Source: Lachnoclostridium sp. Marseille-P6806 (GTDB lineage: Bacteria > Bacillota > Clostridia > Lachnospirales > Lachnospiraceae). From it: 64,000 nucleotides of DNA. A program made the translations under genes and the position numbers. Positions 1 to 64,000 of the stretch are shown one piece after another (positions within the stretch are counted from its first letter, which is position 1; every line of letters starts with the position of its first letter). The notes beneath the pieces are model-generated. The model searched no databases. It saw only the letters and a program-made list of their open reading frames with translations, and had not been told where the DNA came from. The DNA is taken from positions 62,001 through 126,000 of the forward strand of contig NZ_LR130577.1 of the NCBI RefSeq assembly GCF_900625025.1, written 5' to 3'.

Positions 1-562
1 AAAGCGACAACAGAGTCTTACCGGCAGGCTCCTCCCGGATATCGAGCATTTCACGGGCCGCCGCATTCATGCGGACAAGCTTCCCGTTCTCATCCAGCAG
101 AAGCAGCCCCTCTTCCATATACTCCAGTATGGTGTCCAGCTCCTCCTGCTTCTGATCCAGAAAGCGCTCCTGCCGGGTCAGCTCCTCCTGCTGACTGCTG
201 ATTCTCCGCAGAAGAGGCGCGAGCTCGTCGAAGCCCGCATTGTTGAGCGGCTGCTCCAGATCGAGAAAGTTGAGCGGCCGGATAATCCGTTCCGACAGCC
301 GCACCGAAAAAAATGCCGATATCCCGCCCACCAGAGCCGTCATCACCAAAAGCGGCTGCAGGATCCCCAGCAACAGCATCCATATGGAACGCTGGGAAAC
401 CGAGAGCCGCAGCACGCTTTCGTCCTCCATGCGCACCGCCGCGTAAAGAAGACGCTCCATGAGCGTCTCGGAATAGCGCCGGCTCTCCCCGTAGCCTGTC
501 CGCAGCGCCTGCTGCGTTCCGTACCAGAGATCCAGCTTGCTCGTCCGAATGGCAGTTTCCAT
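1..562 (-). CDS. PhoR-like sensor histidine kinase, N-terminally truncated, runs off left edge
   Basis: Reading starts at an ATG two bases after the pstA stop and continues past the left edge. The visible 187 residues hold an end of an extracellular sensor region (GYGESRRYSETL), one hydrophobic segment (about residues 58-82), a HAMP-like linker (SERIIRPLNFLDL), a helical stretch rich in Q and E, and the start of a PAS domain (EYMEEGLLLLDENGKLV). Clostridial PhoR-type kinases normally start with a first membrane helix and about 70-100 more sensor residues; here these are replaced by about 15 residues beginning METAIRTSKLD, so the first transmembrane helix is missing. The catalytic HisKA/HATPase part lies outside the window. 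Position directly after pstA, where pstB is expected, suggests a deletion fused the loci. Family assignment is good; function of the truncated product is doubtful. Confidence 0.7.
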   Translation of the reverse strand, partial: METAIRTSKLDLWYGTQQALRTGYGESRRYSETLMERLLYAAVRMEDESVLRLSVSQRSIWMLLLGILQPLLVMTALVGGISAFFSVRLSERIIRPLNFLDLEQPLNNAGFDELAPLLRRISSQQEELTRQERFLDQKQEELDTILEYMEEGLLLLDENGKLVRMNAAAREMLDIREEPAGKTLLSL

Positions 563-564
563 AT

Positions 565-1299
565 TTACCTCTGTTTCCTCAGCCTTGCGGCCATGTAATC
601 CGCAAGGAAATTGATCAGCAGCGTCAGCAGAAGAAGAATGACCGCGATGGCAAAGGCGACCTCCGTCTCTCCGCGTTCCCCCGCGTACACGTACAGCGCC
701 ACCGTCAGGGTCGCCGATGATGACGTGAGCGCATTCCAGAAGCTGTTCAGGGCAAGGTCGAAGCCCGCCGTGAACAGCAGCGCCGCCGATTCCCCGACCA
801 TGCGTCCCGCCGCAAGAATGCAGCCCGTGACAATGCCGTCCACCGCGCCGGGCAGAACGACGGTGCGTATCATGTGCCACTTCCCCGCACCCATGGCCAG
901 CGTTCCCTCCCGATGCTGTATGAAAATCAGCATGCCCACAAGGCCGAAGATAATGGAGGGAATCCCGGTCAGCGTCTCCGCCGCAAATTCGATGAGCTCC
1001 ACGATTTTTCTGTTTTTTGCATATTCCGTCAGATAGACCGCCGCGCCCACGCTGACCGGCAGAGCGATCAGCATGGCCGTCACAATGATATAGAGCGTGT
1101 TCAGAAGATTCGGCAGTATGCCGATGCGGCTCTCCAGATAGCTGCTCTCCGTACTCAGAAGCTCCCACGTCAGATACGGGAGGCCGCGCCACAGAATATA
1201 GCCGATCAGAAACACCAGCAGTAATACCGTAACGGCGGCGCACAGGTGCAGTACCGTCGTCGCCGCGTTCCACAATCTGCGTCTCAGGCCTTTTTTCAT
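565..1299 (-). CDS. pstA: Phosphate ABC transporter permease PstA, internally deleted
   Basis: Second membrane subunit of the high-affinity phosphate importer. The start is taken at the ATG giving MKKGLRRRLWNAATTVL, because the 15 codons upstream are encoded by an intergenic repeat. Several hydrophobic helices are visible, with family motifs GIPSIIFGLVGML and GRMVGESAALLFTAG. Compared with the usual PstA (about 280-300 residues), the protein is 244 residues and the segment between GLVGMLIFIQ and HREGTLAMGAGKW is missing: about 40 residues including a membrane helix and the beginning of the cytoplasmic EAA-type loop. The deletion is in frame. Loss of one helix should invert the following topology, so the transporter is probably not functional. 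Upstream gene is pstC; the gene after it is a truncated kinase rather than pstB. Confidence 0.8.
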   Translation of the reverse strand: MKKGLRRRLWNAATTVLHLCAAVTVLLLVFLIGYILWRGLPYLTWELLSTESSYLESRIGILPNLLNTLYIIVTAMLIALPVSVGAAVYLTEYAKNRKIVELIEFAAETLTGIPSIIFGLVGMLIFIQHREGTLAMGAGKWHMIRTVVLPGAVDGIVTGCILAAGRMVGESAALLFTAGFDLALNSFWNALTSSSATLTVALYVYAGERGETEVAFAIAVILLLLTLLINFLADYMAARLRKQR

Positions 1300-1311
1300 G
1301 ACAGCGTAGTC

Positions 1312-1535
1312 TCCATGCCGAAGCGCTTTTTGCGAGGCGCGCACCGCAATCGCCCAGCGCCAGCGCGCAGGGCTCAGAGCCGCTTTGCGGCTCGTGCCGT
1401 CCCTCTACCTGACAGCATTCTTCGTTTGCTGAAAGGTCCGCACAAGCGATTTTGCGGCTGCGATCAGAGGCAATTTGGGCTTCGACACAAATTGCTGTGT
1501 GCAAAATCAGCGCATCAGCATCAGCGTGATTTTGT
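1312..1535 (-). repeat. Dispersed intergenic hairpin repeat, copy C (between pstC and pstA)
   Basis: Mosaic repeat of about 220 bp. Read on the minus strand it starts with an AAAATCACGCTGATG module, passes through GCAATTTGTGTCGAAGCCCAAATTGC and GCAGCCGCAAAATCG hairpin modules, then a module with GGGACGGCACGAGCCGC, and ends with GCGCTTCGGCATGGAGAC just before pstA. The same modules recur near 4.75, 7.35, 32.2, 35.2 and 62.5 kb. Module order differs from the copies at 4.75 and 7.35 kb. It supplies the pstC stop codon. Confidence 0.75.
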
Positions 1536-2402
1536 ATCCCCTTTCCTCATGATGGCATTGGGCACCGCGTTCAGCAGCATGATGAACAGAAACAGCACCA
1601 GACCGATCGAAAACAGCGCGTTTCTCTGCAGGGAGCCGACGGCGGCATAGGACATTTCCGAGGCGATCGCCGTCGTCATGAAGCGGACGGATTTGAGCAA
1701 CTCCGGCATATTCGCCACATTTCCGGATACCATGATGATCGCCATCGCTTCTCCGACGGCACGTCCGACGCCCAGTACGATGGAGGCGGCGATTCCGCTG
1801 CGTGCCGCGGGAACCGATATTTTCAGATAGATTTCATACGGCGTCGCGCCGAGGGCCATGGAACCCTCCTCGTATTCTTTCGGCACAGCCTCCAGCGCCG
1901 AGACGGACACGCTGACGATGGACGGCAGAATCATGACCGCCAGAACCACGATCGCCGCCAGCAGCGTCGCGCCCGACGCCAGATGAAAGGCGCTCTGGAT
2001 AAACGGAACAAGAACAATCATTCCCACCAGCCCGTACACCACCGACGGGATTCCCGAAAGAAGCCGGACCGCCGTTTTCATCATGCGGGCCGTTCCCGCG
2101 GAAGCCGCTTTGGAGAGGTACAATGCGGTCAGCAGCCCGACCGGCGCCCCGATCAGCACCGCTCCCGCCGTCCCGTACATACTCGTCAGGATAAACGGGA
2201 GAATGCCGAATGACGGCTCGGCCGCTGTGGAGCGCCATACGGTACCGGACAGAAACGGCACCAGACCGATCGTCCGGATGGCCGGAATCCCCGAGATAAT
2301 CAGATACACGGAGATGCAGAGTACAAAGACAACCACTGCCAGACCGCAGAGCAGGAACACCATGTGCGGAATCGCTTCCGACATTTTCTCATTCTTTCTC
2401 AT
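1521..2402 (-). CDS. pstC: Phosphate ABC transporter permease PstC
   Basis: First membrane subunit of the Pst phosphate importer, 293 residues, which is the usual length. About six hydrophobic helices are visible, together with the family segments LSGIPSVVYGLVGM and the cytoplasmic EAA loop EYEEGSMALGATPYEIYLKI, and GVGRAVGEAMAIIMVSGN near the C-terminus. The ATG overlaps the TGA of the preceding pstS remnant (ATGA), a translational coupling typical of pst operons. The stop codon lies inside the intergenic repeat, so the last few residues (KGDTKSR) may not be ancestral. This is the only gene of the cluster that looks complete. Confidence 0.9.
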   Translation of the reverse strand: MRKNEKMSEAIPHMVFLLCGLAVVVFVLCISVYLIISGIPAIRTIGLVPFLSGTVWRSTAAEPSFGILPFILTSMYGTAGAVLIGAPVGLLTALYLSKAASAGTARMMKTAVRLLSGIPSVVYGLVGMIVLVPFIQSAFHLASGATLLAAIVVLAVMILPSIVSVSVSALEAVPKEYEEGSMALGATPYEIYLKISVPAARSGIAASIVLGVGRAVGEAMAIIMVSGNVANMPELLKSVRFMTTAIASEMSYAAVGSLQRNALFSIGLVLFLFIMLLNAVPNAIMRKGDTKSR

Positions 2403-3009
2403 TGTGCGGGGACCACTCCGGCTTTTTCAATCAGCTCATGCACCTCTTCCGAAATCATGTAGTCGAAGAACGCCTGCGCCGCGTCGCCAAGCTCAGCTCA
2501 GACCACGATGTGATGCTGCCCGTATAGACGTCCGCGATCTGCTCGACGCTGAGATCCTCCAGCGGATTCGCCTCATTGACGATGATGGCAATTCCGTCCT
2601 TTGCAATCGTCGTCTGCGCAAGACCCTTGCTCTTTTCTTCCTCTTTCAGATCTCTCGATGCAAGACCGATATCGCAGGTGCCGTTCCCCGCCGCCTCGAT
2701 GCCCGTTCCCGAGCCAGTGGCGTCGTAGGTGATGGTCACACCGCTGTTCTCCATCATGAACTGCTCCGACAGAAGACCGATCACCTTTTCCATCGAGGTG
2801 GAACCGTTGACTGCAATATTCCCGGAAAGCTCAGCCGGCATTTCCGCCGCGCTCTCCTGCGAAGCCGCCTCATTCGAAGCGCTCTCCTGCGGGGCGGCCG
2901 TCTCGGGCTGCGTTCCGCCGCAGCCTGCGAGCAGCATTGCCGAAGAAACCAGTGTCACCGCCGCAGCCGTCATTCCTTTTCCCATCTTCCCTGTCATAAA
3001 CTTTCTCAT
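2399..3009 (-). pseudogene. pstS: Phosphate-binding lipoprotein PstS, internal deletion plus frameshift
   Basis: The 5' part encodes a lipoprotein signal with lipobox LLAGC and the start of a PstS domain (GNIAVNGSTSMEKVIG; DIGLASRDLKEEEK; VYTGSITSWSEL). Translation then leaves frame and stops. In another frame immediately downstream lies a clear PstS C-terminus (GDAAQAFFDYMISEEVHELI ... GVVPAQ), whose TGA overlaps the pstC start. Roughly 100 or more residues from the middle of the protein, including most phosphate ligands, are missing. The junction carries a short direct repeat (GAGCTGAGCT), which suggests a slippage-type deletion. Start is the ATG behind GGAGGAAAAT. The gene cannot make a working binding protein as it stands. 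Confidence 0.8.
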
Positions 3010-3098
3010 ATTTTCCTCCGTTTTCAAACACATCCGACGGTTTCCTTATTAACAGCTATGATCATAACGGTCAAAGATCAATTCTGTTATCATATTCC

Positions 3099-3115
3099 TG
3101 TAAGAACTTTGTAAA
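3099..3115 (-). promoter_or_regulatory. Candidate PhoP box upstream of pstS
   Basis: Read on the minus strand, TTTACA, five bases, then CTTACA. Direct hexamers of the form TT(A/T)ACA with five-base spacing are the known layout of Firmicute PhoP boxes. The site lies about 90-105 bp upstream of the pstS start, with a TATGAT hexamer shortly downstream. Motif match only. Confidence 0.45.
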
Positions 3116-3169
3116 ATCACATCCCCCGCAGCTTACCGCCGGGCATCTGACCCGCGACGGCCTGAACGC

Positions 3170-3210
3170 AAAAACCCCTGCGGCCGCCGATATTGCAGCG
3201 GCCGCAGGGG
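3170..3210 (-). terminator. Rho-independent terminator of the bL25-like gene
   Basis: A perfect 13-bp stem (CCCCTGCGGCCGC and its complement, 3175-3187 with 3198-3210) with a 10-base loop. On the minus strand it is followed by TTTTTG. It lies 31 bp past the stop of the bL25-like gene. Confidence 0.85.
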
Positions 3211-3241
3211 AAATTTCCTGTATCATGCGGAGCGTTCCGTT

Positions 3242-3805
3242 TTATTCCCCGGCGCCCCACCCCGGTTTCTGCCGGATATGCAGCAGTTCCTGCGCATCCT
3301 CCAGCAGAATATGAAATGTGGAATTCTGCTCGCGGTTGATATCTCCCGCAGTCACGTCCATCGCTCTGTCATAGCGATCCAGATCCAGACATATATTCTC
3401 GACCATATCCTCTGCAGCCGCCTCATACGGTACCGACTGACGGACCAGAATATATTCAAAGCGGTTTGCATTCCCGCCGCTCACGGCAAGCTGGGCGACT
3501 GATTTCACCGGCTTTCCGGGGCGCAGCTCCTCAAAGCTGATGTGCTGCACCTGACCGCTCCCCGGCGCTCTCTGCACCTCCGTGATAAAGGCCTTGTGCT
3601 CTTTCCCCTCCACCAGCAACTTCACCAGTCCGCCTACCGTAGCCTCCCGGAGGAGCTTGTCGCATTCCGTATCCCGCAGCTGCAAGGAAAGGTTATCCGT
3701 ATCAACCGTGCTGCGCTGATCGAGAATGACCGGGATCCAGCCCTCTCTCCGCAGTCTCCGGTTCTTTGTGTTTTCTCCTCTTACTCCCGCTTCTATCGTC
3801 GTCAT
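3242..3805 (-). CDS. Ribosomal protein bL25 / general stress protein Ctc family
   Basis: 187-residue protein with the bL25 N-terminal 5S rRNA-binding domain (about residues 1-95: MTTIEAGVRGENTKNRRL, LRREGWIPVIL, VEGKEHKAFITEVQR) followed by a C-terminal beta domain as in the Ctc form (VPYEAAAEDMVENI). Ctc-type proteins bind 5S rRNA in the large ribosomal subunit and in Bacillus are stress induced. The start is the ATG 9 bases behind GGAGG; an upstream in-frame ATG at 3862 has no such site. The N-terminal match to bL25 is recognisable but the middle is divergent, so a specialised paralogue is possible. It has its own promoter, a leader of about 370 bases with an attenuator-like hairpin, and its own terminator. 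Confidence 0.7.
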   Translation of the reverse strand: MTTIEAGVRGENTKNRRLRREGWIPVILDQRSTVDTDNLSLQLRDTECDKLLREATVGGLVKLLVEGKEHKAFITEVQRAPGSGQVQHISFEELRPGKPVKSVAQLAVSGGNANRFEYILVRQSVPYEAAAEDMVENICLDLDRYDRAMDVTAGDINREQNSTFHILLEDAQELLHIRQKPGWGAGE

Positions 3806-3955
3806 GATGTCTGCCTCCATCCATCTGCCATGTTCCGGTTTTCTGTTCCATTCCCTGCGCAATCCATAAATCTATACTCCCGGCAACGCAATCACCTCCT
3901 CTGTGCCGCTGACGCAGCCGTCTCCTCTGTAAATCTCCATATCGGAGCGTTCCCG

Positions 3956-3995
3956 GCGAGGCGCGCCGCAAAATCCGCGCAGATCGGATTTCCCC
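3956..3995 (-). repeat. Short fragment of the dispersed intergenic repeat (copy K)
   Basis: Matches only the GCGCGGATTTTGCGGCGCGCC hairpin module shared with the larger copies near 4.8 and 62.57 kb. It lies in the leader of the bL25-like gene. Confidence 0.45.
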
Positions 3996-4012
3996 GGCTT
4001 CTTCCCGGATAT

Positions 4013-4073
4013 AAAAAGGGAAAGACTCCTAACGCCTGCCGCAGACACGGCAGGACACCAAAAGCCCTTCCCT
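4013..4073 (-). promoter_or_regulatory. Terminator-like hairpin (attenuator) in the leader of the bL25-like gene
   Basis: On the minus strand GGGAAG pairs with CTTTCCC, enclosing an inner stem CCTGCCG/CGGCAGG, and the outer stem is followed by TTTTTAT. It sits about 100 bases after the likely transcription start and 210 bases before the start codon, the position of a transcription attenuator. A 15-codon mini-ORF (MREGLLVSCRVCGRR, 4029-4076) overlaps the 5' side of the hairpin and ends inside it. What controls it is not visible. Confidence 0.5.
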
Positions 4074-4175
4074 CATGAGACGGTTCTTTTCTTCTCTGTC
4101 AGATTCCGGAGCAGCCGATCGGATCTATCACGCGATAACCTCCGATCTCTTCTGATCCGGAAATTTTCTGTATTT

Positions 4176-4203
4176 ATTATAGCGCAGGCCGAAAATAATG
4201 CAA
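4176..4203 (-). promoter_or_regulatory. Sigma-A type promoter of the bL25-like gene
   Basis: Minus strand TTGCAT (4198-4203), 16 bases, TATAAT (4176-4181). A perfect -10 and a 4/6 -35. It would give a leader of about 365 bases before the chosen start at 3805. Confidence 0.6.
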
Positions 4204-4333
4204 ATTTTGTCTGCACATCTCAAAACTGCACGCCATTTTTACAAGAACTTCCACTCTGTTTTCACGCCGTTCTCGCCCCATGCAATTCCCGATCCGTTCA
4301 GGCATCGTTCCACGCAATTTCGTTCCGCCTCCG

Positions 4334-4741
4334 CTATGCCTCGATTACCCGGAAGCCGTTGCGAAGCAGGAGCTCCGCCGTCACGCCCGGCCCCTCGGTC
4401 AGCGTTCCGGTAAAGCTCCCGTCATACCGCTGCTTCACGCCGCAGCTCGGACTTCTCGGCTGCAGTATGATGAGATCGGGCTGTTCCCTCCGGGCAAGCT
4501 CCAGACACTGCTGCGCGCCGGAGCGAAATTCCCGGTTTACATCACGGCCATCCCTCGTGGTCACTCTGCCCGCCACGATTTCTGCGGGGACGCGCGGCGT
4601 CGGCAGACCTCCCATCACCTCCGGACAGACGGAGATAACTTCATGCCCCGCAACAAAACGAAGAACGCTCTCGTTCCGGTTATTTCCGCCGTTGTATTTG
4701 CAGTTTTCTCCCAGAAGACAGGCACTGACCATGATTTTCAT
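4334..4741 (-). CDS. DUF523 family protein
   Basis: 135-residue protein with the full set of DUF523 motifs: N-terminal VSACLLGENCKYNGGNN, then CPEVMGGLPTPRVPAEI, then PSCG and YDGSFTGTLTEGPGVTA. The conserved cysteines (in ACLLG, CKY, SVCPE, SPSCG) are those that bind an iron-sulfur cluster in family members such as the thiouracil desulfurase TudS; substrate here is unknown. The length is usual for the family. The start is preceded by GGAGGA, which is the end of dispersed repeat copy A. Confidence 0.85.
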   Translation of the reverse strand: MKIMVSACLLGENCKYNGGNNRNESVLRFVAGHEVISVCPEVMGGLPTPRVPAEIVAGRVTTRDGRDVNREFRSGAQQCLELARREQPDLIILQPRSPSCGVKQRYDGSFTGTLTEGPGVTAELLLRNGFRVIEA

Positions 4742-4751
4742 CGGCGATTAA

Positions 4752-4977
4752 TCCTCCATGCCGAAGCGTTTTTTAGCGCGGCACGCGCCGCAAAATTCGC
4801 GCAGGCGGTTTTGCGGCTGCGATCAGGGGCTATTTGGGCTTCAGCACAAATAGCGTGTGCAAAATCTCTGCGCCAGCGCGCAGAGATGCGAGCCGCTTCG
4901 CGTCTCATGCCGTCCCACTACGTAACAGCTCTTTTCGCTTACGGAGCAAATCATCGCATCAGCGTGATTTTTCACAC
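4752..4977 (-). repeat. Dispersed intergenic hairpin repeat, copy A
   Basis: About 225 bp. On the minus strand, in order: TGTGAAAAATCACGCTGATG; a module with GTTACGTAGTGGGACGGCATG and the hairpin TCTCTGCGCGCTGGCGCAGA; AGATTTTGCACACGCTATTT; hairpin CTATTTG...CAAATAG; GCAGCCGCAAAACCGCC; GCGCGTGCCGCGC; and the end CGCTTCGGCATGGAGGA. The end provides the ribosome binding site of the DUF523 gene. The first bases supply the stop codon that cuts off the MATE fragment behind it. Confidence 0.8.
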
Positions 4978-5252
4978 TACTCTCTCGGTGTGTCCCGCGC
5001 CGAAGCTCTGCGAGGTATAGGCGGCGCCCACGACAGACAATCCGATGGCAATCGAAAAGAAGAAAAAACTGATGGCATTCGTCGAGCCAACCGCCGCGAG
5101 TGCATCCGGTCCGAAAAATCTGCCGACAATGATCGAGTCCGACAGATTGTAGAGTTGCTGAAAAACATTGTGCCGATCCCCATCGGAAGAAGAAAGCGGA
5201 GCAGCAGGCCTGTCGGTTTTCCCTCCGTCATATCCAGTGCACCGTTTCTCAT
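4972..5252 (-). pseudogene. MATE family efflux transporter, 5' fragment with frameshift
   Basis: Only the first 90 or so residues of a MATE (NorM/DinF type, normally about 450 residues) multidrug antiporter remain. The first frame gives MRNGALDMTEGKPTGLLL and LPMGIGTMF; after one extra base in an A5 run (5161-5165) a second frame gives FQQLYNLSDSIIVGRFFGPD and AVGSTNAISF...SQSFGAGHTERVV, the classic MATE N-terminal half motif. The sequence then runs directly into repeat copy A, which provides TGA. So two lesions are present: a homopolymer frameshift and loss of the 3' 80 percent of the gene. Confidence 0.85.
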
Positions 5253-5325
5253 TCCACTGTCCCTTTGCCCGAACACGCTTTCTTCCCGTTTCTGATTTTT
5301 CTGTTATTCCGCAGAGCATTCTGCC

Positions 5326-6138
5326 TTACATGGCCACCGTCACAATGTACTCCATGTCCTCAGGAACGGCGATGCCGGGATCTCTGCTCACCGCTTCCGG
5401 CCGCTCTCCCCGCTCTTCAAGTCCTGTCATGAAATGGCACAGCGCGATTCCCACATCGATCTTCTGCAGATCTCCCGCGGCATCACTGACATAGCCCTTG
5501 TCCCTCTTCTCATAAAAATGATACCGGCCGTCTTTCCGGATGATTCTCCACGGCTGTTTATTGACGGCGGACGGCGCCCAGCGCACCATTTCGATCAAAT
5601 CGGAAATCTCCGCTTTCTCCTGCTCCGAAAGCGGCACATCCGGTACGCCGTCAAAGAACAGTCTGTCCGCCGGCATACGGCTGTCGGCATGAACGCCCTT
5701 TCGCATCAGCGTCTCCCTCACGGAACGCTGCTTTGCAGGATAACCGAGTGGACTTACACAGGGCATCATCTCGTTTTCAACGAGTGCGGCGGCTCTCTCA
5801 AACAATTCCCTCCTGATCGTCCCGCCGATCCATGTCGTTCCGATCCCGAGGGACCACGCATAGAGCACCAGCTTCTCAAAGGAATAGCCAAACGCGGCCT
5901 CTGCGCCGGGCCTCTTCTCGGTTTTCCCCGCCACATAGAGCTTTTCCCCCGTAAGAACCGGACTGGAAAGACCATACTCGTCCGCATCAAGGAACACAAA
6001 ACGAACCGGAATGTGAAAGGGATTCGTGATCCCGGCAGCATACTGCTCCAGCGTTTCCCGATCCTCCGTGGAAAGCCCGCTCCCGTCAAAGCTGCGGACG
6101 CTTTTTCTGCTCTTTATTAGCTCAGACCATGCTGTCAT
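5326..6138 (-). CDS. Nitroreductase family protein
   Basis: About 270 residues, consistent with the two-lobed nitroreductase-like proteins (putative TM nitroreductase family) that bind FMN. N-terminal WSELIKSRKSVRSFDGS is the typical R-S-x-R-x-F-x entry of the flavin pocket; a second flavin-type segment is MVRWAPSAVNKQPWRI, and GIGTTWIGG lies in the first lobe. It would reduce nitroaromatic or related compounds with NAD(P)H; the substrate is unknown. The start is chosen at the third codon, eight bases behind GAGAGG. It overlaps the end of yaaA by 17 bases, so bcp, yaaA and this gene form one transcription unit that looks oxidative-stress related. Confidence 0.85.
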   Translation of the reverse strand: MTAWSELIKSRKSVRSFDGSGLSTEDRETLEQYAAGITNPFHIPVRFVFLDADEYGLSSPVLTGEKLYVAGKTEKRPGAEAAFGYSFEKLVLYAWSLGIGTTWIGGTIRRELFERAAALVENEMMPCVSPLGYPAKQRSVRETLMRKGVHADSRMPADRLFFDGVPDVPLSEQEKAEISDLIEMVRWAPSAVNKQPWRIIRKDGRYHFYEKRDKGYVSDAAGDLQKIDVGIALCHFMTGLEERGERPEAVSRDPGIAVPEDMEYIVTVAM

Positions 6139-6892
6139 TTTCATCGCCTCTCATCCGTACAAAAACATATTCCGTCTCTGATGATCGACTCTCGTCGAAA
6201 CGGTATCCGCTCCTCCGGAATGCCTTGATCTGCTCCGGCTCCTCCGCGCCGATCCCGGCCATGAACCGCACCATTTCACCTCTGGCCATCTTGGCATACA
6301 CGCCTTTCTGGATGATTCTGCCGCTTTCCGCCTCACCGAATACGCAACGGATGGAGCGGTCGCCCGGCTGCAGATATTTTTCTATGCACTTCGCATACTC
6401 TTTCGAGGCCAGATTGATCAGAACCCGACTGTCGTCCATAACCTCCCGGTACAGCGCATCGCCCCAGAAATCATAGAGATCACGATACCCCGCCACCTCC
6501 GCTTTTGCCTGCATTTCCAGCCGGTACGGCACTACGCCGTCCATGGGCTTCACCACGCCGTAGAACCCGGACAGAATTCGCAGATGCTTCTCTGCGTAGT
6601 CGAACTGGGCATCCTCAAAAACCACCGGCGCCATATAGGTATACTGTATTCCGTCATAGGCAAGAAGCGCAGGAGTCAGCCGCCGGCGAAGATCCATGTC
6701 CGCAAACCATTCCGCACTCTGCCGCGCAATCCTGTCGCTGCAGTCCCAGAGCTTCTTCTGATCCGCATACAGAAGAGCAATGATCCACTTTCTCAATGCC
6801 TCTGCCTTTCCCAGAAACACCGGAAGCTGCATGCAGGCAAGCGTGTCCATATCCTCCCGCATCTGCTTCGCCGGGGATATGATGATCCTCAT
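6122..6892 (-). CDS. yaaA: Peroxide stress protein YaaA
   Basis: 256 residues, the normal size for the YaaA/DUF328 family, starting MRIIISPAKQMRED and containing the conserved LSGFYGVVKPMDGVVPYRLEM and NLASKEYAKCI blocks. In E. coli YaaA lowers intracellular iron during peroxide stress. The start codon overlaps the stop of the bcp remnant (ATGA) and its end overlaps the nitroreductase start, so the three are translationally coupled. Confidence 0.9.
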   Translation of the reverse strand: MRIIISPAKQMREDMDTLACMQLPVFLGKAEALRKWIIALLYADQKKLWDCSDRIARQSAEWFADMDLRRRLTPALLAYDGIQYTYMAPVVFEDAQFDYAEKHLRILSGFYGVVKPMDGVVPYRLEMQAKAEVAGYRDLYDFWGDALYREVMDDSRVLINLASKEYAKCIEKYLQPGDRSIRCVFGEAESGRIIQKGVYAKMARGEMVRFMAGIGAEEPEQIKAFRRSGYRFDESRSSETEYVFVRMRGDENDSMV

Positions 6893-7372
6893 GAAAGCTC
6901 TCCCAGCATCTGCTCCGGATTCTCTGCCGCTTTCACCTTATCAAAGGCTTTCTCGATCACGCCGTTTTCATCGATCAGATAGGTCGTCCGGACCACTCCC
7001 ATAAACGTCCTGCCGTAGCTCTTCTTTTCTTTCCAGACATCATATGCCTGAATCACCTCTTTTTCTGTGTCCGAGAGCAGCGTAAACGGCAGCCCGTGTT
7101 TTTCTTCAAATTTTTTTTTGAGAGGCCACACTGTCCTTGCTCACGCCGAGCACGACCGCCCCTTTCTCACGAAACTGCGGGTACAGCTCCCCGAATGCGC
7201 AGGCCTGCTTCATGCAGCCGGCCGTCATGTCTTTCGGATAAAAATACAGAATGACTTTCTGCCCCCGGTAATCAGACAGACGCCTCTCCTCTCCGTTCTG
7301 ATCAGCCAGCGCAAATTCCGGTGCTACGATTCCAATTTCAATCCTGACTCCGAAGCACTTTGTGCCGGGCAC
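6889..7372 (-). pseudogene. bcp: Bcp/PrxQ-type peroxiredoxin, frameshifted
   Basis: Two adjoining frames together make a complete thiol peroxidase of the Bcp family: IVAPEFALADQNGEERRLSD, LYFYPKDMTAGCMKQACAF (resolving and peroxidatic cysteine region), then, after one extra A in a run of nine (7111-7119), KKFEEKHGLPFTLLSDTEKE to GVVRTTYLIDENGVIEKAF. With eight A residues the frame would be continuous. The normal peroxidatic motif TPGCT reads TAGCM here. The first residues (MPGTKCFGV) are encoded by dispersed repeat copy B, so the native start codon seems lost or is an ATT. The homopolymer lesion could be a sequencing error or a real or phase-variable inactivation. Confidence 0.8.
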
Positions 7373-7555
7373 GCGCCCTCAAAATCCGTACAGGCAGTTT
7401 TGCGGCTGCGGTCAAAAGCAATTTGGGCTTCGGGACAAATTGCCGTATGAAACATTTCCGCGTCGGCGCGCAAGGCGCCGAGCCGCTTCGCGTCTCATGC
7501 CGCCCCCCACGTAACAGCGCTTTTCGCTTACGAAGCAAATCACACCGATACGCTG
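7348..7555 (-). repeat. Dispersed intergenic hairpin repeat, copy B
   Basis: About 208 bp, same module order as copy A (GCTTCGTAAGCG, GTTACGTG, GACGCGAAGCGGCTCGG, CAATTTG...CAAATTGC, GCAGCCGCAAAACTG), ending GTGCTTCGGAGTCAGG where other copies read CTTCGGCATGGAGG. The altered end destroys the usual ribosome binding site and lies at the 5' end of the bcp remnant. It lies about 40 bp beyond the distal end of the CRISPR array. Confidence 0.75.
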
Positions 7556-7592
7556 TTTGTTTTTCCACTGTCAACATAGCGCACTTTTGAAT

Positions 7593-9301
7593 ATCTTACA
7601 ACCGCCACGCGGGGAATACGAGGAGAATATTTGGGTATTTCAATACTTTCAAGGATCATCCCCGCCACGCGGGGAATACCTGGGAGAAGTCAGACAGCTA
7701 TCCTGCTGTAGAGGATCATCCCCGCCACGCGGGGAATACAAATGCACAAAGGAGGGCGCAGCCTATGACCTAGGATCATCCCCGCCACGCGGGGAATACT
7801 TTTCGGGAGGCGTTTTGGAGGGGGAAATCCTTGGATCATCCCCGCCACGCGGGGAATACTACCGGTGACACTCTTACGCTCACGGTGGACGGAGGATCAT
7901 CCCCGCCACGCGGGGAATACAAGAAAACTGAGATAAGTCAATTTCAAAATGAAGGATCATCCCCGCCACGCGGGGAATACCTGACTGCCGCGATCGCGCG
8001 GAGTATCGTATCAGGATCATCCCCGCCACGCGGGGAATACGGCGTTCCATAAAACTGTCCACTTGGCTTTCCAGGATCATCCCCGCCACGCGGGGAATAC
8101 TTTTTTCTTCCAAGTACTGGATGAACGGCGAGTGCATCATCCCCGCCACGCGGGGAATACTTATCACGTAGGCGAAACCGTCAAGGTGGACAAGGATCAT
8201 CCCCGCCACGCGGGGAATACCAATCTGTACGAAGCCAATCTGCGCGAAGCCAAGGATCATCCCCGCCACGCGGGGAATACGGTCTGACATGATGCTCCGC
8301 ACCTCTTCAGCCGGGATCATCCCCGCCACGCGGGGAATACGCAGACATCATTTCTCGGTTTCCGGCCAGATTGGGATCATCCCCGCCACGCGGGGAATAC
8401 ATCTCCTCAACTCTTACTTCGCCAAACTCCTCAGGATCATCCCCGCCACGCGGGGAATACTGTTATACCATGCCACCTAATAGGTGGCAAGTAGGATCAT
8501 CCCCGCCACGCGGGGAATACGGACATGTGGGACAACTTTTCATTTGCGCAAAAGGATCATCCCCGCCACGCGGGGAATACGCTTCTTAAACTGCTTGTCA
8601 AATCGGGAAGTAGGGATCATCCCCGCCACGCGGGGAATACGACAACTTTTCTCCGAGATGAAAAACACCGTTAGGATCATCCCCGCCACGCGGGGAATAC
8701 ATATGCCTGCCCTGATTTTGGAATGTTTATCGGGGATCATCCCCGCCACGCGGGGAATACATGTGGACAGTCAGGTGGATGTGTGGCAGATGGGGATCAT
8801 CCCCGCCACGCGGGGAATACAAGTCGTGTCCATCTTCGTCCTTGCAACAGTGAGGATCATCCCCGCCACGCGGGGAATACGCTTGTTTTTGCGTAGTCCA
8901 TTTCTTCGATGCAGGATCATCCCCGCCACGCGGGGAATACGAGTGCTATATCGAAGAGGAGTTTGAACTGCGGGGATCATCCCCGCCACGCGGGGAATAC
9001 GAGAAATGCGCGTGAGAACGAGCCGACGGCAGAGGATCATCCCCGCCACGCGGGGAATACGCATTTATCGGATGGAAAAAGGCCAGTGGGTATAGGATCA
9101 TCCCCGCCACGCGGGGAATACACGTGGCATCACCGCTATGGAAAACGGCAGCAGGGATCATCCCCGCCACGCGGGGAATACGAAATTTCCTTTTTCCATA
9201 GCTTACGATATTTAGGATCACCCCCGCCACGCGGGGAATCCCCGTCATGCACGACTTGCGGAACCGCCGAAATAGGATCATCCCCGCCACGCGGGGAATA
9301 C
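7593..9301 (-). CRISPR. Type I-E CRISPR array, 29 repeats and 28 spacers
   Basis: 27-bp repeats, starting GTATTCCCC and ending ATGATCC on the minus strand around a CCCCGCG/CGCGGGG-type palindrome, alternate with 33-34 bp spacers at a period of 60-61. The base after the repeat is C or T in nearly every unit, so the functional repeat is probably 28 nt with the last base taken from the PAM. By analogy with E. coli the transcript reads on the minus strand, leader at the right next to cas2. The distal repeat (7593-7619) is degenerate in its last nine bases, as expected of the old end. Two internal variants occur: one base change at 8134-8160 and two changes at 9215-9241, the second repeat from the leader. 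All spacers differ; none was seen to match elsewhere in this window. Confidence 0.97.
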
Positions 9302-9345
9302 ACTAAAAAATCCCTGAAAATCCGCCGTTTTCACGCTCTGTCGTG
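9302..9345 (-). promoter_or_regulatory. Short CRISPR leader
   Basis: Only 44 bp separate the first repeat from the stop of the cas2-dnaQ gene. On the minus strand it reads GCACGACAGAGCGTG, GGATTTTCAGGGA, then TTTTTTAGT before the first repeat. Any leader elements longer than this must lie inside the 3' end of the cas2-dnaQ gene. No separate promoter was recognised, so the array may be transcribed with the cas operon. Confidence 0.5.
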
Positions 9346-10224
9346 CTATATTTCCTTTAGTTTCTCATAGAGCCGGTAGGTCAGATAGCAGTCGTTATAT
9401 GCTCTGTGCAGTTCTTTCTGTTCAAAACCCAAAAATTTCACCAATGTCGACAGCTTATAGTCCGGTGCGCCACGCACTCTGCGTCTGGCCAGCGCCAGCG
9501 TATCCACGCACGGATTGCCCGGCGTTTTGATCCCCGCTTTCCGGCAGCCGGACTGAATAAAGCCGACATCAAACGCAGCATTATGGCTTACAATTTTATC
9601 TCCTCTCATGAATTCCAGAAGAGAATTCAGCGTCTCTTTTAAGCCTTTTCCCTCCTCCTGCAATATCTCATCGGTAATCCCTGTCAGCTCACGGACGGCT
9701 TCCGGAATTTTTCCGGAGATTCTGACATACTGATGAAACGAGCCGCGGATCTCTCCCTGCTCTATCCGCAGCGCCGCCATTTCAATGATATCGCATTGCT
9801 GTATGGACAGGCCGGTTGTTTCGAGGTCAATGACCACATACGCATCCAACTGCAACTTTTTCTGTTTCGCCGCCCGGATACGGTTTATTTTATGTATATT
9901 CTCAATCCGCGTCTCCGTGATCTTTTCCTGTACGCCGGTTTCCCTATGTCCCGGCAGAGGCCTTTTCATCAGCTGAATCCCGTCAAAATCCACCGGCTCC
10001 CAGTTTGTATTATGCGCACGGAAGCCCATTCTCTGTTCTCCGGCCGCGCTGTAAACCATGGTCGCCTGCCCTGTTTTTATATTTTCACAGATGCGGTCCC
10101 ACAGCTTATCGCGGACCCTGACGCTGATGTTTCCGACATATACGCCTGTATTGATTTCGCAAAGCCACTTTGAAATGTCCCCTCTAAGTTTGGGCGGGCA
10201 GTCTGTCAGGCTTATCACAACCAT
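9346..10224 (-). CDS. cas2: Cas2e fused to a DnaQ-like DEDDh 3'-5' exonuclease
   Basis: 292 residues in two domains. Residues 1-95 are Cas2e (MVVISLTDCPPKLRGDISKW, GVYVGNISVRVRDKLWDRI), the dimeric scaffold of the spacer-integration complex. After a basic linker (about 96-126), residues 127-292 are a DnaQ-type exonuclease with all five DEDDh residues visible: D133 and E135 in VIDLETTGLS, D219 in SHNAAFDVGF, H273 and D278 in HRAYNDCYL. Cas2-DnaQ fusions are known in some type I-E systems (for example Streptococcus thermophilus), where the exonuclease trims prespacer 3' overhangs. It follows cas1 by 8 bp and is the last gene before the array. Confidence 0.95.
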   Translation of the reverse strand: MVVISLTDCPPKLRGDISKWLCEINTGVYVGNISVRVRDKLWDRICENIKTGQATMVYSAAGEQRMGFRAHNTNWEPVDFDGIQLMKRPLPGHRETGVQEKITETRIENIHKINRIRAAKQKKLQLDAYVVIDLETTGLSIQQCDIIEMAALRIEQGEIRGSFHQYVRISGKIPEAVRELTGITDEILQEEGKGLKETLNSLLEFMRGDKIVSHNAAFDVGFIQSGCRKAGIKTPGNPCVDTLALARRRVRGAPDYKLSTLVKFLGFEQKELHRAYNDCYLTYRLYEKLKEI

Positions 10225-10232
10225 GAGCGTCC

Positions 10233-11357
<1,125 letters not shown>

Positions 11358-11379
11358 TTATCCTGTCCGCTGTCCCGCG

Positions 11380-12003
11380 CTATCCCTTTACAATCGTCAG
11401 CAGGCCCATCCCGTAGGCTTTTCCTCTTCCGATTCCGGTACACAGCGTCTTTTCAAAGAGCTCCCGGTTCTTTACCGTCAGAACGCCCTCATAAACCGCG
11501 CCTTTCAGGCTGACTCTCCGGCGCTGCTCTCCTTTCGCGAAAATGTGCCATCCTGTCTCTCTGACCTGAAATTCTCCTTTTTGCAATATAAAGCCGTTCT
11601 TTTCCGCCCGCTCGAGCAGCCATTCCTCCTGCTCCTCCACCGAGCAGCAGGCACGGACCTTTCCTCTTTCTCCGCGGGATACCATCTCGCTTTTTACGGG
11701 GTTCGCCGCCAGCCGGAACCGCCATCGGCTTCCGTTCTCCACCCTATGCAAAAGGGCGTCATAATCTCTCGTTTCCCATGGCTCTCCGGTCCCGTAGCGC
11801 TGCATCACCTGTGTGAGCTCCGGTTTTTCTTCGCTGAGAATGAGCAGGTACAGCTTTTCTCCCAGCGTGTCAATCCGCCACAGCTTTCTTTTCCGTTCCC
11901 CGGCAAACGCACTTTCCACCGCGCCGTGCAGGTTTCCCGGAGAGGAAAGCAGCCGCAGCGTGCTGCGCCGTTTTTGATCCAGCTCCAGCCTAGTCAGAAA
12001 CAT
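11380..12003 (-). CDS. cas6e: Cas6e (CasE/Cse3) crRNA endonuclease
   Basis: 207 residues with two ferredoxin-like folds, the type I-E enzyme that cuts each repeat RNA hairpin and stays bound to the crRNA 3' end. Visible are MFLTRLELDQKRR at the start, a candidate catalytic histidine H26 in SPGNLHGAVESAF, and the glycine-rich RNA-binding loop GIGRGKAYGMGLLTIV at the C-terminus. The 5' end overlaps cas5e by 14 bases. Confidence 0.93.
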   Translation of the reverse strand: MFLTRLELDQKRRSTLRLLSSPGNLHGAVESAFAGERKRKLWRIDTLGEKLYLLILSEEKPELTQVMQRYGTGEPWETRDYDALLHRVENGSRWRFRLAANPVKSEMVSRGERGKVRACCSVEEQEEWLLERAEKNGFILQKGEFQVRETGWHIFAKGEQRRRVSLKGAVYEGVLTVKNRELFEKTLCTGIGRGKAYGMGLLTIVKG

Positions 12004-12676
12004 CCCTCTCCTCCTCCAGTTCTCTCATCGGGTCATGCTCCGCCGTCTCCCCGTCCGTTCTGGCAATCGAAAACGCTTTCACCGCCCGAAAGCCGTATCT
12101 GCGCATCCTCTGATCAAAGGATAGGGGCAGATCATTCTGCAGAACCGTTCCGCCCCCCTGCCCCTCGCTGTCCATGACAATCCGTGCGCATCCGGTGCGA
12201 AGACGGGGGTTTTCATCTGCAAGATACGGCTCGGAGCGCAGTGCGTATTCCAGTCCCGTCTCGCGAAGCCCCAGAACCAGAGGCATCACAGGCGGACAGG
12301 CTCTCCGCCCCAGAAACAGCGGATACGCGGGATGCCGGAGAGCGGTCTCCAGCTCATGCAGAAGCCCCTCGTCTCCCTCTATGCCCACCAGAAATACCGC
12401 GTCGCAGAGATAGCAGCGTTCCGTCACATAGGAAGTCTCCGCATTTCTGGCTGTGTGATAATCCCGCAGAATGACCCCCTCCCGATCGGCCCGCACGCCC
12501 GTCCGAAGAGCGCAGAGGCGGCTCAGATCCCCGTCCCTCGGCAGCCCGAGGGCCGCTGCCAGCAGGCCGATGATGCCGCTCTTGGACGGCTCCCGTCCGG
12601 TTCTTCTGGTCTCAAATTTAGAATCGATTCCCCATGACTGAAGCGGCGCCGCAAATCGAAGTAATAGCGTACTCAT
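11990..12676 (-). CDS. cas5e: Cas5e (CasD) Cascade subunit
   Basis: 228 residues, usual length. N-terminal LLLRFAAPLQSWGIDSKFETR is the standard Cas5e entry, followed by PSKSGIIGLLAAALGLPRD and the mid region YHTARNAETSYVTERCYLCDAVFLV. In Cascade it caps the 5' handle of the crRNA (here AUGAUCC plus one base). It overlaps cas7e by 4 bases and cas6e by 14, typical of strict stoichiometric co-expression. The C-terminal tail (DPMRELEEERDVSD) is acidic. Confidence 0.94.
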   Translation of the reverse strand: MSTLLLRFAAPLQSWGIDSKFETRRTGREPSKSGIIGLLAAALGLPRDGDLSRLCALRTGVRADREGVILRDYHTARNAETSYVTERCYLCDAVFLVGIEGDEGLLHELETALRHPAYPLFLGRRACPPVMPLVLGLRETGLEYALRSEPYLADENPRLRTGCARIVMDSEGQGGGTVLQNDLPLSFDQRMRRYGFRAVKAFSIARTDGETAEHDPMRELEEERDVSD

Positions 12677-13737
12677 CCGTCTTCCCTCTGTACCAGATAA
12701 TCCTCTGCATATTTTTCCACACGATCGAGCAGGTCGTCCCTCGATACCGTATCCATAAAGCCGTGCAGCGCCTTTCCCACCCCCAGCTCCAGGGCGGGCT
12801 CCGCCACATAGTCCTGATAGGTCTCCCTCGCGTAGTTCATCAGGCGTTCCGCCGATTTCTGCACATAGCCGTCCCTGCTTTTCACCGGCTCCTCAAAGGC
12901 TCCGCACAGATTGACGGGCTGATCCTTTCTGCAGGCCGCGTAAATGACATCCGGCCGCGTCCGGTTCCCGAAGCTGTTCTGCTTTCCCGTCGGCATGGAA
13001 ACAATAAACGCCTCCGCGAAGCCCCGAACCACCTTTGCCGCATCCCTGCCGAGCAGTCCTGCGAGCTCGCCCACATTGACGGTCGCATAGCGGTAAAGCG
13101 TCGCGGAATTAAATTCGATGGTGCCGATGTGGCCGGCTCCCGCATTATCCTCCGGGGACAGATCATCCACAGCCGCGAAATAGTCATATTCCGTCTGCAC
13201 TCCATGGGTGGAAATGCTGTGCGCAACCTGCGCCGCGGCATCGTAATTCAGCGACGGATCGGCCGCCACCATTCTGCCGAACAGCGCCATATCATAACCC
13301 GGTTCTCCCTTCAGCGCCGCCTTATATTTCTTTTTATCGCTTTCCTTGGCAACTGCCAGCGCGGCCAGCGCTTTCGCCTGCGCCGGGCTGAAAAAGCAGA
13401 GAACATCGCTCTCATTTTTTTTGCTGTCGATTTTTATGCCGATATATCCCAGCGCTTTCAATGCCAGCCCGTTGGCGTCCGCCTCCGGACGCAGAGCGGC
13501 AATTTCCGCCGCGAGCATATCCACGACCTTTTTCGTCCGGACGCCAAGCTCTTCCCCGGCAAAAATCCTCTCAAATTCCTCTCTCATGGCATGCTTCCAT
13601 GCCTGCGAGGAAACTCTGGCCCGGGTGACGCCTCCATATATCGCCGTTTTGGGGCTTCCCGTATCATCCCTGTTCACACAACTGGGCGGCACGGTCTGCA
13701 GCACATGAAAATCAATATACAAGTTGTTCCTGTCCAT
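12673..13737 (-). CDS. cas7e: Cas7e (CasC/Cse4) Cascade backbone
   Basis: 354 residues, normal for Cas7e, starting MDRNNLYIDFHVLQTVPPSC with the conserved RDDTGSPKTAIYGGVTRARVSSQAWK block, and later AGHIGTIEFNSATLYRYATVN and MPTGKQNSFGNRTRP. Six copies form the helical filament holding the crRNA spacer in Cascade. It overlaps cas5e by 4 bases and begins 4 bases after the cse2 stop. Confidence 0.95.
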   Translation of the reverse strand: MDRNNLYIDFHVLQTVPPSCVNRDDTGSPKTAIYGGVTRARVSSQAWKHAMREEFERIFAGEELGVRTKKVVDMLAAEIAALRPEADANGLALKALGYIGIKIDSKKNESDVLCFFSPAQAKALAALAVAKESDKKKYKAALKGEPGYDMALFGRMVAADPSLNYDAAAQVAHSISTHGVQTEYDYFAAVDDLSPEDNAGAGHIGTIEFNSATLYRYATVNVGELAGLLGRDAAKVVRGFAEAFIVSMPTGKQNSFGNRTRPDVIYAACRKDQPVNLCGAFEEPVKSRDGYVQKSAERLMNYARETYQDYVAEPALELGVGKALHGFMDTVSRDDLLDRVEKYAEDYLVQREDG

Positions 13738-13741
13738 AGTC

Positions 13742-14353
13742 TCACTCTCCTTTGTCTTCTTTTGGCATCAGCAGCATGTCTCTTGTCCGATAGTAATCTC
13801 TCCCCCAGTTCAGTCTGACGGAGGCCCGCTGGTTCAGATCCTGATAGCGGTACAGGTCCTCGGCCAGCGCAGGGTAATCCAGAGGGATCTTCTGCTGCCG
13901 CAGGAGCTGTACAAGGCCTTTCAGATGCCATGCCAGCCCTTGTATATCCGCCCCTGCCGCCAGCGCCTGAACCCGTCTCTGCACCGCCTCCTCGGAAAAT
14001 TTCTCGCGAAGCGACAGAACCGCCATGGCTTTCCCGAGTCTCTGCCCGGCCTCGTACATGTTTTCTGTGCCCGGCTTTTTCCCCTGCTGATGCAGCGCAT
14101 ACAGGGTCAGGGCATCGTATACCGCCCATTCCGCCGGACCCGGCTCCTGCCCCGTACCCTCCAGCTCTTCCGGAAAGTCCATGAAAAGGCTGGCCCAGAG
14201 CTCCGGCATATCTCCCGGCTTTTTGCCGATTCCCCGCCGAAGCCTTGCAAGCTCTGCGCCTGCCGCCGCCTCATTGGGATTCTCCGAAATCTGATGCAGC
14301 TTGTATAAAACGATGTCACGCACCCGTTCCGACGGTCTCTTCTCCTGTGTCAC
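13742..14353 (-). CDS. cse2: Cse2 (CasB, Cas11e) small Cascade subunit
   Basis: 203 residues, helical, with the family hallmarks AAAGAELARLRRGIGKKPGDMPELW near the N-terminus and LVQLLRQQKIPLDYPALAEDLYRYQ with a final RLNWGRDYYRT near the C-terminus. Two copies line the belly of Cascade and stabilise the R-loop. The 5' end overlaps cse1 by 38 bases, an unusually long overlap for the operon. Confidence 0.94.
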   Translation of the reverse strand: MTQEKRPSERVRDIVLYKLHQISENPNEAAAGAELARLRRGIGKKPGDMPELWASLFMDFPEELEGTGQEPGPAEWAVYDALTLYALHQQGKKPGTENMYEAGQRLGKAMAVLSLREKFSEEAVQRRVQALAAGADIQGLAWHLKGLVQLLRQQKIPLDYPALAEDLYRYQDLNQRASVRLNWGRDYYRTRDMLLMPKEDKGE

Positions 14354-15986
14354 GGATTCCCTCCCCTCTTGTGTCTCCGAGCAGTCTGCGTATGTTTCTC
14401 AGCAGACGCTCGTATGCTCCCGGCGCCGTATAGACGATCTCGGCATCTGCTCCCTTTATTTTTTCTTTCCTCTTTCTTCCCATATAAGCGCGGTCCCCCG
14501 CCTCCGCCACGAGCTCGCGCCCCAGCCGCTTCGCAATCCGCCGCTCCTCCTCCAGCCAGAGATCCGTGATCTGCTCCGCCTGCTCTCCTCCGGTTTCCGG
14601 GTCAATCCGCTGAAGCCATCCCCGGAAAGGGATATCCACTCTTTCATAGAACGCTGCTCTGGCCTTTTCCGCGATCTCCGGCTTCCCGTCGCCTCCGCCC
14701 GCCTTGTCCAGATCCTGCGCAAAATAGCCGATCACCTCCGACAGCTTCCGGCAGCGCTCCACCTCCCCGGCGATTCTTTCCCGCCACTCTGCTCCCGCCT
14801 CTGTCAGCAGCTGCGCATGAAACGAAAGCTGATCCGCAAAGGAATCGTCGACGAAAAAGTCCTTATCACCATAGTGCATTGAGGTGACGCGGAAGCGTAC
14901 AAGCTCCTTTCTTCCCAGCATTCTGGTTATTTCTTCGTTCCAGCAGACGACGCCCGGATTTCGCACCGCTTCTTTTCCCTGATTCCTGTCGCTCGGAAAA
15001 ACAGCACCGAAATCTCTCCACATCTGTTTGGCCGGATCATGGCGTCTCGGCTGAAAAACAGGCGGCCGGTCTTTTTTCTCTTTCACGGCTCTCCACACGG
15101 TCATCTGCTCCGAAAAAGCAAATTCCTTGGCGAAAAAGTCTCCACCCAGAACGCGGACGCCCGTCACCTTTTCTTTATTTCTCACAAGAAGAAGTCTTCT
15201 GGACTGCAGCGTCAGCAGCTCGGCCTGATTTTCCGGAAGCGCGATTTCCGTCCGTTCCCCGGCTCTCGGCTTTTCCCTCTCCCAGACCGGGAAATCTTCC
15301 TCCTCCCACAGCTCCGTCCCGTCCTTCAGCAGCGTCAGGTTCAGCATCAACGTCTCAAAAAGGTTTTTCCCCACCGCCGTAATCAGTCCCAGCTTACCCA
15401 GCCAGCCGGCGCCGGGCGAGGGCAGCTCCTTGCCCTTGGGCTTGGCGGAGGTATCGTCATAGCCATTGATATAAAGAAGCCATCGGGCCGCCTGCGCGCA
15501 GCTGAGCTCCTGCTTCGATTCCCCTGAATAAGCCGAAAAGAGCCGCACCTTGTTGCTGCTCTCTGAAATTTCTCCGTTCAGCTTGGCCGCCTCGTACTTT
15601 GTCCCGAGCTCCGCCTCATTCACCTGCCAGAACGGTCTTTCCTCATGGAACAGCCAGAAGCGATCCCTCCACTCATTCAGATAATTCCGGATCGGTTCCT
15701 CGGGCAACTTTCCCAGACGCCAGAGCGTCTCCCATCTGTTTCTGGCGTCCTTCGGGCGCTCGATCGGCGCCTCCTCGCCCGCGGCATTCACTCTGGAAAA
15801 TACCGTATGCAGAACAGCCAGCAGTAAACGAAGCACAGCAATATCCTGCGCGGGCATCTCCCCCCGGATGTCGACATATTCATGCGCGTGTATCAGCGCC
15901 TCCGGCAGTGACAGCTCGCTGACCGCGCCGTTTTTGCCAAGCAGGCAGATCCAGTTTTCCTCGCACAGATTAAATTCCGGCTCCAT
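14316..15986 (-). CDS. cse1: Cse1 (CasA, Cas8e) PAM-recognition subunit
   Basis: 556 residues, a little longer than the E. coli protein (502). N-terminal block FNLCEENWICLLGKNGAVSELSL, then RNRWETLWRLGKLPEEPIRNYLNEWRDRFWLFH with PFWQVNE, then GKNLFETLMLNL and RRHDPAKQMWRDFG match the family. The C-terminal four-helix bundle covers about residues 370-510. Cse1 recognises the PAM and recruits Cas3. It overlaps cas3 by 17 bases and cse2 by 38. Confidence 0.93.
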   Translation of the reverse strand: MEPEFNLCEENWICLLGKNGAVSELSLPEALIHAHEYVDIRGEMPAQDIAVLRLLLAVLHTVFSRVNAAGEEAPIERPKDARNRWETLWRLGKLPEEPIRNYLNEWRDRFWLFHEERPFWQVNEAELGTKYEAAKLNGEISESSNKVRLFSAYSGESKQELSCAQAARWLLYINGYDDTSAKPKGKELPSPGAGWLGKLGLITAVGKNLFETLMLNLTLLKDGTELWEEEDFPVWEREKPRAGERTEIALPENQAELLTLQSRRLLLVRNKEKVTGVRVLGGDFFAKEFAFSEQMTVWRAVKEKKDRPPVFQPRRHDPAKQMWRDFGAVFPSDRNQGKEAVRNPGVVCWNEEITRMLGRKELVRFRVTSMHYGDKDFFVDDSFADQLSFHAQLLTEAGAEWRERIAGEVERCRKLSEVIGYFAQDLDKAGGGDGKPEIAEKARAAFYERVDIPFRGWLQRIDPETGGEQAEQITDLWLEEERRIAKRLGRELVAEAGDRAYMGRKRKEKIKGADAEIVYTAPGAYERLLRNIRRLLGDTRGEGIRDTGEETVGTGA

Positions 15987-18714
15987 GCTCTTCCTCCTTT
16001 CCGTACTCCAGCCCGTTTTCCGCAGAATATTTCAGATGATATCCCATAAAATCCGTTTCCATCCGTTCATCCAGCAGCAGAATCATCTCCTGACACAGAA
16101 GCGGCGCATGGTTCCACCCGGCAAAAAACGTCTCCCGGATTTTCCTGAGCTCCGCTATGGTTTTGTCTATCCTGCAATCGAGGCAGAAAATCCCCGGCAT
16201 CCGGATGCTCTGCGTCAGAATCTCTCTCTGCTCCTCCTCGGACGGCACGCGGTCCGCGCACACCTCCTTTCCGCCAAACTGCCACGGAAGAAAGCAGATT
16301 GTCTCCCCCTGTTTTCTCAACAGAAGTACCTCAAAGGACGCATCCCCGTCGCGCACCGCCGCCTTGCCCTGCGCGTCTTCTACATACGACTGATGAAAAA
16401 GTCTGTGGATGGCAGAAAATTCCTCTTCCTCCGCCTCCTCCGGTGCAGCAAGCCGATAGGCATCCGCTTTTGTCCTCTGCTTCTTACAGGCTTTTTTATA
16501 CTCGTTGCGATCTTTCTTATCCTCTGCACGCCCCTCCTGCGCGCCGCTTTCAAAGTCGTACACGCTCTGCACAAGCACCGGAATGGAGGAGGGCAGAAGC
16601 AGCCTCTCCGGAAGCCGCTCCGCCGTCCGTTTCAAAATCCACGCATCGTAGACACTGTTCCCCCATTCTTCCTCCTGCGGCTCCAGCACATAGCACTTCG
16701 CAGCGCCGAGGCAGGCGGGACGTATGTCATCATGCCTGTCATGCCGGTGCAGGCGCCCGATCCGCTGGAGCAGAAGATCCATCGGACAGAGCTCGGTCAG
16801 GAGAAGATCAAAATCAATATCGAGGCTCTGCTCCAGAACCTGCGTCCCTACCACCAGAAGACGATCCCGGTCAGCCCGGCCGGATTTTTTGCCGATCCGT
16901 TTCATAAGCGCCGCCTCTCTCTCCGCTCTGTCCCGGAAAAGGAATCGGGAATGGAATAAAATCACCTGCATTCCCGAAAGCTCCTTTCGGGCTGTTTCCG
17001 CAAAGCGCTGCGCCTCCGCGACGGTATTCATGATCACGCCGGCGCAGCCTCCCTCCCGCAGCCCTTCTTTCAGAACGGATATGGCATCCTCTTTGCAGAT
17101 GCGAAAAACGGATACAGGTTTTTCTTCCTGCTGCATCTGCAGTGCGCTCTGCCGCACCTCTCCGCGGTCGGTCCATGTAAAAAGCGGATACTCCAGAGCC
17201 TTTTCCCACGGAGCCGCCCCGGCCCTCTTTCCTGCTCGCGGGCTTTTTCTTAAATAGGAATTGACCAGCGCCGTCCTTTTTTCGGCAGGAAGCGTAGCGG
17301 ACAGAATAATGACGGGAACCCCGTATTCTCCCAGCCACTCCATAACCCGGTAAAGATACTGGCTCATGTAGCTGTCGTAGGCATGGCATTCGTCCACGAT
17401 GACTACTTTCCCGACGAGGCCGAAATGCCGCAGCATGACATGTTTCTGCTGCAGCGCGGCCATCAACAGCTGATCGACGGTTCCGACGACAAAATCTGAG
17501 AGAAGAACCTGTTTTTTCCCCTTAAACCAGTTATGGACAATCAGACCGCCCTCTTCGCTGTCCTCCTCTACCCTTGCTGTCCCCTCAAACAATGCCCGGT
17601 AGTCCTCGTTCATCTCCGCCGCGCCATGGGCGAGCCGCACGGAGAGCTGTTCATTCTCCGCGAACTGACCGGCCCATTTCATGAGACGTGGAAATATTCC
17701 GTTGGCCGTAGCCTGCGTCGGCAAGCCGAAGAACAGACCGCCGCAGCCCTTTGCCCTCGCGAAAGTCTCCGCGGCCGCCAGTGCCGCTTCCGTTTTTCCG
17801 ACCCCCATCTGCGCTTCCAGAATGAAGATCCCCGGCTCCTCGATTCCTGCGGCAATCTCCAGCGCCGCTCTCTGTACCGGATTCGCTTCATAAGAAAAAC
17901 GATCGTAAAAAAGCTCCGCATCCATGCCAAAGCCCGTGACCAGCCAGCACGCCGGCGGATGCAGCCGCTTCCAGCCCGCGCCAATTCGTTCCGGATACAT
18001 CTCCTCCCGCCCGGTTTCCTCCACGGATATCAGAGGGAAATAGCAGGTATTGCTGGCGATCCAGTCCGCCATAACCAGCATTCCGCTGAGCAGAAGCTGA
18101 TGCTTCATTTCCAGAAATGCGAGCTGCGAAAGGGACGAATACCCTCCCTCGTCGAGCGCCGCTTTGATCCAGATATCCCAGAGGGTATCCCATTCGCTCT
18201 TCTGATCACCGTAATACAGGCGCGGGTTCAGATTCATTTCGAGCTCCGGATTGAGGCTGTCCGACTGCGGCGCGCCGTGATGCGCCCCCACGACGGCCGC
18301 GGCCCCGATGCGGCACCCTTTATTCCGCAGGATCACCTCTCCCGCCTTTGCATGCGGCGCATTGCCGGCGTCCCGCAGCTGAAAAAAACGAGGAATATGA
18401 ATGCCCGCATCCTCCAGCCGTTCCCGGCACTGAGGATCCAGTGCATCGCTGATTCTGCTCTGAAAGACCGGCGTCGTCTTCCCTATATCATGGAGATAGC
18501 CGAGAAGCCGACACAGCTCCCGCATCTCGGCGTCCCAATCCCCGGTCTGAAAGCAGCTCGAAAAGCACTGCCTTGTCGCTTCCGGAATCCACTCATTCCA
18601 CAGGCGGGCCATCACCCCCGCTGTATCCCGCGAGTGCATCCAGAGCGGAAGCCAGCTCTGGCCCCCATCCCCTGATTTCGCGATCAGCAGCTTGTCCGCA
18701 CGTTCTGACATCAT
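15970..18714 (-). CDS. cas3: Cas3 helicase-nuclease (type I)
   Basis: About 914 residues with an N-terminal HD nuclease domain (LLGYLHDIGKTTPVFQ at about residue 72-87, AHHGAPQ at 146) and a C-terminal SF2 helicase: Walker A EAQMGVGKTEAAL near 302, DECHAYDSYMSQY near 443, motif III LSATLP, motif V-VI region VGTQVLEQSLDIDFD and QRIGRLHRHDRHDD. Recruited by Cascade, it nicks and degrades target DNA. Three ATG codons cluster at the start; the first overlaps GGAGG, so the third codon (18714) is preferred, six bases from GGAGG. First gene of the cas operon. Confidence 0.95.
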   Translation of the reverse strand: MMSERADKLLIAKSGDGGQSWLPLWMHSRDTAGVMARLWNEWIPEATRQCFSSCFQTGDWDAEMRELCRLLGYLHDIGKTTPVFQSRISDALDPQCRERLEDAGIHIPRFFQLRDAGNAPHAKAGEVILRNKGCRIGAAAVVGAHHGAPQSDSLNPELEMNLNPRLYYGDQKSEWDTLWDIWIKAALDEGGYSSLSQLAFLEMKHQLLLSGMLVMADWIASNTCYFPLISVEETGREEMYPERIGAGWKRLHPPACWLVTGFGMDAELFYDRFSYEANPVQRAALEIAAGIEEPGIFILEAQMGVGKTEAALAAAETFARAKGCGGLFFGLPTQATANGIFPRLMKWAGQFAENEQLSVRLAHGAAEMNEDYRALFEGTARVEEDSEEGGLIVHNWFKGKKQVLLSDFVVGTVDQLLMAALQQKHVMLRHFGLVGKVVIVDECHAYDSYMSQYLYRVMEWLGEYGVPVIILSATLPAEKRTALVNSYLRKSPRAGKRAGAAPWEKALEYPLFTWTDRGEVRQSALQMQQEEKPVSVFRICKEDAISVLKEGLREGGCAGVIMNTVAEAQRFAETARKELSGMQVILFHSRFLFRDRAEREAALMKRIGKKSGRADRDRLLVVGTQVLEQSLDIDFDLLLTELCPMDLLLQRIGRLHRHDRHDDIRPACLGAAKCYVLEPQEEEWGNSVYDAWILKRTAERLPERLLLPSSIPVLVQSVYDFESGAQEGRAEDKKDRNEYKKACKKQRTKADAYRLAAPEEAEEEEFSAIHRLFHQSYVEDAQGKAAVRDGDASFEVLLLRKQGETICFLPWQFGGKEVCADRVPSEEEQREILTQSIRMPGIFCLDCRIDKTIAELRKIRETFFAGWNHAPLLCQEMILLLDERMETDFMGYHLKYSAENGLEYGKEEEHGAGI

Positions 18715-18803
18715 GAGCATCCTCCGGCCGAAAGAGTCTCTGTGCTTTTGAAGAATATCATTTCCCGAAACCGGAAAAGAATATTTTTAGAAGAGCAGTG
18801 AAA

Positions 18804-18820
18804 TGACATACAAATGTCAA
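18804..18820 (-). promoter_or_regulatory. Candidate cas operon promoter element with an inverted repeat
   Basis: Minus strand TTGACA (18815-18820), identical to a -35 consensus, is embedded in the dyad TGACAT-N4-ATGTCA (18804-18819) about 90 bp upstream of cas3. No good -10 is seen at 17 bases (TGCTCT), so a repressor or activator site is as likely as a simple promoter. Confidence 0.35.
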
Positions 18821-18960
18821 TGCTTTACAAAGAATTTTTTCACCACTATTTTGTGTTCTCTTTACGATCCTAATTACTATCACAGAAATTCAAATTCCAC
18901 GCTGGTGTCTTGTGCTGTGGTTGCTATCTCTCTGGATGACGTGGTTTCCATAAATTTTCT

Positions 18961-19045
18961 CCACCCCCGCCATTGCGGGGAAACTGCAAAACGCTCCCTG
19001 ATTTACGTCATTCATCCTTGGAGCACCCTCGCCGCGCGAGGAACG
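18961..19045 (-). CRISPR. Vestigial type I-E repeat-spacer-repeat upstream of cas3
   Basis: Two imperfect copies of an I-E type repeat palindrome, CCCCGCAATGGCGGGG (minus strand) around 18964-18980 and CCTCGCGCGGCGAGG around 19026-19041. The left bases of both palindromes lie 62 bp apart, close to the 60-61 bp period of the main array. Flanks resemble the repeat ends (GTTT/CGTTCC before, GTGCTCC after). The two copies differ from each other and from the main array repeat, so this looks like a decayed older array or duplicated leader-end unit. Confidence 0.5.
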
Positions 19046-19333
19046 TGATAATATATCTGTTATGAAACGCTCCTCCAGAGCCTGTTTCAGATTTTGAAGT
19101 CAAAATTTTCGACCTCAAAAATTCCCATTCATCTCCTGTGAGCTGAAATCCAAAATCTTCATCAAACTTCTTACTGTGCCTATAATATACCTGTTAGAAT
19201 AATTTTTCAATATTTCATTAATCCTATTAATAAAATTAAGTCCACCTCTTTCTACAGCCTGATATCTTTCTTTCCCATGCGCGGGACCGCCCGCTGTGTT
19301 ACGATATCCCTTGGCCTGTGAGCAGGCGGCCCC

Positions 19334-20205
19334 ATGAGGAACCCACATCTGAACAACACCACTGCGGACACTTCCGCAAAACGCATCTCAGAGGAAAAAG
19401 AGCTCGACCTCTGGATCACCACTCACCGCGACGAAGCGCTCGCACAGCACCATATCGAGGTATACTATCAGCCCGTCGTCCGCACTCTGAACGGTTCTCT
19501 CTGCGGCTTTGAGGCTCTGGCCAGATGGCGCGATCCCGAACGGGGCATTCTCGCACCGGCGCAGTTCATCGCCGCACTGGAAGCAGATAACCAGATCCAT
19601 AAGCCGGACGTATATATGATCCGTGAGGTCTGCCGGAAGCTTCGAGAGGAAATCGACAAGGGCAACCGCGTCGTTCCCGTTTCCTTTAACCTTTCCCGTC
19701 TGGACTTTTTTGCCTGCGATATATGCCACATCATTGCCGATTATGTCTCGCTCTGTAATCTCTCCATCGACCTATTCCACGTCGAAATCACAGAAAGCAT
19801 CATCACCTCCAACGAAAGCCGTATCCGGGACGATCTCAACCGGCTTCGCGCCAAAGGCTTTTCCATCTGGATGGATGATTTCGGCAGCGGATATTCCTCA
19901 CTGAACGTCCTGCAGGACTACCATTTTGACGTCATCAAATTGGCATGATCTTTCTGCGCAACTTCCCCGACCGCGCGCAAGATCATCACCGCGATCGTCT
20001 CGATAGAAAAAACGCTCGGCGTGCAGGTGCTCTGTGAAGGCATCGAGACGCGGGAGGCAGACCAGCTATTTCCGCGTCCTCGATAGGGGACAGAAGAACT
20101 GGTGCTTCTATATCATACTCCAGCTCCCCAGCCCCAAAACAGACGTCATCGTTCTGCTCTCCTTGGACTGCAGATTTGAAAATCCGGATGTGAACATTTC
20201 CCCCT
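19334..20205 (+). pseudogene. EAL-domain cyclic-di-GMP phosphodiesterase remnant
   Basis: An EAL domain starts within 40 residues of the ATG: VYYQPVVRTLNGSLCGFEALARW (the E-A-L motif), PAQFIAALEADNQ, SFNLSRLDFF, FHVEITES, WMDDFGSGYSSLNVL, DVIKLA. At that point a one-base deletion (expected KLDM) gives TGA. Downstream in other frames follow the expected RKIITAIVSIEKTLGVQVLCEGIE and YFRVL ... LPSPKTDV, so further indels are present. The domain would hydrolyse cyclic di-GMP to pGpG if intact. No GGDEF, PAS or membrane segment is attached. The 280 bp upstream hold nothing recognisable. Confidence 0.8.
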
Positions 20206-20272
20206 GAGGATGTGTTTCTGAAACAGAATGGAAAGCCCTCTCATATCCGCTCGTTGTTATGGACAATATCGC

Positions 20273-21886
20273 TCACAGGTCTCCCAGATATTTTCTGAGA
20301 GTTGCGCGCACCGCCCCGGGGCCGGCGATTTCTTCGCGGAACATCGCTTCAATTTTCTCCCCGAGGCCGGCATTGTACAGATCGACACCGAATATATTGA
20401 CATTGGAAAGAATCGGCCGGAGCTGATCCGCAGCGCTCTCCGGCCTCCCGAGCTCTATGCCGGCAAGCTGCCTTTGCAGCTCGGGAAGCAGCGGGTCCGG
20501 CGCCGGAGCAAACGGCTTCCCGTCGTCATCCACCGCCAGCAGATACCGCAGCCAGCCGGCAATGGCCAGAGGAACCCCGACGAGCGCCGCTGCCGTCCCG
20601 TCCTTTTGCAGATAGGATTTAATGGTTTCGCCGAAGCGGATTCCCATCATCTGGGAAATATCCACGGCGATGCGCTGCGAGGTATCTCCGAGAAAAGGAT
20701 TGGACAGTCGGACATGAACCACTTCATCTAAAAAGTCTTTCGGATTTAGTATGCCCGGGTCCGTCACGACCGCGAGGCCCTCCGCATAGCCGATCCGACT
20801 TGCAAGACGGGCCAGCTCCGGATCGTTCATTCCGTCAGCGAAAAAGGTATGCCCGAGCATGCAGTCATACGTACAGAGCGCCGTGTGAATCGGATTCAGG
20901 CAGGTATTGACTTTCATTTTCTCCGCCTTGTCGACCGTCTCGCGGGAAGTCATGTAAACGCCGGCTTTTTCCAGCGCGGGGCGGCCGTTCGGGAAGTGAT
21001 CCTCAATAACAAGATACTGCGCCTCTTCCGCATTGCCAAAGGGTGCAATAAATGTCTTTTTGTCCGTGACAATCGGCTGCATATCCTCCACGCCGTCGGC
21101 CGAAAGTTCATCCGCCACACTCTGCCCCGGCCGCGGCGTTATCTTATCGATCATTGTCCACGGAAAGGAAATGTTCCGATCATTCTGCACATATTCGAGA
21201 AAACCGTCTTCCACAAAGCCCCGTTTATTCCATTCCCGGCAGATCGTTAGAACGGATTCCCGGAGCTTTTCTCCGTTATGGGAGCAGTTATCCATCGAGA
21301 CCAGCGCAAGCGGATATCCTCCCGCCCGATATCTCTGATGGAGCATGGCCGCGACGACCGCCATCGCGCTCCTCGCCGCCTCCGGGCCGCTCCGGATATC
21401 CTCTTCAATCCATTTCAGATACCGGCCGTCATGTCCCGTCAGCGCATAGCCCTTTTCCGTGATGGTAAAAGACACCAACTGGAGACCGGGCGCGCAGAAC
21501 ACCTCTTTCAGGCGGCTCCACTGCGGAGTCCCCGCTTTCGCGGCAATAGCCTCGCCAAACGGCGCCAGAACCCGCTTTGTTTTTGTCCCGTCCTGATGCA
21601 GGATCACACTGAGCATCAGGTTATCAAAGGGGCGGTAAATCTTGTCAATCACTTCATAATCATAGGGTTCAACGCAGGTCACTCCCTCCTGCATCAGCCC
21701 CCCGGTCAGCAGCCTGTCGGCAATGCTCCCGATGAAAATGCGGAAAATATTGCCGACGCCGATATGAACCCAGCGCGGTCTTTCCGCAGTCGCCTGCCGA
21801 ACCGCCGCCGCATCATAGGACGGAAGAGCAATTCCCGCTCTCTCAAATGCCGCCCTGTCCGAAATTCCTTTCAAGGTCAGTTTCAA
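20273..21886 (-). CDS. Mannitol dehydrogenase / fructuronate reductase family oxidoreductase
   Basis: 537-residue NAD(P)-dependent polyol or uronate dehydrogenase. The Rossmann entry is VHIGVGNIFRIFIGSIADRLL; the catalytic signature K-x5-N-x2-H appears as KMKVNTCLNPIHTAL; other conserved blocks are LVSMDNCSHNGEKL and FPWTMIDKITPRP. Family members reduce D-fructuronate to D-mannonate or oxidise mannitol. The start is placed at TTG eight bases behind GGGGGG, giving (M)KLTLKGISD, which fits homologues better than the ATG at 21904 that overlaps the Shine-Dalgarno sequence. It stands alone between two broken genes, with no uxaC or uxuA beside it, so the substrate cannot be fixed. Confidence 0.85.
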   Translation of the reverse strand: MKLTLKGISDRAAFERAGIALPSYDAAAVRQATAERPRWVHIGVGNIFRIFIGSIADRLLTGGLMQEGVTCVEPYDYEVIDKIYRPFDNLMLSVILHQDGTKTKRVLAPFGEAIAAKAGTPQWSRLKEVFCAPGLQLVSFTITEKGYALTGHDGRYLKWIEEDIRSGPEAARSAMAVVAAMLHQRYRAGGYPLALVSMDNCSHNGEKLRESVLTICREWNKRGFVEDGFLEYVQNDRNISFPWTMIDKITPRPGQSVADELSADGVEDMQPIVTDKKTFIAPFGNAEEAQYLVIEDHFPNGRPALEKAGVYMTSRETVDKAEKMKVNTCLNPIHTALCTYDCMLGHTFFADGMNDPELARLASRIGYAEGLAVVTDPGILNPKDFLDEVVHVRLSNPFLGDTSQRIAVDISQMMGIRFGETIKSYLQKDGTAAALVGVPLAIAGWLRYLLAVDDDGKPFAPAPDPLLPELQRQLAGIELGRPESAADQLRPILSNVNIFGVDLYNAGLGEKIEAMFREEIAGPGAVRATLRKYLGDL

Positions 21887-22024
21887 GGCTGTGTCCCCCC
21901 TCATTAAGAACAGGTATCTGATGAATGATACTTATACTACACACATTAACATGAGAGACTCTGTTTTCCTAATTATTTTCAGTGTTAAAATAATTTATAA
22001 CAAGAAACCCGATGGAGGACCGCG

Positions 22025-24142
22025 ATGGATATTGAAAAATATCTGCTTCTGATCAACGGAGAAGATAAAACCGATTACAGCCCAAAGATACAGTATATGG
22101 AGATACAAAGACGAATCCATCCGTCGGACTTCATCATTACCGCATAAGGAAACTTCATTCCGCAGACGGAAGATATTCTGGATTTCGGTCCTTTTTACCG
22201 CTTTCTCCGCGCCGGAAAAACATCTCCCGTATATCCGAAATCCTCTGTAATATTCCAAAAGAATTGTCTCCTGAACGAAAAGAGACGCGCTGCCTTTGAC
22301 TACTTCAGGCAGACGGCAGCCGTGGTTTCAAACAACAACTCCGCCACTCTGAACGTAGCAGAAAAATTAGAGAAGAAAGGCGTCTCTTTCCTCACAGCCT
22401 TTTTAGGCAGTCACGCAAGTCAAATACCCCGCAGCTTGCTGCGGGGCATGATCTAGCTTGTTTCTGGATTTGTACGCCCCAAGGGGGCGGGGTATCCCGC
22501 CCTCGCGGAATTCGCCAAATGGACATGCAAGCATGTCCGCTTGGCTCATTGCCCGCGGGAATAAAGAACGCTTTCTGAATAATCAGTCCGGAAAATATCC
22601 CGATATGGACGCGTGGGCCCTGCCGCAAGAAGAAAAAATCTGCTGAATCAGGAGGTTGCCGCGCTCTCCGAAGAACTCAGCAATCTCCTCCCGGAAACTC
22701 CTGTCCCTCTTGCTGGACCCCCTGGCTGGAATATGAGGAGCATGCCCGACGGGGGAACAAATTGGGCCTGATTCAGAAAATTTTCATCCTGTTCCGCTTC
22801 AATCACAGCGCTCTGAGAATGTTCCTCCATGAGCCGGAATTGGTAATTCCGTATCTTCAACAACAGTTTTATGTGCTGCACCGGCAGGAATTGACAGAAG
22901 AGAGAGTACAGCTGGAGAAAAAACTGGAGGGGTTCTCTTTCGCGGAAAAGATGACGGAGCCGGCGGAAAAATCTCTGCGACTGTTCCACGCTGAGCTGAG
23001 CGAAGCATTCGACTGGCGGCGTCCGCACCGACACTTCAGCCAACAGGATTTGCAGAAAAATTCGGGAGATTTCAATCAAGAATACCCGGTGGTATTGAGT
23101 ACAACCTACTCTGTCAAAAGCACCTTGAATCCGGCGCACGTCTACGACTATCTCATCGTAGACGAGGCTTCACAGGCAGACCTTGCCACCGGCGTACTGG
23201 CCTTTTCCTGCGCACGAAATGTCGTTATTGTCGGAGATCTTCAGCAGCTTCCCAATGTACTGGACAGTAAAAGTCTGCGGGACAGCGAAGATATCCGGGC
23301 CCGGTATTCCCTGCCGAAGGCCTATCATTTTTCTGCCCATAATCTGCTCTCCTCCGCGGCGGCAGCATGGCCGGACATTCCCTCCGTGCTGCTGCGGGAG
23401 CACTATCGCTGTCATCCCAAAATAATCAATTTCTGTAACCAGAAATTCTATGACGGAAAACCGATCGTCATGACCGAGGATCACGGTGAACCGGATGTCC
23501 TGACCATGTATCGGACGCCCCCCGGAAACCATGCGCGGGGACACACGAATCAGCGGCAAATCGACGTAATCCGTCAGGAGGTTTTCCCCAGACTGATGAA
23601 GCAGGAGTATAAGAGCATCGGCATCATCACGCCATACAAGGATCAGGTGGCAGTTCTTCAGGCACAGCTGAGCCGGAATCTGGAAACGGCAACCGTTCAT
23701 AAGTTTCAGGGTCGGGAGAAAGGTGCCATCATTCTGACTTCTGTTGACAATGTAATCACAGAATTCGTGGATGATCCCCGGATGCTGAACGTGGCAGTAT
23801 CCCGGGCCGTTCGGTCGCTGACGGTGATCACCTCACAGACCCCCCGGAACGATCGAACCAACTATGGCGACCTCGCTCGCTATATCGAGTACAACAACTG
23901 TGAAATAATAGAAAGCACCGTCTATTCCGTATTTGATCTGCTCTATCAGGAATATGACCGTCAGCGGCGGATTTTTTTCTTTTGCGGGCTGCGCTGCGCA
24001 TGTGTCGCTGGTCAATATTTTGAAAAATGATTCATTGCTGAGCGCTGAGGAAGCCGCAGCCGCATATGCAGGAAATCCTCTGACACATGTGGATTTTCTT
24101 CTGTTTCGGAAAACAGATAAATCTCCTCTGCCCGCGGCATAA
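22025..24142 (+). pseudogene. SF1 (UPF1/DNA2-like) AAA_12 helicase, multiply disrupted
   Basis: Remains of a large helicase. The first 40 codons (MDIEKYLLLINGEDKTDYSP, behind GGAGG) end in TAA at 22145. The middle is split by a palindrome-rich insertion (22413-22560). From 22762 a 420-residue frame holds the helicase core: LSTTYSVKST, DYLIVDEASQADLATGVLA (Walker B), VGDLQQLPNV, LREHYRCHPKIINFCN, IGIITPYKDQV, ATVHKFQGREKGAIILT, LNVAVSRA. A frameshift near 23970 follows; the other frame continues with VNILKNDSLLSAEEAAAAYA and HVDFLLFRK to 24142, where the usual nuclease-like tail is missing. Walker A is lost. Non-functional as read. Confidence 0.8.
22413..22560 (+). repeat. Palindrome-rich insertion inside the helicase remnant
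   Basis: About 150 bp that interrupts the helicase coding sequence. It contains a 9-bp stem (CCCCGCAGC/GCTGCGGGG, 22427-22446), a GCCCC/GGGGC stem near 22476 and GGACATGC/GCATGTCC (22521-22538). The layout resembles the hairpin ends of IS200/IS605 elements or derived palindromic miniature elements; no transposase is present. Confidence 0.5.
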
Positions 24143-24164
24143 AACACAGGCGCAACACCATGGC

Positions 24165-24344
24165 ATGGCTGCTGCGTCAACTGTCAGCCTCCTTGCTACC
24201 ATCCCGGGGGTTCAACGGGATTCTGCCATACGCATCATCGCGGAGATCGGGGCCGATATGACACAGTTCTCCTCCGCAAAGCAGGCCTTAAAGCTGCTGA
24301 GGGCGGAGGGTATTATTGCCGAAGAAATCGGAGTCGCCTCCTGA
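24165..24344 (+). mobile_element. IS110 family transposase remnant
   Basis: A short stretch reads SLLATIPGVQRDSAIRIIAE then IGADMTQFSSAKQ, the helix-hairpin-helix-like transposase_20 domain of IS110 family enzymes. After it the frame is unrelated. The N-terminal DEDD catalytic domain is absent. It directly follows the 3' end of the helicase remnant. Confidence 0.65.
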
Positions 24345-24455
24345 CGCTCTTTATATCTATCCCTGTACAGCCCATCCTTTGGTGGTTTTTTAACGTTACC
24401 CTTTTTATGAATACCCTCTACTTTCTTTCACACTATCCTCCATAAACAACATTTT

Positions 24456-25031
24456 TCAGCATCCTGTGCCGTCCAGACGGCATGCCGCCGCTTCCGGCCG
24501 TCCGGCTCTCAGCCCGACATCCTCCGGCGAAAGCGTGACGGTTCCATCCTCCAGCACGAAGCACGGGATCCCGACACAGGCGTTCTCTTTCGCACCCGCA
24601 AAGGCCGGTTCCGCATCCCGGAGCCGCAGAAATGCTTTCAGATCCTTTACGTGTCCGCCGATATCCACCATCCGGAAATCGTCTCTGCCCCTTATCTGCT
24701 TCGCGACATACGCGCAGTCCGGGCATGTCGACATGCCGTATACGGTAATCACCGTCTTGTCCTCTATTTCCGCATACGCCGGATTCTTTTCAACTAAATG
24801 CGCCGCATATGAGCAAAACGGCTTTATCCTCATGCCCTCCGTTTTCGCCTCCTGAACTACACAGTCCACCAGCTCTCCGGCAATTCCCTGACCGCCGTAT
24901 TCCTGATTCACCTCTGTGTGCGTAATCACCCAGAATGTCTTTCCGGCGGCAATCTCGCACTCGCCCACGAGACGGCTTCCGTCATAGGCCGCTGCTCTGC
25001 GCCGCTCTTTCTCAAACTGTATCGCAATCAT
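24456..25031 (-). CDS. GNAT-like acetyltransferase fused to a glutaredoxin-like domain
   Basis: 191 residues. About residues 1-90 are a small YjdJ-type GNAT domain (ECEIAAGKTFWVITHTEVNQ, GGQGIAGELVDCVVQEAKTE, IKPFCSYAAHLVEKNPAYAE). About residues 93-170 are a glutaredoxin/thioredoxin-like fold with redox motif CPDC in VYGMSTCPDCAYV, and a cis-Pro type segment ACVGIPCFVLEDGTVTLS. The fusion suggests a protein acting on thiols or acyl groups, but no reaction can be assigned. The start is behind GGAGGCG. It stands alone. Confidence 0.75.
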   Translation of the reverse strand: MIAIQFEKERRRAAAYDGSRLVGECEIAAGKTFWVITHTEVNQEYGGQGIAGELVDCVVQEAKTEGMRIKPFCSYAAHLVEKNPAYAEIEDKTVITVYGMSTCPDCAYVAKQIRGRDDFRMVDIGGHVKDLKAFLRLRDAEPAFAGAKENACVGIPCFVLEDGTVTLSPEDVGLRAGRPEAAACRLDGTGC

Positions 25032-25061
25032 GATTCTCGCCTCCGCATCCCCGGATGTCTT

Positions 25062-25991
25062 TCAGTTATTATCCTCCCAGTAGCCGTAGGCTTCATCCCA
25101 TGCTTCATCCTCATCATTGCCGCCATCGCTGAATTCGTCGGCCCAGTCATCGGCAAAATCTTCCGGATCATCATACTCATATACATCATATGGATCCGGA
25201 TTATAGCCGGAACTCCCATGGGAATAATAGCTGCCATATCCGGAACTATTTCCCCCGGAATCTTGCAAGCCCGGAAGTGCGTTCTGATTATTTTCCATCC
25301 TCCGCTGCTCCTGTTCTTCATAGCGCCGCCTTTCCTCTTCATAGTACTCCTCCCACGTCTGTCCGTGATCTCCGGGATTCTGATTTTTATACCAATCGAC
25401 AAAAGTATATTGGTCTTTCTTGAGAAGAAACGACTTTCGCGGTTCTAAATTTTCAACAATATGCGGAAGCTCCGACCTCATTGATAAATATACATCATCA
25501 TACAAAAGCTGCCGGTCAATTACCGGATACTGAATAATCAGCCGGGTAGTATACCCCCGGTGATCATAAGGCTGTATCGCCAGATACCCTGCATAATCCC
25601 AGTTGTACAAATCCTGACAGTCCTGAAGATAGCCGTACATCTGAAGCTCTCCCACGACCGCCCTTTTATTGTCCGACTCATACAAAATCGTTAAGGAATA
25701 ATTGTCAGGATCTATATTATTTGCATCATCTTCCCACGAAGAATCTTTTCCACCATATTCTTCATGCATCGGCTGCACTTCGACAGATACTTTGTCTTCC
25801 CACTCAAACGGACAATTCAGATTATAATACCTTGTCTGAATCTGGATTCCACCCGCTTCCGATGCCACAACGCGGCCACGGCAAACAGAAGCATCATTGA
25901 TCCTTGCCGCAGCATAGCGGAAGACATAACAGCTTATAGGAATTGCCGCGATGACTCCCACTGTCAGCAGTGTATAATTGATCTTTTTCAT
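25062..25991 (-). CDS. Membrane-anchored protein with acidic low-complexity tail
   Basis: 309 residues, family not recognised. One N-terminal hydrophobic helix (YTLLTVGVIAAIPISCYVF, about residues 6-24) would anchor it with the bulk outside the cell. Residues 35-210 look folded (two WD-like aromatic patches, FEWEDKVSVEVQPMHEEYGG, LQDCQDLYNWDYAGYLAIQ). The last 100 residues are Q/N/G/Y-rich then strongly acidic (VYEYDDPEDFADDWADEF). A coiled, charged stretch EEYYEEERRRYEEQEQRR joins the two. Good Shine-Dalgarno (GGGATGG) before the ATG. No functional clue from neighbours. Confidence 0.6.
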   Translation of the reverse strand: MKKINYTLLTVGVIAAIPISCYVFRYAAARINDASVCRGRVVASEAGGIQIQTRYYNLNCPFEWEDKVSVEVQPMHEEYGGKDSSWEDDANNIDPDNYSLTILYESDNKRAVVGELQMYGYLQDCQDLYNWDYAGYLAIQPYDHRGYTTRLIIQYPVIDRQLLYDDVYLSMRSELPHIVENLEPRKSFLLKKDQYTFVDWYKNQNPGDHGQTWEEYYEEERRRYEEQEQRRMENNQNALPGLQDSGGNSSGYGSYYSHGSSGYNPDPYDVYEYDDPEDFADDWADEFSDGGNDEDEAWDEAYGYWEDNN

Positions 25992-26157
25992 GTGCCGCCA
26001 TCCCTCATCCCTGTGACAACGCAGCGATTCCTGCCGCCAGTCAATTTTTCATCTTTCAATGAATTGCGCTTCATTCCCCGCTCTCCCGAGTATAATAGAT
26101 TATACTCACAAATGCCTTGTTTCATGAGCTCCCGATTTGAAGAAAGTGTATTTCCTG

Positions 26158-26877
26158 ATGAACACACAGTTTGTCCGATCCGTACAGATTCACTGGGATC
26201 AGCTCCCGGAAGAGAGCTATGTCCGCGGCATTCCTGCCTTTGAACATGTCGATCAGATCGAATTTCATCACCCGGTCACGTTCTTTGTCGGTGAAAACGG
26301 CAGCGGCAAGTCCACACTCCTTGAAGCGCTTGCCATCCGCTGCGGCTTTAATCCGGAGGGCGGCACCCGCAATTATTCCTTTTCCACCTACGACGACTAC
26401 TCGGATTTTCATGAAGCCGTCACGTTTTTCAAGGGATATCGCAAACCGAAATGGGGGTATTTTCTCCGGGCGGAGAGCTTTTATAATGTCGCCTCGGCGG
26501 AAGAAGAATACTCCCGGTACGGCGGCCGGCCGGAGCGGCTGCACGAGCAGTCCCACGGCGAGAGCTTTCTGTCCATTGTCCAGCACAATTTTCAGGCAGA
26601 CAGCCTCTATCTGCTCGACGAGCCGGAGGCCGCACTGTCTCCGCAGAGACAGCTTACTCTTCTTGCGGAAATTGTCCGCTGGGCGAAGCAGGGCTCGCAG
26701 TTTTTCATCGTGTCACATTCGCCGATTCTGCTGGGAATCCCGGAAGCGGAAATCCTGACCTTTGACGACGGCCCCGTCCATCCGTGCCGCTATGAGGATA
26801 CCGATAGCTATATGGTGACGAAAATGTTTCTTGAACACCGGGAAGCGCTTCTCCGCTGGTTGCTCTCGGACACCTAA
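26158..26877 (+). CDS. AAA/ABC-type ATPase (predicted)
   Basis: 240 residues, soluble, with all ABC-type nucleotide motifs: Walker A FVGENGSGKSTLLEAL, signature-like SHGESFLSIV, Walker B LYLLDEPEAALSPQRQ, and H-loop FFIVSHSPIL. Such stand-alone ATPases (DUF/COG3910-like) resemble RecF- and Rad50-type AAA proteins rather than transporter subunits, and no membrane partner is adjacent. A TTG seven codons upstream is an alternative start; the ATG giving MNTQFVRSVQIHWDQLPEESY-type N-terminus is preferred. Its stop overlaps the end of the converging MATE remnant. Confidence 0.8.
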   Translation: MNTQFVRSVQIHWDQLPEESYVRGIPAFEHVDQIEFHHPVTFFVGENGSGKSTLLEALAIRCGFNPEGGTRNYSFSTYDDYSDFHEAVTFFKGYRKPKWGYFLRAESFYNVASAEEEYSRYGGRPERLHEQSHGESFLSIVQHNFQADSLYLLDEPEAALSPQRQLTLLAEIVRWAKQGSQFFIVSHSPILLGIPEAEILTFDDGPVHPCRYEDTDSYMVTKMFLEHREALLRWLLSDT

Positions 26878-27462
26878 ATTTTAAAGCGGATGGCTTTCCA
26901 GCGTCCCCGCCCGTAGACGACGGAGACAAGGGCCGTTCTGACAAGCTGGTCTGAAGCAATGGCGAGCCAAGCCCCCGATCAGTCCCATTCCCAGCCAGTA
27001 AATCGACGCCTGCGCGATCACCGGACGAAGAAGCAGAATTCCGATCATCGTAATCACCGCCGTTGTCTTTGTGTCGCCTGCACCACGGAGGCTCCCCGAG
27101 AGGATGAACTGCGACGTCTGCACCGGCTGGAGCAGGCCCAGACTGACAGAAACGGCGATGCCGATTCGCACGCAGCGGGCGGAATAATGCTCCGCCATAT
27201 CCGGCCTTTTCTTCCCGAGGCTCTGCCCTACCAGCGACGTGGATGACGCCGCCATGTCGACAGGGCTCGCCAGAAGCAGCTCCACCATGGAGGGCCACGC
27301 GATCCTCATCACATCTCTGACAAGGACAAGCTCTCTGCATCCCTCGGGCAGCTTCCGGCGTTCCCTGCGGCTCTTCGTCAGTTCTCCTGCGACAAACTCA
27401 TCGGTTCCAAAGGGCAGTGAATCCAAAAAAGTAGTCGTCATCCTTTTTGCCGTATACTGCAT
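26874..27462 (-). pseudogene. MATE family efflux transporter, multiply deleted
   Basis: The open frame of 193 codons joins separate parts of a MATE protein: N-terminal VRDVMRIAWPSMVELLL, then TSLVGQSLGKKRPDMAEHYS from the middle, then SQFILSGSLRGAGDTKTTA and MIGILLLRPVIAQASIYWLG from the C-terminal half. More than 200 residues between these blocks are missing in at least two deletions. After GLIGG the frame shifts at a G5 run; the other frame gives SDQLVRTALVSVVYGRGRW, the expected MATE C-terminus. Cannot be functional. Confidence 0.8.
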
Positions 27463-27499
27463 TTTTCACTGCCCCCTTTGAAACAGAAGCTTCCGCGCA

Positions 27500-28675
27500 C
27501 TACTGCTGCAGCGCCTCATATACCAGGTCGCGGATGGCGGGATGAATTTCCGAATAGACCACCGGGAAGCCCATAATATGCTGCACATAGAAGATACTGA
27601 CGTGATGGATCGGATCGATCACCACATACGCCCCGGCCGCTCCGTCCCAGCCGAACTCCCCGAGCGGAGATTTCGACCTGCTGCCGTCAATCAGCACACG
27701 GACGCCGAGGCCATAGCCGTAACTGTCTTTCCCGGACTCCTCAAAGTCTTTCTGCATCTGTCCGGTCGTATAATTCGTCATAAACAGGCGGATCGACTTC
27801 TCAGACAAGATTCTTGCGCCGTTCCGTCCTACACCGCCGTTTGCCAGAGCATCTATCACCGTGCTGTAATCCGCGATGCCGGCAATCAGGCCGGCTCCGC
27901 CGCTCTCGTAATTCTCCGTAATCTTAAAGCTGTCCGACATTTCCCCGTCGTCGCGGACGATATCCTTTGTTCCGAATTTCCCCATATAAAGGGCGGCAAG
28001 TCTTTTTTGCTGCTCCGCATCCAGACCGAAGTGGAGATCCGAAACTCCGAGAAGGCGGAAAATATGTTCGTCAAGATATTCGCTGAATTTCTGACCGGAG
28101 ACGATCTCCACGACGGCCGCCAGAACATCATGTGCAAGGCTGTAAGCCCAGCGCGTTCTCGGTTCATACAAAAGAGGCATTCCGGCCATTGCCCGGACGA
28201 CCTCCTGCGTAGACGCCTGATTGCCGCTCTCTTCCTTGACGCGCAGCAGCTCCGGCGCCGTCGTATTGTAGTTCAGTCCGGCCGTCATGCTCATCAAATC
28301 AATGATCCGGATGGAATTGTGCGCAAGATGACACGGATCGCTGCGCTCCGGCCAGTGGATCGGAAACGAAAAGGTATACTCATCGGCGACATACAAGCAT
28401 CCGAATTCCGGAATAAATTTCTGCAGCTCATCATAGAGGCCAAGTTTCCCCTGCTCGATCAGCTGCATGACCGCCGTCATGGTGATCACCTTTGTCGCAG
28501 AGAACAGACGGTACAGATTGTCCTCCCTCGTAGGGATTTTTTCCTCATAGTCGCAGAACCCGGTCTGATGCCGGTAAACCGTCTCATGGTCCTTAGTCAC
28601 AATAATATCCGATCCCGGTACGCCATAGGATTCTTTCAGGCCGTCCAGATACATCGTCAGCTTTTCAAAATTCAT
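27500..28675 (-). CDS. Serine hydrolase, class C beta-lactamase family
   Basis: 391 residues of the beta-lactamase/PBP4* fold. The nucleophile motif S-x-x-K is seen as FSATKVIT; the second motif position is YSLAHDVLAAVV where family members have Y-x-N; FGWDGAAGAYVVIDP marks the third motif region. No signal peptide, so it is cytosolic, as is usual for esterase-like members in this group. Start is the ATG behind GGAGGAAAAT; the Shine-Dalgarno is the end of dispersed repeat copy G. Substrate unknown; true beta-lactamase activity is not implied. Confidence 0.85.
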   Translation of the reverse strand: MNFEKLTMYLDGLKESYGVPGSDIIVTKDHETVYRHQTGFCDYEEKIPTREDNLYRLFSATKVITMTAVMQLIEQGKLGLYDELQKFIPEFGCLYVADEYTFSFPIHWPERSDPCHLAHNSIRIIDLMSMTAGLNYNTTAPELLRVKEESGNQASTQEVVRAMAGMPLLYEPRTRWAYSLAHDVLAAVVEIVSGQKFSEYLDEHIFRLLGVSDLHFGLDAEQQKRLAALYMGKFGTKDIVRDDGEMSDSFKITENYESGGAGLIAGIADYSTVIDALANGGVGRNGARILSEKSIRLFMTNYTTGQMQKDFEESGKDSYGYGLGVRVLIDGSRSKSPLGEFGWDGAAGAYVVIDPIHHVSIFYVQHIMGFPVVYSEIHPAIRDLVYEALQQ

Positions 28676-28682
28676 ATTTTCC

Positions 28683-28715
28683 TCCTTGCCGAAGCACATT
28701 GGTGCGAGGCGCGCG
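28683..28715 (-). repeat. Dispersed intergenic repeat, short copy G
   Basis: Minus strand GCGTCGCGCGCCTCGCACC...GTGCTTCGGCAAGGAGGA, i.e. only the terminal module of the family, again directly before a start codon and supplying GGAGG. Confidence 0.55.
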
Positions 28716-28825
28716 ACGCCGCGCCCCTGCCCCGCGGCACTTCCGTTGATATCAAGAGTATAAAAAACGGCTATGCTTTCTTCCTTAAAAAAACGAACCT
28801 GCTCTTTCAATTTTGTACGCTGAAA

Positions 28826-29515
28826 TCAGAGCTCCATCAGCTGTCCCAGCCGCATCGGCTTCGGCTCGCGGCTTTCCGCTCTCTTCTTAAATAGAGATAC
28901 ACAATCCGCTCCTTATCCTCTTCGGTGAACATGTGCGAATCATTTCCCAGAATGAAGACCTCATCATCCTTTTCATACGGCTTCTCCGCGCAGTGCGGAC
29001 TGCCCGCACGATGACTGCGCTCTGTCTCATTCTCCTTGTTCATCAGCCATACGTATGCTCTGCGCCCGTACTGAACGCATTTCTGCGCCAGCTTGATGGA
29101 GCCGAGAAGCATGATGTCCGAGGCGATCGTCGCGCCGGACTTCGCCGCCTTCATCGGAGCCGTCCCGGGATACCACTGCTTCATCCGGCTGATGTTGTCC
29201 GCAAAATTCCTCTGGAGATAGGCTTCGTATTCTTCAACCGGAAGCCCTTTCTCTTCATCCCCAACAGGGAACTCCTGCGCACAGCTCCCGATCATGACGT
29301 CAAAATCATTGAATTCCCCGCGCTCGATCAGGTCTGAGTACTTATGTTGTCCGGATCGCCGCCGAATGCCGCGATGTTGTTCTTAACCCAGCGGCAGGCC
29401 TTGACGATATCAAACAGCGCATAATTGCCGCTCGAGCCATTCCCCTCCGCCGTGCACCCATATGAATACCGGCAGCTTATCCTCCGCGGTCCCGGCCGGG
29501 GACCAGATATTCACT
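28826..29515 (-). pseudogene. Type B carboxylesterase remnant
   Basis: Pieces of a para-nitrobenzyl esterase-like enzyme in several frames: NIWSPAGTAEDKLPVFIWVH with the oxyanion-hole HGGG, NYALFDIVKACRWVKNNIAA with FGGDPDNI, then a jump (the GQSAG nucleophile region is missing) to FDVMIGSCAQEFPVGDEEKG and VEEYEAYLQRNFADNI, ending around YLYLRRE/SREPKPMRLGQLMEL. At least one large deletion and two frameshifts. The 5' end is cut by the IS4 element. An intact paralogue lies at 56052-57656. Confidence 0.75.
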
Positions 29516-29519
29516 AAAA

Positions 29520-30960
29520 CTTCCCACACCCAAAAGGTGTGTTGAACCTTGAAACCTCAATAAATGTAGGCAATAAAAAAGGCATAGAACTCTGTTCCTT
29601 GGTGTAATTGAATTGACTAGAAACAAATAAACTAAGGAGCAGATCTATGCCAGCTTCAATTCTACCACAGGACCAGGACGGACAGGAACTTTATAATGCA
29701 ATTTCTTCTTTTTTCAGCACTTTTCACATTGGAAATCTGTTGCGTAAATGTAATGCGCAGAAAGAAAAGGGAGTTCCGGTTCTCCAGATTTTCAAATATA
29801 AGCTCTGCAACGTCTTCGCCAATCGAAGCATGTATATGCAGCAGAAAACAGGTTCTTTCAAGGAATCTTTCTCCAAGAATACGTTCTACCGTTTCATGAA
29901 CAGTTCTAAGACCAACTGGATGAAATTCACAATACTACTGTCGAAGTCTGTGGTGGATACCCTTGAACCTCTTACCAGTGAAGACAGAGTGAATGCTTTC
30001 ATCGTTGATGACAGCCTGTTTGAAAGAACCAGCTGCAAAAAGACAGAACTGGGATCGAGGGTATTTGATCACGCTTCCATGCGCTACGCAAAAGGCTATC
30101 GCCTGCTGACGCTAAGTTGGACGGATGGCAATACCATGATCCCTGTAAACCGCACGCTACTTGCATCTTCAAAGGAGCAAAATATACTCGGTGTTCAGAA
30201 GAAGTACGATGGCCGTTCTCTTGCCGGACGCCGACGCAAGCGTGCACAGATAAAAGGCACTGATGCCATGCTGGAGCTGATTCGTACAGCCCAGTCAGCT
30301 GGTCATAAGGCAGACTATGTGCTGTTTGACACTTGGTTCTCCTCTCCGGCTCAGATTCTTTCTGTTAGAGATCTTAGTCTGGATGCTATAGCCATGATCA
30401 AGAAAAGCTCCAGGATCCGGTACGAATTCGAAGGGAAACAACTGTCACTCATCAGGATTTTCAGCGCTTGCAAGAAACGCAGGGGTCGTAGTAAGTATCT
30501 GCTCTCCGTAGATGTAATGGTAGGAAAAGAACAGAAGATTCCTGCCCGCATCGTCTGCGTTCGCAATAGAAGCAACAAGAAAGATTGGGTTACCTTCATC
30601 TGCACAGATATGAGTCTCAGTCCGGAAGAAATCATCCGGATATATGGCAAACGCTGGCAGATTGAAGTCTTTTCAAGACCTGCAAATCATACCTGAACCT
30701 GATTGGTGAATGCCATTCTCTTTCTTACGATGCTCTGACAGCACATGTAGCTATCGTGTTTGCACGGTACATGATGATTGCATTGGCGCAACGTAAAAAT
30801 CAGGACGAGCGGACGCTGGGCGAGCTATTTTTCTATTTCATTGACGAAATGGCTGACATCACTTTTGTAGAATTTTATCAGATTCTGGTAAAAGCAATGT
30901 TTGAGTGTATCTATGCCATTTTTCAGGTAAGTGAGAAACGGATGGATGCGTGACGAGAAC
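29520..30960 (+). mobile_element. IS4 family insertion sequence
   Basis: About 1.44 kb between the broken esterase and the solute-binding gene at 30975. The left end holds a hairpin CACACC-CAAAA-GGTGTG (29525-29541); the right end holds AGAACG...CGTTCT (30957-30976). Exact terminal inverted repeats and target duplication could not be fixed by eye. Codes one transposase, broken by a frameshift. Confidence 0.7.
29647..30953 (+). pseudogene. IS4 family transposase, one-base frameshift
   Basis: DDE transposase of about 435 codons. First frame MPASILPQDQDGQELYNAIS, NAFIVDDSLFERTSCKK (first Asp), YVLFDTWFSSPAQIL (second Asp), and IIRIYGKRWQIEVF (Y-x-x-x-R...E signature) then leaves frame. One T more in the T4 run at 30670-30673 restores FKTCKSYLNLIGECHSLSYD and the tail FARYMMIALAQRKNQDERTL to KRMDA. 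Homopolymer error or real inactivation cannot be separated here. Confidence 0.8.
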
Positions 30961-30974
30961 GATATTCTCCGTTC

Positions 30975-32228
30975 TTATTCTTCCACTATACTCTGTGCTC
31001 TTTCACAGAATTCATCCAGTGTAATTTCATTCATAATGTATTCCTGAAAGTTTTCACCCATTTCCGAAATACTCTTCATCGGAGCATCCGTAAAATACCG
31101 GGCTTCCAGTTCACATTCAGAAACATATTCTCTCATGATATCCAAATCCGGAATCTGCAGCTCTTCATCAAGAATATCCAGTCTGGCCGGCAATCTGTGC
31201 AGTGCGTTGCTGTATGCTTTACACCCCTCTGCGCTGGCGCAATATGTCAGGAACTTTTCAGCCGCTTCCTTATGATCGGATGCATTGTTAATAATATACT
31301 GCCATGTTGCAATATTGGTTTTCATTGCGCCAAAATCCGGCAGTTTTACAATATGTATCTTATTTTCTTCATACCTGCCATCCTGTACGAAAAAATTCAT
31401 GGCTCCGCTGTACATAAATATTGAAGCATATTTGCCCTCAATAAATTTCTGTTCCATCTGGTCGTATTGATCTACCAGCTGGTCTATGGGCGTATCATGG
31501 TTTCGCGCCATATCATGCAGTAATTTGACGGCTTCCCTTGTCTGTTCATCTGACCAATCGAGATAGTTTCCGCCAAACATATTCACAAATTGATAAATCT
31601 CATTATATACGTAGGTCTTCTCCCATGCTCCGCCATATCCATATGTTCCATCGCTCCGCGTTTTTTCAGCCAAATGCTTAAACTCATCGATGTTATTGAT
31701 ATGTTCGATTCCTGTTTTATCAAGGATTTCCTGATTGACCCAGAACATCATTATATCCATATAGAATGGCACGGAGTACAGAATATCTCCCTCCATCGGT
31801 ATGGCTTTCAAATACTGCTGCGGATACAGCCCCCGTATTTCCGGTGAAACCGTTTCTTCTGAAATCGGTTCCAGATATCCTTTGGACTTAAATTCACTCA
31901 TCATTTCATCATTAACAGTAATGACATCTACCGATCTGTCGCCTGATGAAAGAATCGTTGAAATTTCCGCATGCCTGTTATCCGCGTTTTCATTGGGCTC
32001 GCGCACATTGATTTTTATATTTAACATCTGTTCCGCATCCCGGATAAACTCCTGATAAGCAGGGCTTGAGGCATCCATACTCAGGAGAGTTATTGTTTCA
32101 TCGCAACGATTTTCCGCGTCTTTGTCACAAACAGCAGTGGGCTCGGCCGTATCAGAGCCGAGCCCGCAGGCTGTCTGCAAACATCCGACCACCAGAACCG
32201 GAATGATCCATAAAAACCATTTCCTCAT
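30975..32228 (-). CDS. Sugar ABC transporter solute-binding lipoprotein (second of the module)
   Basis: 417 residues, family 1 extracellular binding protein. Lipoprotein signal with cysteine in LQTACG. Core blocks VDVITVNDEMMSEFKSKGYL, FYMDIMMFWVNQEIL, GGAWEKTYVYNEIYQFVNMF. These closely match the binding protein at 35338-36639 (WEKTYVFNEIAQFVNMFGGD), so the two are paralogues in one module that has only one permease pair. Start is behind GGAGGAACTGT, the end of dispersed repeat copy F. Last gene of the module; an IS4 element follows. Confidence 0.9.
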   Translation of the reverse strand: MRKWFLWIIPVLVVGCLQTACGLGSDTAEPTAVCDKDAENRCDETITLLSMDASSPAYQEFIRDAEQMLNIKINVREPNENADNRHAEISTILSSGDRSVDVITVNDEMMSEFKSKGYLEPISEETVSPEIRGLYPQQYLKAIPMEGDILYSVPFYMDIMMFWVNQEILDKTGIEHINNIDEFKHLAEKTRSDGTYGYGGAWEKTYVYNEIYQFVNMFGGNYLDWSDEQTREAVKLLHDMARNHDTPIDQLVDQYDQMEQKFIEGKYASIFMYSGAMNFFVQDGRYEENKIHIVKLPDFGAMKTNIATWQYIINNASDHKEAAEKFLTYCASAEGCKAYSNALHRLPARLDILDEELQIPDLDIMREYVSECELEARYFTDAPMKSISEMGENFQEYIMNEITLDEFCERAQSIVEE

Positions 32229-32235
32229 ACAGTTC

Positions 32236-32303
32236 CTCCATGCCGAAGCTCAAATCGCCGTGTGAAAAATCCCTGTGCATCCGCGTGATTTTTCACACGA
32301 TAT
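32236..32303 (-). repeat. Dispersed intergenic repeat, copy F
   Basis: 68 bp, minus strand: TGTGAAAAATC...GGATTTTTCACA perfect hairpin, CGGCGATTTG, then AGCTTCGGCATGGAGGA before the start codon of the binding protein. The minimal form of the family: one hairpin plus a ribosome binding site. Confidence 0.8.
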
Positions 32304-32310
32304 TCCTTTT

Positions 32311-33417
32311 TTATCTGGGCCATCTCTCCTCTGACGGCGGAAGCTCCTTAAACTTTGCATGCGGAAGCAGCTGATACCAGTATGCCACGCTGGCAACATC
32401 GTCCTGTCGTTCAAAGAGACCTCGATATCCAACTCCGATCTGCTGAATCGTCACTCTCAGGTTTTCATCAAAGCAGATCGGGTCCTGAATATGCCATCTG
32501 TAAAAACCGCGCTGCGGCATTGTATCATTGTTATGGTATAAATTATGAACGGCATCATCCTGTCTGGAATAATAAGGATATCCGAGATATGGCGTACAAT
32601 AATTCTGTTCCACGGTTTCACCGTTCACCTGTTTGGCAAAGCTCCATGACCCTCCGAAATAATCCTCCGTCCCCGTCCCGCAGATTGTCGGGTACTGTTC
32701 ATCGCCATCAATATAGAACTTAAGTTCACCCTCTCCCCACCAATACCTTTCCAGCGTGGTAAGAGCGAGATATGTCCCAACATAGTGGCCTTTGCCTTTC
32801 ACTCCGTCAATAATCGTATAGTCAACGCCCTTTTTCGTCAGTCTTTCTCTTCTCCACTGCGCATGAAAGTAATTGATATCTTCAGGGAGATCATCTCTCA
32901 AACTGTAATCGATCTGATAGAAAAACGCGGGAATCGGGTTGACATGCTGATTTTCCAGAATCACCCGTGCTTTTTTCTTAAACGGCATCTGAAAATAGCA
33001 ATTCATTCCTCTGGAGGGAACAACAACCATCGGGAGAGAATTAACCACACATTCACGCCCAAAGCCACAGCAGAAGAAATCTCCGAGAGGAGCTTCGACC
33101 GAGGGATCGCCTTCATCCTCCCAGAAAATTTTCAATACCAGATCACGCAGGACGAAGCAATCCGCTTCTGTTGTCCGGTCCGCCACCGTTACCCAGATAT
33201 GATTGATCATACCCGGACCCTCCATCTCGCCAAGAACAATCTCCGCTCCGGCGGGTATATCGCGAAGACAGGGACTCCCCTTGCGTGAAGGACCTAAAAC
33301 GCCTGCTTCCATTCCTCCTCTTCCTTTTTCTCCCGTTCTGTTTTCCGCATTGATCGAACGGCTTTTCATATGCTTATTGAGCGGAAGAGATGACAGCGAA
33401 CCATGAAAATCATACAT
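32311..33417 (-). CDS. Glycoside hydrolase family 172 (DUF2961) enzyme
   Basis: 368 residues, single beta-jelly-roll-type DUF2961 domain. Conserved blocks: GPGMINHIWVTVADRTTEAD, PLGDFFCCGFGRECVVNSLP, RGMNCYFQMPFKKKARVI and GTGTEDYFGGSWSF. GH172 members act on D-fructofuranosyl and arabinofuranosyl linkages (for example difructose dianhydride or D-arabinan); the exact substrate here is not given by sequence. No signal peptide, so it acts on imported sugars. It begins 18 bases after the second permease, behind AGGAGG. This enzyme suggests the module imports a furanose-containing oligosaccharide. Confidence 0.85.
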   Translation of the reverse strand: MYDFHGSLSSLPLNKHMKSRSINAENRTGEKGRGGMEAGVLGPSRKGSPCLRDIPAGAEIVLGEMEGPGMINHIWVTVADRTTEADCFVLRDLVLKIFWEDEGDPSVEAPLGDFFCCGFGRECVVNSLPMVVVPSRGMNCYFQMPFKKKARVILENQHVNPIPAFFYQIDYSLRDDLPEDINYFHAQWRRERLTKKGVDYTIIDGVKGKGHYVGTYLALTTLERYWWGEGELKFYIDGDEQYPTICGTGTEDYFGGSWSFAKQVNGETVEQNYCTPYLGYPYYSRQDDAVHNLYHNNDTMPQRGFYRWHIQDPICFDENLRVTIQQIGVGYRGLFERQDDVASVAYWYQLLPHAKFKELPPSEERWPR

Positions 33418-33435
33418 ACCAGAACCTCCTGAGGC

Positions 33436-34290
33436 TTACTCTTTGACACCGCCCGCCATAATGCCGTCCATGATCTGTTTCTCAAAAATTGCAACAAAGA
33501 TGATAATAGGAAGAAGAATAATCCATCCCATTGCACTTGTCAGATCCCACGGAACACCATACATATTATCGCGAAGCGGAAGCTGCACAATGGCTACCGA
33601 CAGTACCTGTATTCCATTTGAATAATATAACGGCGTAAAAAAATTATTAAGACAGTTAATAAAGTTGATGATACATACTGTCGCAATGGCCGGTTTCATA
33701 AGAGGAATCACAACGAAAAATAATCTTTGAATGAAGCTTGCGCCGTCAATCGATGCGGCCTCTTCCAATGATTCAGGGATCTCTCCCACAAAGTTTCTGA
33801 GAATCAATACCGAAAACGGAATCACACTGCTTATATAAAGAATGATCAGACCCGGAAACGTATCATAAAGCCCGGCCTTTTGCATGAATTCATAGAGCGG
33901 ACGAGCCGTCACAACCTCTGGTATCAACATCGTTGCGACAATAAAGCCAAATACAAGACTGATTCCTTTATTCTTAGCAAATCGGCAAAATGAATATGCG
34001 CCAAGCACACATACCAGCGTACTGATCACCAGTGTAAATCCGATAATAATTGCAGTGTTCTTTATTTTATCCATCAGGCCGACATTATCAATCAGGAACC
34101 GATAGCTTTCCAGCGTGGGATGATCCGGCAGGTAGTCGATCGGTGATTTGAACAGTTCCCCGGGTGATGTGATGGAAGAAATAAAAATCCAGTAGACCGG
34201 AACAAGGACCACTAGTGCAACAATTGCTGCAAGAATCCATTTCCCGGCTCGTACACCGATCGTATAAATTTTGTACTTTGTATTATTCAT
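33436..34290 (-). CDS. Sugar ABC transporter permease (MalG type)
   Basis: 284 residues, six hydrophobic helices. The EAA loop is LEEAASIDGASFIQRLFFVVIP, and the C-terminal tail QIMDGIMAGGVKE is the usual end of MalG-type permeases. Forms the channel with the neighbouring permease; the ATPase subunit must come from elsewhere (MsmX-like shared ATPase is usual in Firmicutes). Behind AAAGGAG, 15 bases after the first permease. Confidence 0.92.
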   Translation of the reverse strand: MNNTKYKIYTIGVRAGKWILAAIVALVVLVPVYWIFISSITSPGELFKSPIDYLPDHPTLESYRFLIDNVGLMDKIKNTAIIIGFTLVISTLVCVLGAYSFCRFAKNKGISLVFGFIVATMLIPEVVTARPLYEFMQKAGLYDTFPGLIILYISSVIPFSVLILRNFVGEIPESLEEAASIDGASFIQRLFFVVIPLMKPAIATVCIINFINCLNNFFTPLYYSNGIQVLSVAIVQLPLRDNMYGVPWDLTSAMGWIILLPIIIFVAIFEKQIMDGIMAGGVKE

Positions 34291-34305
34291 TCTGTATGGT
34301 CTCCT

Positions 34306-35184
34306 TTAATCAGCCATTTTTGTCTGGAGCCGCATATTCAATGACGTAAATATGAGCATTACAATAAACAGCAGAACGGCAAGCGCTGCTGCATAGCCCG
34401 TATTAAGATTCGTGAATGCCTCCATCGTGATCCGATAAGCAATGAGAGCCGTGTCCTCTCCCGGCCCGCCCGACGTCATCGAATATACTAGATCAAAGGA
34501 GGTCAGCCTCCACAGCGTAAAAGGAATCGTCAGAGTCGCTACATTTTTTGCAATCAGAGGCAATGTGATTTTTGTAAAGCACTGTATTCCGCTTGCGCCA
34601 TCCACTCTGGCCGCCTCATAAATATCGTGGGAAATAAACTGAAGTCCTGATAAGACAAGAATGGCAAAGAACGGCAGATCTTTCCAGAGATCCATCACAA
34701 TTACTGCAAATCTGGCCGAGTTCTTATAAATAAGCCAGCTGTAATTAAAATCCGGATTTATGAATCTGCGGATCAGATCATTGATCAGGCCGTAGTCATT
34801 ATTAAAACCCCATTTCGCGGCCATACCGATTACAACGGCAGGCATCGCCCATGGAATAAGAATTATTGTTCTTAAAAACCTCTGTCCCTTGAACTTTATG
34901 TTCAAAATCAGCGCAAGTATGACTCCCATCATAATGTGGAGGATCATAGACGCGGCCACAAAAATCACAGTAAACTCTATACTTGTCAGCACCTTGGGAT
35001 CTCTGAAAGCAAAGATATAGTTTTTAATTCCGCAAAATTCATTTTTCCCCTGCAGCAGCTTAATATCAAAAAAACTGTTGCGAATCGTTGCCGCGATGGG
35101 ATAAAGCGTCGTAAATGCACGGATGGACAAAACCGGTATTACCAGAAGCCATGCGGCTGCCAGTATTGATTTTTTATTTTTCAT
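34306..35184 (-). CDS. Sugar ABC transporter permease (MalF/UgpA type)
   Basis: 292 residues with six hydrophobic helices, first at WLLVIPVLSIRAFTTLYPIA. EAA loop is IYEAARVDGASGIQCFTKITLP. Start is the ATG behind TAGAGGATTATA, whose first part is the end of dispersed repeat copy E. Partner of the permease that follows and of one or both binding proteins in the module. Confidence 0.92.
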   Translation of the reverse strand: MKNKKSILAAAWLLVIPVLSIRAFTTLYPIAATIRNSFFDIKLLQGKNEFCGIKNYIFAFRDPKVLTSIEFTVIFVAASMILHIMMGVILALILNIKFKGQRFLRTIILIPWAMPAVVIGMAAKWGFNNDYGLINDLIRRFINPDFNYSWLIYKNSARFAVIVMDLWKDLPFFAILVLSGLQFISHDIYEAARVDGASGIQCFTKITLPLIAKNVATLTIPFTLWRLTSFDLVYSMTSGGPGEDTALIAYRITMEAFTNLNTGYAAALAVLLFIVMLIFTSLNMRLQTKMAD

Positions 35185-35189
35185 TATAA

Positions 35190-35258
35190 TCCTCTAGGCC
35201 GAAGCCCAAATAGCGTGTGCAAAAATCATCGCATCCGCGTGATTTTTCACACTATTCC
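35190..35258 (-). repeat. Dispersed intergenic repeat, copy E
   Basis: Minus strand: hairpin TGTGAAAAATCA / TGATTTTTGCACA around CGCGGATGCGA, then CGCTATTTGGGCTTCGGCC and TAGAGGA, which is the ribosome binding site of the permease. Nearly identical in layout to copy F. Confidence 0.8.
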
Positions 35259-35274
35259 CCGTCAGTCTCTTATA

Positions 35275-35310
35275 AAGCCGGGGCACATCATGAACCATGT
35301 GCCCCGGCTT
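35275..35310 (-). other. Stable stem-loop after the binding-protein gene
   Basis: 14-bp stem (AAGCCGGGGCACAT with its complement) and 8-base loop, 27 bp past the stop of the binding-protein gene and before the permease. On the minus strand it is followed by TATAAGAG, a poor U-run. Such hairpins typically protect the mRNA 3' end of the binding protein and keep permease expression lower. Confidence 0.6.
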
Positions 35311-35337
35311 CCACCATATCAATCCGTTTCGCGTCAA

Positions 35338-36639
35338 TTACTGATACTGCTCAACATATCCCTGCGCCTGTTTAAGGAAATCATCCACTGTAATTTCATC
35401 TCTCACATAGGATTGGAAGATGGTTCCCATTGCGCTGATGAATTCCATTGTCTGAGGAAGCATCGGACGGCCCATAACGTTACATTCGGACGCATATTGA
35501 GAATACATTTCCTTTGTCGGGTCTGTATCCGGAACAACCTCTTCCGCAACATCCGCCCTTGCCGGGTAACGGTCAAAATACTTATAGCCGGCTTCCATCC
35601 CGTCTTTTCCCGCCGCAAACTGCAGGAACTTAACCGCTGCATCCTGATGCTCAGATGCCGCATTCAGAACATAGCTCCATGAATCCGTAAAGATATATCG
35701 CTGTCCGTCCTCCGATAAGCAGGGAACCATTGCCTGATGAATCTTATCCTCTCCAAGCATTCCAGCGTTTGCATAATCTGTTCCAAGCCCCCACATAAAC
35801 CAGCAGCCATACTTGCCATCATTGGCTTTCGGATTCATCTGCTCATATTTATCTGCCAGCTGATCAAGTGGTGTATACCCATTCTTAACAAGATCATGCA
35901 TGAATTCCATAGCCTCTTTATTCGCCGGGTTCGTCCAGTCATAATAATCGCCGCCGAACATATTGACAAACTGGGCAATTTCATTGAATACGTATGTTTT
36001 CTCCCATGATCCGCCGTATCCATATCTGCTGCCATCAGAGACAGCTTCCATATACTTCATGAAATCTTCCTTGGTATTAATCGATTCAATCCCAACCTCG
36101 TCAAGGATTTCCTGATTTACCCAGAATGCAAGGTACCCCGCATAGCTGGGCACGCCAATGATATCTCCATCATTGCTGGTGATCATCTGCTTTACATAAC
36201 CCTGCGCAAATTTATCACGGATATCCTCTGTCATGACAGTATCATTCAGTCCGACAAGCCAGCCGGAATTCTTAAAGGTCGTGGACATTTCATCATTGAT
36301 CTCAATGATATCAACACTGGAATCCCCCGTAGAAAGCATGGTCGTAATCTTCTGCTGCCGGGTATCAGAATCCGTAGGCGCTGCAATTACATTGATGTTC
36401 AGTCCGGTTCCGGCTTCAACGTCTGCAAGCCATTGATCAAACTCGGGGTCTGTCGTCTGAATGGAATAAAGAGTAAGGTCATACTCTTCATCTCCCTGAG
36501 ACAAGGCCGCCTCTGCTTCTTCTGCTGCTCCCGCAGCTCCTGTACCTGCTGCCGCTCCGCCGGATGATGCTCCGCAGCCGGCAAGCAGACTGGCTCCCAT
36601 AGCCCCGCTGAGTACTAAACCAATCAGTTTCTTTTTCAT
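35338..36639 (-). CDS. Sugar ABC transporter solute-binding lipoprotein (first of the module)
   Basis: 433 residues, family 1 binding protein. Start placed at MKKKLIGLVLSGAMGASLL; lipobox LLAGC. Blocks VDIIEINDEMSTTFKNSGWL, FWVNQEILDEVGIES, GSWEKTYVFNEIAQFVNMF show close kinship with the protein encoded at 30975-32228. First gene of the minus-strand module, divergent from the YesM/YesN pair, which probably controls it. Confidence 0.92.
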   Translation of the reverse strand: MKKKLIGLVLSGAMGASLLAGCGASSGGAAAGTGAAGAAEEAEAALSQGDEEYDLTLYSIQTTDPEFDQWLADVEAGTGLNINVIAAPTDSDTRQQKITTMLSTGDSSVDIIEINDEMSTTFKNSGWLVGLNDTVMTEDIRDKFAQGYVKQMITSNDGDIIGVPSYAGYLAFWVNQEILDEVGIESINTKEDFMKYMEAVSDGSRYGYGGSWEKTYVFNEIAQFVNMFGGDYYDWTNPANKEAMEFMHDLVKNGYTPLDQLADKYEQMNPKANDGKYGCWFMWGLGTDYANAGMLGEDKIHQAMVPCLSEDGQRYIFTDSWSYVLNAASEHQDAAVKFLQFAAGKDGMEAGYKYFDRYPARADVAEEVVPDTDPTKEMYSQYASECNVMGRPMLPQTMEFISAMGTIFQSYVRDEITVDDFLKQAQGYVEQYQ

Positions 36640-36817
36640 TTCCGCCTCCTTAATCCATCGACACGTCATCAGGATGTCTCTGTTTTGTATTTTTAGGTTA
36701 ACAAAGCAAATTGGAATTAAAAATATGATTTATTACTATCTGTTTATGAAAAATTTTGATTTGCAGTTGTCTGACTTGAACGAAAAAATCATTTTGAGAC
36801 AATAGTATAAAGGAAAC

Positions 36818-36846
36818 TCGAAGCGGCTCGCATAAAGCGCTTCGGC
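36818..36846 (+). repeat. Dispersed intergenic repeat, short copy H (plus orientation)
   Basis: CGAAGCGGCTCGCATAAAGCGCTTCGGCATGGTGA, the terminal module only, here on the plus strand and upstream of a plus-strand gene. The usual GGAGGA reads GGTGA, so the ribosome binding site is weakened. It shows that orientation follows the gene. Confidence 0.6.
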
Positions 36847-36859
36847 ATGGTGATTTTTT

Positions 36860-38662
36860 ATGAAAGAAAAAAAGTTATTCCGCCCGATTTTTCTTTTGAA
36901 ATTTCAATCCAAGCTCTTTCTCAGCTTCATCTTTTGCAGCATGGTTCCGCTCATCGCAATGGGCTTTTTATCGTATCGTTATACCTATCGCAATGCCGTT
37001 GAACGTGTGCTTCAGACGACCATACGCTCCGATGATCTTCTGAATTCCCAGCTCAATGATCGGATCAGACAGGTAGAGACGGTTGCGGACACCCTCCAGT
37101 ACGACATGTATACTTTGAATCAATCACAAGGAGACATTTCAGATGAGCTTTCTGTCTTCACGAATGTGCGCAACAATATCAGTCTGTATAAATCAACCTT
37201 TGATTTTCTGCATATATTTGTTTTTCTTCCAGATAACTGCATCGGCTCCGATGAGGGGCTGACCTTTTTTTCAATCGAGGATCTGAAGAAATTCCAGTCA
37301 TTTTCAAACAGTTCCGGCATTTCTTCTCTCTGGTTTTATCAAAGCGACATTGTTTTGCCGGAGCTTGTTTCCTCCAGAAATCCCTCGGATTCCGTCGGAT
37401 GCGCCCGCATATTGACTGACCAGACCACCGGCAAAACAGACTACGCTTATATCATCTTCCTGCAGCCCCGGGAATTATCCGGCTTACTGCGTCAGACCTA
37501 TACCGATTTATCGATTGCCAGCTATATTCTTTCCTCCGATGGGCAGATTATGGCCCATACCGATGAAGCTCTTAACGGTTCAGCAATACCCCGGGATCAT
37601 TTCCGGCATCTGATAAGTTCCGGATCAGAATTTTTATCCGGGCATACGCACTATCACGTGATTAAACTGGCAAATGGATGGTTTCACGTCACAGAAATCC
37701 CTCAGGAATACATCGATTCCAATATTCATGTTCTGGTCATGAGTATTTTCGTGATTTTTCTGCTGACGACTTCCAGTATTGCCGCCCTAACCATTGTCCT
37801 TTCGCGCACCCTTTCCAAACGGCTGACTACGATTTCGGACGCCATGGAGGCTTTCCGGCTCGGGCACTCTTTCCCCAAGGAAAAGGAACAGCAGCTGGTG
37901 CTTGCCGGCAATGAAAAGGATTATGATGATTTCGATAAATTAGGCGTTACATTTTTAGAAATGAATCATTCCATTAACAGAAGCATGCACTCCATCCTCG
38001 AGTTATCTCTTACGGAAGAGAAGCTGCGGTACAAGCTGCTCCAATCCCAAATCAATCCGCATTTTCTTTATAATATTTTAGGGACAATCAATAACTGTAT
38101 ATCTCTCGGAAAGCTTGATATCGCAACAAAGATGACCACGAATCTCACACAGTTTTACCGTCTTACCCTGCGCAAATCCGACGAAATGATTCAGATCAGA
38201 GATGAGCTTGAGATATCCCGGCTCTACCTTGCGCTTGAAAAGCTGTGCCACAATGATACTTTATCATGGGAAATTCATGCAGAGGATGGAATAGAGAACT
38301 TTTACATCTGCAAATTCACGCTGCAGCCCTTCCTCGAAAATTCGATTCATTACGGCTACGCACCGGGCATCGATAAAATACATATTACAGTAGACATCCG
38401 CTACGGCGACGACACTGTGATCGCCACGGTACAGGACAATGGAAAAGGCATTGAAAACGACAGGCTCGCGGAGCTTCAGAAAATGCTGAAAAGCAACTCC
38501 TTAAGCTATACAAAGCATTTCGGTATCGGTAATGTTAACCGGAGGATTTCCAGTCCTAATTACGGAAACGGCAAAATTGAAATCTGTAGCGCCGATGCCG
38601 GAGGCACTCTGATAACCATTACATTGAATCAAATTGATGAATACAGGGAACAAAATATATGA
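36860..38662 (+). CDS. YesM/LytS-type sensor histidine kinase
   Basis: 600 residues. TM1 at about 19-38 (LFLSFIFCSMVPLIAMGFL), a dCache-like sensor of about 250 residues outside, TM2 at about 290-313, HAMP (LSRTLSKRLTTISDAMEAF), then the His_kinase domain with phospho-acceptor H401 in QSQINPHFLYNILGTI and an ATPase domain with N-box LQPFLENSIHYGYAP and G-box DNGKGI, GIGNVNRR. It should sense the sugar handled by the divergent module. It overlaps the response regulator by ATGA, and its start lies behind the weakened repeat copy H. Confidence 0.92.
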   Translation: MKEKKLFRPIFLLKFQSKLFLSFIFCSMVPLIAMGFLSYRYTYRNAVERVLQTTIRSDDLLNSQLNDRIRQVETVADTLQYDMYTLNQSQGDISDELSVFTNVRNNISLYKSTFDFLHIFVFLPDNCIGSDEGLTFFSIEDLKKFQSFSNSSGISSLWFYQSDIVLPELVSSRNPSDSVGCARILTDQTTGKTDYAYIIFLQPRELSGLLRQTYTDLSIASYILSSDGQIMAHTDEALNGSAIPRDHFRHLISSGSEFLSGHTHYHVIKLANGWFHVTEIPQEYIDSNIHVLVMSIFVIFLLTTSSIAALTIVLSRTLSKRLTTISDAMEAFRLGHSFPKEKEQQLVLAGNEKDYDDFDKLGVTFLEMNHSINRSMHSILELSLTEEKLRYKLLQSQINPHFLYNILGTINNCISLGKLDIATKMTTNLTQFYRLTLRKSDEMIQIRDELEISRLYLALEKLCHNDTLSWEIHAEDGIENFYICKFTLQPFLENSIHYGYAPGIDKIHITVDIRYGDDTVIATVQDNGKGIENDRLAELQKMLKSNSLSYTKHFGIGNVNRRISSPNYGNGKIEICSADAGGTLITITLNQIDEYREQNI

Positions 38663-40257
38663 AAAAAGTAATGATTGTCGATGACAATTACATTTCTGTC
38701 GAGGGAATCGCTGCCGGCATCGACTGGGCCGAATTAAATGCTCTTGTCACGTTCAAAGAAAATGACGGCTGTTCAGCCGTCAGGGATATGAAAAAAGATC
38801 CTGTGGATCTTATCATCTCCGATATCGAAATGCCTCAAATGGACGGGATTGAAATGTGCCGGCAGGCGTTGATAATCAATCCTCAGGTAAAAATTCTTCT
38901 GATCAGTGCCTTTGATAAATTTGAGTATGCCAAAAGAGCCATTCGGATTGGTGTATATGACTATATTGAAAAACCGGTCGACTATGCCTATCTGCGCAAA
39001 AAAATAGAAAACGCCCTCCGGATTATGGATCAGGAGGATCGAAATCGCCGGATTATTGAGCAAAGCCGCCCGGTTTTAATGGAAAAATTTCTGATTGATT
39101 TGGTAACAAACGCCGGCGATAAGGTTCAGGATCACCTTGGCCAGTATGCAGACTTCCTTAACATCCGCACCGACTACTCCCATTACAATGTCATTAAAAT
39201 TGAAATTGCAAATGCGGCAGATATTGAAAAGGTGTACGGCGTTATGCAATACCAGATGGAAATACTGGGCACCATCGACCGGCTGAAGGAACAATGCTCT
39301 ATTTATAACTGGTTCTGCTGGACGACCCGCTATAACGAGATCGTATGCTACATTGGTCAAAACACGAATAATCCCATCCATTTTCTTCAGGTTATTCACA
39401 AATGCTCAGAGGATATCCTCGCATTTTCCTCGCGGACCCTGCTCGATATCAATATAGGAATCGGAACCATTGTAGACAGTATATGGAAAATGCACGTTTC
39501 ATATGAGAACGCCAGTAATGCTCTGAAATATCGCTTCTGTTTTCCCCATGAATCCATTTATGATTCAAACGATATTGATAAGCATTCTTTTTCACTGACT
39601 CTTGATTCCGACCGGACAGAGGATGAACTGATTCTATTGCTGGGAAATAAAGACGAAGAAAAAATCAAAAAATGGCTGGGCGGTTATTACAATGATCTGC
39701 TGACCACCTCTGCGACAAAAGGCATCCTTTTTACAAGGACCTATAACCTTGTCGGAAAAGTACTGCGCTTTCTCTATGAGCTCAATATGGATTCCACTGA
39801 TCTTGAAAATGACATCGCGGGCCTGTACAGTGAATTTGATAAATTTGATACATATCAGCAGCTATACAGCTGGACTTGCGAATTTTGCCGCAAGGTATGT
39901 CAGAAAATGGATACCTCCACATACTCCTACCACGCTCAAATATGTCAGAAAGTCTCCTCTTTCATTGAGCACAATTTTATGGATAATACTTTGAGCCTTG
40001 CTGATATTGCACGCGACGCCGGCGTCAGCAAAGCCTATCTGTCAGCGCTGTACAAAAAGCTCACCGGTCAGAATATAAATGATACAATCTATAGCTTTCG
40101 CATCCAGAAAGCATGCCAATTACTGGCAGGCTCTGAGCTGCCGTTAAAAGACATCGCAACGCAGTGCGGATACAGTAATCAATACTATTTCAGCAACAGC
40201 TTTAAGAAAAATATCGGAAAATCTCCCTCGGCCTATCGGGAAGAACATAAACGATAA
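38659..40257 (+). CDS. YesN-type response regulator, AraC output
   Basis: 532 residues. Receiver domain 1-120 with acidic pocket VDDN, phospho-acceptor D55 in IISDIEMPQMDGIEM, and K in YIEKPVDYAYL. A long middle domain of unknown fold (about 130-420) is typical for YesN. The C-terminal AraC DNA-binding domain has two helix-turn-helix motifs (SLADIARDAGVSKAYLSALY and LKDIATQCGYSNQYYFSNSF). Likely activates the divergent GH172/transport operon. Translationally coupled to the kinase. Confidence 0.93.
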   Translation: MKKVMIVDDNYISVEGIAAGIDWAELNALVTFKENDGCSAVRDMKKDPVDLIISDIEMPQMDGIEMCRQALIINPQVKILLISAFDKFEYAKRAIRIGVYDYIEKPVDYAYLRKKIENALRIMDQEDRNRRIIEQSRPVLMEKFLIDLVTNAGDKVQDHLGQYADFLNIRTDYSHYNVIKIEIANAADIEKVYGVMQYQMEILGTIDRLKEQCSIYNWFCWTTRYNEIVCYIGQNTNNPIHFLQVIHKCSEDILAFSSRTLLDINIGIGTIVDSIWKMHVSYENASNALKYRFCFPHESIYDSNDIDKHSFSLTLDSDRTEDELILLLGNKDEEKIKKWLGGYYNDLLTTSATKGILFTRTYNLVGKVLRFLYELNMDSTDLENDIAGLYSEFDKFDTYQQLYSWTCEFCRKVCQKMDTSTYSYHAQICQKVSSFIEHNFMDNTLSLADIARDAGVSKAYLSALYKKLTGQNINDTIYSFRIQKACQLLAGSELPLKDIATQCGYSNQYYFSNSFKKNIGKSPSAYREEHKR

Positions 40258-40300
40258 ATGCGTGCATACGATACTCCGTTGCGAAATGATCCCATATTAA

Positions 40301-41164
40301 CTACCCCTTAATCCCGGAAAGCGCGATCCCCTCCACGAACTGCTTCTGAAGAATGCAGTACATAACGAAAGGGAAGACGAACGAAACGGCAGCACCGGCC
40401 ATAAGAAGACCGTAATTGGTCGCATACTGCGTCTTCAGCAGGGACAAGGCGACCGTAAGCGTGTACATCCCGGATTTGGATGTGGAGATAAGGGGCCACA
40501 TGAAATCATTCCAGCTGGTCACGAAGGTGAAGATCACAAGCGACACCAGAACCGGCCGGATCAGGGGAACCACGACGTTCAGGTAGATTCTGAACTCCGG
40601 GCAGCCGTCAACCTGCGCCGCCTCAATCAGATCGTCCGGCACTCCTTTCATAAACTGGCGGATCAGAATCACGCCAAAGGCATTCAGAATCAATACGATC
40701 AGGGCATAGTAGGTGTTGAGGAGCTTCATCTCTTTCATCATCAGAAAGATCGGAATCATGGTGACCTGTCCGGGGATCATCATCGTCGCCAGATAGATCA
40801 GATACAGCTTTTCCTTCCCCGGAAACTGTTTCTTCTCAAATCCATAGGCCGCCATGGAGGCGATGATGCAGTTCAGGACGCAGGAAAAGCCAACAACAAC
40901 GATACTGTTCCACAGCGATCGCAGAAACCCGTTGTTGCGAAAGACATAGTTATAATTGCTGAAGTCCGTGAGGCGTATCTCACGCAGCTGGAGCGTCGCC
41001 GTCGTCGACTGCGTAAAGGACATCAGAACCATGTAAATAAACGGCGCGATGCAGATCGCCGCAAACAGAACCAGAATAACCAGACCGAGGATGGAAAAAA
41101 CCGTCCATTCGCGTTTCCTGCGGCTTCTGTGCTCATACTTGTCTGTCAATGCAGAATTACCCAT
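40301..41164 (-). CDS. Sugar ABC transporter permease (MalG type), N-acetylhexosamine module
   Basis: 287 residues from MGNSALTDKYEHRSRRK, chosen because GAGGGAAGAG precedes it. Six hydrophobic helices, EAA loop LIEAAQVDGCPEFRIYLNVVVP, C-terminus QKQFVEGIALSGIKG typical of MalG-type subunits. Last gene of the pgm-nahK-binding protein-permease-permease series; converges with the response regulator at 40257. Confidence 0.92.
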   Translation of the reverse strand: MGNSALTDKYEHRSRRKREWTVFSILGLVILVLFAAICIAPFIYMVLMSFTQSTTATLQLREIRLTDFSNYNYVFRNNGFLRSLWNSIVVVGFSCVLNCIIASMAAYGFEKKQFPGKEKLYLIYLATMMIPGQVTMIPIFLMMKEMKLLNTYYALIVLILNAFGVILIRQFMKGVPDDLIEAAQVDGCPEFRIYLNVVVPLIRPVLVSLVIFTFVTSWNDFMWPLISTSKSGMYTLTVALSLLKTQYATNYGLLMAGAAVSFVFPFVMYCILQKQFVEGIALSGIKG

Positions 41165-41174
41165 CTCTCTTCCC

Positions 41175-42050
41175 TCAATCCTTTTCCTTAAAGAACTGGT
41201 TCTCAATCAGATTCACAATCAGCACGACAGCGAGGAGAATAATGGCCTGAGAGCAGGCATACCCCATCTTGTTCTGCTTGAATGCCGAGTTGTAAATTCC
41301 CATAACCAGCGTAACGGTTGATTTGCCGGGCCCACCGCCTGTCATCTGATAGGACAGGTCGAACACCTGAAAGGACCAGATAATGCCCAGCGTAACGACA
41401 AGATAGGTAATGGATTTCAAAAGAGGAAGCGTCACCCTGAAGAACTGCTGCAGCGCGGTGGCGCCGTCGATTTCCGCCGCCTCGTACAGGTCCGTCGGAA
41501 TTGCCATGATCCCGGCATAATAGATCACGAGAAAGTATCCGATGTTTTTCCAGATGGCGACGATACATACCGAAATCAGAGAGGTGCCGGTATCGCCAAG
41601 CCAGTTCACGGGAGCGCCTCCGAAGATGCCAAGGATGCTGTTGAGCATGCCGCCGTCCGTCGCAAGGATGATGCGCCAGATCGTTGCCGCCGTGATGCCG
41701 GATGCAATGACGGGAATAAACATAAGACTTCTTAACAATCCGCCGAAGCGCTTGTCTTTCAGCTTGACTGCCAGAAACGCCGCGAAAACCAGAGCCAAAA
41801 TCGTCTGGAGCGGGACTGTGATAATCGAATATACCAGCGTATTCTTCGCCGCCGCCCGCACGTAGCTGTCCTTAAAGGCTTTCAGAAAATTGCTGATTCC
41901 GACAAAGGCCGGCGCTTTCATCATGTTGTAATCGGTCATGCTGAAATACAGCGTCATAAAAATCGGAATGATCGCATACATTATCAGCAGAATCAGGCTC
42001 GGAAGAATATACAGCACTCCATACAAGGCCTGTCTCTTTTTTCTGGTCAC
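41175..42050 (-). CDS. Sugar ABC transporter permease (MalF type), N-acetylhexosamine module
   Basis: 291 residues starting at GTG behind GAGGAGACATAACC, giving (V)TRKKRQALYGVLYILPSLIL; the longer in-frame start at 42104 reads through a hairpin and is unlikely. Six hydrophobic helices; EAA loop LYEAAEIDGATALQQFFRVTLP. Pairs with the permease 10 bases downstream. Confidence 0.9.
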   Translation of the reverse strand: MTRKKRQALYGVLYILPSLILLIMYAIIPIFMTLYFSMTDYNMMKAPAFVGISNFLKAFKDSYVRAAAKNTLVYSIITVPLQTILALVFAAFLAVKLKDKRFGGLLRSLMFIPVIASGITAATIWRIILATDGGMLNSILGIFGGAPVNWLGDTGTSLISVCIVAIWKNIGYFLVIYYAGIMAIPTDLYEAAEIDGATALQQFFRVTLPLLKSITYLVVTLGIIWSFQVFDLSYQMTGGGPGKSTVTLVMGIYNSAFKQNKMGYACSQAIILLAVVLIVNLIENQFFKEKD

Positions 42051-42073
42051 GGTTATGTCTCCTCTAAGCCGCA

Positions 42074-42112
42074 GCAGGGACACACATCGGCAGCGCCGCT
42101 GCATGCCCCTGC
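42074..42112 (-). other. Double stem-loop between binding-protein and permease genes
   Basis: Outer stem GCAGGG/CCCTGC and inner stem GCAGCG/CGCTGC, followed by TGCGGCTTAGAGGAG, which holds the permease ribosome binding site and resembles the end of the dispersed repeat. Probably a 3' stabiliser for the binding-protein message. Confidence 0.45.
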
Positions 42113-42171
42113 ATTCTGCAAGCCTTTCTCCGTTCAGGAAAGAACTTCTCTTTCAGAACGATGGCATAAAC

Positions 42172-43482
42172 TTATTTTAGATTCTCATTATAATACGTTG
42201 TTGTTTCGGAGAGAACAGCCGCCGGCTCCATCTCCCCGAGCATCATGGACTGCAGGTTCTTGAAAAGGGAGTCGTACATGCCGGAAGCATTCGCAAATAC
42301 CGGGAGGGACTGCATATTGTCGCTATAATTGGCGAACATGTCGTCAAACTTGTTGTTCTCGCCGGTATAGCTGTCGTCCTCGGTAATGGCAGGCTGCTGG
42401 GAAACTCTCTTATGGAAGTCCGCCATCACCTCTGCGCTGGAAAGATACTTCATCAGCTTCGCCGCAAGCTCCTTGTTCTGACACTTCTCAAACATCACAA
42501 GGCAGTCCGCCGCAACAAAGGTTTTGGACTGATCTCCTGCGGGGCCCTTGATAACCGGCGCATAATCCCAGTTGACGCCGTCGATCTTAAGGGCATTGGA
42601 GGTTGCGCAGTAAATCATCGCGGCCTCGCCGTTCTTAAACGAGGTGAGCGAATCATCGTTGGAGGTGGCAGACGCCGGAATGATGCCCTCCTCCTTCAGC
42701 TTCATAAGATACTCGGTCGCTTCCAGACCCTCCTTGGTGTCGATGGTCAGATTGCCCTCCTCATCGACGATCGAAGCGCCCGCCCCCCAGAAGAAAGGCC
42801 AGTAGATCTCATTCAGGGAACCGTAATGCGGATTGCCCCAGTCCTGCATGAGCGGCGAAACGCCATCGCACTTTTCAAGAATTGCCTTGCCGACTGTCTC
42901 AAGCTCTTCCCATGTCGCCGGAACCTTGTCGATTCCCGCCTCGCCAAGGATATCCATGTTAGCAATCAGAACACGGGGATTCCCGACCACAAAGGGAAGA
43001 CCGTACTGACCGCCCTGAATATTTCCAAGGCTGTAATACTTGTAATTTGCCTTTTCCTCATCGGTAAAATACGAATCGACATCCGCAATCATGCCGTTGT
43101 TTATATAGTCATAAAACATTTCCATATAGAGATATCCCACGTCCGGGCCGTCGTCCGAGGTGCTCCCCGTGAGATACTTCTCTTCGTATCCGTCCCATGG
43201 CGTGATCTCGATAGATACCTTACAGTTGTTTTCTGCTTCAAAAGCAGCCGCCTTTTCGGTCCAGAAATCAAGATCCGTGATTTCTCCATCGGTTCCGGCA
43301 AAAGGGGGAAGCCAGAGGGTAAGCGTCTGCGCTTCGCCGTCTGCGGCTTCGGCTGCCGGCGTTTCCGCAGAGGCTGCACCGGAGGATTCCTGCGCTGTCT
43401 TGCCGGTGCCCCCGCAGCCGGCAAGAAGCCCCGCGGCCATCGCTGCGGATGCAGCAAGTGCAATAAACGGTTTCTTTTTCAT
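42172..43482 (-). CDS. Sugar ABC transporter solute-binding lipoprotein, N-acetylhexosamine module
   Basis: 436 residues, family 1 binding protein. Signal MKKKPFIALAASAAMAAGLL with lipobox LLAGC, then an A/E-rich linker and the domain (QTLTLWLPPFAGTDGEITDL, DGPDVGYLYMEMFYDYINNG). By context with NahK it probably binds a glycan containing N-acetylglucosamine or N-acetylgalactosamine. Good Shine-Dalgarno (AAGGGAG). Starts 32 bases after nahK. Confidence 0.92.
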   Translation of the reverse strand: MKKKPFIALAASAAMAAGLLAGCGGTGKTAQESSGAASAETPAAEAADGEAQTLTLWLPPFAGTDGEITDLDFWTEKAAAFEAENNCKVSIEITPWDGYEEKYLTGSTSDDGPDVGYLYMEMFYDYINNGMIADVDSYFTDEEKANYKYYSLGNIQGGQYGLPFVVGNPRVLIANMDILGEAGIDKVPATWEELETVGKAILEKCDGVSPLMQDWGNPHYGSLNEIYWPFFWGAGASIVDEEGNLTIDTKEGLEATEYLMKLKEEGIIPASATSNDDSLTSFKNGEAAMIYCATSNALKIDGVNWDYAPVIKGPAGDQSKTFVAADCLVMFEKCQNKELAAKLMKYLSSAEVMADFHKRVSQQPAITEDDSYTGENNKFDDMFANYSDNMQSLPVFANASGMYDSLFKNLQSMMLGEMEPAAVLSETTTYYNENLK

Positions 43483-43514
43483 AATTTTCTCCCTTCTTTG
43501 TTACCTCCGATACA

Positions 43515-44600
43515 TCATCGGATGGTGAAAATGTGAACAAACTCCTGTTCCATCTCTCCGACGAGCCGAATCTGCGTTCTGGCTCTCTCAAGGTTGTGCG
43601 TCGCATGGTCTGTCTTATAATACACATCCCCCAGAAGATAATCTCCAAGGAACCGGAGCGCCTGCTCATAGGTAATGATTTTGCTCCCCTCCGGAAGCAT
43701 CCGGATCTCTTCCTGCGTCAGGGCATCCCCACAGCCTTTCAGAAACCCGGCGAGAAAAAGATCGTACAGCTTTTTATCAAAATGGACCTTGTCAAGGTCC
43801 TTTTCATCCTCCGCGGCGGTCGAGGCGCCGAAGCGGATCGCATCCCCGAAATCCATGATGACATAGCCCGGCATGATCGTATCGAGATCAATGACGCAGA
43901 GCGCCTTTTTGCTGTCCTTATCAAAAAGCACATTGCTGAGCTTCGTGTCGTTGTGGCACACCCTGCGTCGCATGGACGTGTTCTGCAGCTCCTCCGCATA
44001 GTGGAAGCGCTCCGTCAGGAAACGAATCTCCTCCCCGACATCCGCCGCCCGCCCCACGGGATCCTGTTCCACCGCGGCAAGAAAATCCCTGTACCTGACG
44101 GCGGTGTTGTGGAAATCCGGAATCGTGTCATACAGCGTTTCCGCAGGGTAATCGCGCAGAAGATTCTGGAAGCGGCCGAAAAGCTCTCCGCTCTGCCCGA
44201 ACTGCTCCGGAAGCTCCGGCTTGTCATAGCAGAGCGTATTCTCAATGAAATCATACGCCCGCCAGTAATTCCCCTCCGCGTCACGGTAACAGGCCCTGCC
44301 GTCCCTTGCAGGAATGACCGTCAGAGTCTCCCTCGCCGGATCTCCGCCATATTCCCGGATCCTGTCTCTCAAAAAAGCGGTGACCCCCACGACGTTTTCC
44401 ATCAGCTCTTCCGGCCGGTGAAAAACATCGATGTTGATCCTCTGCAGAACATAACGTTTCTTTGACGCGCACCCGCTCACGGTTATGATTTCGGTGTCGT
44501 TGATATGTCCCTGATTGTTTCTGTCAATCGCCTGCGGTTCCCCTTCCAATTGAAAATGCGCCGCTGCTTCCCGCAGGTTTTCTGCTCTGAGCTCTCTCAT
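43515..44600 (-). CDS. nahK: N-acetylhexosamine 1-kinase (NahK-like)
   Basis: 361 residues, aminoglycoside phosphotransferase fold. It matches bifidobacterial NahK (LnpB) along its length: GHINDTEIITVSG (nucleotide loop), YVLQRINIDVF, WRAYDFIENTLCYD, CHNDTKLSNVLFD with catalytic D218 and N223, VIDLDTIMPGYVIMDFGD with metal ligands D238 and D240, IRFGASTAAEDEKDLDKVHF, and FLGDYLLGDVYY. NahK phosphorylates GlcNAc or GalNAc at C1 with ATP. With the upstream hexose-phosphate mutase it would form GlcNAc-1-P then GlcNAc-6-P. No lacto-N-biose phosphorylase gene lies nearby. Confidence 0.85.
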   Translation of the reverse strand: MRELRAENLREAAAHFQLEGEPQAIDRNNQGHINDTEIITVSGCASKKRYVLQRINIDVFHRPEELMENVVGVTAFLRDRIREYGGDPARETLTVIPARDGRACYRDAEGNYWRAYDFIENTLCYDKPELPEQFGQSGELFGRFQNLLRDYPAETLYDTIPDFHNTAVRYRDFLAAVEQDPVGRAADVGEEIRFLTERFHYAEELQNTSMRRRVCHNDTKLSNVLFDKDSKKALCVIDLDTIMPGYVIMDFGDAIRFGASTAAEDEKDLDKVHFDKKLYDLFLAGFLKGCGDALTQEEIRMLPEGSKIITYEQALRFLGDYLLGDVYYKTDHATHNLERARTQIRLVGEMEQEFVHIFTIR

Positions 44601-44616
44601 GTGTACATCCCTTTGC

Positions 44617-46086
44617 TTAAACCTCTCCCAGCTTCAGACAGTCCTTATAGATCCCGCAGACCTCATCCGCCATCTCTCTCGTCGGCATCTCAGCGAAAAC
44701 GCGCAGCAGCGGCTCTGTCCCTGAAAACCGGATGGAGATCCATCCGCCATTTACAAAATACACCTTGCAGCCGTCCATATAGGAAACATGATCGATTTCA
44801 TAGGGGAGCTCCGGAACCGCCCGGTCCTCCATGATGATCCGCAGATACTTCGCCTTATCCTCGGCGCGGAAGCGGTAATTGTTTTCCACAAAGACAGACC
44901 TGCCGACCACTTCCCGGATATCGTCGAAGATCTCGCTCATCTTCTTCCCGGTCACGGCCAGCATCTCCACGAGGAGCGCCGCGGCATAGATCCCGTCTTT
45001 CCCGTGAATGTGCCCGCGAATGGAAAGCCCTCCGGAGGATTCTCCTCCGATGAGCGCATTGCTCTCCGACATTTTCGAGGAGATCCATTTGAAGCCGACC
45101 GGAACCTCATAGCACGCCTCGCCGAACATTTCAGCCAGCCGGTCCAGAACATGCGTGGTGCAGAGATTTCGGACCGCCGGCCCTTTCCTGCCCTTATATT
45201 TTTCAAGATAGTAATACAGAACGACCAGAAGATCATTCGGCGAAAGATACCTGCCATTGTTGTCGATGACGCCGATGCGATCCGCATCCCCGTCGGTGGC
45301 AATCCCGATATCGAAGCCGCCGTCGACAACCGTTGCGCTGAGAGCTCTCATGGCCTTTTCATTCGGCGCGGGGAGCTTTCCCCCGAACAGCGTATCGTGA
45401 TTTCCGTGAATCGTCGCGACATCGCACCTTGCCGTAATCAGCAGCGTCTTGATGGACGTCTCGGAAACCCCGTACATGGGATCCAGCGCGACGCGCAAAT
45501 TCGCCCTGCGGATCGCCGCGGTATTGATATCGGAAAGAATGCTGTCGAGATATTCATTGATCGGGAAGATCTCCTCGATCAGTCCCTCTCTGACCGCGTC
45601 TGCATACGGAAGAAACGGAATCGGGAACAGCTCGTCATGCTTCTCCCCCGCAAGTCTGTATGCCGCAAGCCGCTGTGCTTCGATTCTGCCGGCATAGCTC
45701 TCAATATCCGCCGTCACCTCCATATCCGCATCTCTCCCGCCCCGCGTAAACACCTTGACGCCGTTATAGATGGCCGGATTGTGACTTGCCGTGACCATCA
45801 TTCCGTAAGGAAGATCATGCTCCATCGTGTAGAACATGGCGAGAGGCGTCGGCGCAGACCGGTTGATCAGCCATGTGTGGATTCCGTTCGCGGCGAACAC
45901 CTCCGCCATCCACTGCATGGACTCCTTGGAAAGAAATCTGCGGTCATATCCGATGACAATTCCCTGATCATCGACCCGTTCGGCTTTCATCTTGTGGGAC
46001 ATGGCCGCCGCAAGCAGCTGAAGATTGTATTTCGTAAAACCGTCTCCGATGACGGCGCGCCAGCCGCCTGTTCCGAATTTTATCAT
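44617..46086 (-). CDS. Phosphoglucomutase/phosphomannomutase family protein
   Basis: 489 residues from MIKFGTGGWRAVIGDGF, behind GGAGGCGCGGAAT. All four family loops: phospho-serine S101 in TASHNPAIYNG, metal loop ATDGDADRIG, sugar loop GGESSGG, phosphate loop RFSGTEPLLRVFAEM. Converts sugar 1- and 6-phosphates. First gene of the operon with nahK, so GlcNAc-1-P or GalNAc-1-P to the 6-phosphate is the likely role; a general phosphoglucomutase cannot be excluded. Divergent from an AraC regulator with a 200-bp promoter region between. Confidence 0.88.
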   Translation of the reverse strand: MIKFGTGGWRAVIGDGFTKYNLQLLAAAMSHKMKAERVDDQGIVIGYDRRFLSKESMQWMAEVFAANGIHTWLINRSAPTPLAMFYTMEHDLPYGMMVTASHNPAIYNGVKVFTRGGRDADMEVTADIESYAGRIEAQRLAAYRLAGEKHDELFPIPFLPYADAVREGLIEEIFPINEYLDSILSDINTAAIRRANLRVALDPMYGVSETSIKTLLITARCDVATIHGNHDTLFGGKLPAPNEKAMRALSATVVDGGFDIGIATDGDADRIGVIDNNGRYLSPNDLLVVLYYYLEKYKGRKGPAVRNLCTTHVLDRLAEMFGEACYEVPVGFKWISSKMSESNALIGGESSGGLSIRGHIHGKDGIYAAALLVEMLAVTGKKMSEIFDDIREVVGRSVFVENNYRFRAEDKAKYLRIIMEDRAVPELPYEIDHVSYMDGCKVYFVNGGWISIRFSGTEPLLRVFAEMPTREMADEVCGIYKDCLKLGEV

Positions 46087-46288
46087 ATTCCGCGCCTCCG
46101 GGAACGCTGTCTGCCTGAACAGACGTACCCTCTTATTCAATAAAAGGATACATTTTTGCATGTATTTTTCCTGTTTCCATTTTACCCTGCCGTCCCTTGC
46201 GTATTTGCACGATTGTTCGTATTATTTATACATAAGGATTTTTTATTTATGCACATTGCAGCAAAACGCACGGCGCCGGAGCACATTT

Positions 46289-47209
46289 ATGATAATTCTG
46301 CCTTATCGGATGACGGAGCTTGAGCGCATCATTGAGATTCGCGCTCTCATCTCGGTTCACTACTACGAGTACAAAAGAAACTTTTCCTTTGAGGGCGAGG
46401 TTCATAATTTCTGGGAGTTCATCTGCGTCGACCGCGGCGATGTCGACATCACCGCAGGAAGCAAAAAAATCGTCCTGCACAAGGACGAGATTGCATTCCA
46501 CGAGCCGATGGAATTTCATGATGTCCATACCTCCCCGCATTCCACGCCGAACCTTATCGTGATTGCGTTCGACTGTCCCTCTCCCGCAATGGACTATTTC
46601 CGCAGAAAAGTCCTGAAAATCAATCAGGAGGAGCGGACGATTCTGGCCAGTGTGATCAGAGAGGCGAGAAACTGCTTCTCGGGCCGGCTGGATGACCCTT
46701 ATTCCGATCACCTTGAAATGCGCGAGGATCAGGAAGAGGGCTCCCAGCAGATGATCCTCCTGTCCCTCACCTCCTTTCTCATCCATCTGATGCGCCGCAC
46801 CCGGATGGAAGCGGTCCGCAGGCCGGCGCATCGCCTGCCCTCCAAATCCACCGCCATCAACGATGCCGACCTGCAGTTCGAGAAGATTCATAACTACCTC
46901 GAGGGCCATCTTCACGAGTCCCCCTCGATCGAACAGATCTGCCGCGATAACCTCATCGGCCGCTCACAGCTTCTGTCTCTCTTTCATAAAAAAACGGGCC
47001 ACGGCGTGATGCGGTACTTCCATGAAATGAAGATCGATCAAGCCAAGACCCTGATCCGCCGGAGCAACAAGCAGTTCTCGCAGATCGCCGCAGAGCTGGG
47101 TTACTCCTCCATATGCTATTTTTCCAGACAGTTCCGAGTGATTACCGATATGTCGCCCTCCGAATATGCAGAATCCATTCAGGCCATCTCGGAGAAAGAC
47201 CGGGGGTGA
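46289..47209 (+). CDS. AraC family transcriptional regulator
   Basis: 306 residues from MIILPYRMTELERII, seven bases behind CGGAG; an open frame extends 88 codons further upstream but reads into the divergent promoter region. N-terminal cupin (FWEFICVDRGDVDITAGSKK, EIAFHEPMEFHDVH) and C-terminal double helix-turn-helix (SIEQICRDNLIGRSQLLSLF, FSQIAAELGYSSICYFSRQF). The cupin probably binds the inducing sugar. Controls, by position, the mutase-nahK-transport operon. Confidence 0.9.
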   Translation: MIILPYRMTELERIIEIRALISVHYYEYKRNFSFEGEVHNFWEFICVDRGDVDITAGSKKIVLHKDEIAFHEPMEFHDVHTSPHSTPNLIVIAFDCPSPAMDYFRRKVLKINQEERTILASVIREARNCFSGRLDDPYSDHLEMREDQEEGSQQMILLSLTSFLIHLMRRTRMEAVRRPAHRLPSKSTAINDADLQFEKIHNYLEGHLHESPSIEQICRDNLIGRSQLLSLFHKKTGHGVMRYFHEMKIDQAKTLIRRSNKQFSQIAAELGYSSICYFSRQFRVITDMSPSEYAESIQAISEKDRG

Positions 47210-47295
47210 GATGGGCATGGAATCAATTCTGCGATATCCATATTGCAAGCGTCGGAAAAACCTGGGCGCATCACTGCGCTCGGGTTCCCATCTCG

Positions 47296-48783
47296 TCAAT
47301 GCTCGTAATTTTCAAGTGAGATTGCTTTCAGTCCTCCGTCATCATAAACCGTGAGCTTCAGCTTGTAGGTGAAGTCATCAAACCAGTTATAAACGGTATA
47401 GCCGAGCTCTTTTGAGACAAACGGCTCTTCCTCCGGCTCCCCGTAGGCTTTCAGAATATCCTCGGACGTTGATCCCCATGTAATGCCGTCCGGAAGCATC
47501 ACCTCCGGATACTTGTCCGCCGAGGAGATATCCATGGTAAAGGACCAGACATCGGTATCCAAAATATCCTGCACCTTATCTCCGGTATTCATGAAGCCGA
47601 TGTTGAACCGGACCTTGTCATACCGGTCGTTGTCCAGCGTAATCGTTCCGGTCACCTTATCCCCCGGATTCAGTACATAGCCATCGGCATATCCGTAATC
47701 CGCAAGGTCAAAGCTCCAGCTGTCCCGGAGCTTGGAATAAGGGAACGGAAGCTGATATATCTGCCCGTCCATGGACAGAACCATATCCTGCCACTTTGCA
47801 TCGCCGAGATCCGCGTCCTCTGCGGACTGCCCCGCGGCGGATACCGCGCTCATGACCTCTTCCGGAATCTGAATCGCTCCCACCTCGTTGAAGCGGTCAA
47901 GAATCGTGCTGATGTGAAAGATCCCTATCGTGAACGACACATCCTCATCCGTCTCTCCGACGGCGGAACGGATCATGGCATTCCCCAGCTCCTCAGCATC
48001 CACGTCAAGGCCCGCAGGATACAGTGAGTCCTCATAGATATAGAGCTCTGCCGGTGCGGAGGCCTCGCCAAGATCCATATTGTTGTCTGACATATTGTTC
48101 AGCGCAGAGTTCACCTGCTGCAGGGCGTCCTGCAGAAACTCTCCGGTCAGAGTGACACGGATCACATAGGCATCTTTCCCATTGACCGTTTTTGTCTCAT
48201 CCTCTAGAACGGCATCTGTCCCGCCGTCCGCAATCGCCTCATAGACGGTGCGGGAATACAGACTGCTGTCCTTCGGAATATCCGCCTGCGTGCCGGTCCA
48301 GGTCGTCCCGTCCGAGGTATAAAGATTATATTTTCCATCCTCCTCGACAGAATACATCTCGATTTTCGTTTCCTGATCCTGTCCCAGCACCGAGAGCCTA
48401 ACCGTACCGTTTGTATGTGTAACGAGCGGCTCCTGATTCAGATCAATGGCAAGCTCCATGCCCATGGACAGCTCCGCGCTTTCTTCTCCGGAGTCTATGG
48501 TCGCTTTCAGATCCAGCGTCACAGACTGGGAGACTTCCCTGACTTCGCTCATTTTCTGTATCGTCTGGCCGGCAAGCTCTTCCGCCGTCAGCTTCTTCTC
48601 CGGCTCTTCCGGCGCCTTTGCCGGCGTCTCTGCCGAAGCCTCCTCCGTGACAGGGGCCTCGTCGGACGCCGCCGTTAACGCCTCCTTACCGGAAGCTCCC
48701 GACCCGCAAGCTGTGGCAAAAATTCCAAGGAATAACGCACAGCACACTGCCGCGAGCTTCCCGACCTGCTTTATTTTTTTCAT
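47296..48783 (-). CDS. Secreted lipoprotein, DUF6612/LppX-like
   Basis: 495 residues. Lipoprotein signal with cysteine in FATACGSG, a long A/E/P-rich linker (residues 30-65), then LTAEELAGQTIQKMSEVREVS, the usual entry of the LppX-like/DUF6612 fold that runs to about residue 310 (VSQSVTLDLKATIDSG, VNGKDAYVIRVTLTGEFLQD). The last 160 residues are a separate beta-rich region (WSFDLADYGYADGYVLNPGD and DGITWGSTSEDILKAYGEPEE). Cell-envelope lipoprotein of unknown function. Its leader contains three consecutive hairpins. No operon partner. Confidence 0.75.
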   Translation of the reverse strand: MKKIKQVGKLAAVCCALFLGIFATACGSGASGKEALTAASDEAPVTEEASAETPAKAPEEPEKKLTAEELAGQTIQKMSEVREVSQSVTLDLKATIDSGEESAELSMGMELAIDLNQEPLVTHTNGTVRLSVLGQDQETKIEMYSVEEDGKYNLYTSDGTTWTGTQADIPKDSSLYSRTVYEAIADGGTDAVLEDETKTVNGKDAYVIRVTLTGEFLQDALQQVNSALNNMSDNNMDLGEASAPAELYIYEDSLYPAGLDVDAEELGNAMIRSAVGETDEDVSFTIGIFHISTILDRFNEVGAIQIPEEVMSAVSAAGQSAEDADLGDAKWQDMVLSMDGQIYQLPFPYSKLRDSWSFDLADYGYADGYVLNPGDKVTGTITLDNDRYDKVRFNIGFMNTGDKVQDILDTDVWSFTMDISSADKYPEVMLPDGITWGSTSEDILKAYGEPEEEPFVSKELGYTVYNWFDDFTYKLKLTVYDDGGLKAISLENYEH

Positions 48784-48905
48784 AATTACCTCTTTTCCGC
48801 GAGGCGAATTTCAGATTCGCCGATGCAATCTGCGACTCGGTGCCCCGCACCGATGTCGGAGTTTGAAAGGACTGCATCAGCAGGACTTTCAAACTTTTCC
48901 TCCTG
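48784..48905 (-). other. Hairpin-rich leader of the lipoprotein gene
   Basis: On the minus strand three hairpins follow one another: AGTTTGAAAG...CTTTCAAACT, CGGTGCGGGGCACCG and GCGAATCTGAAATTCGC, then AAAAGAGGTAATT before the ATG. Layout (hairpins ending in the ribosome binding site) recalls the dispersed repeat, but the sequence is different. Possibly a second repeat family or a structured leader. Confidence 0.5.
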
Positions 48906-48980
48906 TCCTTCCGTAATATGGTGCACACTCAGTATACTCCGTCTGACGGACGCTGCACACCCCGCGCTTCTGCCGGTGTA

Positions 48981-50738
48981 CTACCGCCCGTTTGCGCCAT
49001 CCATCACTTCCATGCCGATAACCATACTGCCAGTCAGCCAATCGGAAGAATCACTGCTGTAAAAGCTCCTGTCCACCTCTTCAAATGTCAAATCCGGATT
49101 ATTTGTCAGAACGGTGTACTTTATATCGTATCTGGCATTCGGGCTTCGGCCTGTCAATTCCTTTTTGTATGCAAAAACCATATCCCCCTCTGCGACATAC
49201 ACTCCGAATTGACTGATCAGCGTCCAGAACCTTTCATTGGAACCCTCCCCGATCTTATAGCACGCCCCGCCGGTGCAGAACATATTGCAGCTGTCCGTTG
49301 CGGGAAATACGGTTCCGACCGTTCCGTCCAGACCATTGATTTCCTCCGGATTTCCGTGAAGCGCATATCCCTTAAGATCATATATTTCCCGGCTCAGGCT
49401 GTGATCCCTGACACGGTAGACAAACATATCCCCGCTTCCGGCAGGATGTAAATAAACGGTATTTCCGTCAGCGCTTACCGCCTTTTCACAAAAATCATCG
49501 CCTTGCGTCCGGCTGCAGCCAATCGGCTCCAAGTCCACGGCGTTCGTTATCGCTCTTCGTTCTTTGGAATATACAAAAAGGCCATAATATTCGCTGAATA
49601 TGATCCTGTCTTTATCCGCATATAATATCTCCGTCGGGTCTGCGCCCTCAGAAGCTGACAGATTCACCACGGGACTTGCCGGCTCTGTCCATTCTGCTTC
49701 GGAAGCAGACGGATTTGCGGCGGGACTTACGCTCTCTCCCATCTCCTTATGTTCGATGATTCCATTTCCTGCCTCCGGAGAACGCGCTTCCGCCGGCTCA
49801 TTCTGCGGATTCGTCATAAAACAGACAGCCACAATAACACACAGCACGGCGGCGCTCAGGATTACCCGGAACGCCGGCTTTTTATAGCGCAGTACACCTC
49901 TTATGCGTTCTTTCACTCCGATCTCACCGAACGCGAGCGGACAGGCCGCAATTGTACGCCGATGAATGCTGCAGTCCAAAAGCGCCTGAGAATAAGCGGC
50001 AATATATGCCCGGTCTTTGTTCCGGATCACCTTTTCATCACAGGCTGTCTCGATATCCCGGCAAAGCAGGATATAGGCGATCCAGCAAAGCGGATGAAAC
50101 CAGTACACGGCCAATAATCCGAACCCGAGCGGCTTCCACCAGTGATCATGTCTCCTGAGATGTGTTTTTTCATGCGCTGCCGCCAGATCCAGAGTATCGG
50201 CGCGAAGCCCTGACGGCACATAGATTACAGGATGTATGATCCCCAGAATAAAAGGAGACTTCACCTCATCGCACGCCATGATTCCATCGCGCACCGGCAC
50301 CGCTGCCCTGACTCTTTTCTTCAGCAGGATATAACTGAACAGGGCATACAGAAGAAAGCAAATAACCCCGATGCTCCAGATTATACCTGCTGCGAATATG
50401 ACGGCCTGCATCGGATTGCCGCCGGCCGCAGCATCGGCGGCAAATGCGTCCCCTATCACCGGATTTACCGCATGATCAATCACCCTGACGCCGGAATGAA
50501 TCTGCGGCGTCTGCTCCATCGCGATATTGCCCGGTACGACTTCCGCGCTTGGCAAGAGACTGTAAGCGCTCGTAACAGATAACGGACAGACGAGACGCAG
50601 CGCGACCAGACCCCACAACAGGCAGGACATCCAGCGGGGAGCTTTCTTTAACATGAACCTCACCGCGATCACCGCCATGATAAGCCAAGAGGCATTCCAT
50701 GACAGATTCAATACTTTCAGGAACAACAGCGTACTCAC
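48981..50738 (-). CDS. BlaR1/MecR1-like M56 metallopeptidase with a non-PBP sensor region
   Basis: 585 residues from a GTG start (VSTLLFLKVLNLSWNASWLI), as in MecR1. Four hydrophobic helices and the gluzincin motif HEKTH (H-E-x-x-H) in LAAAHEKTHLRRHDHWWKP, with the later ETACDEKVI. BlaR1-type proteins signal by cleaving a BlaI repressor. After a fifth helix (RVILSAAVLCVIVAVCFM) the extracellular part, about 250 residues, shows repeated short beta-type segments (DPTEILYADKDRIIFSEYYG, SADGNTVYLHPAGSG) and lacks S-x-x-K, so it is not a penicillin sensor. It starts 4 bases after the BlaI-like gene. Confidence 0.85.
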   Translation of the reverse strand: MSTLLFLKVLNLSWNASWLIMAVIAVRFMLKKAPRWMSCLLWGLVALRLVCPLSVTSAYSLLPSAEVVPGNIAMEQTPQIHSGVRVIDHAVNPVIGDAFAADAAAGGNPMQAVIFAAGIIWSIGVICFLLYALFSYILLKKRVRAAVPVRDGIMACDEVKSPFILGIIHPVIYVPSGLRADTLDLAAAHEKTHLRRHDHWWKPLGFGLLAVYWFHPLCWIAYILLCRDIETACDEKVIRNKDRAYIAAYSQALLDCSIHRRTIAACPLAFGEIGVKERIRGVLRYKKPAFRVILSAAVLCVIVAVCFMTNPQNEPAEARSPEAGNGIIEHKEMGESVSPAANPSASEAEWTEPASPVVNLSASEGADPTEILYADKDRIIFSEYYGLFVYSKERRAITNAVDLEPIGCSRTQGDDFCEKAVSADGNTVYLHPAGSGDMFVYRVRDHSLSREIYDLKGYALHGNPEEINGLDGTVGTVFPATDSCNMFCTGGACYKIGEGSNERFWTLISQFGVYVAEGDMVFAYKKELTGRSPNARYDIKYTVLTNNPDLTFEEVDRSFYSSDSSDWLTGSMVIGMEVMDGANGR

Positions 50739-50742
50739 CGTC

Positions 50743-51108
50743 TCATCCCCCTTGCTTAATGGAATCAATCATCCTTTGAATCTCGCTCACCTCATCCGCG
50801 GTCAGTTTTTTTCTTGATGTAAATGCCGCTATGAAAGCCGGCAGAGAACCCTCATAGGATTCCGCGATGATCTGTTCGCTCTTTGATGAATAAAACGCCT
50901 CCCGGCTGACAAGCGAAGAAACCATTCCGTTCACATTCTGAAACAGCCCTTTCTCACAGAGCTTGCGCAGAACCGTGTACGTTGTCGGCTTTTTCCAGTT
51001 CAATTCTTTTTCACAGATTTTCACCAGCTCTCCTGATCCGACAGGCTCATTTCTCCATACGATATCAGCGAAACGCTCCTGTACTGCTCCAAGCTCTATG
51101 TCGAACAC
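50743..51108 (-). CDS. BlaI/MecI family winged-helix repressor
   Basis: 121 residues from GTG, six bases behind GAGGAG; the ATG at 51144 lies between the operator dyads and has no Shine-Dalgarno. Typical BlaI core: VFDIELGAVQERFADIVWRN, SGELVKICEKELNWKKPTTY, TVLRKLCEKGLFQNVNG. Dimeric repressor that would bind the two dyads in its own promoter and be inactivated by the M56 protease encoded next. Confidence 0.9.
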   Translation of the reverse strand: MFDIELGAVQERFADIVWRNEPVGSGELVKICEKELNWKKPTTYTVLRKLCEKGLFQNVNGMVSSLVSREAFYSSKSEQIIAESYEGSLPAFIAAFTSRKKLTADEVSEIQRMIDSIKQGG

Positions 51109-51125
51109 AGCTTTCTCCTCTTTGA

Positions 51126-51179
51126 GTTTACTCTGATAAACCACATAAAAAGTTTATTCGGATAAACTGACTTTGTCAA
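51126..51179 (-). promoter_or_regulatory. Promoter with two BlaI-type operators
   Basis: Minus strand TTGACA (51174-51179), 17 bases, TAAACT as -10. Operator 1 is the dyad AGTTTAT-N4-ATAAACT (51151-51168) covering spacer and -10; operator 2 is GTTTA-N6-TAAAC (51126-51141), centres 26 bp apart. Two operators with this arrangement are typical of bla/mec-type loci, although the half-site differs from the TACA/TGTA of staphylococci. Confidence 0.65.
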
Positions 51180-51252
51180 GCTGCCTCTCTTCTCTATGAT
51201 GAAAGAATGTCCGCCAAATTTATGTTTTCCAGACGCTTATTCGGAACGAGCT

Positions 51253-54105
51253 CTATTGCTCTCCTCCTGCACATGATGCTCTGCGGACGATCTCAAGAAT
51301 GTGCATGGCACAATCCTGCAGGTCGCCTCTGGTAATGGTCTTTTCGTCGTGCCAGACACCCTTATAAATGATGGATCTGCCATCCTCCGACAGAGAAGCG
51401 ACCTCCGTCGTAACAGGCGTGGAAAACGGACAGGCATCGTGATTTCTGAACATTTCGCGAGGGGGAGTCGCCTTGCGGAAGATGGCTTCGCCGTCAACAA
51501 GGATTTGCCCGTCCTTTATTTCCGCGTGATGTTCTTCACCGATCGGCGCTGTCACTATATCGCTGCCATACTCTGATACTTCAAAGGAGTTCCAGTCCGC
51601 CTCGTAAAATGGCATGACATTGACCGGTTTAGTCATTCGAACCTGTCCTCTCTCATCAAAGGCAGGATCGATGTGATGATAAGCCAAAAGAATTTCTTTC
51701 TGCTTCGACGGACCGCCGGGCATGATTAAGTCATTGCCCGCATGCATAGAAACACTGGCATGGGAACTGCCGCCATTCCAGTCTGTCATGATAAGACCTT
51801 TGAAGCCCCATTCATTTCTGGCTGCGACATTACAGAGATCTCTGCTGTCAGCACAGGGCACATGATTGATCTTGTTGTAAGCGGTCATGATGGCCCATGG
51901 GGCCGCCTTTTTGACAGCAATTTCAAATCCTTTCAAATAAATCTCGCGAAGCGCTCTCTGCGAGATGATTTCATCAACGCCGCTGCGATTGGTCTCCTGA
52001 TTATTGGCTGCATAATGCTTGATGCATCCGCCCACAACTGTGCCGTCCTGAAGTCCTTCCACGAAAGCCGCTCCGCACAGGCCGGTCACAAGCGGATCCT
52101 CGGAGAAGTACTCGAAGTTTCTTCCGCAGAGAGGATCTCTGTGAATATTCATTCCCGGGCCCAGAAGAATGTGGACACCGATATCTTTCATTTCCTCTGC
52201 AAAGGCCCGGCCGACCTTTCTCAGCAATTCTTCATCGAAGCTCTGCGCCAGAAGAGTTCCTACCGGCCATGCCGTTGCATAGTGGCAGACCGTTTCTTTC
52301 TGACCGGTCACTTGATTGAAAGCCTCAAAATCCTGACGGACACGAACGCCGCCGGGACCGTCCGCCATAATAATGGAGGGTACGCCGTACTCTTCTTCCA
52401 GCATTCTCGTGGTCTCGCCCGCTGCTCCGGGAACAGACTCGGAGTTCTCACCGACAATGGGGTTGTTTTCATCCGCCACGCCCCAGCCGGTTCCGGTATT
52501 GATCCTTGCCAGATCCAGATCGGAAAGCTGTGCAATAAACTCCGCCATGGCCGCACGGCCTGCCGCCACGCCGGAAAACATGATTTTGTCTGTTCGTCCG
52601 GTGTTCACCGGTCTGTCGTAGTCTAAAACCGTCTCATAGGCAGCTGCCTGATCCGGCGTCAGATACGTTGCTACCGGAACGTCCGGCATACGAAGATCCG
52701 CCGTTTCCGCCTCACTCTTCAAAATAAGCTCCGGAACGGAAAGCTCATCCGCCGTCATTACGTTATAGCTGACCGGCTCAGCAAAAGGCAATTCTACCGG
52801 AAGAATCTTCGATACAAAAGAAATCACCTGATCGGACTCAACCTTTACACGGTAGACAGCTGTCAGCCTGTCAGAGCGGGTTCCTGTCAGGAACAAATAG
52901 TTCCCTGCCAGCAGAGTGTAGCTCTGGTTCGTCTCCAGAAAGCTTGCCAGATCATCCATCTCCACCTTTACTTCCAGAACCTGCGACTGGCCGGGCATCA
53001 GCAGTCTCGTCTTCGCAAAACCTGCCAGCGCCTTGACAGGCTGTACAATGCCGTTTGCCTCCGGGCATATTCTGGTGTAAACCTGCCACACTTCACGACC
53101 GGCACAGTTCCCGACGTTGGTGACTGCTGCATGCAGCGTTACAATTCTCCCCTGTAATGTAAATGTTATATCTCCTACTTCAAAGGAAGTGTAAGAAAGG
53201 CCGTAGCCAAAAGGATACGCCGGCTTCGTCTTTTTCAGATCAAAATATCTGTAACCGACAAAGATGCCCTCCTCATATTTTTCCAGATCAATATCCCTGT
53301 TCTCATCACCAAAGGTCTTCGATGCAGGATAATCTTCATAATTTTCTGCCCATGTGTCGGTCAGCTTGCCGCTGGGATCGAATGTTCCGTTCAGCACATC
53401 GCGAACCGCGCGTCCGCCCTCCTGACCCGCTAAGCTCATGAGAAGAATGGCATCGGGATTCACTCCGCGAATCTGCTTTGTGTCCAGAATGCCGCCGACG
53501 TTGAGGACGACAATCAGCTTCCGGAATGCACCGCGCAGCTTTTTCAGATTCTCCGCCTCCGTTTCGGAGAGCGCAAAATCGCCGATGGTTCTGGCCTTTC
53601 TCTGTTCCTTGCTGCCGCCGTACATATGACGATCGGCTCCCTCGCCGGAGTTTCTCGTGATGACATAAATGGCCGTATCACATCCCTTTCCGCCCTCTCT
53701 CAGCATCTCTTCTGTTACCGCGGGTTCCGGGAAAAAGAAAGTACCCATGCCGGGACGAAGCTGTGATTTTGCATCGTCATAAGGCTCCGCCTGTCTGCGC
53801 AGGAACCTCTCTGTTGTCACTTCATAGCCCGCTGCCACAAAGGCATCCAGAATATGAATGTGGTAACGCGGGGACTGATCCACATCCACACGGCCGCCTC
53901 CGGAGAGGCCGCCGTTGAAAGGGTCTCCGGAGCCGGTACCGCTTCTGACGGTCCGGACTGCTCCAAGACCGAACAACGCTGCTTTGCCGCTTTGCTCGAT
54001 CGGAAGCGCTCCGTTGTTCTCCAAAAGAACCATCCCTTCCGCTGCCGCGCAGTATGCCAGATCGGCGCAGCGGATCTCGCGTTCGCTCATACGAATCATT
54101 TCCAT
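51253..54105 (-). CDS. Glycoside hydrolase family 3, permuted domain order
   Basis: 950 residues. Unlike most GH3, the (alpha/beta)6 C-terminal domain comes first (EGMVLLENNGALPIEQSGKA, GTGSGDPFNGGLSGGGRVDV), then a fibronectin III-like domain (about 310-430), then the TIM barrel (about 510-810): SIIMADGPGGVRVR, LGPGMNIHRDPLCGRNFEYF, GGCIKHYAANNQETNR, and nucleophile D775 in LIMTDWNGG. This order is known from ruminal and clostridial beta-glucosidases. No signal peptide, so it acts on imported oligosaccharides. Last gene of module 3. Confidence 0.9.
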   Translation of the reverse strand: MEMIRMSEREIRCADLAYCAAAEGMVLLENNGALPIEQSGKAALFGLGAVRTVRSGTGSGDPFNGGLSGGGRVDVDQSPRYHIHILDAFVAAGYEVTTERFLRRQAEPYDDAKSQLRPGMGTFFFPEPAVTEEMLREGGKGCDTAIYVITRNSGEGADRHMYGGSKEQRKARTIGDFALSETEAENLKKLRGAFRKLIVVLNVGGILDTKQIRGVNPDAILLMSLAGQEGGRAVRDVLNGTFDPSGKLTDTWAENYEDYPASKTFGDENRDIDLEKYEEGIFVGYRYFDLKKTKPAYPFGYGLSYTSFEVGDITFTLQGRIVTLHAAVTNVGNCAGREVWQVYTRICPEANGIVQPVKALAGFAKTRLLMPGQSQVLEVKVEMDDLASFLETNQSYTLLAGNYLFLTGTRSDRLTAVYRVKVESDQVISFVSKILPVELPFAEPVSYNVMTADELSVPELILKSEAETADLRMPDVPVATYLTPDQAAAYETVLDYDRPVNTGRTDKIMFSGVAAGRAAMAEFIAQLSDLDLARINTGTGWGVADENNPIVGENSESVPGAAGETTRMLEEEYGVPSIIMADGPGGVRVRQDFEAFNQVTGQKETVCHYATAWPVGTLLAQSFDEELLRKVGRAFAEEMKDIGVHILLGPGMNIHRDPLCGRNFEYFSEDPLVTGLCGAAFVEGLQDGTVVGGCIKHYAANNQETNRSGVDEIISQRALREIYLKGFEIAVKKAAPWAIMTAYNKINHVPCADSRDLCNVAARNEWGFKGLIMTDWNGGSSHASVSMHAGNDLIMPGGPSKQKEILLAYHHIDPAFDERGQVRMTKPVNVMPFYEADWNSFEVSEYGSDIVTAPIGEEHHAEIKDGQILVDGEAIFRKATPPREMFRNHDACPFSTPVTTEVASLSEDGRSIIYKGVWHDEKTITRGDLQDCAMHILEIVRRASCAGGEQ

Positions 54106-54135
54106 CGCGCGATTTCCCTCTCCTTTGGACAGATA

Positions 54136-55032
54136 TCATCCCTTAACTCCGCCGAGTGTAATACCCTTAATAAAATTATTCTGAATAAAGGGATAGACAA
54201 TAACGATCGGTAAAACACCTACCACAGCCATGGCCATTCTCACAGATACACTGGGAATACTGCCAAGACTCTTATCCGCACCGGTAAGTGAGGACGAGTT
54301 GTTCACAAGGAATTGAATGTTCTGGATCATACGGTACAGAAGATTCTGAATGGAATAAAGATCCGTCCTCTTGGTCAGATAAATATAACCGTTCATCCAG
54401 TCATTCCAGTACCCGATACCGATAAAAAGTCCGATCGTTGCGATAATCGGCTTGGACAGAGGAAGCGCAACTCTGAAGAAAACCGAAAACTCATTCGCGC
54501 CGTCAATATTGGCCGCCTCCATGATTTCTTCCGGAATGCTTGTCACAAAATATGACTTCATCATCATGACGTTAAAGGCATTCATGAGAAGCCCGGGGAT
54601 CATAAGGGCAAGGAACGTATTCTTCAATCCGAATACACCGGTGTAATTGATATACGTCGGCACCAGCCCGCCGGAGAAGAGCATGGTAAAGAATACAATG
54701 AAAGTAAGAATGCCTCTGCCGGGCAGAAACTTCTTTGACAGCGCATAGGCCAGAAGCGTCGTGATCGTAAGGCCTATCAGGGTTCCGGATGCGGTCAGCA
54801 CGAGCGATATCCAATACGCATGAGGAACGGAATTTCCGCTGGAGAAAATATACTGATAGGCATAGACGCTCCACTTCTCAGGGACGAAAGAATAACCGTT
54901 TCGAATCAATGCCGAATTATCCGTCAGGGAAGCAATCGTTAACAGAATCAGAGGAATGATGGCAATCAGCGTAATCAGAATCATTACAATATTGGCAAAA
55001 ACCTGAAATCTTCCTTCCGGCTTAATATTCAT
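54136..55032 (-). CDS. Carbohydrate ABC transporter permease (LplC/YtcP type)
   Basis: 298 residues, six hydrophobic helices, EAA loop IMEAANIDGANEFSVFFRVALP and C-terminus NNFIKGITLGGVKG. LplB/LplC-type permeases with a large binding protein form the CUT1-like importers seen in Firmicute glycan clusters. Follows the other permease by about 50 bp and precedes GH3 by 30 bp. Confidence 0.92.
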   Translation of the reverse strand: MNIKPEGRFQVFANIVMILITLIAIIPLILLTIASLTDNSALIRNGYSFVPEKWSVYAYQYIFSSGNSVPHAYWISLVLTASGTLIGLTITTLLAYALSKKFLPGRGILTFIVFFTMLFSGGLVPTYINYTGVFGLKNTFLALMIPGLLMNAFNVMMMKSYFVTSIPEEIMEAANIDGANEFSVFFRVALPLSKPIIATIGLFIGIGYWNDWMNGYIYLTKRTDLYSIQNLLYRMIQNIQFLVNNSSSLTGADKSLGSIPSVSVRMAMAVVGVLPIVIVYPFIQNNFIKGITLGGVKG

Positions 55033-55082
55033 GACTTCTCTCCTATATAAAATAATGCGCTCCTTTAAAACAATGCACTTCT

Positions 55083-56036
55083 TTAAAACAATGCACTGTC
55101 CGGGTCTGCCCTTTTTACGATCAGGTTGGCGGCCAGAACCAGAACAAAGCCGACAAATGACTGATATACGCCTGCGGCTGCAGACATTGTGATGTCGCCG
55201 AGCTCCAGCAGCCCCCTGTACACATAGGTATCAATCGTATTCGTAACCGAATACAGGGCGCCTGCATTCTGAGGCACCTGATAAAACAGGCCGAAATCAG
55301 AATAAAAGATGTGACCAACCGCCATGAGGGTCAGCATGATCACCGTCGGACGAAGCAGGGGCAGCGTAATCTTGGTGACCTGCTGCCATCTTGTGGCGCC
55401 ATCGATGGATGCCGCTTCATAAAGACCCTTATCAAAACCGATAATCGTGGAGAGATAAATAATGCAGTTGTATCCGATTCCTTTCCAGAGATTCACAAAT
55501 ACCAGAATGAACGGCCAGTACTTCGGCTCCTGGTACCAGCTGATTCCCTCTTTTCCCATTGCTTTCAATATGGTGTTGTTGATAAACCCGTTTTCGGGAG
55601 AAAGAAACGCGAATACAAGGTAAGAGACGATCACCGCGGAAAGCAGATAGGGAAGCAAAATAGCGGACTGATAAACCTTTTTCAGTCGGCCTGTCAGCTC
55701 TGACAGAAGAATGGCCACGGCAATCGCTGCCATCGTGTTGACCACAATAAATGCCAGATTATAACAGATCGTGTTTCTGGTAATAATAAAGGCGTCCTGC
55801 GTCTGAAACAGATACTTGAAGTTTACAAATCCTGCCCATGGCGAACCATAAATGCCATCCTTGGCCTTATAATTCTTGAATGCCAAAATAATGCCGGGCA
55901 TGGGCATATAATTATTGATAAACAGATAAATCAAACCGGGAAGCGCCATAATGTAGATCGGGATGGTTCTTTTCAACAAGGCTTTCTTTTTCGCCTTGGA
56001 CATTTTCGGTTTAGCAGCGGTACTTTTTCTTATCAT
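55083..56036 (-). CDS. Carbohydrate ABC transporter permease (LplB/YtoP type)
   Basis: 317 residues with a basic N-terminal tail (TAAKPKMSKAKKKALLKRT), six hydrophobic helices, and EAA loop LYEAASIDGATRWQQVTKITLP. Partner of the LplC-type permease. Follows the carboxylesterase by 15 bp. Confidence 0.92.
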   Translation of the reverse strand: MIRKSTAAKPKMSKAKKKALLKRTIPIYIMALPGLIYLFINNYMPMPGIILAFKNYKAKDGIYGSPWAGFVNFKYLFQTQDAFIITRNTICYNLAFIVVNTMAAIAVAILLSELTGRLKKVYQSAILLPYLLSAVIVSYLVFAFLSPENGFINNTILKAMGKEGISWYQEPKYWPFILVFVNLWKGIGYNCIIYLSTIIGFDKGLYEAASIDGATRWQQVTKITLPLLRPTVIMLTLMAVGHIFYSDFGLFYQVPQNAGALYSVTNTIDTYVYRGLLELGDITMSAAAGVYQSFVGFVLVLAANLIVKRADPDSALF

Positions 56037-56051
56037 GTTCTTCTCTGCTCC

Positions 56052-57656
56052 TTAGTGTAAGAAAACGGCTTTTTCCTTTTCCGCTTTCTCTTTCAGCATC
56101 TTCTTCCATGCAATCTGATTCTTGATTGCAAAGGGTGAAACGACGCCGGTATCGGCAATCAGTTTCTGCAGCTTATGATCGAAATCCGGCGCCAGACGGC
56201 ATCCCGCATTGTCAAATACCATTGTGTTCTCTCTGTCCGCACGGCAGGGTATCCATGTGATATCCCCGCATACGCCGGGCTCGCCGCTTGCCGCGAAATT
56301 CACCCACGCCGAACTCATGAGATTCTCCAGCCGGTCCGAAACGCCCGGAATATTGGAAATCGGTATCTTATCCGTATTGCGGAAGCAGAATGCAATATCT
56401 GAACAGTGCCATGCGGTTTTTCCCTCGTTATAGGGGAACTCATAAGCAAATACATAAGAGTAAACATTTGTCCTGCTGACACCGGATAACGCCTTGATGA
56501 AGTCGATGGCGGGCTTTCGGAAGAAGATATCGTATGTAAGCAGATTGGTGAGATGGCTGCCCGGGAATGCCCGGGAAAACTCCCCGGCGATTTCCTTTTC
56601 CGCATCTCCGAATTTATCCCTCAGCATCCTGTGTATTTCTTCTCTCAGCTGCTTTCTGCCCGGCAGATCCGGCATAAAGCCAAGCTCGCCCATGCAGCTG
56701 CCCATAATAATCGGTACAGTTTTGGCATATTCTGTGAATCCCACATGCAGGGGATCGCCCAGATAAAAGTCATTCTGAATGGGATAACCGCCAATATAGT
56801 CTCCCTGAATCAGGATATCGGTACTTACCTTGTTGTATGCGTCAGCAAGCCTGTTATAAGGCATGGTTTCCAGTGCCTTAACGTCCCCGGATTCACAGCC
56901 GAGCTCCGCAAGCATTGCTTCGACCAGCGGACGGGAGTCTGTCGTTGTCTCATGCATGAAGTCTTCGAGAATGCCGCTCTGAATGATGCCCTTGTGATAA
57001 AGTCCGTCCGCCTCGGGCGTCTGCATAAGCGTCCAGATTTTCATGCCGCCGCCGGACTGTCCAAACAAGGTAACGTTATTGGGATCGCCGCCGAATGCCT
57101 CTATATTCTCCCGAATCCATTTGAGTGCCGCAACGATATCCGCATTTCCCAGATTGCCGCTGTTGGCATACTCATCTCCATACGGCTCCAGATTTAAGTA
57201 GCCCAGAATATTCAGTCTGTGGTTGAGAGAGATTACAACCACATCTCCGAATGCGCTCAGGTTATCGCCGTCATAGGCCTGCTGCTCAATGGAAGATCCT
57301 GCATAAAATCCGCCGCCATGAAGCCATACCATAACCGGGCATTTTGCTCCTTTGCCCAGATGCTGAGTCCAGATATTCAGATACTGGCAATTCTCATCCA
57401 TCGGCCAATACCTGTGCGGAACCATGACCTCGCCATTCGGAACGTCCTGCTGAAGAAGCGGACAGACATACCCATAGGAGAGCGCATCCTTTACGCCGTC
57501 CCATGGCTGCACCGGTTCCGGTGCGTGAAAACGTTTCGCATCAGCGTATTTAATTCCATGGAACGTAAAGGTTGTTCCATATTGAAAGCCTCGAATTTTT
57601 CCCCCGGCAGTCTCAGCCACAGGAAAATCGGAAGAACTTGCAAACAGCTTCGTCAT
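56052..57656 (-). CDS. Type B carboxylesterase
   Basis: 534 residues, alpha/beta hydrolase of the carboxylesterase/para-nitrobenzyl esterase family. Oxyanion hole HGGG in VMVWLHGGGFYAGSS, nucleophile S201 in LFGQSGGGMK, catalytic acid region CMGELGFMP, histidine candidate in GKTAWHCSDIAF. No signal peptide: cytosolic. Within this module it probably removes acyl groups (acetyl or feruloyl type) from imported glycans before GH3 action. The Shine-Dalgarno AAGGAG lies in the last codons of the response regulator gene. Confidence 0.88.
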   Translation of the reverse strand: MTKLFASSSDFPVAETAGGKIRGFQYGTTFTFHGIKYADAKRFHAPEPVQPWDGVKDALSYGYVCPLLQQDVPNGEVMVPHRYWPMDENCQYLNIWTQHLGKGAKCPVMVWLHGGGFYAGSSIEQQAYDGDNLSAFGDVVVISLNHRLNILGYLNLEPYGDEYANSGNLGNADIVAALKWIRENIEAFGGDPNNVTLFGQSGGGMKIWTLMQTPEADGLYHKGIIQSGILEDFMHETTTDSRPLVEAMLAELGCESGDVKALETMPYNRLADAYNKVSTDILIQGDYIGGYPIQNDFYLGDPLHVGFTEYAKTVPIIMGSCMGELGFMPDLPGRKQLREEIHRMLRDKFGDAEKEIAGEFSRAFPGSHLTNLLTYDIFFRKPAIDFIKALSGVSRTNVYSYVFAYEFPYNEGKTAWHCSDIAFCFRNTDKIPISNIPGVSDRLENLMSSAWVNFAASGEPGVCGDITWIPCRADRENTMVFDNAGCRLAPDFDHKLQKLIADTGVVSPFAIKNQIAWKKMLKEKAEKEKAVFLH

Positions 57657-57658
57657 AT

Positions 57659-58870
57659 CTACATTCTCCTTAATTTTTTTCTGAATTTTTTCGGAGTGTC
57701 TCCGGTGATTTTCTTAAACAATCTGGAAAAATAAGAAAAATTGTCATATCCCACAGCCATGGCAATATCATTGATACTCTGTTCTGTCGTCTCCAGAAGT
57801 CGACAGGCTTTCTGGATCCGGACATTGATCAGGTAATTCGTTATGGAAATACCTACTTCTTTTTTAAACAGCCGCGTCATGTAATCCGCATTGAGGTGAA
57901 CCAGATCCGCCAGCTGATTTCTCATCAATTCTTCTGCACAGTGCTCCCTGATATAGTCTTTCAGGATCCGGCAGGCATCTCCCAGCTGTGAGGTTTCCAC
58001 CCTTTCCGCAGCTTTGCTCTCCAGCTCAAGAAATTCCTCTCCCGCATTTTTCAGTGTGGTTTCGGCATGGATAATTTCAACCGAACTGTCCAGATGCTTG
58101 TCAAAAACGCTCTGAAGCTCTGCGGCAACATCATCAATGCATAAAGCACATTTCTTCAAAACAACAGTAAAAATATCTTTCCGATATATACTGATATTCT
58201 CCGGTACACATCCGCTTTTTGTAAAAACCTCGTCGACGATATTCTGTACCACAAATTCCTGCATGGCCTGACTCAGAGCTTCCATCTTCCCGCTTGTTTC
58301 CGTTATCTGAAGCAGGAAGAGATCAAACAGCTCCGATGTCTTATAGTTCACCTTTCTCCGTTCGCAGTAGTCGGCAAGGCTCTCCTCATCCAGCGCAATG
58401 ACACTGTAAAGTATATGTCTCCAGAATTCCTCTCTTCGATTCTTTTCATCATCCAGCCAGTACTGTCCGTACTGCAAATAGGACTGCTTTTGATGTTCCG
58501 AGCGCACCTGCTCCACTGCCTTTCTGATCAGAGCCGAAAAATCATCGAAAGCAATCGGTTTCAGGTAGTAGTCAAAACACTGCAGCTCCACGGCTTTTTT
58601 GGCATAGTTGAAATCAGCATAGCCTGTGCAGAAAATCGTAACCAGATTCATGTTCTGCTTCGTCGCCCATGTCAGAAGATCGATCCCGCTCTGCTGCGGC
58701 ATTTCAATATCCGTCACCAGAATTTCGATTGGTACAGAGCTCAGGATCTTTTTTGCTTCCTGCACGTTATCCGCAGCATAAACCTTATCGATTCCAATCT
58801 CTTTGTAATGAATGCCGATCTGCAGACTTTCAAGAACATTGATCTCATCATCGACGATTAAAATGTTCAT
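57659..58870 (-). CDS. YesN-type response regulator, AraC output
   Basis: 403 residues. Receiver domain with VDDE, phospho-acceptor D54 in LVTDIEMPQQSGIDLL and YYLKPIAFDD. C-terminal AraC domain LADLVHLNADYMTRLFKKEV and INDIAMAVGYDNFSYFSRLF. It overlaps the upstream kinase by 4 bases and sits inside the operon it probably regulates. Confidence 0.93.
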   Translation of the reverse strand: MNILIVDDEINVLESLQIGIHYKEIGIDKVYAADNVQEAKKILSSVPIEILVTDIEMPQQSGIDLLTWATKQNMNLVTIFCTGYADFNYAKKAVELQCFDYYLKPIAFDDFSALIRKAVEQVRSEHQKQSYLQYGQYWLDDEKNRREEFWRHILYSVIALDEESLADYCERRKVNYKTSELFDLFLLQITETSGKMEALSQAMQEFVVQNIVDEVFTKSGCVPENISIYRKDIFTVVLKKCALCIDDVAAELQSVFDKHLDSSVEIIHAETTLKNAGEEFLELESKAAERVETSQLGDACRILKDYIREHCAEELMRNQLADLVHLNADYMTRLFKKEVGISITNYLINVRIQKACRLLETTEQSINDIAMAVGYDNFSYFSRLFKKITGDTPKKFRKKLRRM

Positions 58871-60534
58871 GCCTGTTCATCCTCTTTCATGCAGGGCAGC
58901 TTTAATATTACGCAGGCGCCCCCTTTCTCCAGATTGCACATCTCCATAGAAGCGCGTAGGCCATAAAGAAGAGACAATCTCTTCTGCGCATTCAAAATCC
59001 CTATTTGGAAACGTTCATCGCCCGAATGCAGACTATGGTTTTTCCATTGCTCCAGAAAATCTTCAGGAAATCCGGGGCCGTCATCGCTGATCTGCAATGT
59101 CATTTCCTGCGTGTCCGGATTGGAAATAAAGCCGCGAATTCGAAGCAATATGCTGCCGTGGCCCGTGGCTGTGTGTTTGATGCAGTTCTCTGCAAAAACC
59201 ATGAGCAGAAGCGGAGGAATCAAAGCATTCATCAGCTCCGGTGAAATTTCTGTAATCACCTCACAGCGATATCGGTACAGAACCTCATGAATTTTGACGT
59301 AATTCTGAATCGTCGTGATTTCCTCAGACAGCTCTACCGGATGCATACCCCTCCGGAGAGAAGAGCGCATATAATCCGTGACGTATTTTGCCAGTTTTTC
59401 TATCGCTGACGTCTTATTCATCTGCGCCATGCTGAAAATGCTGTTTAAGCAGTTGATATAGAAATGCGGCCGTATTTGAAGCTGCAGATATTCGACCTGA
59501 GCCTTTTCTGTATTCAGCCTTTCTTCATAGACCTGAACCTTAAGATCACTGATCTCCTGTTCCAGCTTTCGGAAAATCTCTCCGGCTTTCGAAAATTCAT
59601 CGTATATTCCCGGATCGCTGAACCTGCCGGTTTCCTTATACTTTTGGATGCTCTCATAAAAAAGCTGAATAGGTCTGTTGACCATTCTTCCGGTATAGAG
59701 AATGGAACCAATACTTACGATAATGACTCCGGCTGCTGCCGCCAGCAGAACGATCTGATACCAGAACAGCGTTCCCTCGATTGATGTTTCCGCCATGAGA
59801 TACAGCTCCGCTTCCGCATTGGAAAACGAAAAGGAAAGCGGGAAGTTCTGCCAGTCCTTTGTTTTGTCCTCCGCTCCGGTTCTGTCTTCCCGCACCGCAT
59901 AGGCCGTGTCTTTCTCAGGGCAGTACACATATATGCTGCTGACCAGTTTGCTGTCCCACATAGGCTCCAGAAGGTCAGCAAACGATGCTGTGCATCCGAT
60001 GCAGATCCCATTTTCCTGAAACCCTGTTGAAATCAGCAGTCCTCCCTCCTCCGTAATGGTCCATTGCCTTGAGCTGCTCTTAATCAGCCGGTCTGCGCCA
60101 TAGCCTCGGATGAACTTTTCAAAATTTTGTTTATCCGTATAGCTGTTTGCCGTAATCAGATAGATATCCTGCGCAGGGCTGATCATCCAGAAAATATAAT
60201 TGCCGTCAAAACGATTTCCCAATGTCTCCAGCTGTGACAGCATGTCACGTTCTGCAGAAAGCCTTTTAACCAAGGTCAAGCTGTTGCTGCTGTTTCCCGC
60301 AGACCGTATGTCATTTATTGTCGCATTTCCGACGAGGACATCTACGATCGACTGATTGATCATCTCAAACTCAGCGTCGATGTCTTCGCAATTCATCTGG
60401 ATATTACTGCGTGCAATATCCGATACCTCTTGTCTGTATTGAATGAACAGATACCATCCAAGCAGATACATTGTTACAACTGCCGAAACCAGAAGAAGTG
60501 TGATCTTTCGAATTGTATGGATCAGGTTTCTCAT
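58867..60534 (-). CDS. YesM-type sensor histidine kinase
   Basis: 555 residues. TM1 about 12-31, extracellular sensor about 32-255, TM2 about 258-280, HAMP-like linker (TGRMVNRPIQLFYESIQKY), His_kinase domain with H357 in QLQIRPHFYINCLNSIFSM, ATPase domain with FAENCIKHT and ISDDGPGFPEDF. Senses the module 3 sugar, possibly through the binding protein encoded just upstream. Confidence 0.92.
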   Translation of the reverse strand: MRNLIHTIRKITLLLVSAVVTMYLLGWYLFIQYRQEVSDIARSNIQMNCEDIDAEFEMINQSIVDVLVGNATINDIRSAGNSSNSLTLVKRLSAERDMLSQLETLGNRFDGNYIFWMISPAQDIYLITANSYTDKQNFEKFIRGYGADRLIKSSSRQWTITEEGGLLISTGFQENGICIGCTASFADLLEPMWDSKLVSSIYVYCPEKDTAYAVREDRTGAEDKTKDWQNFPLSFSFSNAEAELYLMAETSIEGTLFWYQIVLLAAAAGVIIVSIGSILYTGRMVNRPIQLFYESIQKYKETGRFSDPGIYDEFSKAGEIFRKLEQEISDLKVQVYEERLNTEKAQVEYLQLQIRPHFYINCLNSIFSMAQMNKTSAIEKLAKYVTDYMRSSLRRGMHPVELSEEITTIQNYVKIHEVLYRYRCEVITEISPELMNALIPPLLLMVFAENCIKHTATGHGSILLRIRGFISNPDTQEMTLQISDDGPGFPEDFLEQWKNHSLHSGDERFQIGILNAQKRLSLLYGLRASMEMCNLEKGGACVILKLPCMKEDEQA

Positions 60535-60557
60535 TCCGGCCTTTCTTACCTCAAAAG

Positions 60558-60585
60558 GGCCGCATCCTCCTGAAAGAATGCGGCC
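60558..60585 (-). terminator. Stem-loop after the module 3 binding-protein gene
   Basis: 8-bp stem GGCCGCAT/ATGCGGCC with 12-base loop, followed on the minus strand by CTTTT. Lies 10 bp past the stop of the binding-protein gene and before the kinase gene: a partial terminator or message stabiliser. Confidence 0.55.
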
Positions 60586-60594
60586 ATATTATGG

Positions 60595-62145
60595 TTAATT
60601 CTGCTGTGCCAGCCACTCGTCGAGTTGTCTCTGCTTTTCGTCAATTACTTTCTGAAGTCCGGCAGCATACAGCTTCTGATTGAATTCAGGAAGAACTTCT
60701 TCCGGATCAACCGCACCGCAGTCAAGGGAAGCCTCATACTCACTCATAACATTGCTGAGGGCCGTAAGTTCAGCAGCAACGTTTGTACTGTCAAACATGA
60801 AGCCGAGAGCCTTGGAATGAGTTGCCGTATAGTTCATCGCTTTCTGCTCATCCATGATCTCATGAGAGCTGCCCTCCCAGACATGCATATTATACTGGTT
60901 TGGAAGCTCCCATCCCATATTCAGGTTGTAGCCTGCTGTTGTCGCATCAACACCGTCGGGGAATCCGATAATATCGTTTTCTTCATCAACATACTTGTAA
61001 TGCACGCCCTCAATGCCCCAGTTAAGCAGGTTCATGAAGTCCTTGTTGGAATACATGTAGTTGAGAACCTTCATTGTTATCTCCGGATCCTCGCAGTTGT
61101 AGGAAATGCCCCATGTAAGAGCTGCAACAGCACTAGTATAGCAGAAAGCTCCCGGAGGGTTGATTCTGACGGCAATCAGGTCCTGCCCGGTGCTTAAGGA
61201 TTCCTGCTCGGCAACACCCGGCTTGTAAGGCGTAGCGAAGCAGAACGCATTGCCCGCTTTCATGATTACCGTACCGGAATCCGTGCTCGTCGGCATATCC
61301 TTGCTGATGTACCCCGCCTCATAATACTTGCGGACGGTGCCGGCAAGATTCTTGTAGTTATCCGTCTCGAAGTAGTTGACTACGGTAGAATCCGCACCGC
61401 CGTTATCAAGAACGCCCAGCTTATCAGCCAGAGTATCCGCAAAATAGATGTTGCCGATCAGCGAGCCGCTTGCGCCGACAATCACATCCATTTCGGGCTC
61501 ATTCTCATGAACCGCGGCAAAGATATCTTCACACTCCTCCAAGGAATCGATGCCGGAGACATCAAGATTATACTTATCAAGGATATCCTTACGCATAACC
61601 AGACAGCTGTCTGCATACCACTCTTTTTCAACAGGAAGACCATAGGTGATTCCGTTCATGGATGCTACATGTAAGATCGTGTCATCATTGATCGCGCTCT
61701 TGATATCAGGTCCGTACTGCTCCACAAGATCTGTCAGATCAAGGAGATAACCGCTGTTTACATAGTTGCTTGCCTGTGTATACATGACAGGCACCAGATC
61801 CAGCTTCTCACCGCCTGTCAGCATCAGCTGAATCTGCTGTGCGAATTCGCCCCAGCCAAGAACAGTAACATCGATCTGCGCCCCGAGATCCCGTCCCAGC
61901 TGCTCATTCATCTTCGCAACAACCTGATCAAGATCTTTCTGCGGGTTGCCGATAACCGCCATCGAAACAGTAAACATATCATCTGTATTTACGGGCTTTG
62001 GCTCCGCATCGGCTGTCTCCTCAACAGCCCCTGCATCATTGGATGCCGCTTCTGCAGGAGCCGTATTTCCCGAAGCGCCGCATCCCGCCAATGCTCCCGC
62101 TGCCAACCCGGCGGCAAGAGCAAAAGATAAAACTTTCTTTCTCAT
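60595..62145 (-). CDS. Large carbohydrate ABC transporter solute-binding lipoprotein (LplA type)
   Basis: 516 residues, the longer LplA-like binding proteins that go with LplB/LplC permeases. Lipobox LAGC in GALAGCGASGN, A/E-rich linker, then VSMAVIGNPQKDLDQVVAKM, MLTGGEKLDLVPVMYTQASN, YGLPVEKEWYADSCLVMRKD. First gene of module 3; a TATAAT hexamer (minus strand, 62182-62187) 37 bases upstream is a candidate -10 but no convincing -35 is seen. Confidence 0.92.
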   Translation of the reverse strand: MRKKVLSFALAAGLAAGALAGCGASGNTAPAEAASNDAGAVEETADAEPKPVNTDDMFTVSMAVIGNPQKDLDQVVAKMNEQLGRDLGAQIDVTVLGWGEFAQQIQLMLTGGEKLDLVPVMYTQASNYVNSGYLLDLTDLVEQYGPDIKSAINDDTILHVASMNGITYGLPVEKEWYADSCLVMRKDILDKYNLDVSGIDSLEECEDIFAAVHENEPEMDVIVGASGSLIGNIYFADTLADKLGVLDNGGADSTVVNYFETDNYKNLAGTVRKYYEAGYISKDMPTSTDSGTVIMKAGNAFCFATPYKPGVAEQESLSTGQDLIAVRINPPGAFCYTSAVAALTWGISYNCEDPEITMKVLNYMYSNKDFMNLLNWGIEGVHYKYVDEENDIIGFPDGVDATTAGYNLNMGWELPNQYNMHVWEGSSHEIMDEQKAMNYTATHSKALGFMFDSTNVAAELTALSNVMSEYEASLDCGAVDPEEVLPEFNQKLYAAGLQKVIDEKQRQLDEWLAQQN

Positions 62146-62373
62146 ACATTCCCTCCCTATAATATTGTTGTTTACGTTGGAATTATAATATCCCAGAGAG
62201 AAGTATATTTCTTGCAGCAGGCTGACTTAAATTGGCACTCAAATGTATATTTTGTAAAAGGCGCCATTGCGGAAGAAGGCCGATTGCAGAAGATTCCGAT
62301 CCGCTTCGATGTACGCCGGCCGTCAAATCCGCACCCATGCAGGCACGGCGCCCGCTCTCCGTCCATCTCACAC

Positions 62374-62420
62374 AAAAAGCCCTGCTGAACCGGGGTTGAT
62401 CCGTTCAGTAAGGCTTTCTT
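62374..62420 (-). terminator. Bidirectional rho-independent terminator
   Basis: 14-position stem AAGCCCTGCTGAAC (62377-62390) with GTTCAGTAAGGCTT (62403-62416), one mismatch, loop of 12. TTTTT follows on the minus strand and TTTCTTTT on the plus. It follows the C-terminal gene remnant at 62441. Confidence 0.75.
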
Positions 62421-62440
62421 TTCATACCGTTCGACGGCTT

Positions 62441-62526
62441 TCATGACAGCATCCGCTTTACAAAGAAATTCTCCAATAATCCCACCATTTCCTCGAAGCT
62501 GTTTCTATTTCTTCTTCCGTATAATC
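62441..62526 (-). pseudogene. C-terminal remnant of a lost gene
   Basis: Between repeat copy D and the terminator a frame reads NSFEEMVGLLENFFVKRMLS then TGA, which looks like the end of a normal protein. Nothing upstream but the repeat, so the body of the gene appears deleted. Product not recognised. Confidence 0.35.
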
Positions 62527-62650
62527 CTCCATGCCGAAGCGTTCCTCAGCGAGGCACGCGCTGCAAAATCCGCGCAGGCGATTTTACAGCTGCGATCAGG
62601 GCTATTTGGCTTCGGCACAAATAGCCGTGTGAAAAATCAGCGCATCGGGC
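62527..62650 (-). repeat. Dispersed intergenic hairpin repeat, copy D
   Basis: About 124 bp. Minus strand: ATGCGCTGATTTTTCACACG, GCTATTTGTGCCGAAGCCAA, ATAGCCCTGATCGCAGC, AAATCGCCTGCGCGG, ATTTTGCAGCGCGTGCCTCG, ending GCTTCGGCATGGAGGATTAT. It now precedes a gene remnant instead of an intact gene. Confidence 0.8.
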
Positions 62651-62843
62651 ACAGAGGAGATGTTTTGTCGCTGAAAGGGTTTCCAAACCGCTAAAGTCTT
62701 TGACGGTTATTCTGTTACATATAAACATAAATAATACTATTATCAATTATACGGTATGGAATTATTATAGAGTTATGATTCAGAAAATTTTCATGCAACA
62801 AATAAAAAGGGCAAATTAGAATTTATGAGAAAGGATAGGGTAC

Positions 62844-63161
62844 ATGATTACAATTTTATTCCGCAGAGTATCCGTATGTATGGGCGATGATGCTGGAAAT
62901 GGTGAATATACAATTGAACTACATGACAGTGCTACGCTTAGAGAACTGCTACATGTCATTTTGCATGGCGGAAGCGGTAACGACTGGCCGATTCCTTATA
63001 CTGGGGCAAATAGCTACTGGGTGATTCATTCCGATATCGGTGAGCTTGCCAGAATATTCACCGACAGCAATGGTGAATGGCATATTACCAACTGTTGCTG
63101 TAACGAAAATACACTCCTAAAAAAACTCGGGATCACATGGACTTTTGCTGGCAGAGATTGA
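62844..63161 (+). CDS. Small protein of unknown function
   Basis: 105 residues behind AAAGGATAGGGTAC. Cysteine-rich centre (HITNCCCNENTLL), hydrophobic N-terminus short of a membrane helix (MITILFRRVSVCMGDD), WPIPYTGANSYWVIHSD in the middle. No family recognised. Codon use is AT-richer than the neighbouring transport genes, and it sits beside an IS, so recent acquisition is possible. Confidence 0.6.
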   Translation: MITILFRRVSVCMGDDAGNGEYTIELHDSATLRELLHVILHGGSGNDWPIPYTGANSYWVIHSDIGELARIFTDSNGEWHITNCCCNENTLLKKLGITWTFAGRD

Positions 63162-63234
63162 GAAAGGAAGGCAACAGCAACTCCCGGTTTGTCTAAATAA
63201 TATTTTCCCGGAATACCCACTTTCAAATAAACAC

Positions 63235-63264
63235 AAAAAGACCGTAACAACTAAGCTACGGTCT
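63235..63264 (-). terminator. Minus-strand terminator at the edge of the IS1182 element
   Basis: 8-bp stem AGACCGTA (63239-63246) with TACGGTCT (63257-63264); on the minus strand followed by TTTTTGTG. It would end a minus-strand gene now separated by the IS, or be part of the element's end. Confidence 0.5.
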
Positions 63265-64000
63265 CAGACTGTAGACAAAGTCCGATGTTTCGGCCTCGGA
63301 TTTTTATTACCCAAAAGTGTTGGGAATGGCGTATCTACGGCATTTCTAGTACTTTTCTATAGTATAATAAAGATGTCAAAAACGAGGTGTCCGGCACTAT
63401 GATGACTCATGATTCTGATAAGAAAAGAGGTCAGGTCCAGATGTTCTGTATGGATGACCTCGTCCCGCAAGATCATCTCTTAAGAGCAGTTGATAACGCG
63501 ATCGATTGGCGTTTCATATACGAGCTTGTCGAGGAAAAATACTCGCCCGACTTTGGCCGTCCGAGTATGGATCCTGTCGTACTCATCAAGATCCCCATCA
63601 TTCAATACCTCTACGGCATCCGGAGCATGCGTCAAACGATCAAGGAGATCGAAGTTAACGTCGCTTACCGCTGGTTCCTTGGCCTCGACATGACAGATCC
63701 GGTTCCGCACTTTTCTACGTTCGGGAAGAATTACACCAGGCGATTTAAAGACACCGACCTGTTCGAGCAGATCTTTGCCCGAGTTCTGGAAGAATGCTGC
63801 AGTCATCACCTCATTGATACAAAGGACATCTTTATCGATTCCACACATGTGAAAGCGTGTGCTAATCATAAAAAGATGGAGAAGAAGTTTGTCCATCAGG
63901 AGGCTCTCTTCTACGAGAAACAGCTGGAGACGGAAATCAACGCGGATCGCGAAGATCATGGCAAGAAACCTCTGAAAGACAAGGATGATCCTCATGACGG
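63265..64000 (+). mobile_element. IS1182 family insertion sequence, left part
   Basis: Element begins near CAGACTGTAGACAAAGTCC and runs off the window. A TATAAT (63364-63369) lies about 30 bases before the transposase start. The exact left inverted repeat needs the right end for comparison. Confidence 0.65.
63399..64000 (+). CDS. IS1182 family transposase, partial (3' end outside window)
   Basis: 200 codons visible, all open. MMTHDSDKKRGQVQMFCMDD with VPQDHLLRAVDNAIDW, then YSPDFGRPSMDPVVLIKIPI with IQYLYGIRSMRQTIKEIEVN, AYRWFLGLDMTDPVPHFSTF, and the first catalytic Asp in DIFIDSTHVKACANHKK, the order seen in IS1182 (DDE) transposases. Start is the first of two ATGs behind GAGGTG. Looks intact as far as visible. 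Confidence 0.9.
   Translation, partial: MMTHDSDKKRGQVQMFCMDDLVPQDHLLRAVDNAIDWRFIYELVEEKYSPDFGRPSMDPVVLIKIPIIQYLYGIRSMRQTIKEIEVNVAYRWFLGLDMTDPVPHFSTFGKNYTRRFKDTDLFEQIFARVLEECCSHHLIDTKDIFIDSTHVKACANHKKMEKKFVHQEALFYEKQLETEINADREDHGKKPLKDKDDPHD

Follow-up and report, generated by a model that had tools for sequence, protein, structure and literature searches.

The repeat described here is very probably a new, non-autonomous family of mobile elements, which insert at Shine-Dalgarno sequences (SDs) and carry an SD of their own. A copy measures about 130 nt, or as much as about 310 nt when modules are nested in it. Read in the sense of the downstream gene, the element follows an SD-like flank, begins with (T)AGTGTGAAAAATC and ends in CGCTTCGGCATGG, to which AGGATTA or TGATTTTT and the start codon ATG are joined.

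The window, i.e. the whole stretch of 64,000 nt that was analysed, belongs to a genome of 3.13 Mb in 38 contigs (G000). The first-pass annotation had listed nine copies in it, and all nine were recovered by a covariance model (R1) that was trained on 16 diverse copies, three from G000 and none from the window. The model also identified a tenth copy, absent from the earlier list, which belongs to a diverged subfamily (Table 1). This subfamily keeps the same design, with an SD before the start codon, and similar forms occur in congeneric species (L041, L043). Six of the nine listed copies end before a start codon on the same strand, located 8–14 nt past GCTTCGGCATGG, while those at 3956, 7348 and 62527 do not; because these three have no adjacent start, the earlier statement that most copies end in this way was right, and "all" would have been wrong. 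The sole plus-strand copy on that list does precede a plus-strand gene. The ending CTTCGGCATGGAGGA occurs 16 times with up to three mismatches, compared to 2.8 expected occurrences, and none of 100 shuffles reached 16.

Table 1. Copies of the element in the 64,000-nt window, and parts of the focal copy.
Feature	Position	Strand	Basis and remarks
Focal copy, long form	4753..4979	minus	TAGTGTG... to ...GCTTCGGCATGGAGG; R1 match 4750-4985, E 5e-33; boundaries by analogy with empty sites
Focal copy, hairpin A 5' arm GTGTGAAAAATCACGC	4962..4977	minus	sequence; helix 1 covariation in alignment A2
Focal copy, TAG/TGA stops at 5' edge	4979-4972	minus	sequence
Focal copy, nested module of ~86 nt, 3' side of hairpin A	4867..4949	minus	edges by eye; length classes; 88-nt insert in R1 alignment
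Focal copy, hairpin A 3' arm GATTTTGCACAC	4855..4866	minus	sequence; R1 alignment
Focal copy, hairpin B	4829..4854	minus	helix 2 and pseudoknot helix covariation
Focal copy, hairpin B loop strand GCTGAAGC	4838-4845	minus	pairing with pseudoknot strand possible, one G-U
Focal copy, hairpin C (GCAGCCGCAAAACCGCCTGCGCGAATTTTGCGGCGC)	4785..4820	minus	helix 4 covariation
Focal copy, pseudoknot 3' strand GCTTCGGC	4760..4767	minus	pseudoknot covariation
Focal copy, Shine-Dalgarno GGAGG at 3' edge	4753..4757	minus	followed by start codon of 2-thiouracil desulfurase-family gene 4334-4741
Copy before ABC-transporter permease gene (BPD_transp_1)	1307..1547	minus	R1 E 2e-23; start 13 nt past anchor; module nested in hairpin C
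Decayed copy	3931..4006	minus	R1 E 3e-4; no adjoining start
Decayed long copy between AhpC/TSA-family ORF and CRISPR array	7339..7555	minus	R1 E 6e-14 for 7339-7508
3' remnant, SD directly before gene starting 28675	28680..28730	minus	R1 28678-28828, E 1e-3; start 8 nt past anchor
Short copy before solute-binding-protein gene	32230..32306 visible	minus	R1 32103-32306, E 2e-6; start at 9 nt
Short copy before permease gene	35184..35260	minus	R1 35069-35260, E 3e-12; true 3' edge ~35190; start at 9 nt
3' remnant before histidine kinase gene at 36860	36809..36859	plus	R1 36809-36856, E 3e-4; start at 9 nt
Diverged-subfamily copy, hairpin AAGTTTGAAAGTCCTGCTGATGCAG..., ending AGAGGTAATT before start of DUF6612-match gene	48774..48902	minus	R1 E 4e-8
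Copy without most of hairpin A; 3' end intact; no start codon directly after	62523..62696	minus	R1 E 8e-25

Some neighbouring features of the window deserve mention. Upstream of the focal copy, a minus-strand ORF (4972-5319) that covers only positions 6–68 of the 161 of the MatE domain terminates at the element's own stop codons; the remainder of this exporter gene is missing there, perhaps through recombination between element copies. Another minus-strand ORF (2455-3033), phosphate-binding-protein-like, matches PBP_like_2 only at positions 6–128 of 267, and the gene looks interrupted or short. A CRISPR array with about 29 repeats spaced 60 nt apart (7593-9303) has a decayed element copy at its very edge and lies beside genes with Cas_CT1975 and Cas3 domains (9346-18720).

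The genome-wide covariance-model search proposed in the first-pass annotation yielded at least 96 matches in G000 at E<=0.001, a lower bound as 150 of 1674 first-look candidates were scored; two of the 96 (ranks 38 and 84) are one place. The matches are split into 69 on the minus and 27 on the plus strand, mostly with a single strand per contig. Sequence was fetched for 91 of them, and in 86 of these the 3' motif is present within 3 substitutions (anchored copies), leaving five without an anchor. As a qualifying start we counted the start codon of a same-strand ORF 3–25 nt downstream, provided that the ORF has at least 60 codons, or 40 where the end of the locus truncates it. Such a start follows 74 of the 86 anchored copies, compared to 32% (582/1820) of random same-strand positions, and 12 copies lack one. 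The spacing is narrow, with 57 of 86 starts at 8–9 nt, compared to 3.7% (169/4550) at random and 16 of 194 for GCATGG outside the copies. In six other genomes, a start occurs 9–13 nt past GGAAT in 69 of the 74 copies with both ends, and in a pattern-scan set of 91 copies with both ends (loci from L032 on), a start-type codon, its reading frame unchecked, lies 10–11 nt past GGAAT in 81. Proximity to start codons and a bias for the coding strand, both well above chance, thus bear out what the first-pass annotation had suspected: copies are neither mostly intragenic nor free of orientation, and their ending is not ordinary gene-start composition. Divergent starts near the left edge are at background level (22/91 vs 18% for the random opposite strand).

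The genes behind the copies are diverse. Eight of ten that were scanned matched an NCBIfam model above its cut-off (pyrB, pyrE, ftsY, purC, lepA, glmM, trpS and tilS), and on ORFs truncated by the end of the locus, guaB and ribF scored below their cut-offs. They include genes that are essential in many bacteria. Judged by eye, the proteins downstream of the 74 G000 copies look unrelated. Supply of a stop codon to the upstream gene was considered as well and showed no enrichment, an upstream frame of at least 100 codons ending at the TAG/TGA of the element in 11 of 61 left-end copies, compared to 45% at random.

Copies vary widely in size but fall into distinct classes. Lengths of the 55 fetched copies with both ends cluster at 132–140, 153–155, 220–223 and 307–308 nt, with others at 61–125, 184 and 234 nt. 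The length step of about 86 nt corresponds to a module that sits either within an arm of hairpin A or within the hairpin C loop, as delineated by eye and seen as 88-nt inserts in R1 alignments, so that the number of modules does vary between copies as had been proposed. The postulated minimal form, one TGTGAAAAATC hairpin plus the ending, exists as a shortened form; the full unit comprises hairpins A, B and C together with the 3' pseudoknot strand. Even among the fetched G000 matches of 125 nt or less, a start codon still follows 18 of 23. Once inserted, a copy may lose its 5' part by decay, with selection on the gene holding the SD at the 3' end.

The fold was analysed in an alignment (A2) of 60 matches, 59 of them distinct, which includes the R1 training sequences and four antisense matches of the hairpin A palindrome; it was fitted to hairpins A, B and C, not to the pseudoknot, and pair counts use all 60 rows. 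Over 42 pairs, 97.3% of the cells are standard-paired and 228 show double changes, compared to 43.6 in shuffled controls that leave shared ancestry in, and far less is seen in slid registers. The pseudoknot between the loop of hairpin B and the strand before the SD, taken alone, is 95.3% paired, with 33 double-change cells compared to 6.6 under the same type of shuffling. Complementarity of B loop and 3' strand reaches 8.38, compared to 6.35 for swapped strands (largest swap mean 7.4; 5 of 60 A2 rows left out). The two strands change together across subfamilies (CCGGAGCG/CGCTCCGG, CCGAAGCG/CGCTTCGG, TTCTGAGCGA/TCGCTCAGAA, and further CCGCAGGCAC/GTGCCTGCGG, GTCGAAGCGC/GCGCTTCGAC and GACGAGC/GCTCGTC), with poor pairing in a few rows (L246, L247, L240). 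The covariation shows compensatory change to have conserved the three predicted hairpins and the predicted pseudoknot. A further hairpin (D), in which the 3' strand would pair with its own 5' arm, performs no better than swapped strands (4.35 vs 4.21), and the conserved partner of the 3' strand is the pseudoknot. G-U cells exceed A-C cells (48:27, p 0.02), a modest sign in favour of the sense strand, as RNA or single-stranded DNA, being the molecule under selection.

A pseudoknot with covariation directly upstream of an SD might be expected of a cis-regulatory RNA, responsive to a ligand like a riboswitch or to a protein, in which the 3' strand CGCUCCGG would pair either with the B loop, leaving the SD free, or with GGAG, hiding it. 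A hairpin between the 3' strand and the SD is indeed possible (mean stem 4.57 vs 3.35 for shuffled strands), and nested folding, a model that cannot form the pseudoknot, finds the SD less exposed after insertion in five of the six filled/empty pairs described below. However, this SD hairpin shows no covariation (91.2% paired vs 91.9% shuffled; 4.57 vs 4.55 swapped), the named downstream genes share no common pathway, and shortened copies remain before start codons. We therefore consider regulation in cis an unlikely explanation, and favour a mobile element whose fold probably serves mobility more than regulation.

Sense orientation in leaders and the G-U excess on the sense strand would also suit an RNA-borne element, whose transcript would itself integrate at SDs of mRNA or DNA before being copied back, with its own pyrimidine-rich strand as a guide. 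In two single folds, the left SD pairs with a CCUCC/CCCC stretch located between hairpin C and the 3' strand, but left flanks in general pair with their own element no better than with shuffled ones (5.47 vs 5.45), and no catalytic core was recognised; we regard this route as decidedly unlikely. Guide pairing between target SD and pyrimidine linker, tried separately on both sides, is unsupported on left flanks and gives a small excess on right flanks (5.72 vs 5.54, sd 0.06). Group II introns are characterised by GUGYG...AY ends and a domain V. The 5' edge of the element reads GUGUG, and the empty site L461 puts the right boundary past GGAAT; Rfam returned no intron match in the window or in 15 scanned loci.

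Mobility of the Shine-Dalgarno-targeting element is seen directly where orthologous regions lacking it could be compared, namely at six close-range empty sites and at 22 orthologous starts in congeners. The six filled/empty pairs come from G350 and G545, which are sister genomes; each of the two has the filled state in three pairs, and the flanks are 92–97% identical. Eleven of twelve fetched G350 copies were used: three are empty in G545, five are filled (L329, L335, L336, L337, L339), and the remaining ones are L334 (beside an element, with a different upstream region), L331 (without element, with a CGGAATGGAGG end) and L330 (partial match only). G545 has 14 copies at E<=1e-8, six of them already covered; of the other eight, four whose two ends were not both recognised by the script were set aside and four were used, with three empty in G350 and one (L454) filled. 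One G336 copy corresponds to 22 orthologous congener starts without the element, most of which consist of a stop, a short gap, an SD and a start, and one of which (L378) retains a remnant of the element's 3' end. Separately, the ortholog of L331 in G545 (L440) has CGGAATGGAGGTTATC at its gene start with the remainder of the element absent, as though a 3' end had been left over or exapted. For empty sites of the window genome, the best congener matches reach 72–76% identity over short stretches, and an all-against-all comparison of the fetched loci provided no further close empty sites that were usable.

The element is thus mobile, its copies being present in one sister species and absent from the other. 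Insertion occurred in sense, at the native SD or a few nt after it, and the gained segment starts with (T)AGTGTGAAAAAT and ends in ...CGCTYCGGAAT followed by an SD, GGAG or a variant of it, whose distance to the start codon is normal. In the clearest pair (L449/L461), native gaggtgtactgatATG has become gaggtgtac-[TAGTGTG...CGGAATGGAGAT]-tgatATG; there is no target duplication, the native GAGG stays upstream, and a new SD has been gained. The gene behind this site encodes a protein with an N-terminus that is ParB-like by eye. In L333/L419, CGGAACGGAGG was gained and the native 3' side has no GGAG; a difference of a few nt at the site may be a small deletion, and the C-terminus of the upstream protein is unchanged, with GTG TGA of the element in place of GTA TAG. 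We infer that the SD belongs to the element, which is clear in these two of the six pairs; in the other four (L332, L340, L447, L457), a short duplication of the native SD could account for the new one. The earlier proposal of a sense insertion at the SD that supplies an SD agrees with placement and empty sites, except that the native SD is usually not replaced: it remains upstream, and another follows the insert.

Insertion in a single orientation at a short motif, hairpins, and the lack of a clear target duplication in two empty sites are features shared with REP or IS200-IS605 type elements, where a Y1 (HUH) transposase moves a palindromic single-stranded DNA element and cleaves behind a short motif, which here would be the SD. 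Genes for Y1 occur in 26 of 46 first-sample genomes and in three of twelve carriers. Nevertheless, PF01797 has no match in G000 and is absent from the other nine carriers, including G350 and G545 (completeness of the latter being unstated), and the left edge has no conserved GTAG (13/91 have G at -3), making an origin of this type very unlikely.

Flanking sequences were also compared for traces of target duplication. Left and right 8-mers were compared in 74 copies, retained from 80 fetched regions, in six genomes. They agree beyond within-genome shuffles strongly at one offset (z 4.1, 0/1000) and weakly at the next (33/1000); per genome, the strong offset is reached by 2 (G336), 20 (G376), 82 (G089) and 425 (G350) of 1000 shuffles, which is significant for G336 and G376 but not for G350. 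Apparent true duplications of 8–12 nt exist at L188, L182, L312 and L367, and a model without duplication leaves them unexplained. Tandem arrangements, where the left flank is itself an element end, may cause part of the agreement. In L076, L158, L180, L311 and L367, the left flank ends in a motif resembling the 3' end of the element (GGAATGGAG.. or a D-like hairpin), which suggests that they inserted into an SD supplied by a preceding copy. The empty sites L449/L461 and L333/L419 contradict a clean 8-nt target duplication in every copy, although the 8-mer signal persists. A classical MITE, mobilised by a DDE transposase that would duplicate about 8 nt of target including the SD, is highly improbable, since in spite of this agreement, mainly at one offset, and of exact duplications at L182, L188 and L312, the ends are by inspection not inverted repeats (GTGTGAAAAATC vs CTCCATTCCGGAGCG / GGAATGGAG) and neither of those two sites has such a duplication.

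In the mechanism that we favour, a folded, non-autonomous element would be placed in sense at SDs, and the SD at its own 3' end would keep the start signal of the downstream gene at normal spacing. The insertion would survive as the carried SD keeps that gene translated, and the 5' edge would offer TAG and TGA in two frames, closing the upstream gene. Mobility is probably what the fold is conserved for, with an enzyme acting in trans recognising it in the form of RNA or single-stranded DNA. Most likely, the elements are tolerated because they carry an SD, which fits both their presence before the genes named above, including guaB and ribF, and the persistence of shortened copies. Among the fetched loci, three candidate spans for a larger autonomous version (left end, ORF, right end) were found, none of them convincing. 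A more far-reaching reading is conceivable, and we hold it only tentatively: the family might be a new class of mobile element addressed to ribosome-binding sites, moving in sense across a bacterial family as a pseudoknotted RNA or single-stranded DNA without a Y1 transposase, bringing its own SD and stops, and possibly acting as a translation switch in which the 3' strand pairs with the B loop or with the SD.

The family is found in Lachnospiraceae plus a neighbouring family. An exact 28-nt pattern occurs in at least 117 contigs; among the 80 matches listed are Roseburia, Eisenbergiella, Acetatifactor, Eubacterium, Lachnoclostridium, and Lachnospiraceae and Clostridia bacteria, with Bacterium C-53 and Lachnospiraceae bacterium P6B14 as non-MAG records. 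One exact 25-nt pattern was found in no viral contigs. In an even sample of the order, 34 of 392 genomes have an R1 match at E<=0.001, with at most seven candidates scored per genome, and these belong to the window's own family and to a second family, f8, plus one partial match in f22. Deep searches of six further genomes returned 62, 32, 99, 26, 21 and 81 copies.

Mobile repeats are usually expected to persist in harmless places. This element appears to persist at the translation start, a very sensitive site of a gene, by bringing the signal that it displaces; the carried SD would allow it to take a position before important genes without silencing them. Given its abundance (21–99 copies in the six further genomes), it probably shapes translation and operon structure in Lachnospiraceae and their relatives. 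The element provides a direct test case for the targeting of SDs, and the empty sites represent natural before-and-after experiments on translation.

The statement that no named family has this structure stands uncontradicted. None of 4227 Rfam families matched the window at gathering thresholds; in 15 loci, most of them carrying relatives, Rfam matched only a tRNA and a glmS, elsewhere in the loci, and a relaxed search of two copies gave matches that were all far below gathering (best AS-pc01, 32.3 bits, threshold 79). No description was recognised in those portions of the open-licence literature, supplements excluded, that were covered (including PMC3049150, PMC4679880, PMC11109978, PMC8632094, PMC8266576, PMC12306157 and PMC3733652), and the comparisons below refer to the corresponding parts of these sources.

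Several known repeats share individual traits with the element. The short heptameric TAACTGA repeats of Beggiatoaceae likewise occur mostly in one orientation directly before start codons, where they overlap the expected ribosome-binding site; they have little SD character and no conserved fold is described in the part of the source covered, whereas our element folds and brings an SD (PMC4679880). MRSC-65-2 resembles it as a repeated, covarying structured motif, often with dozens of copies per genome, but consists of one long stem containing a conserved UYCCGG repeat and in some cases lies close to a transposase gene; the part of the source covered describes no placement at SDs (PMC11109978). 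That study counts 250 mobile or repeat candidates, one of which could overlap the present family. REP/BIME sequences are likewise high-copy, palindromic, extragenic and possibly non-autonomous mobile repeats; REPs, however, are 20–50 nt long and are described as bearing a tag that is usually GTAG and as associated with a Y1-type transposase, TnpAREP (PMC8266576), while our element has no GTAG tag and G000 no Y1-type transposase. The pneumococcal BOX, RUP and SPRITE repeats (PMC3049150) resemble the element in design only: they are also small, intergenic, modular and folding, occur in many copies, are non-autonomous and vary in part between genomes. They are reported to be over-represented between convergent and slightly between divergent genes, in contrast to an element of which nearly every copy lies in sense before a start codon, and which has an SD ending and a pseudoknot and lacks terminal inverted repeats. 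By its behaviour, the element is best grouped with the small interspersed repeats BOX, RUP, REP and Correia elements (named in PMC3049150); compared by their descriptions in the parts covered, it is set apart from all of these by SD targeting, a carried SD, a pseudoknot and ends that are not inverted.
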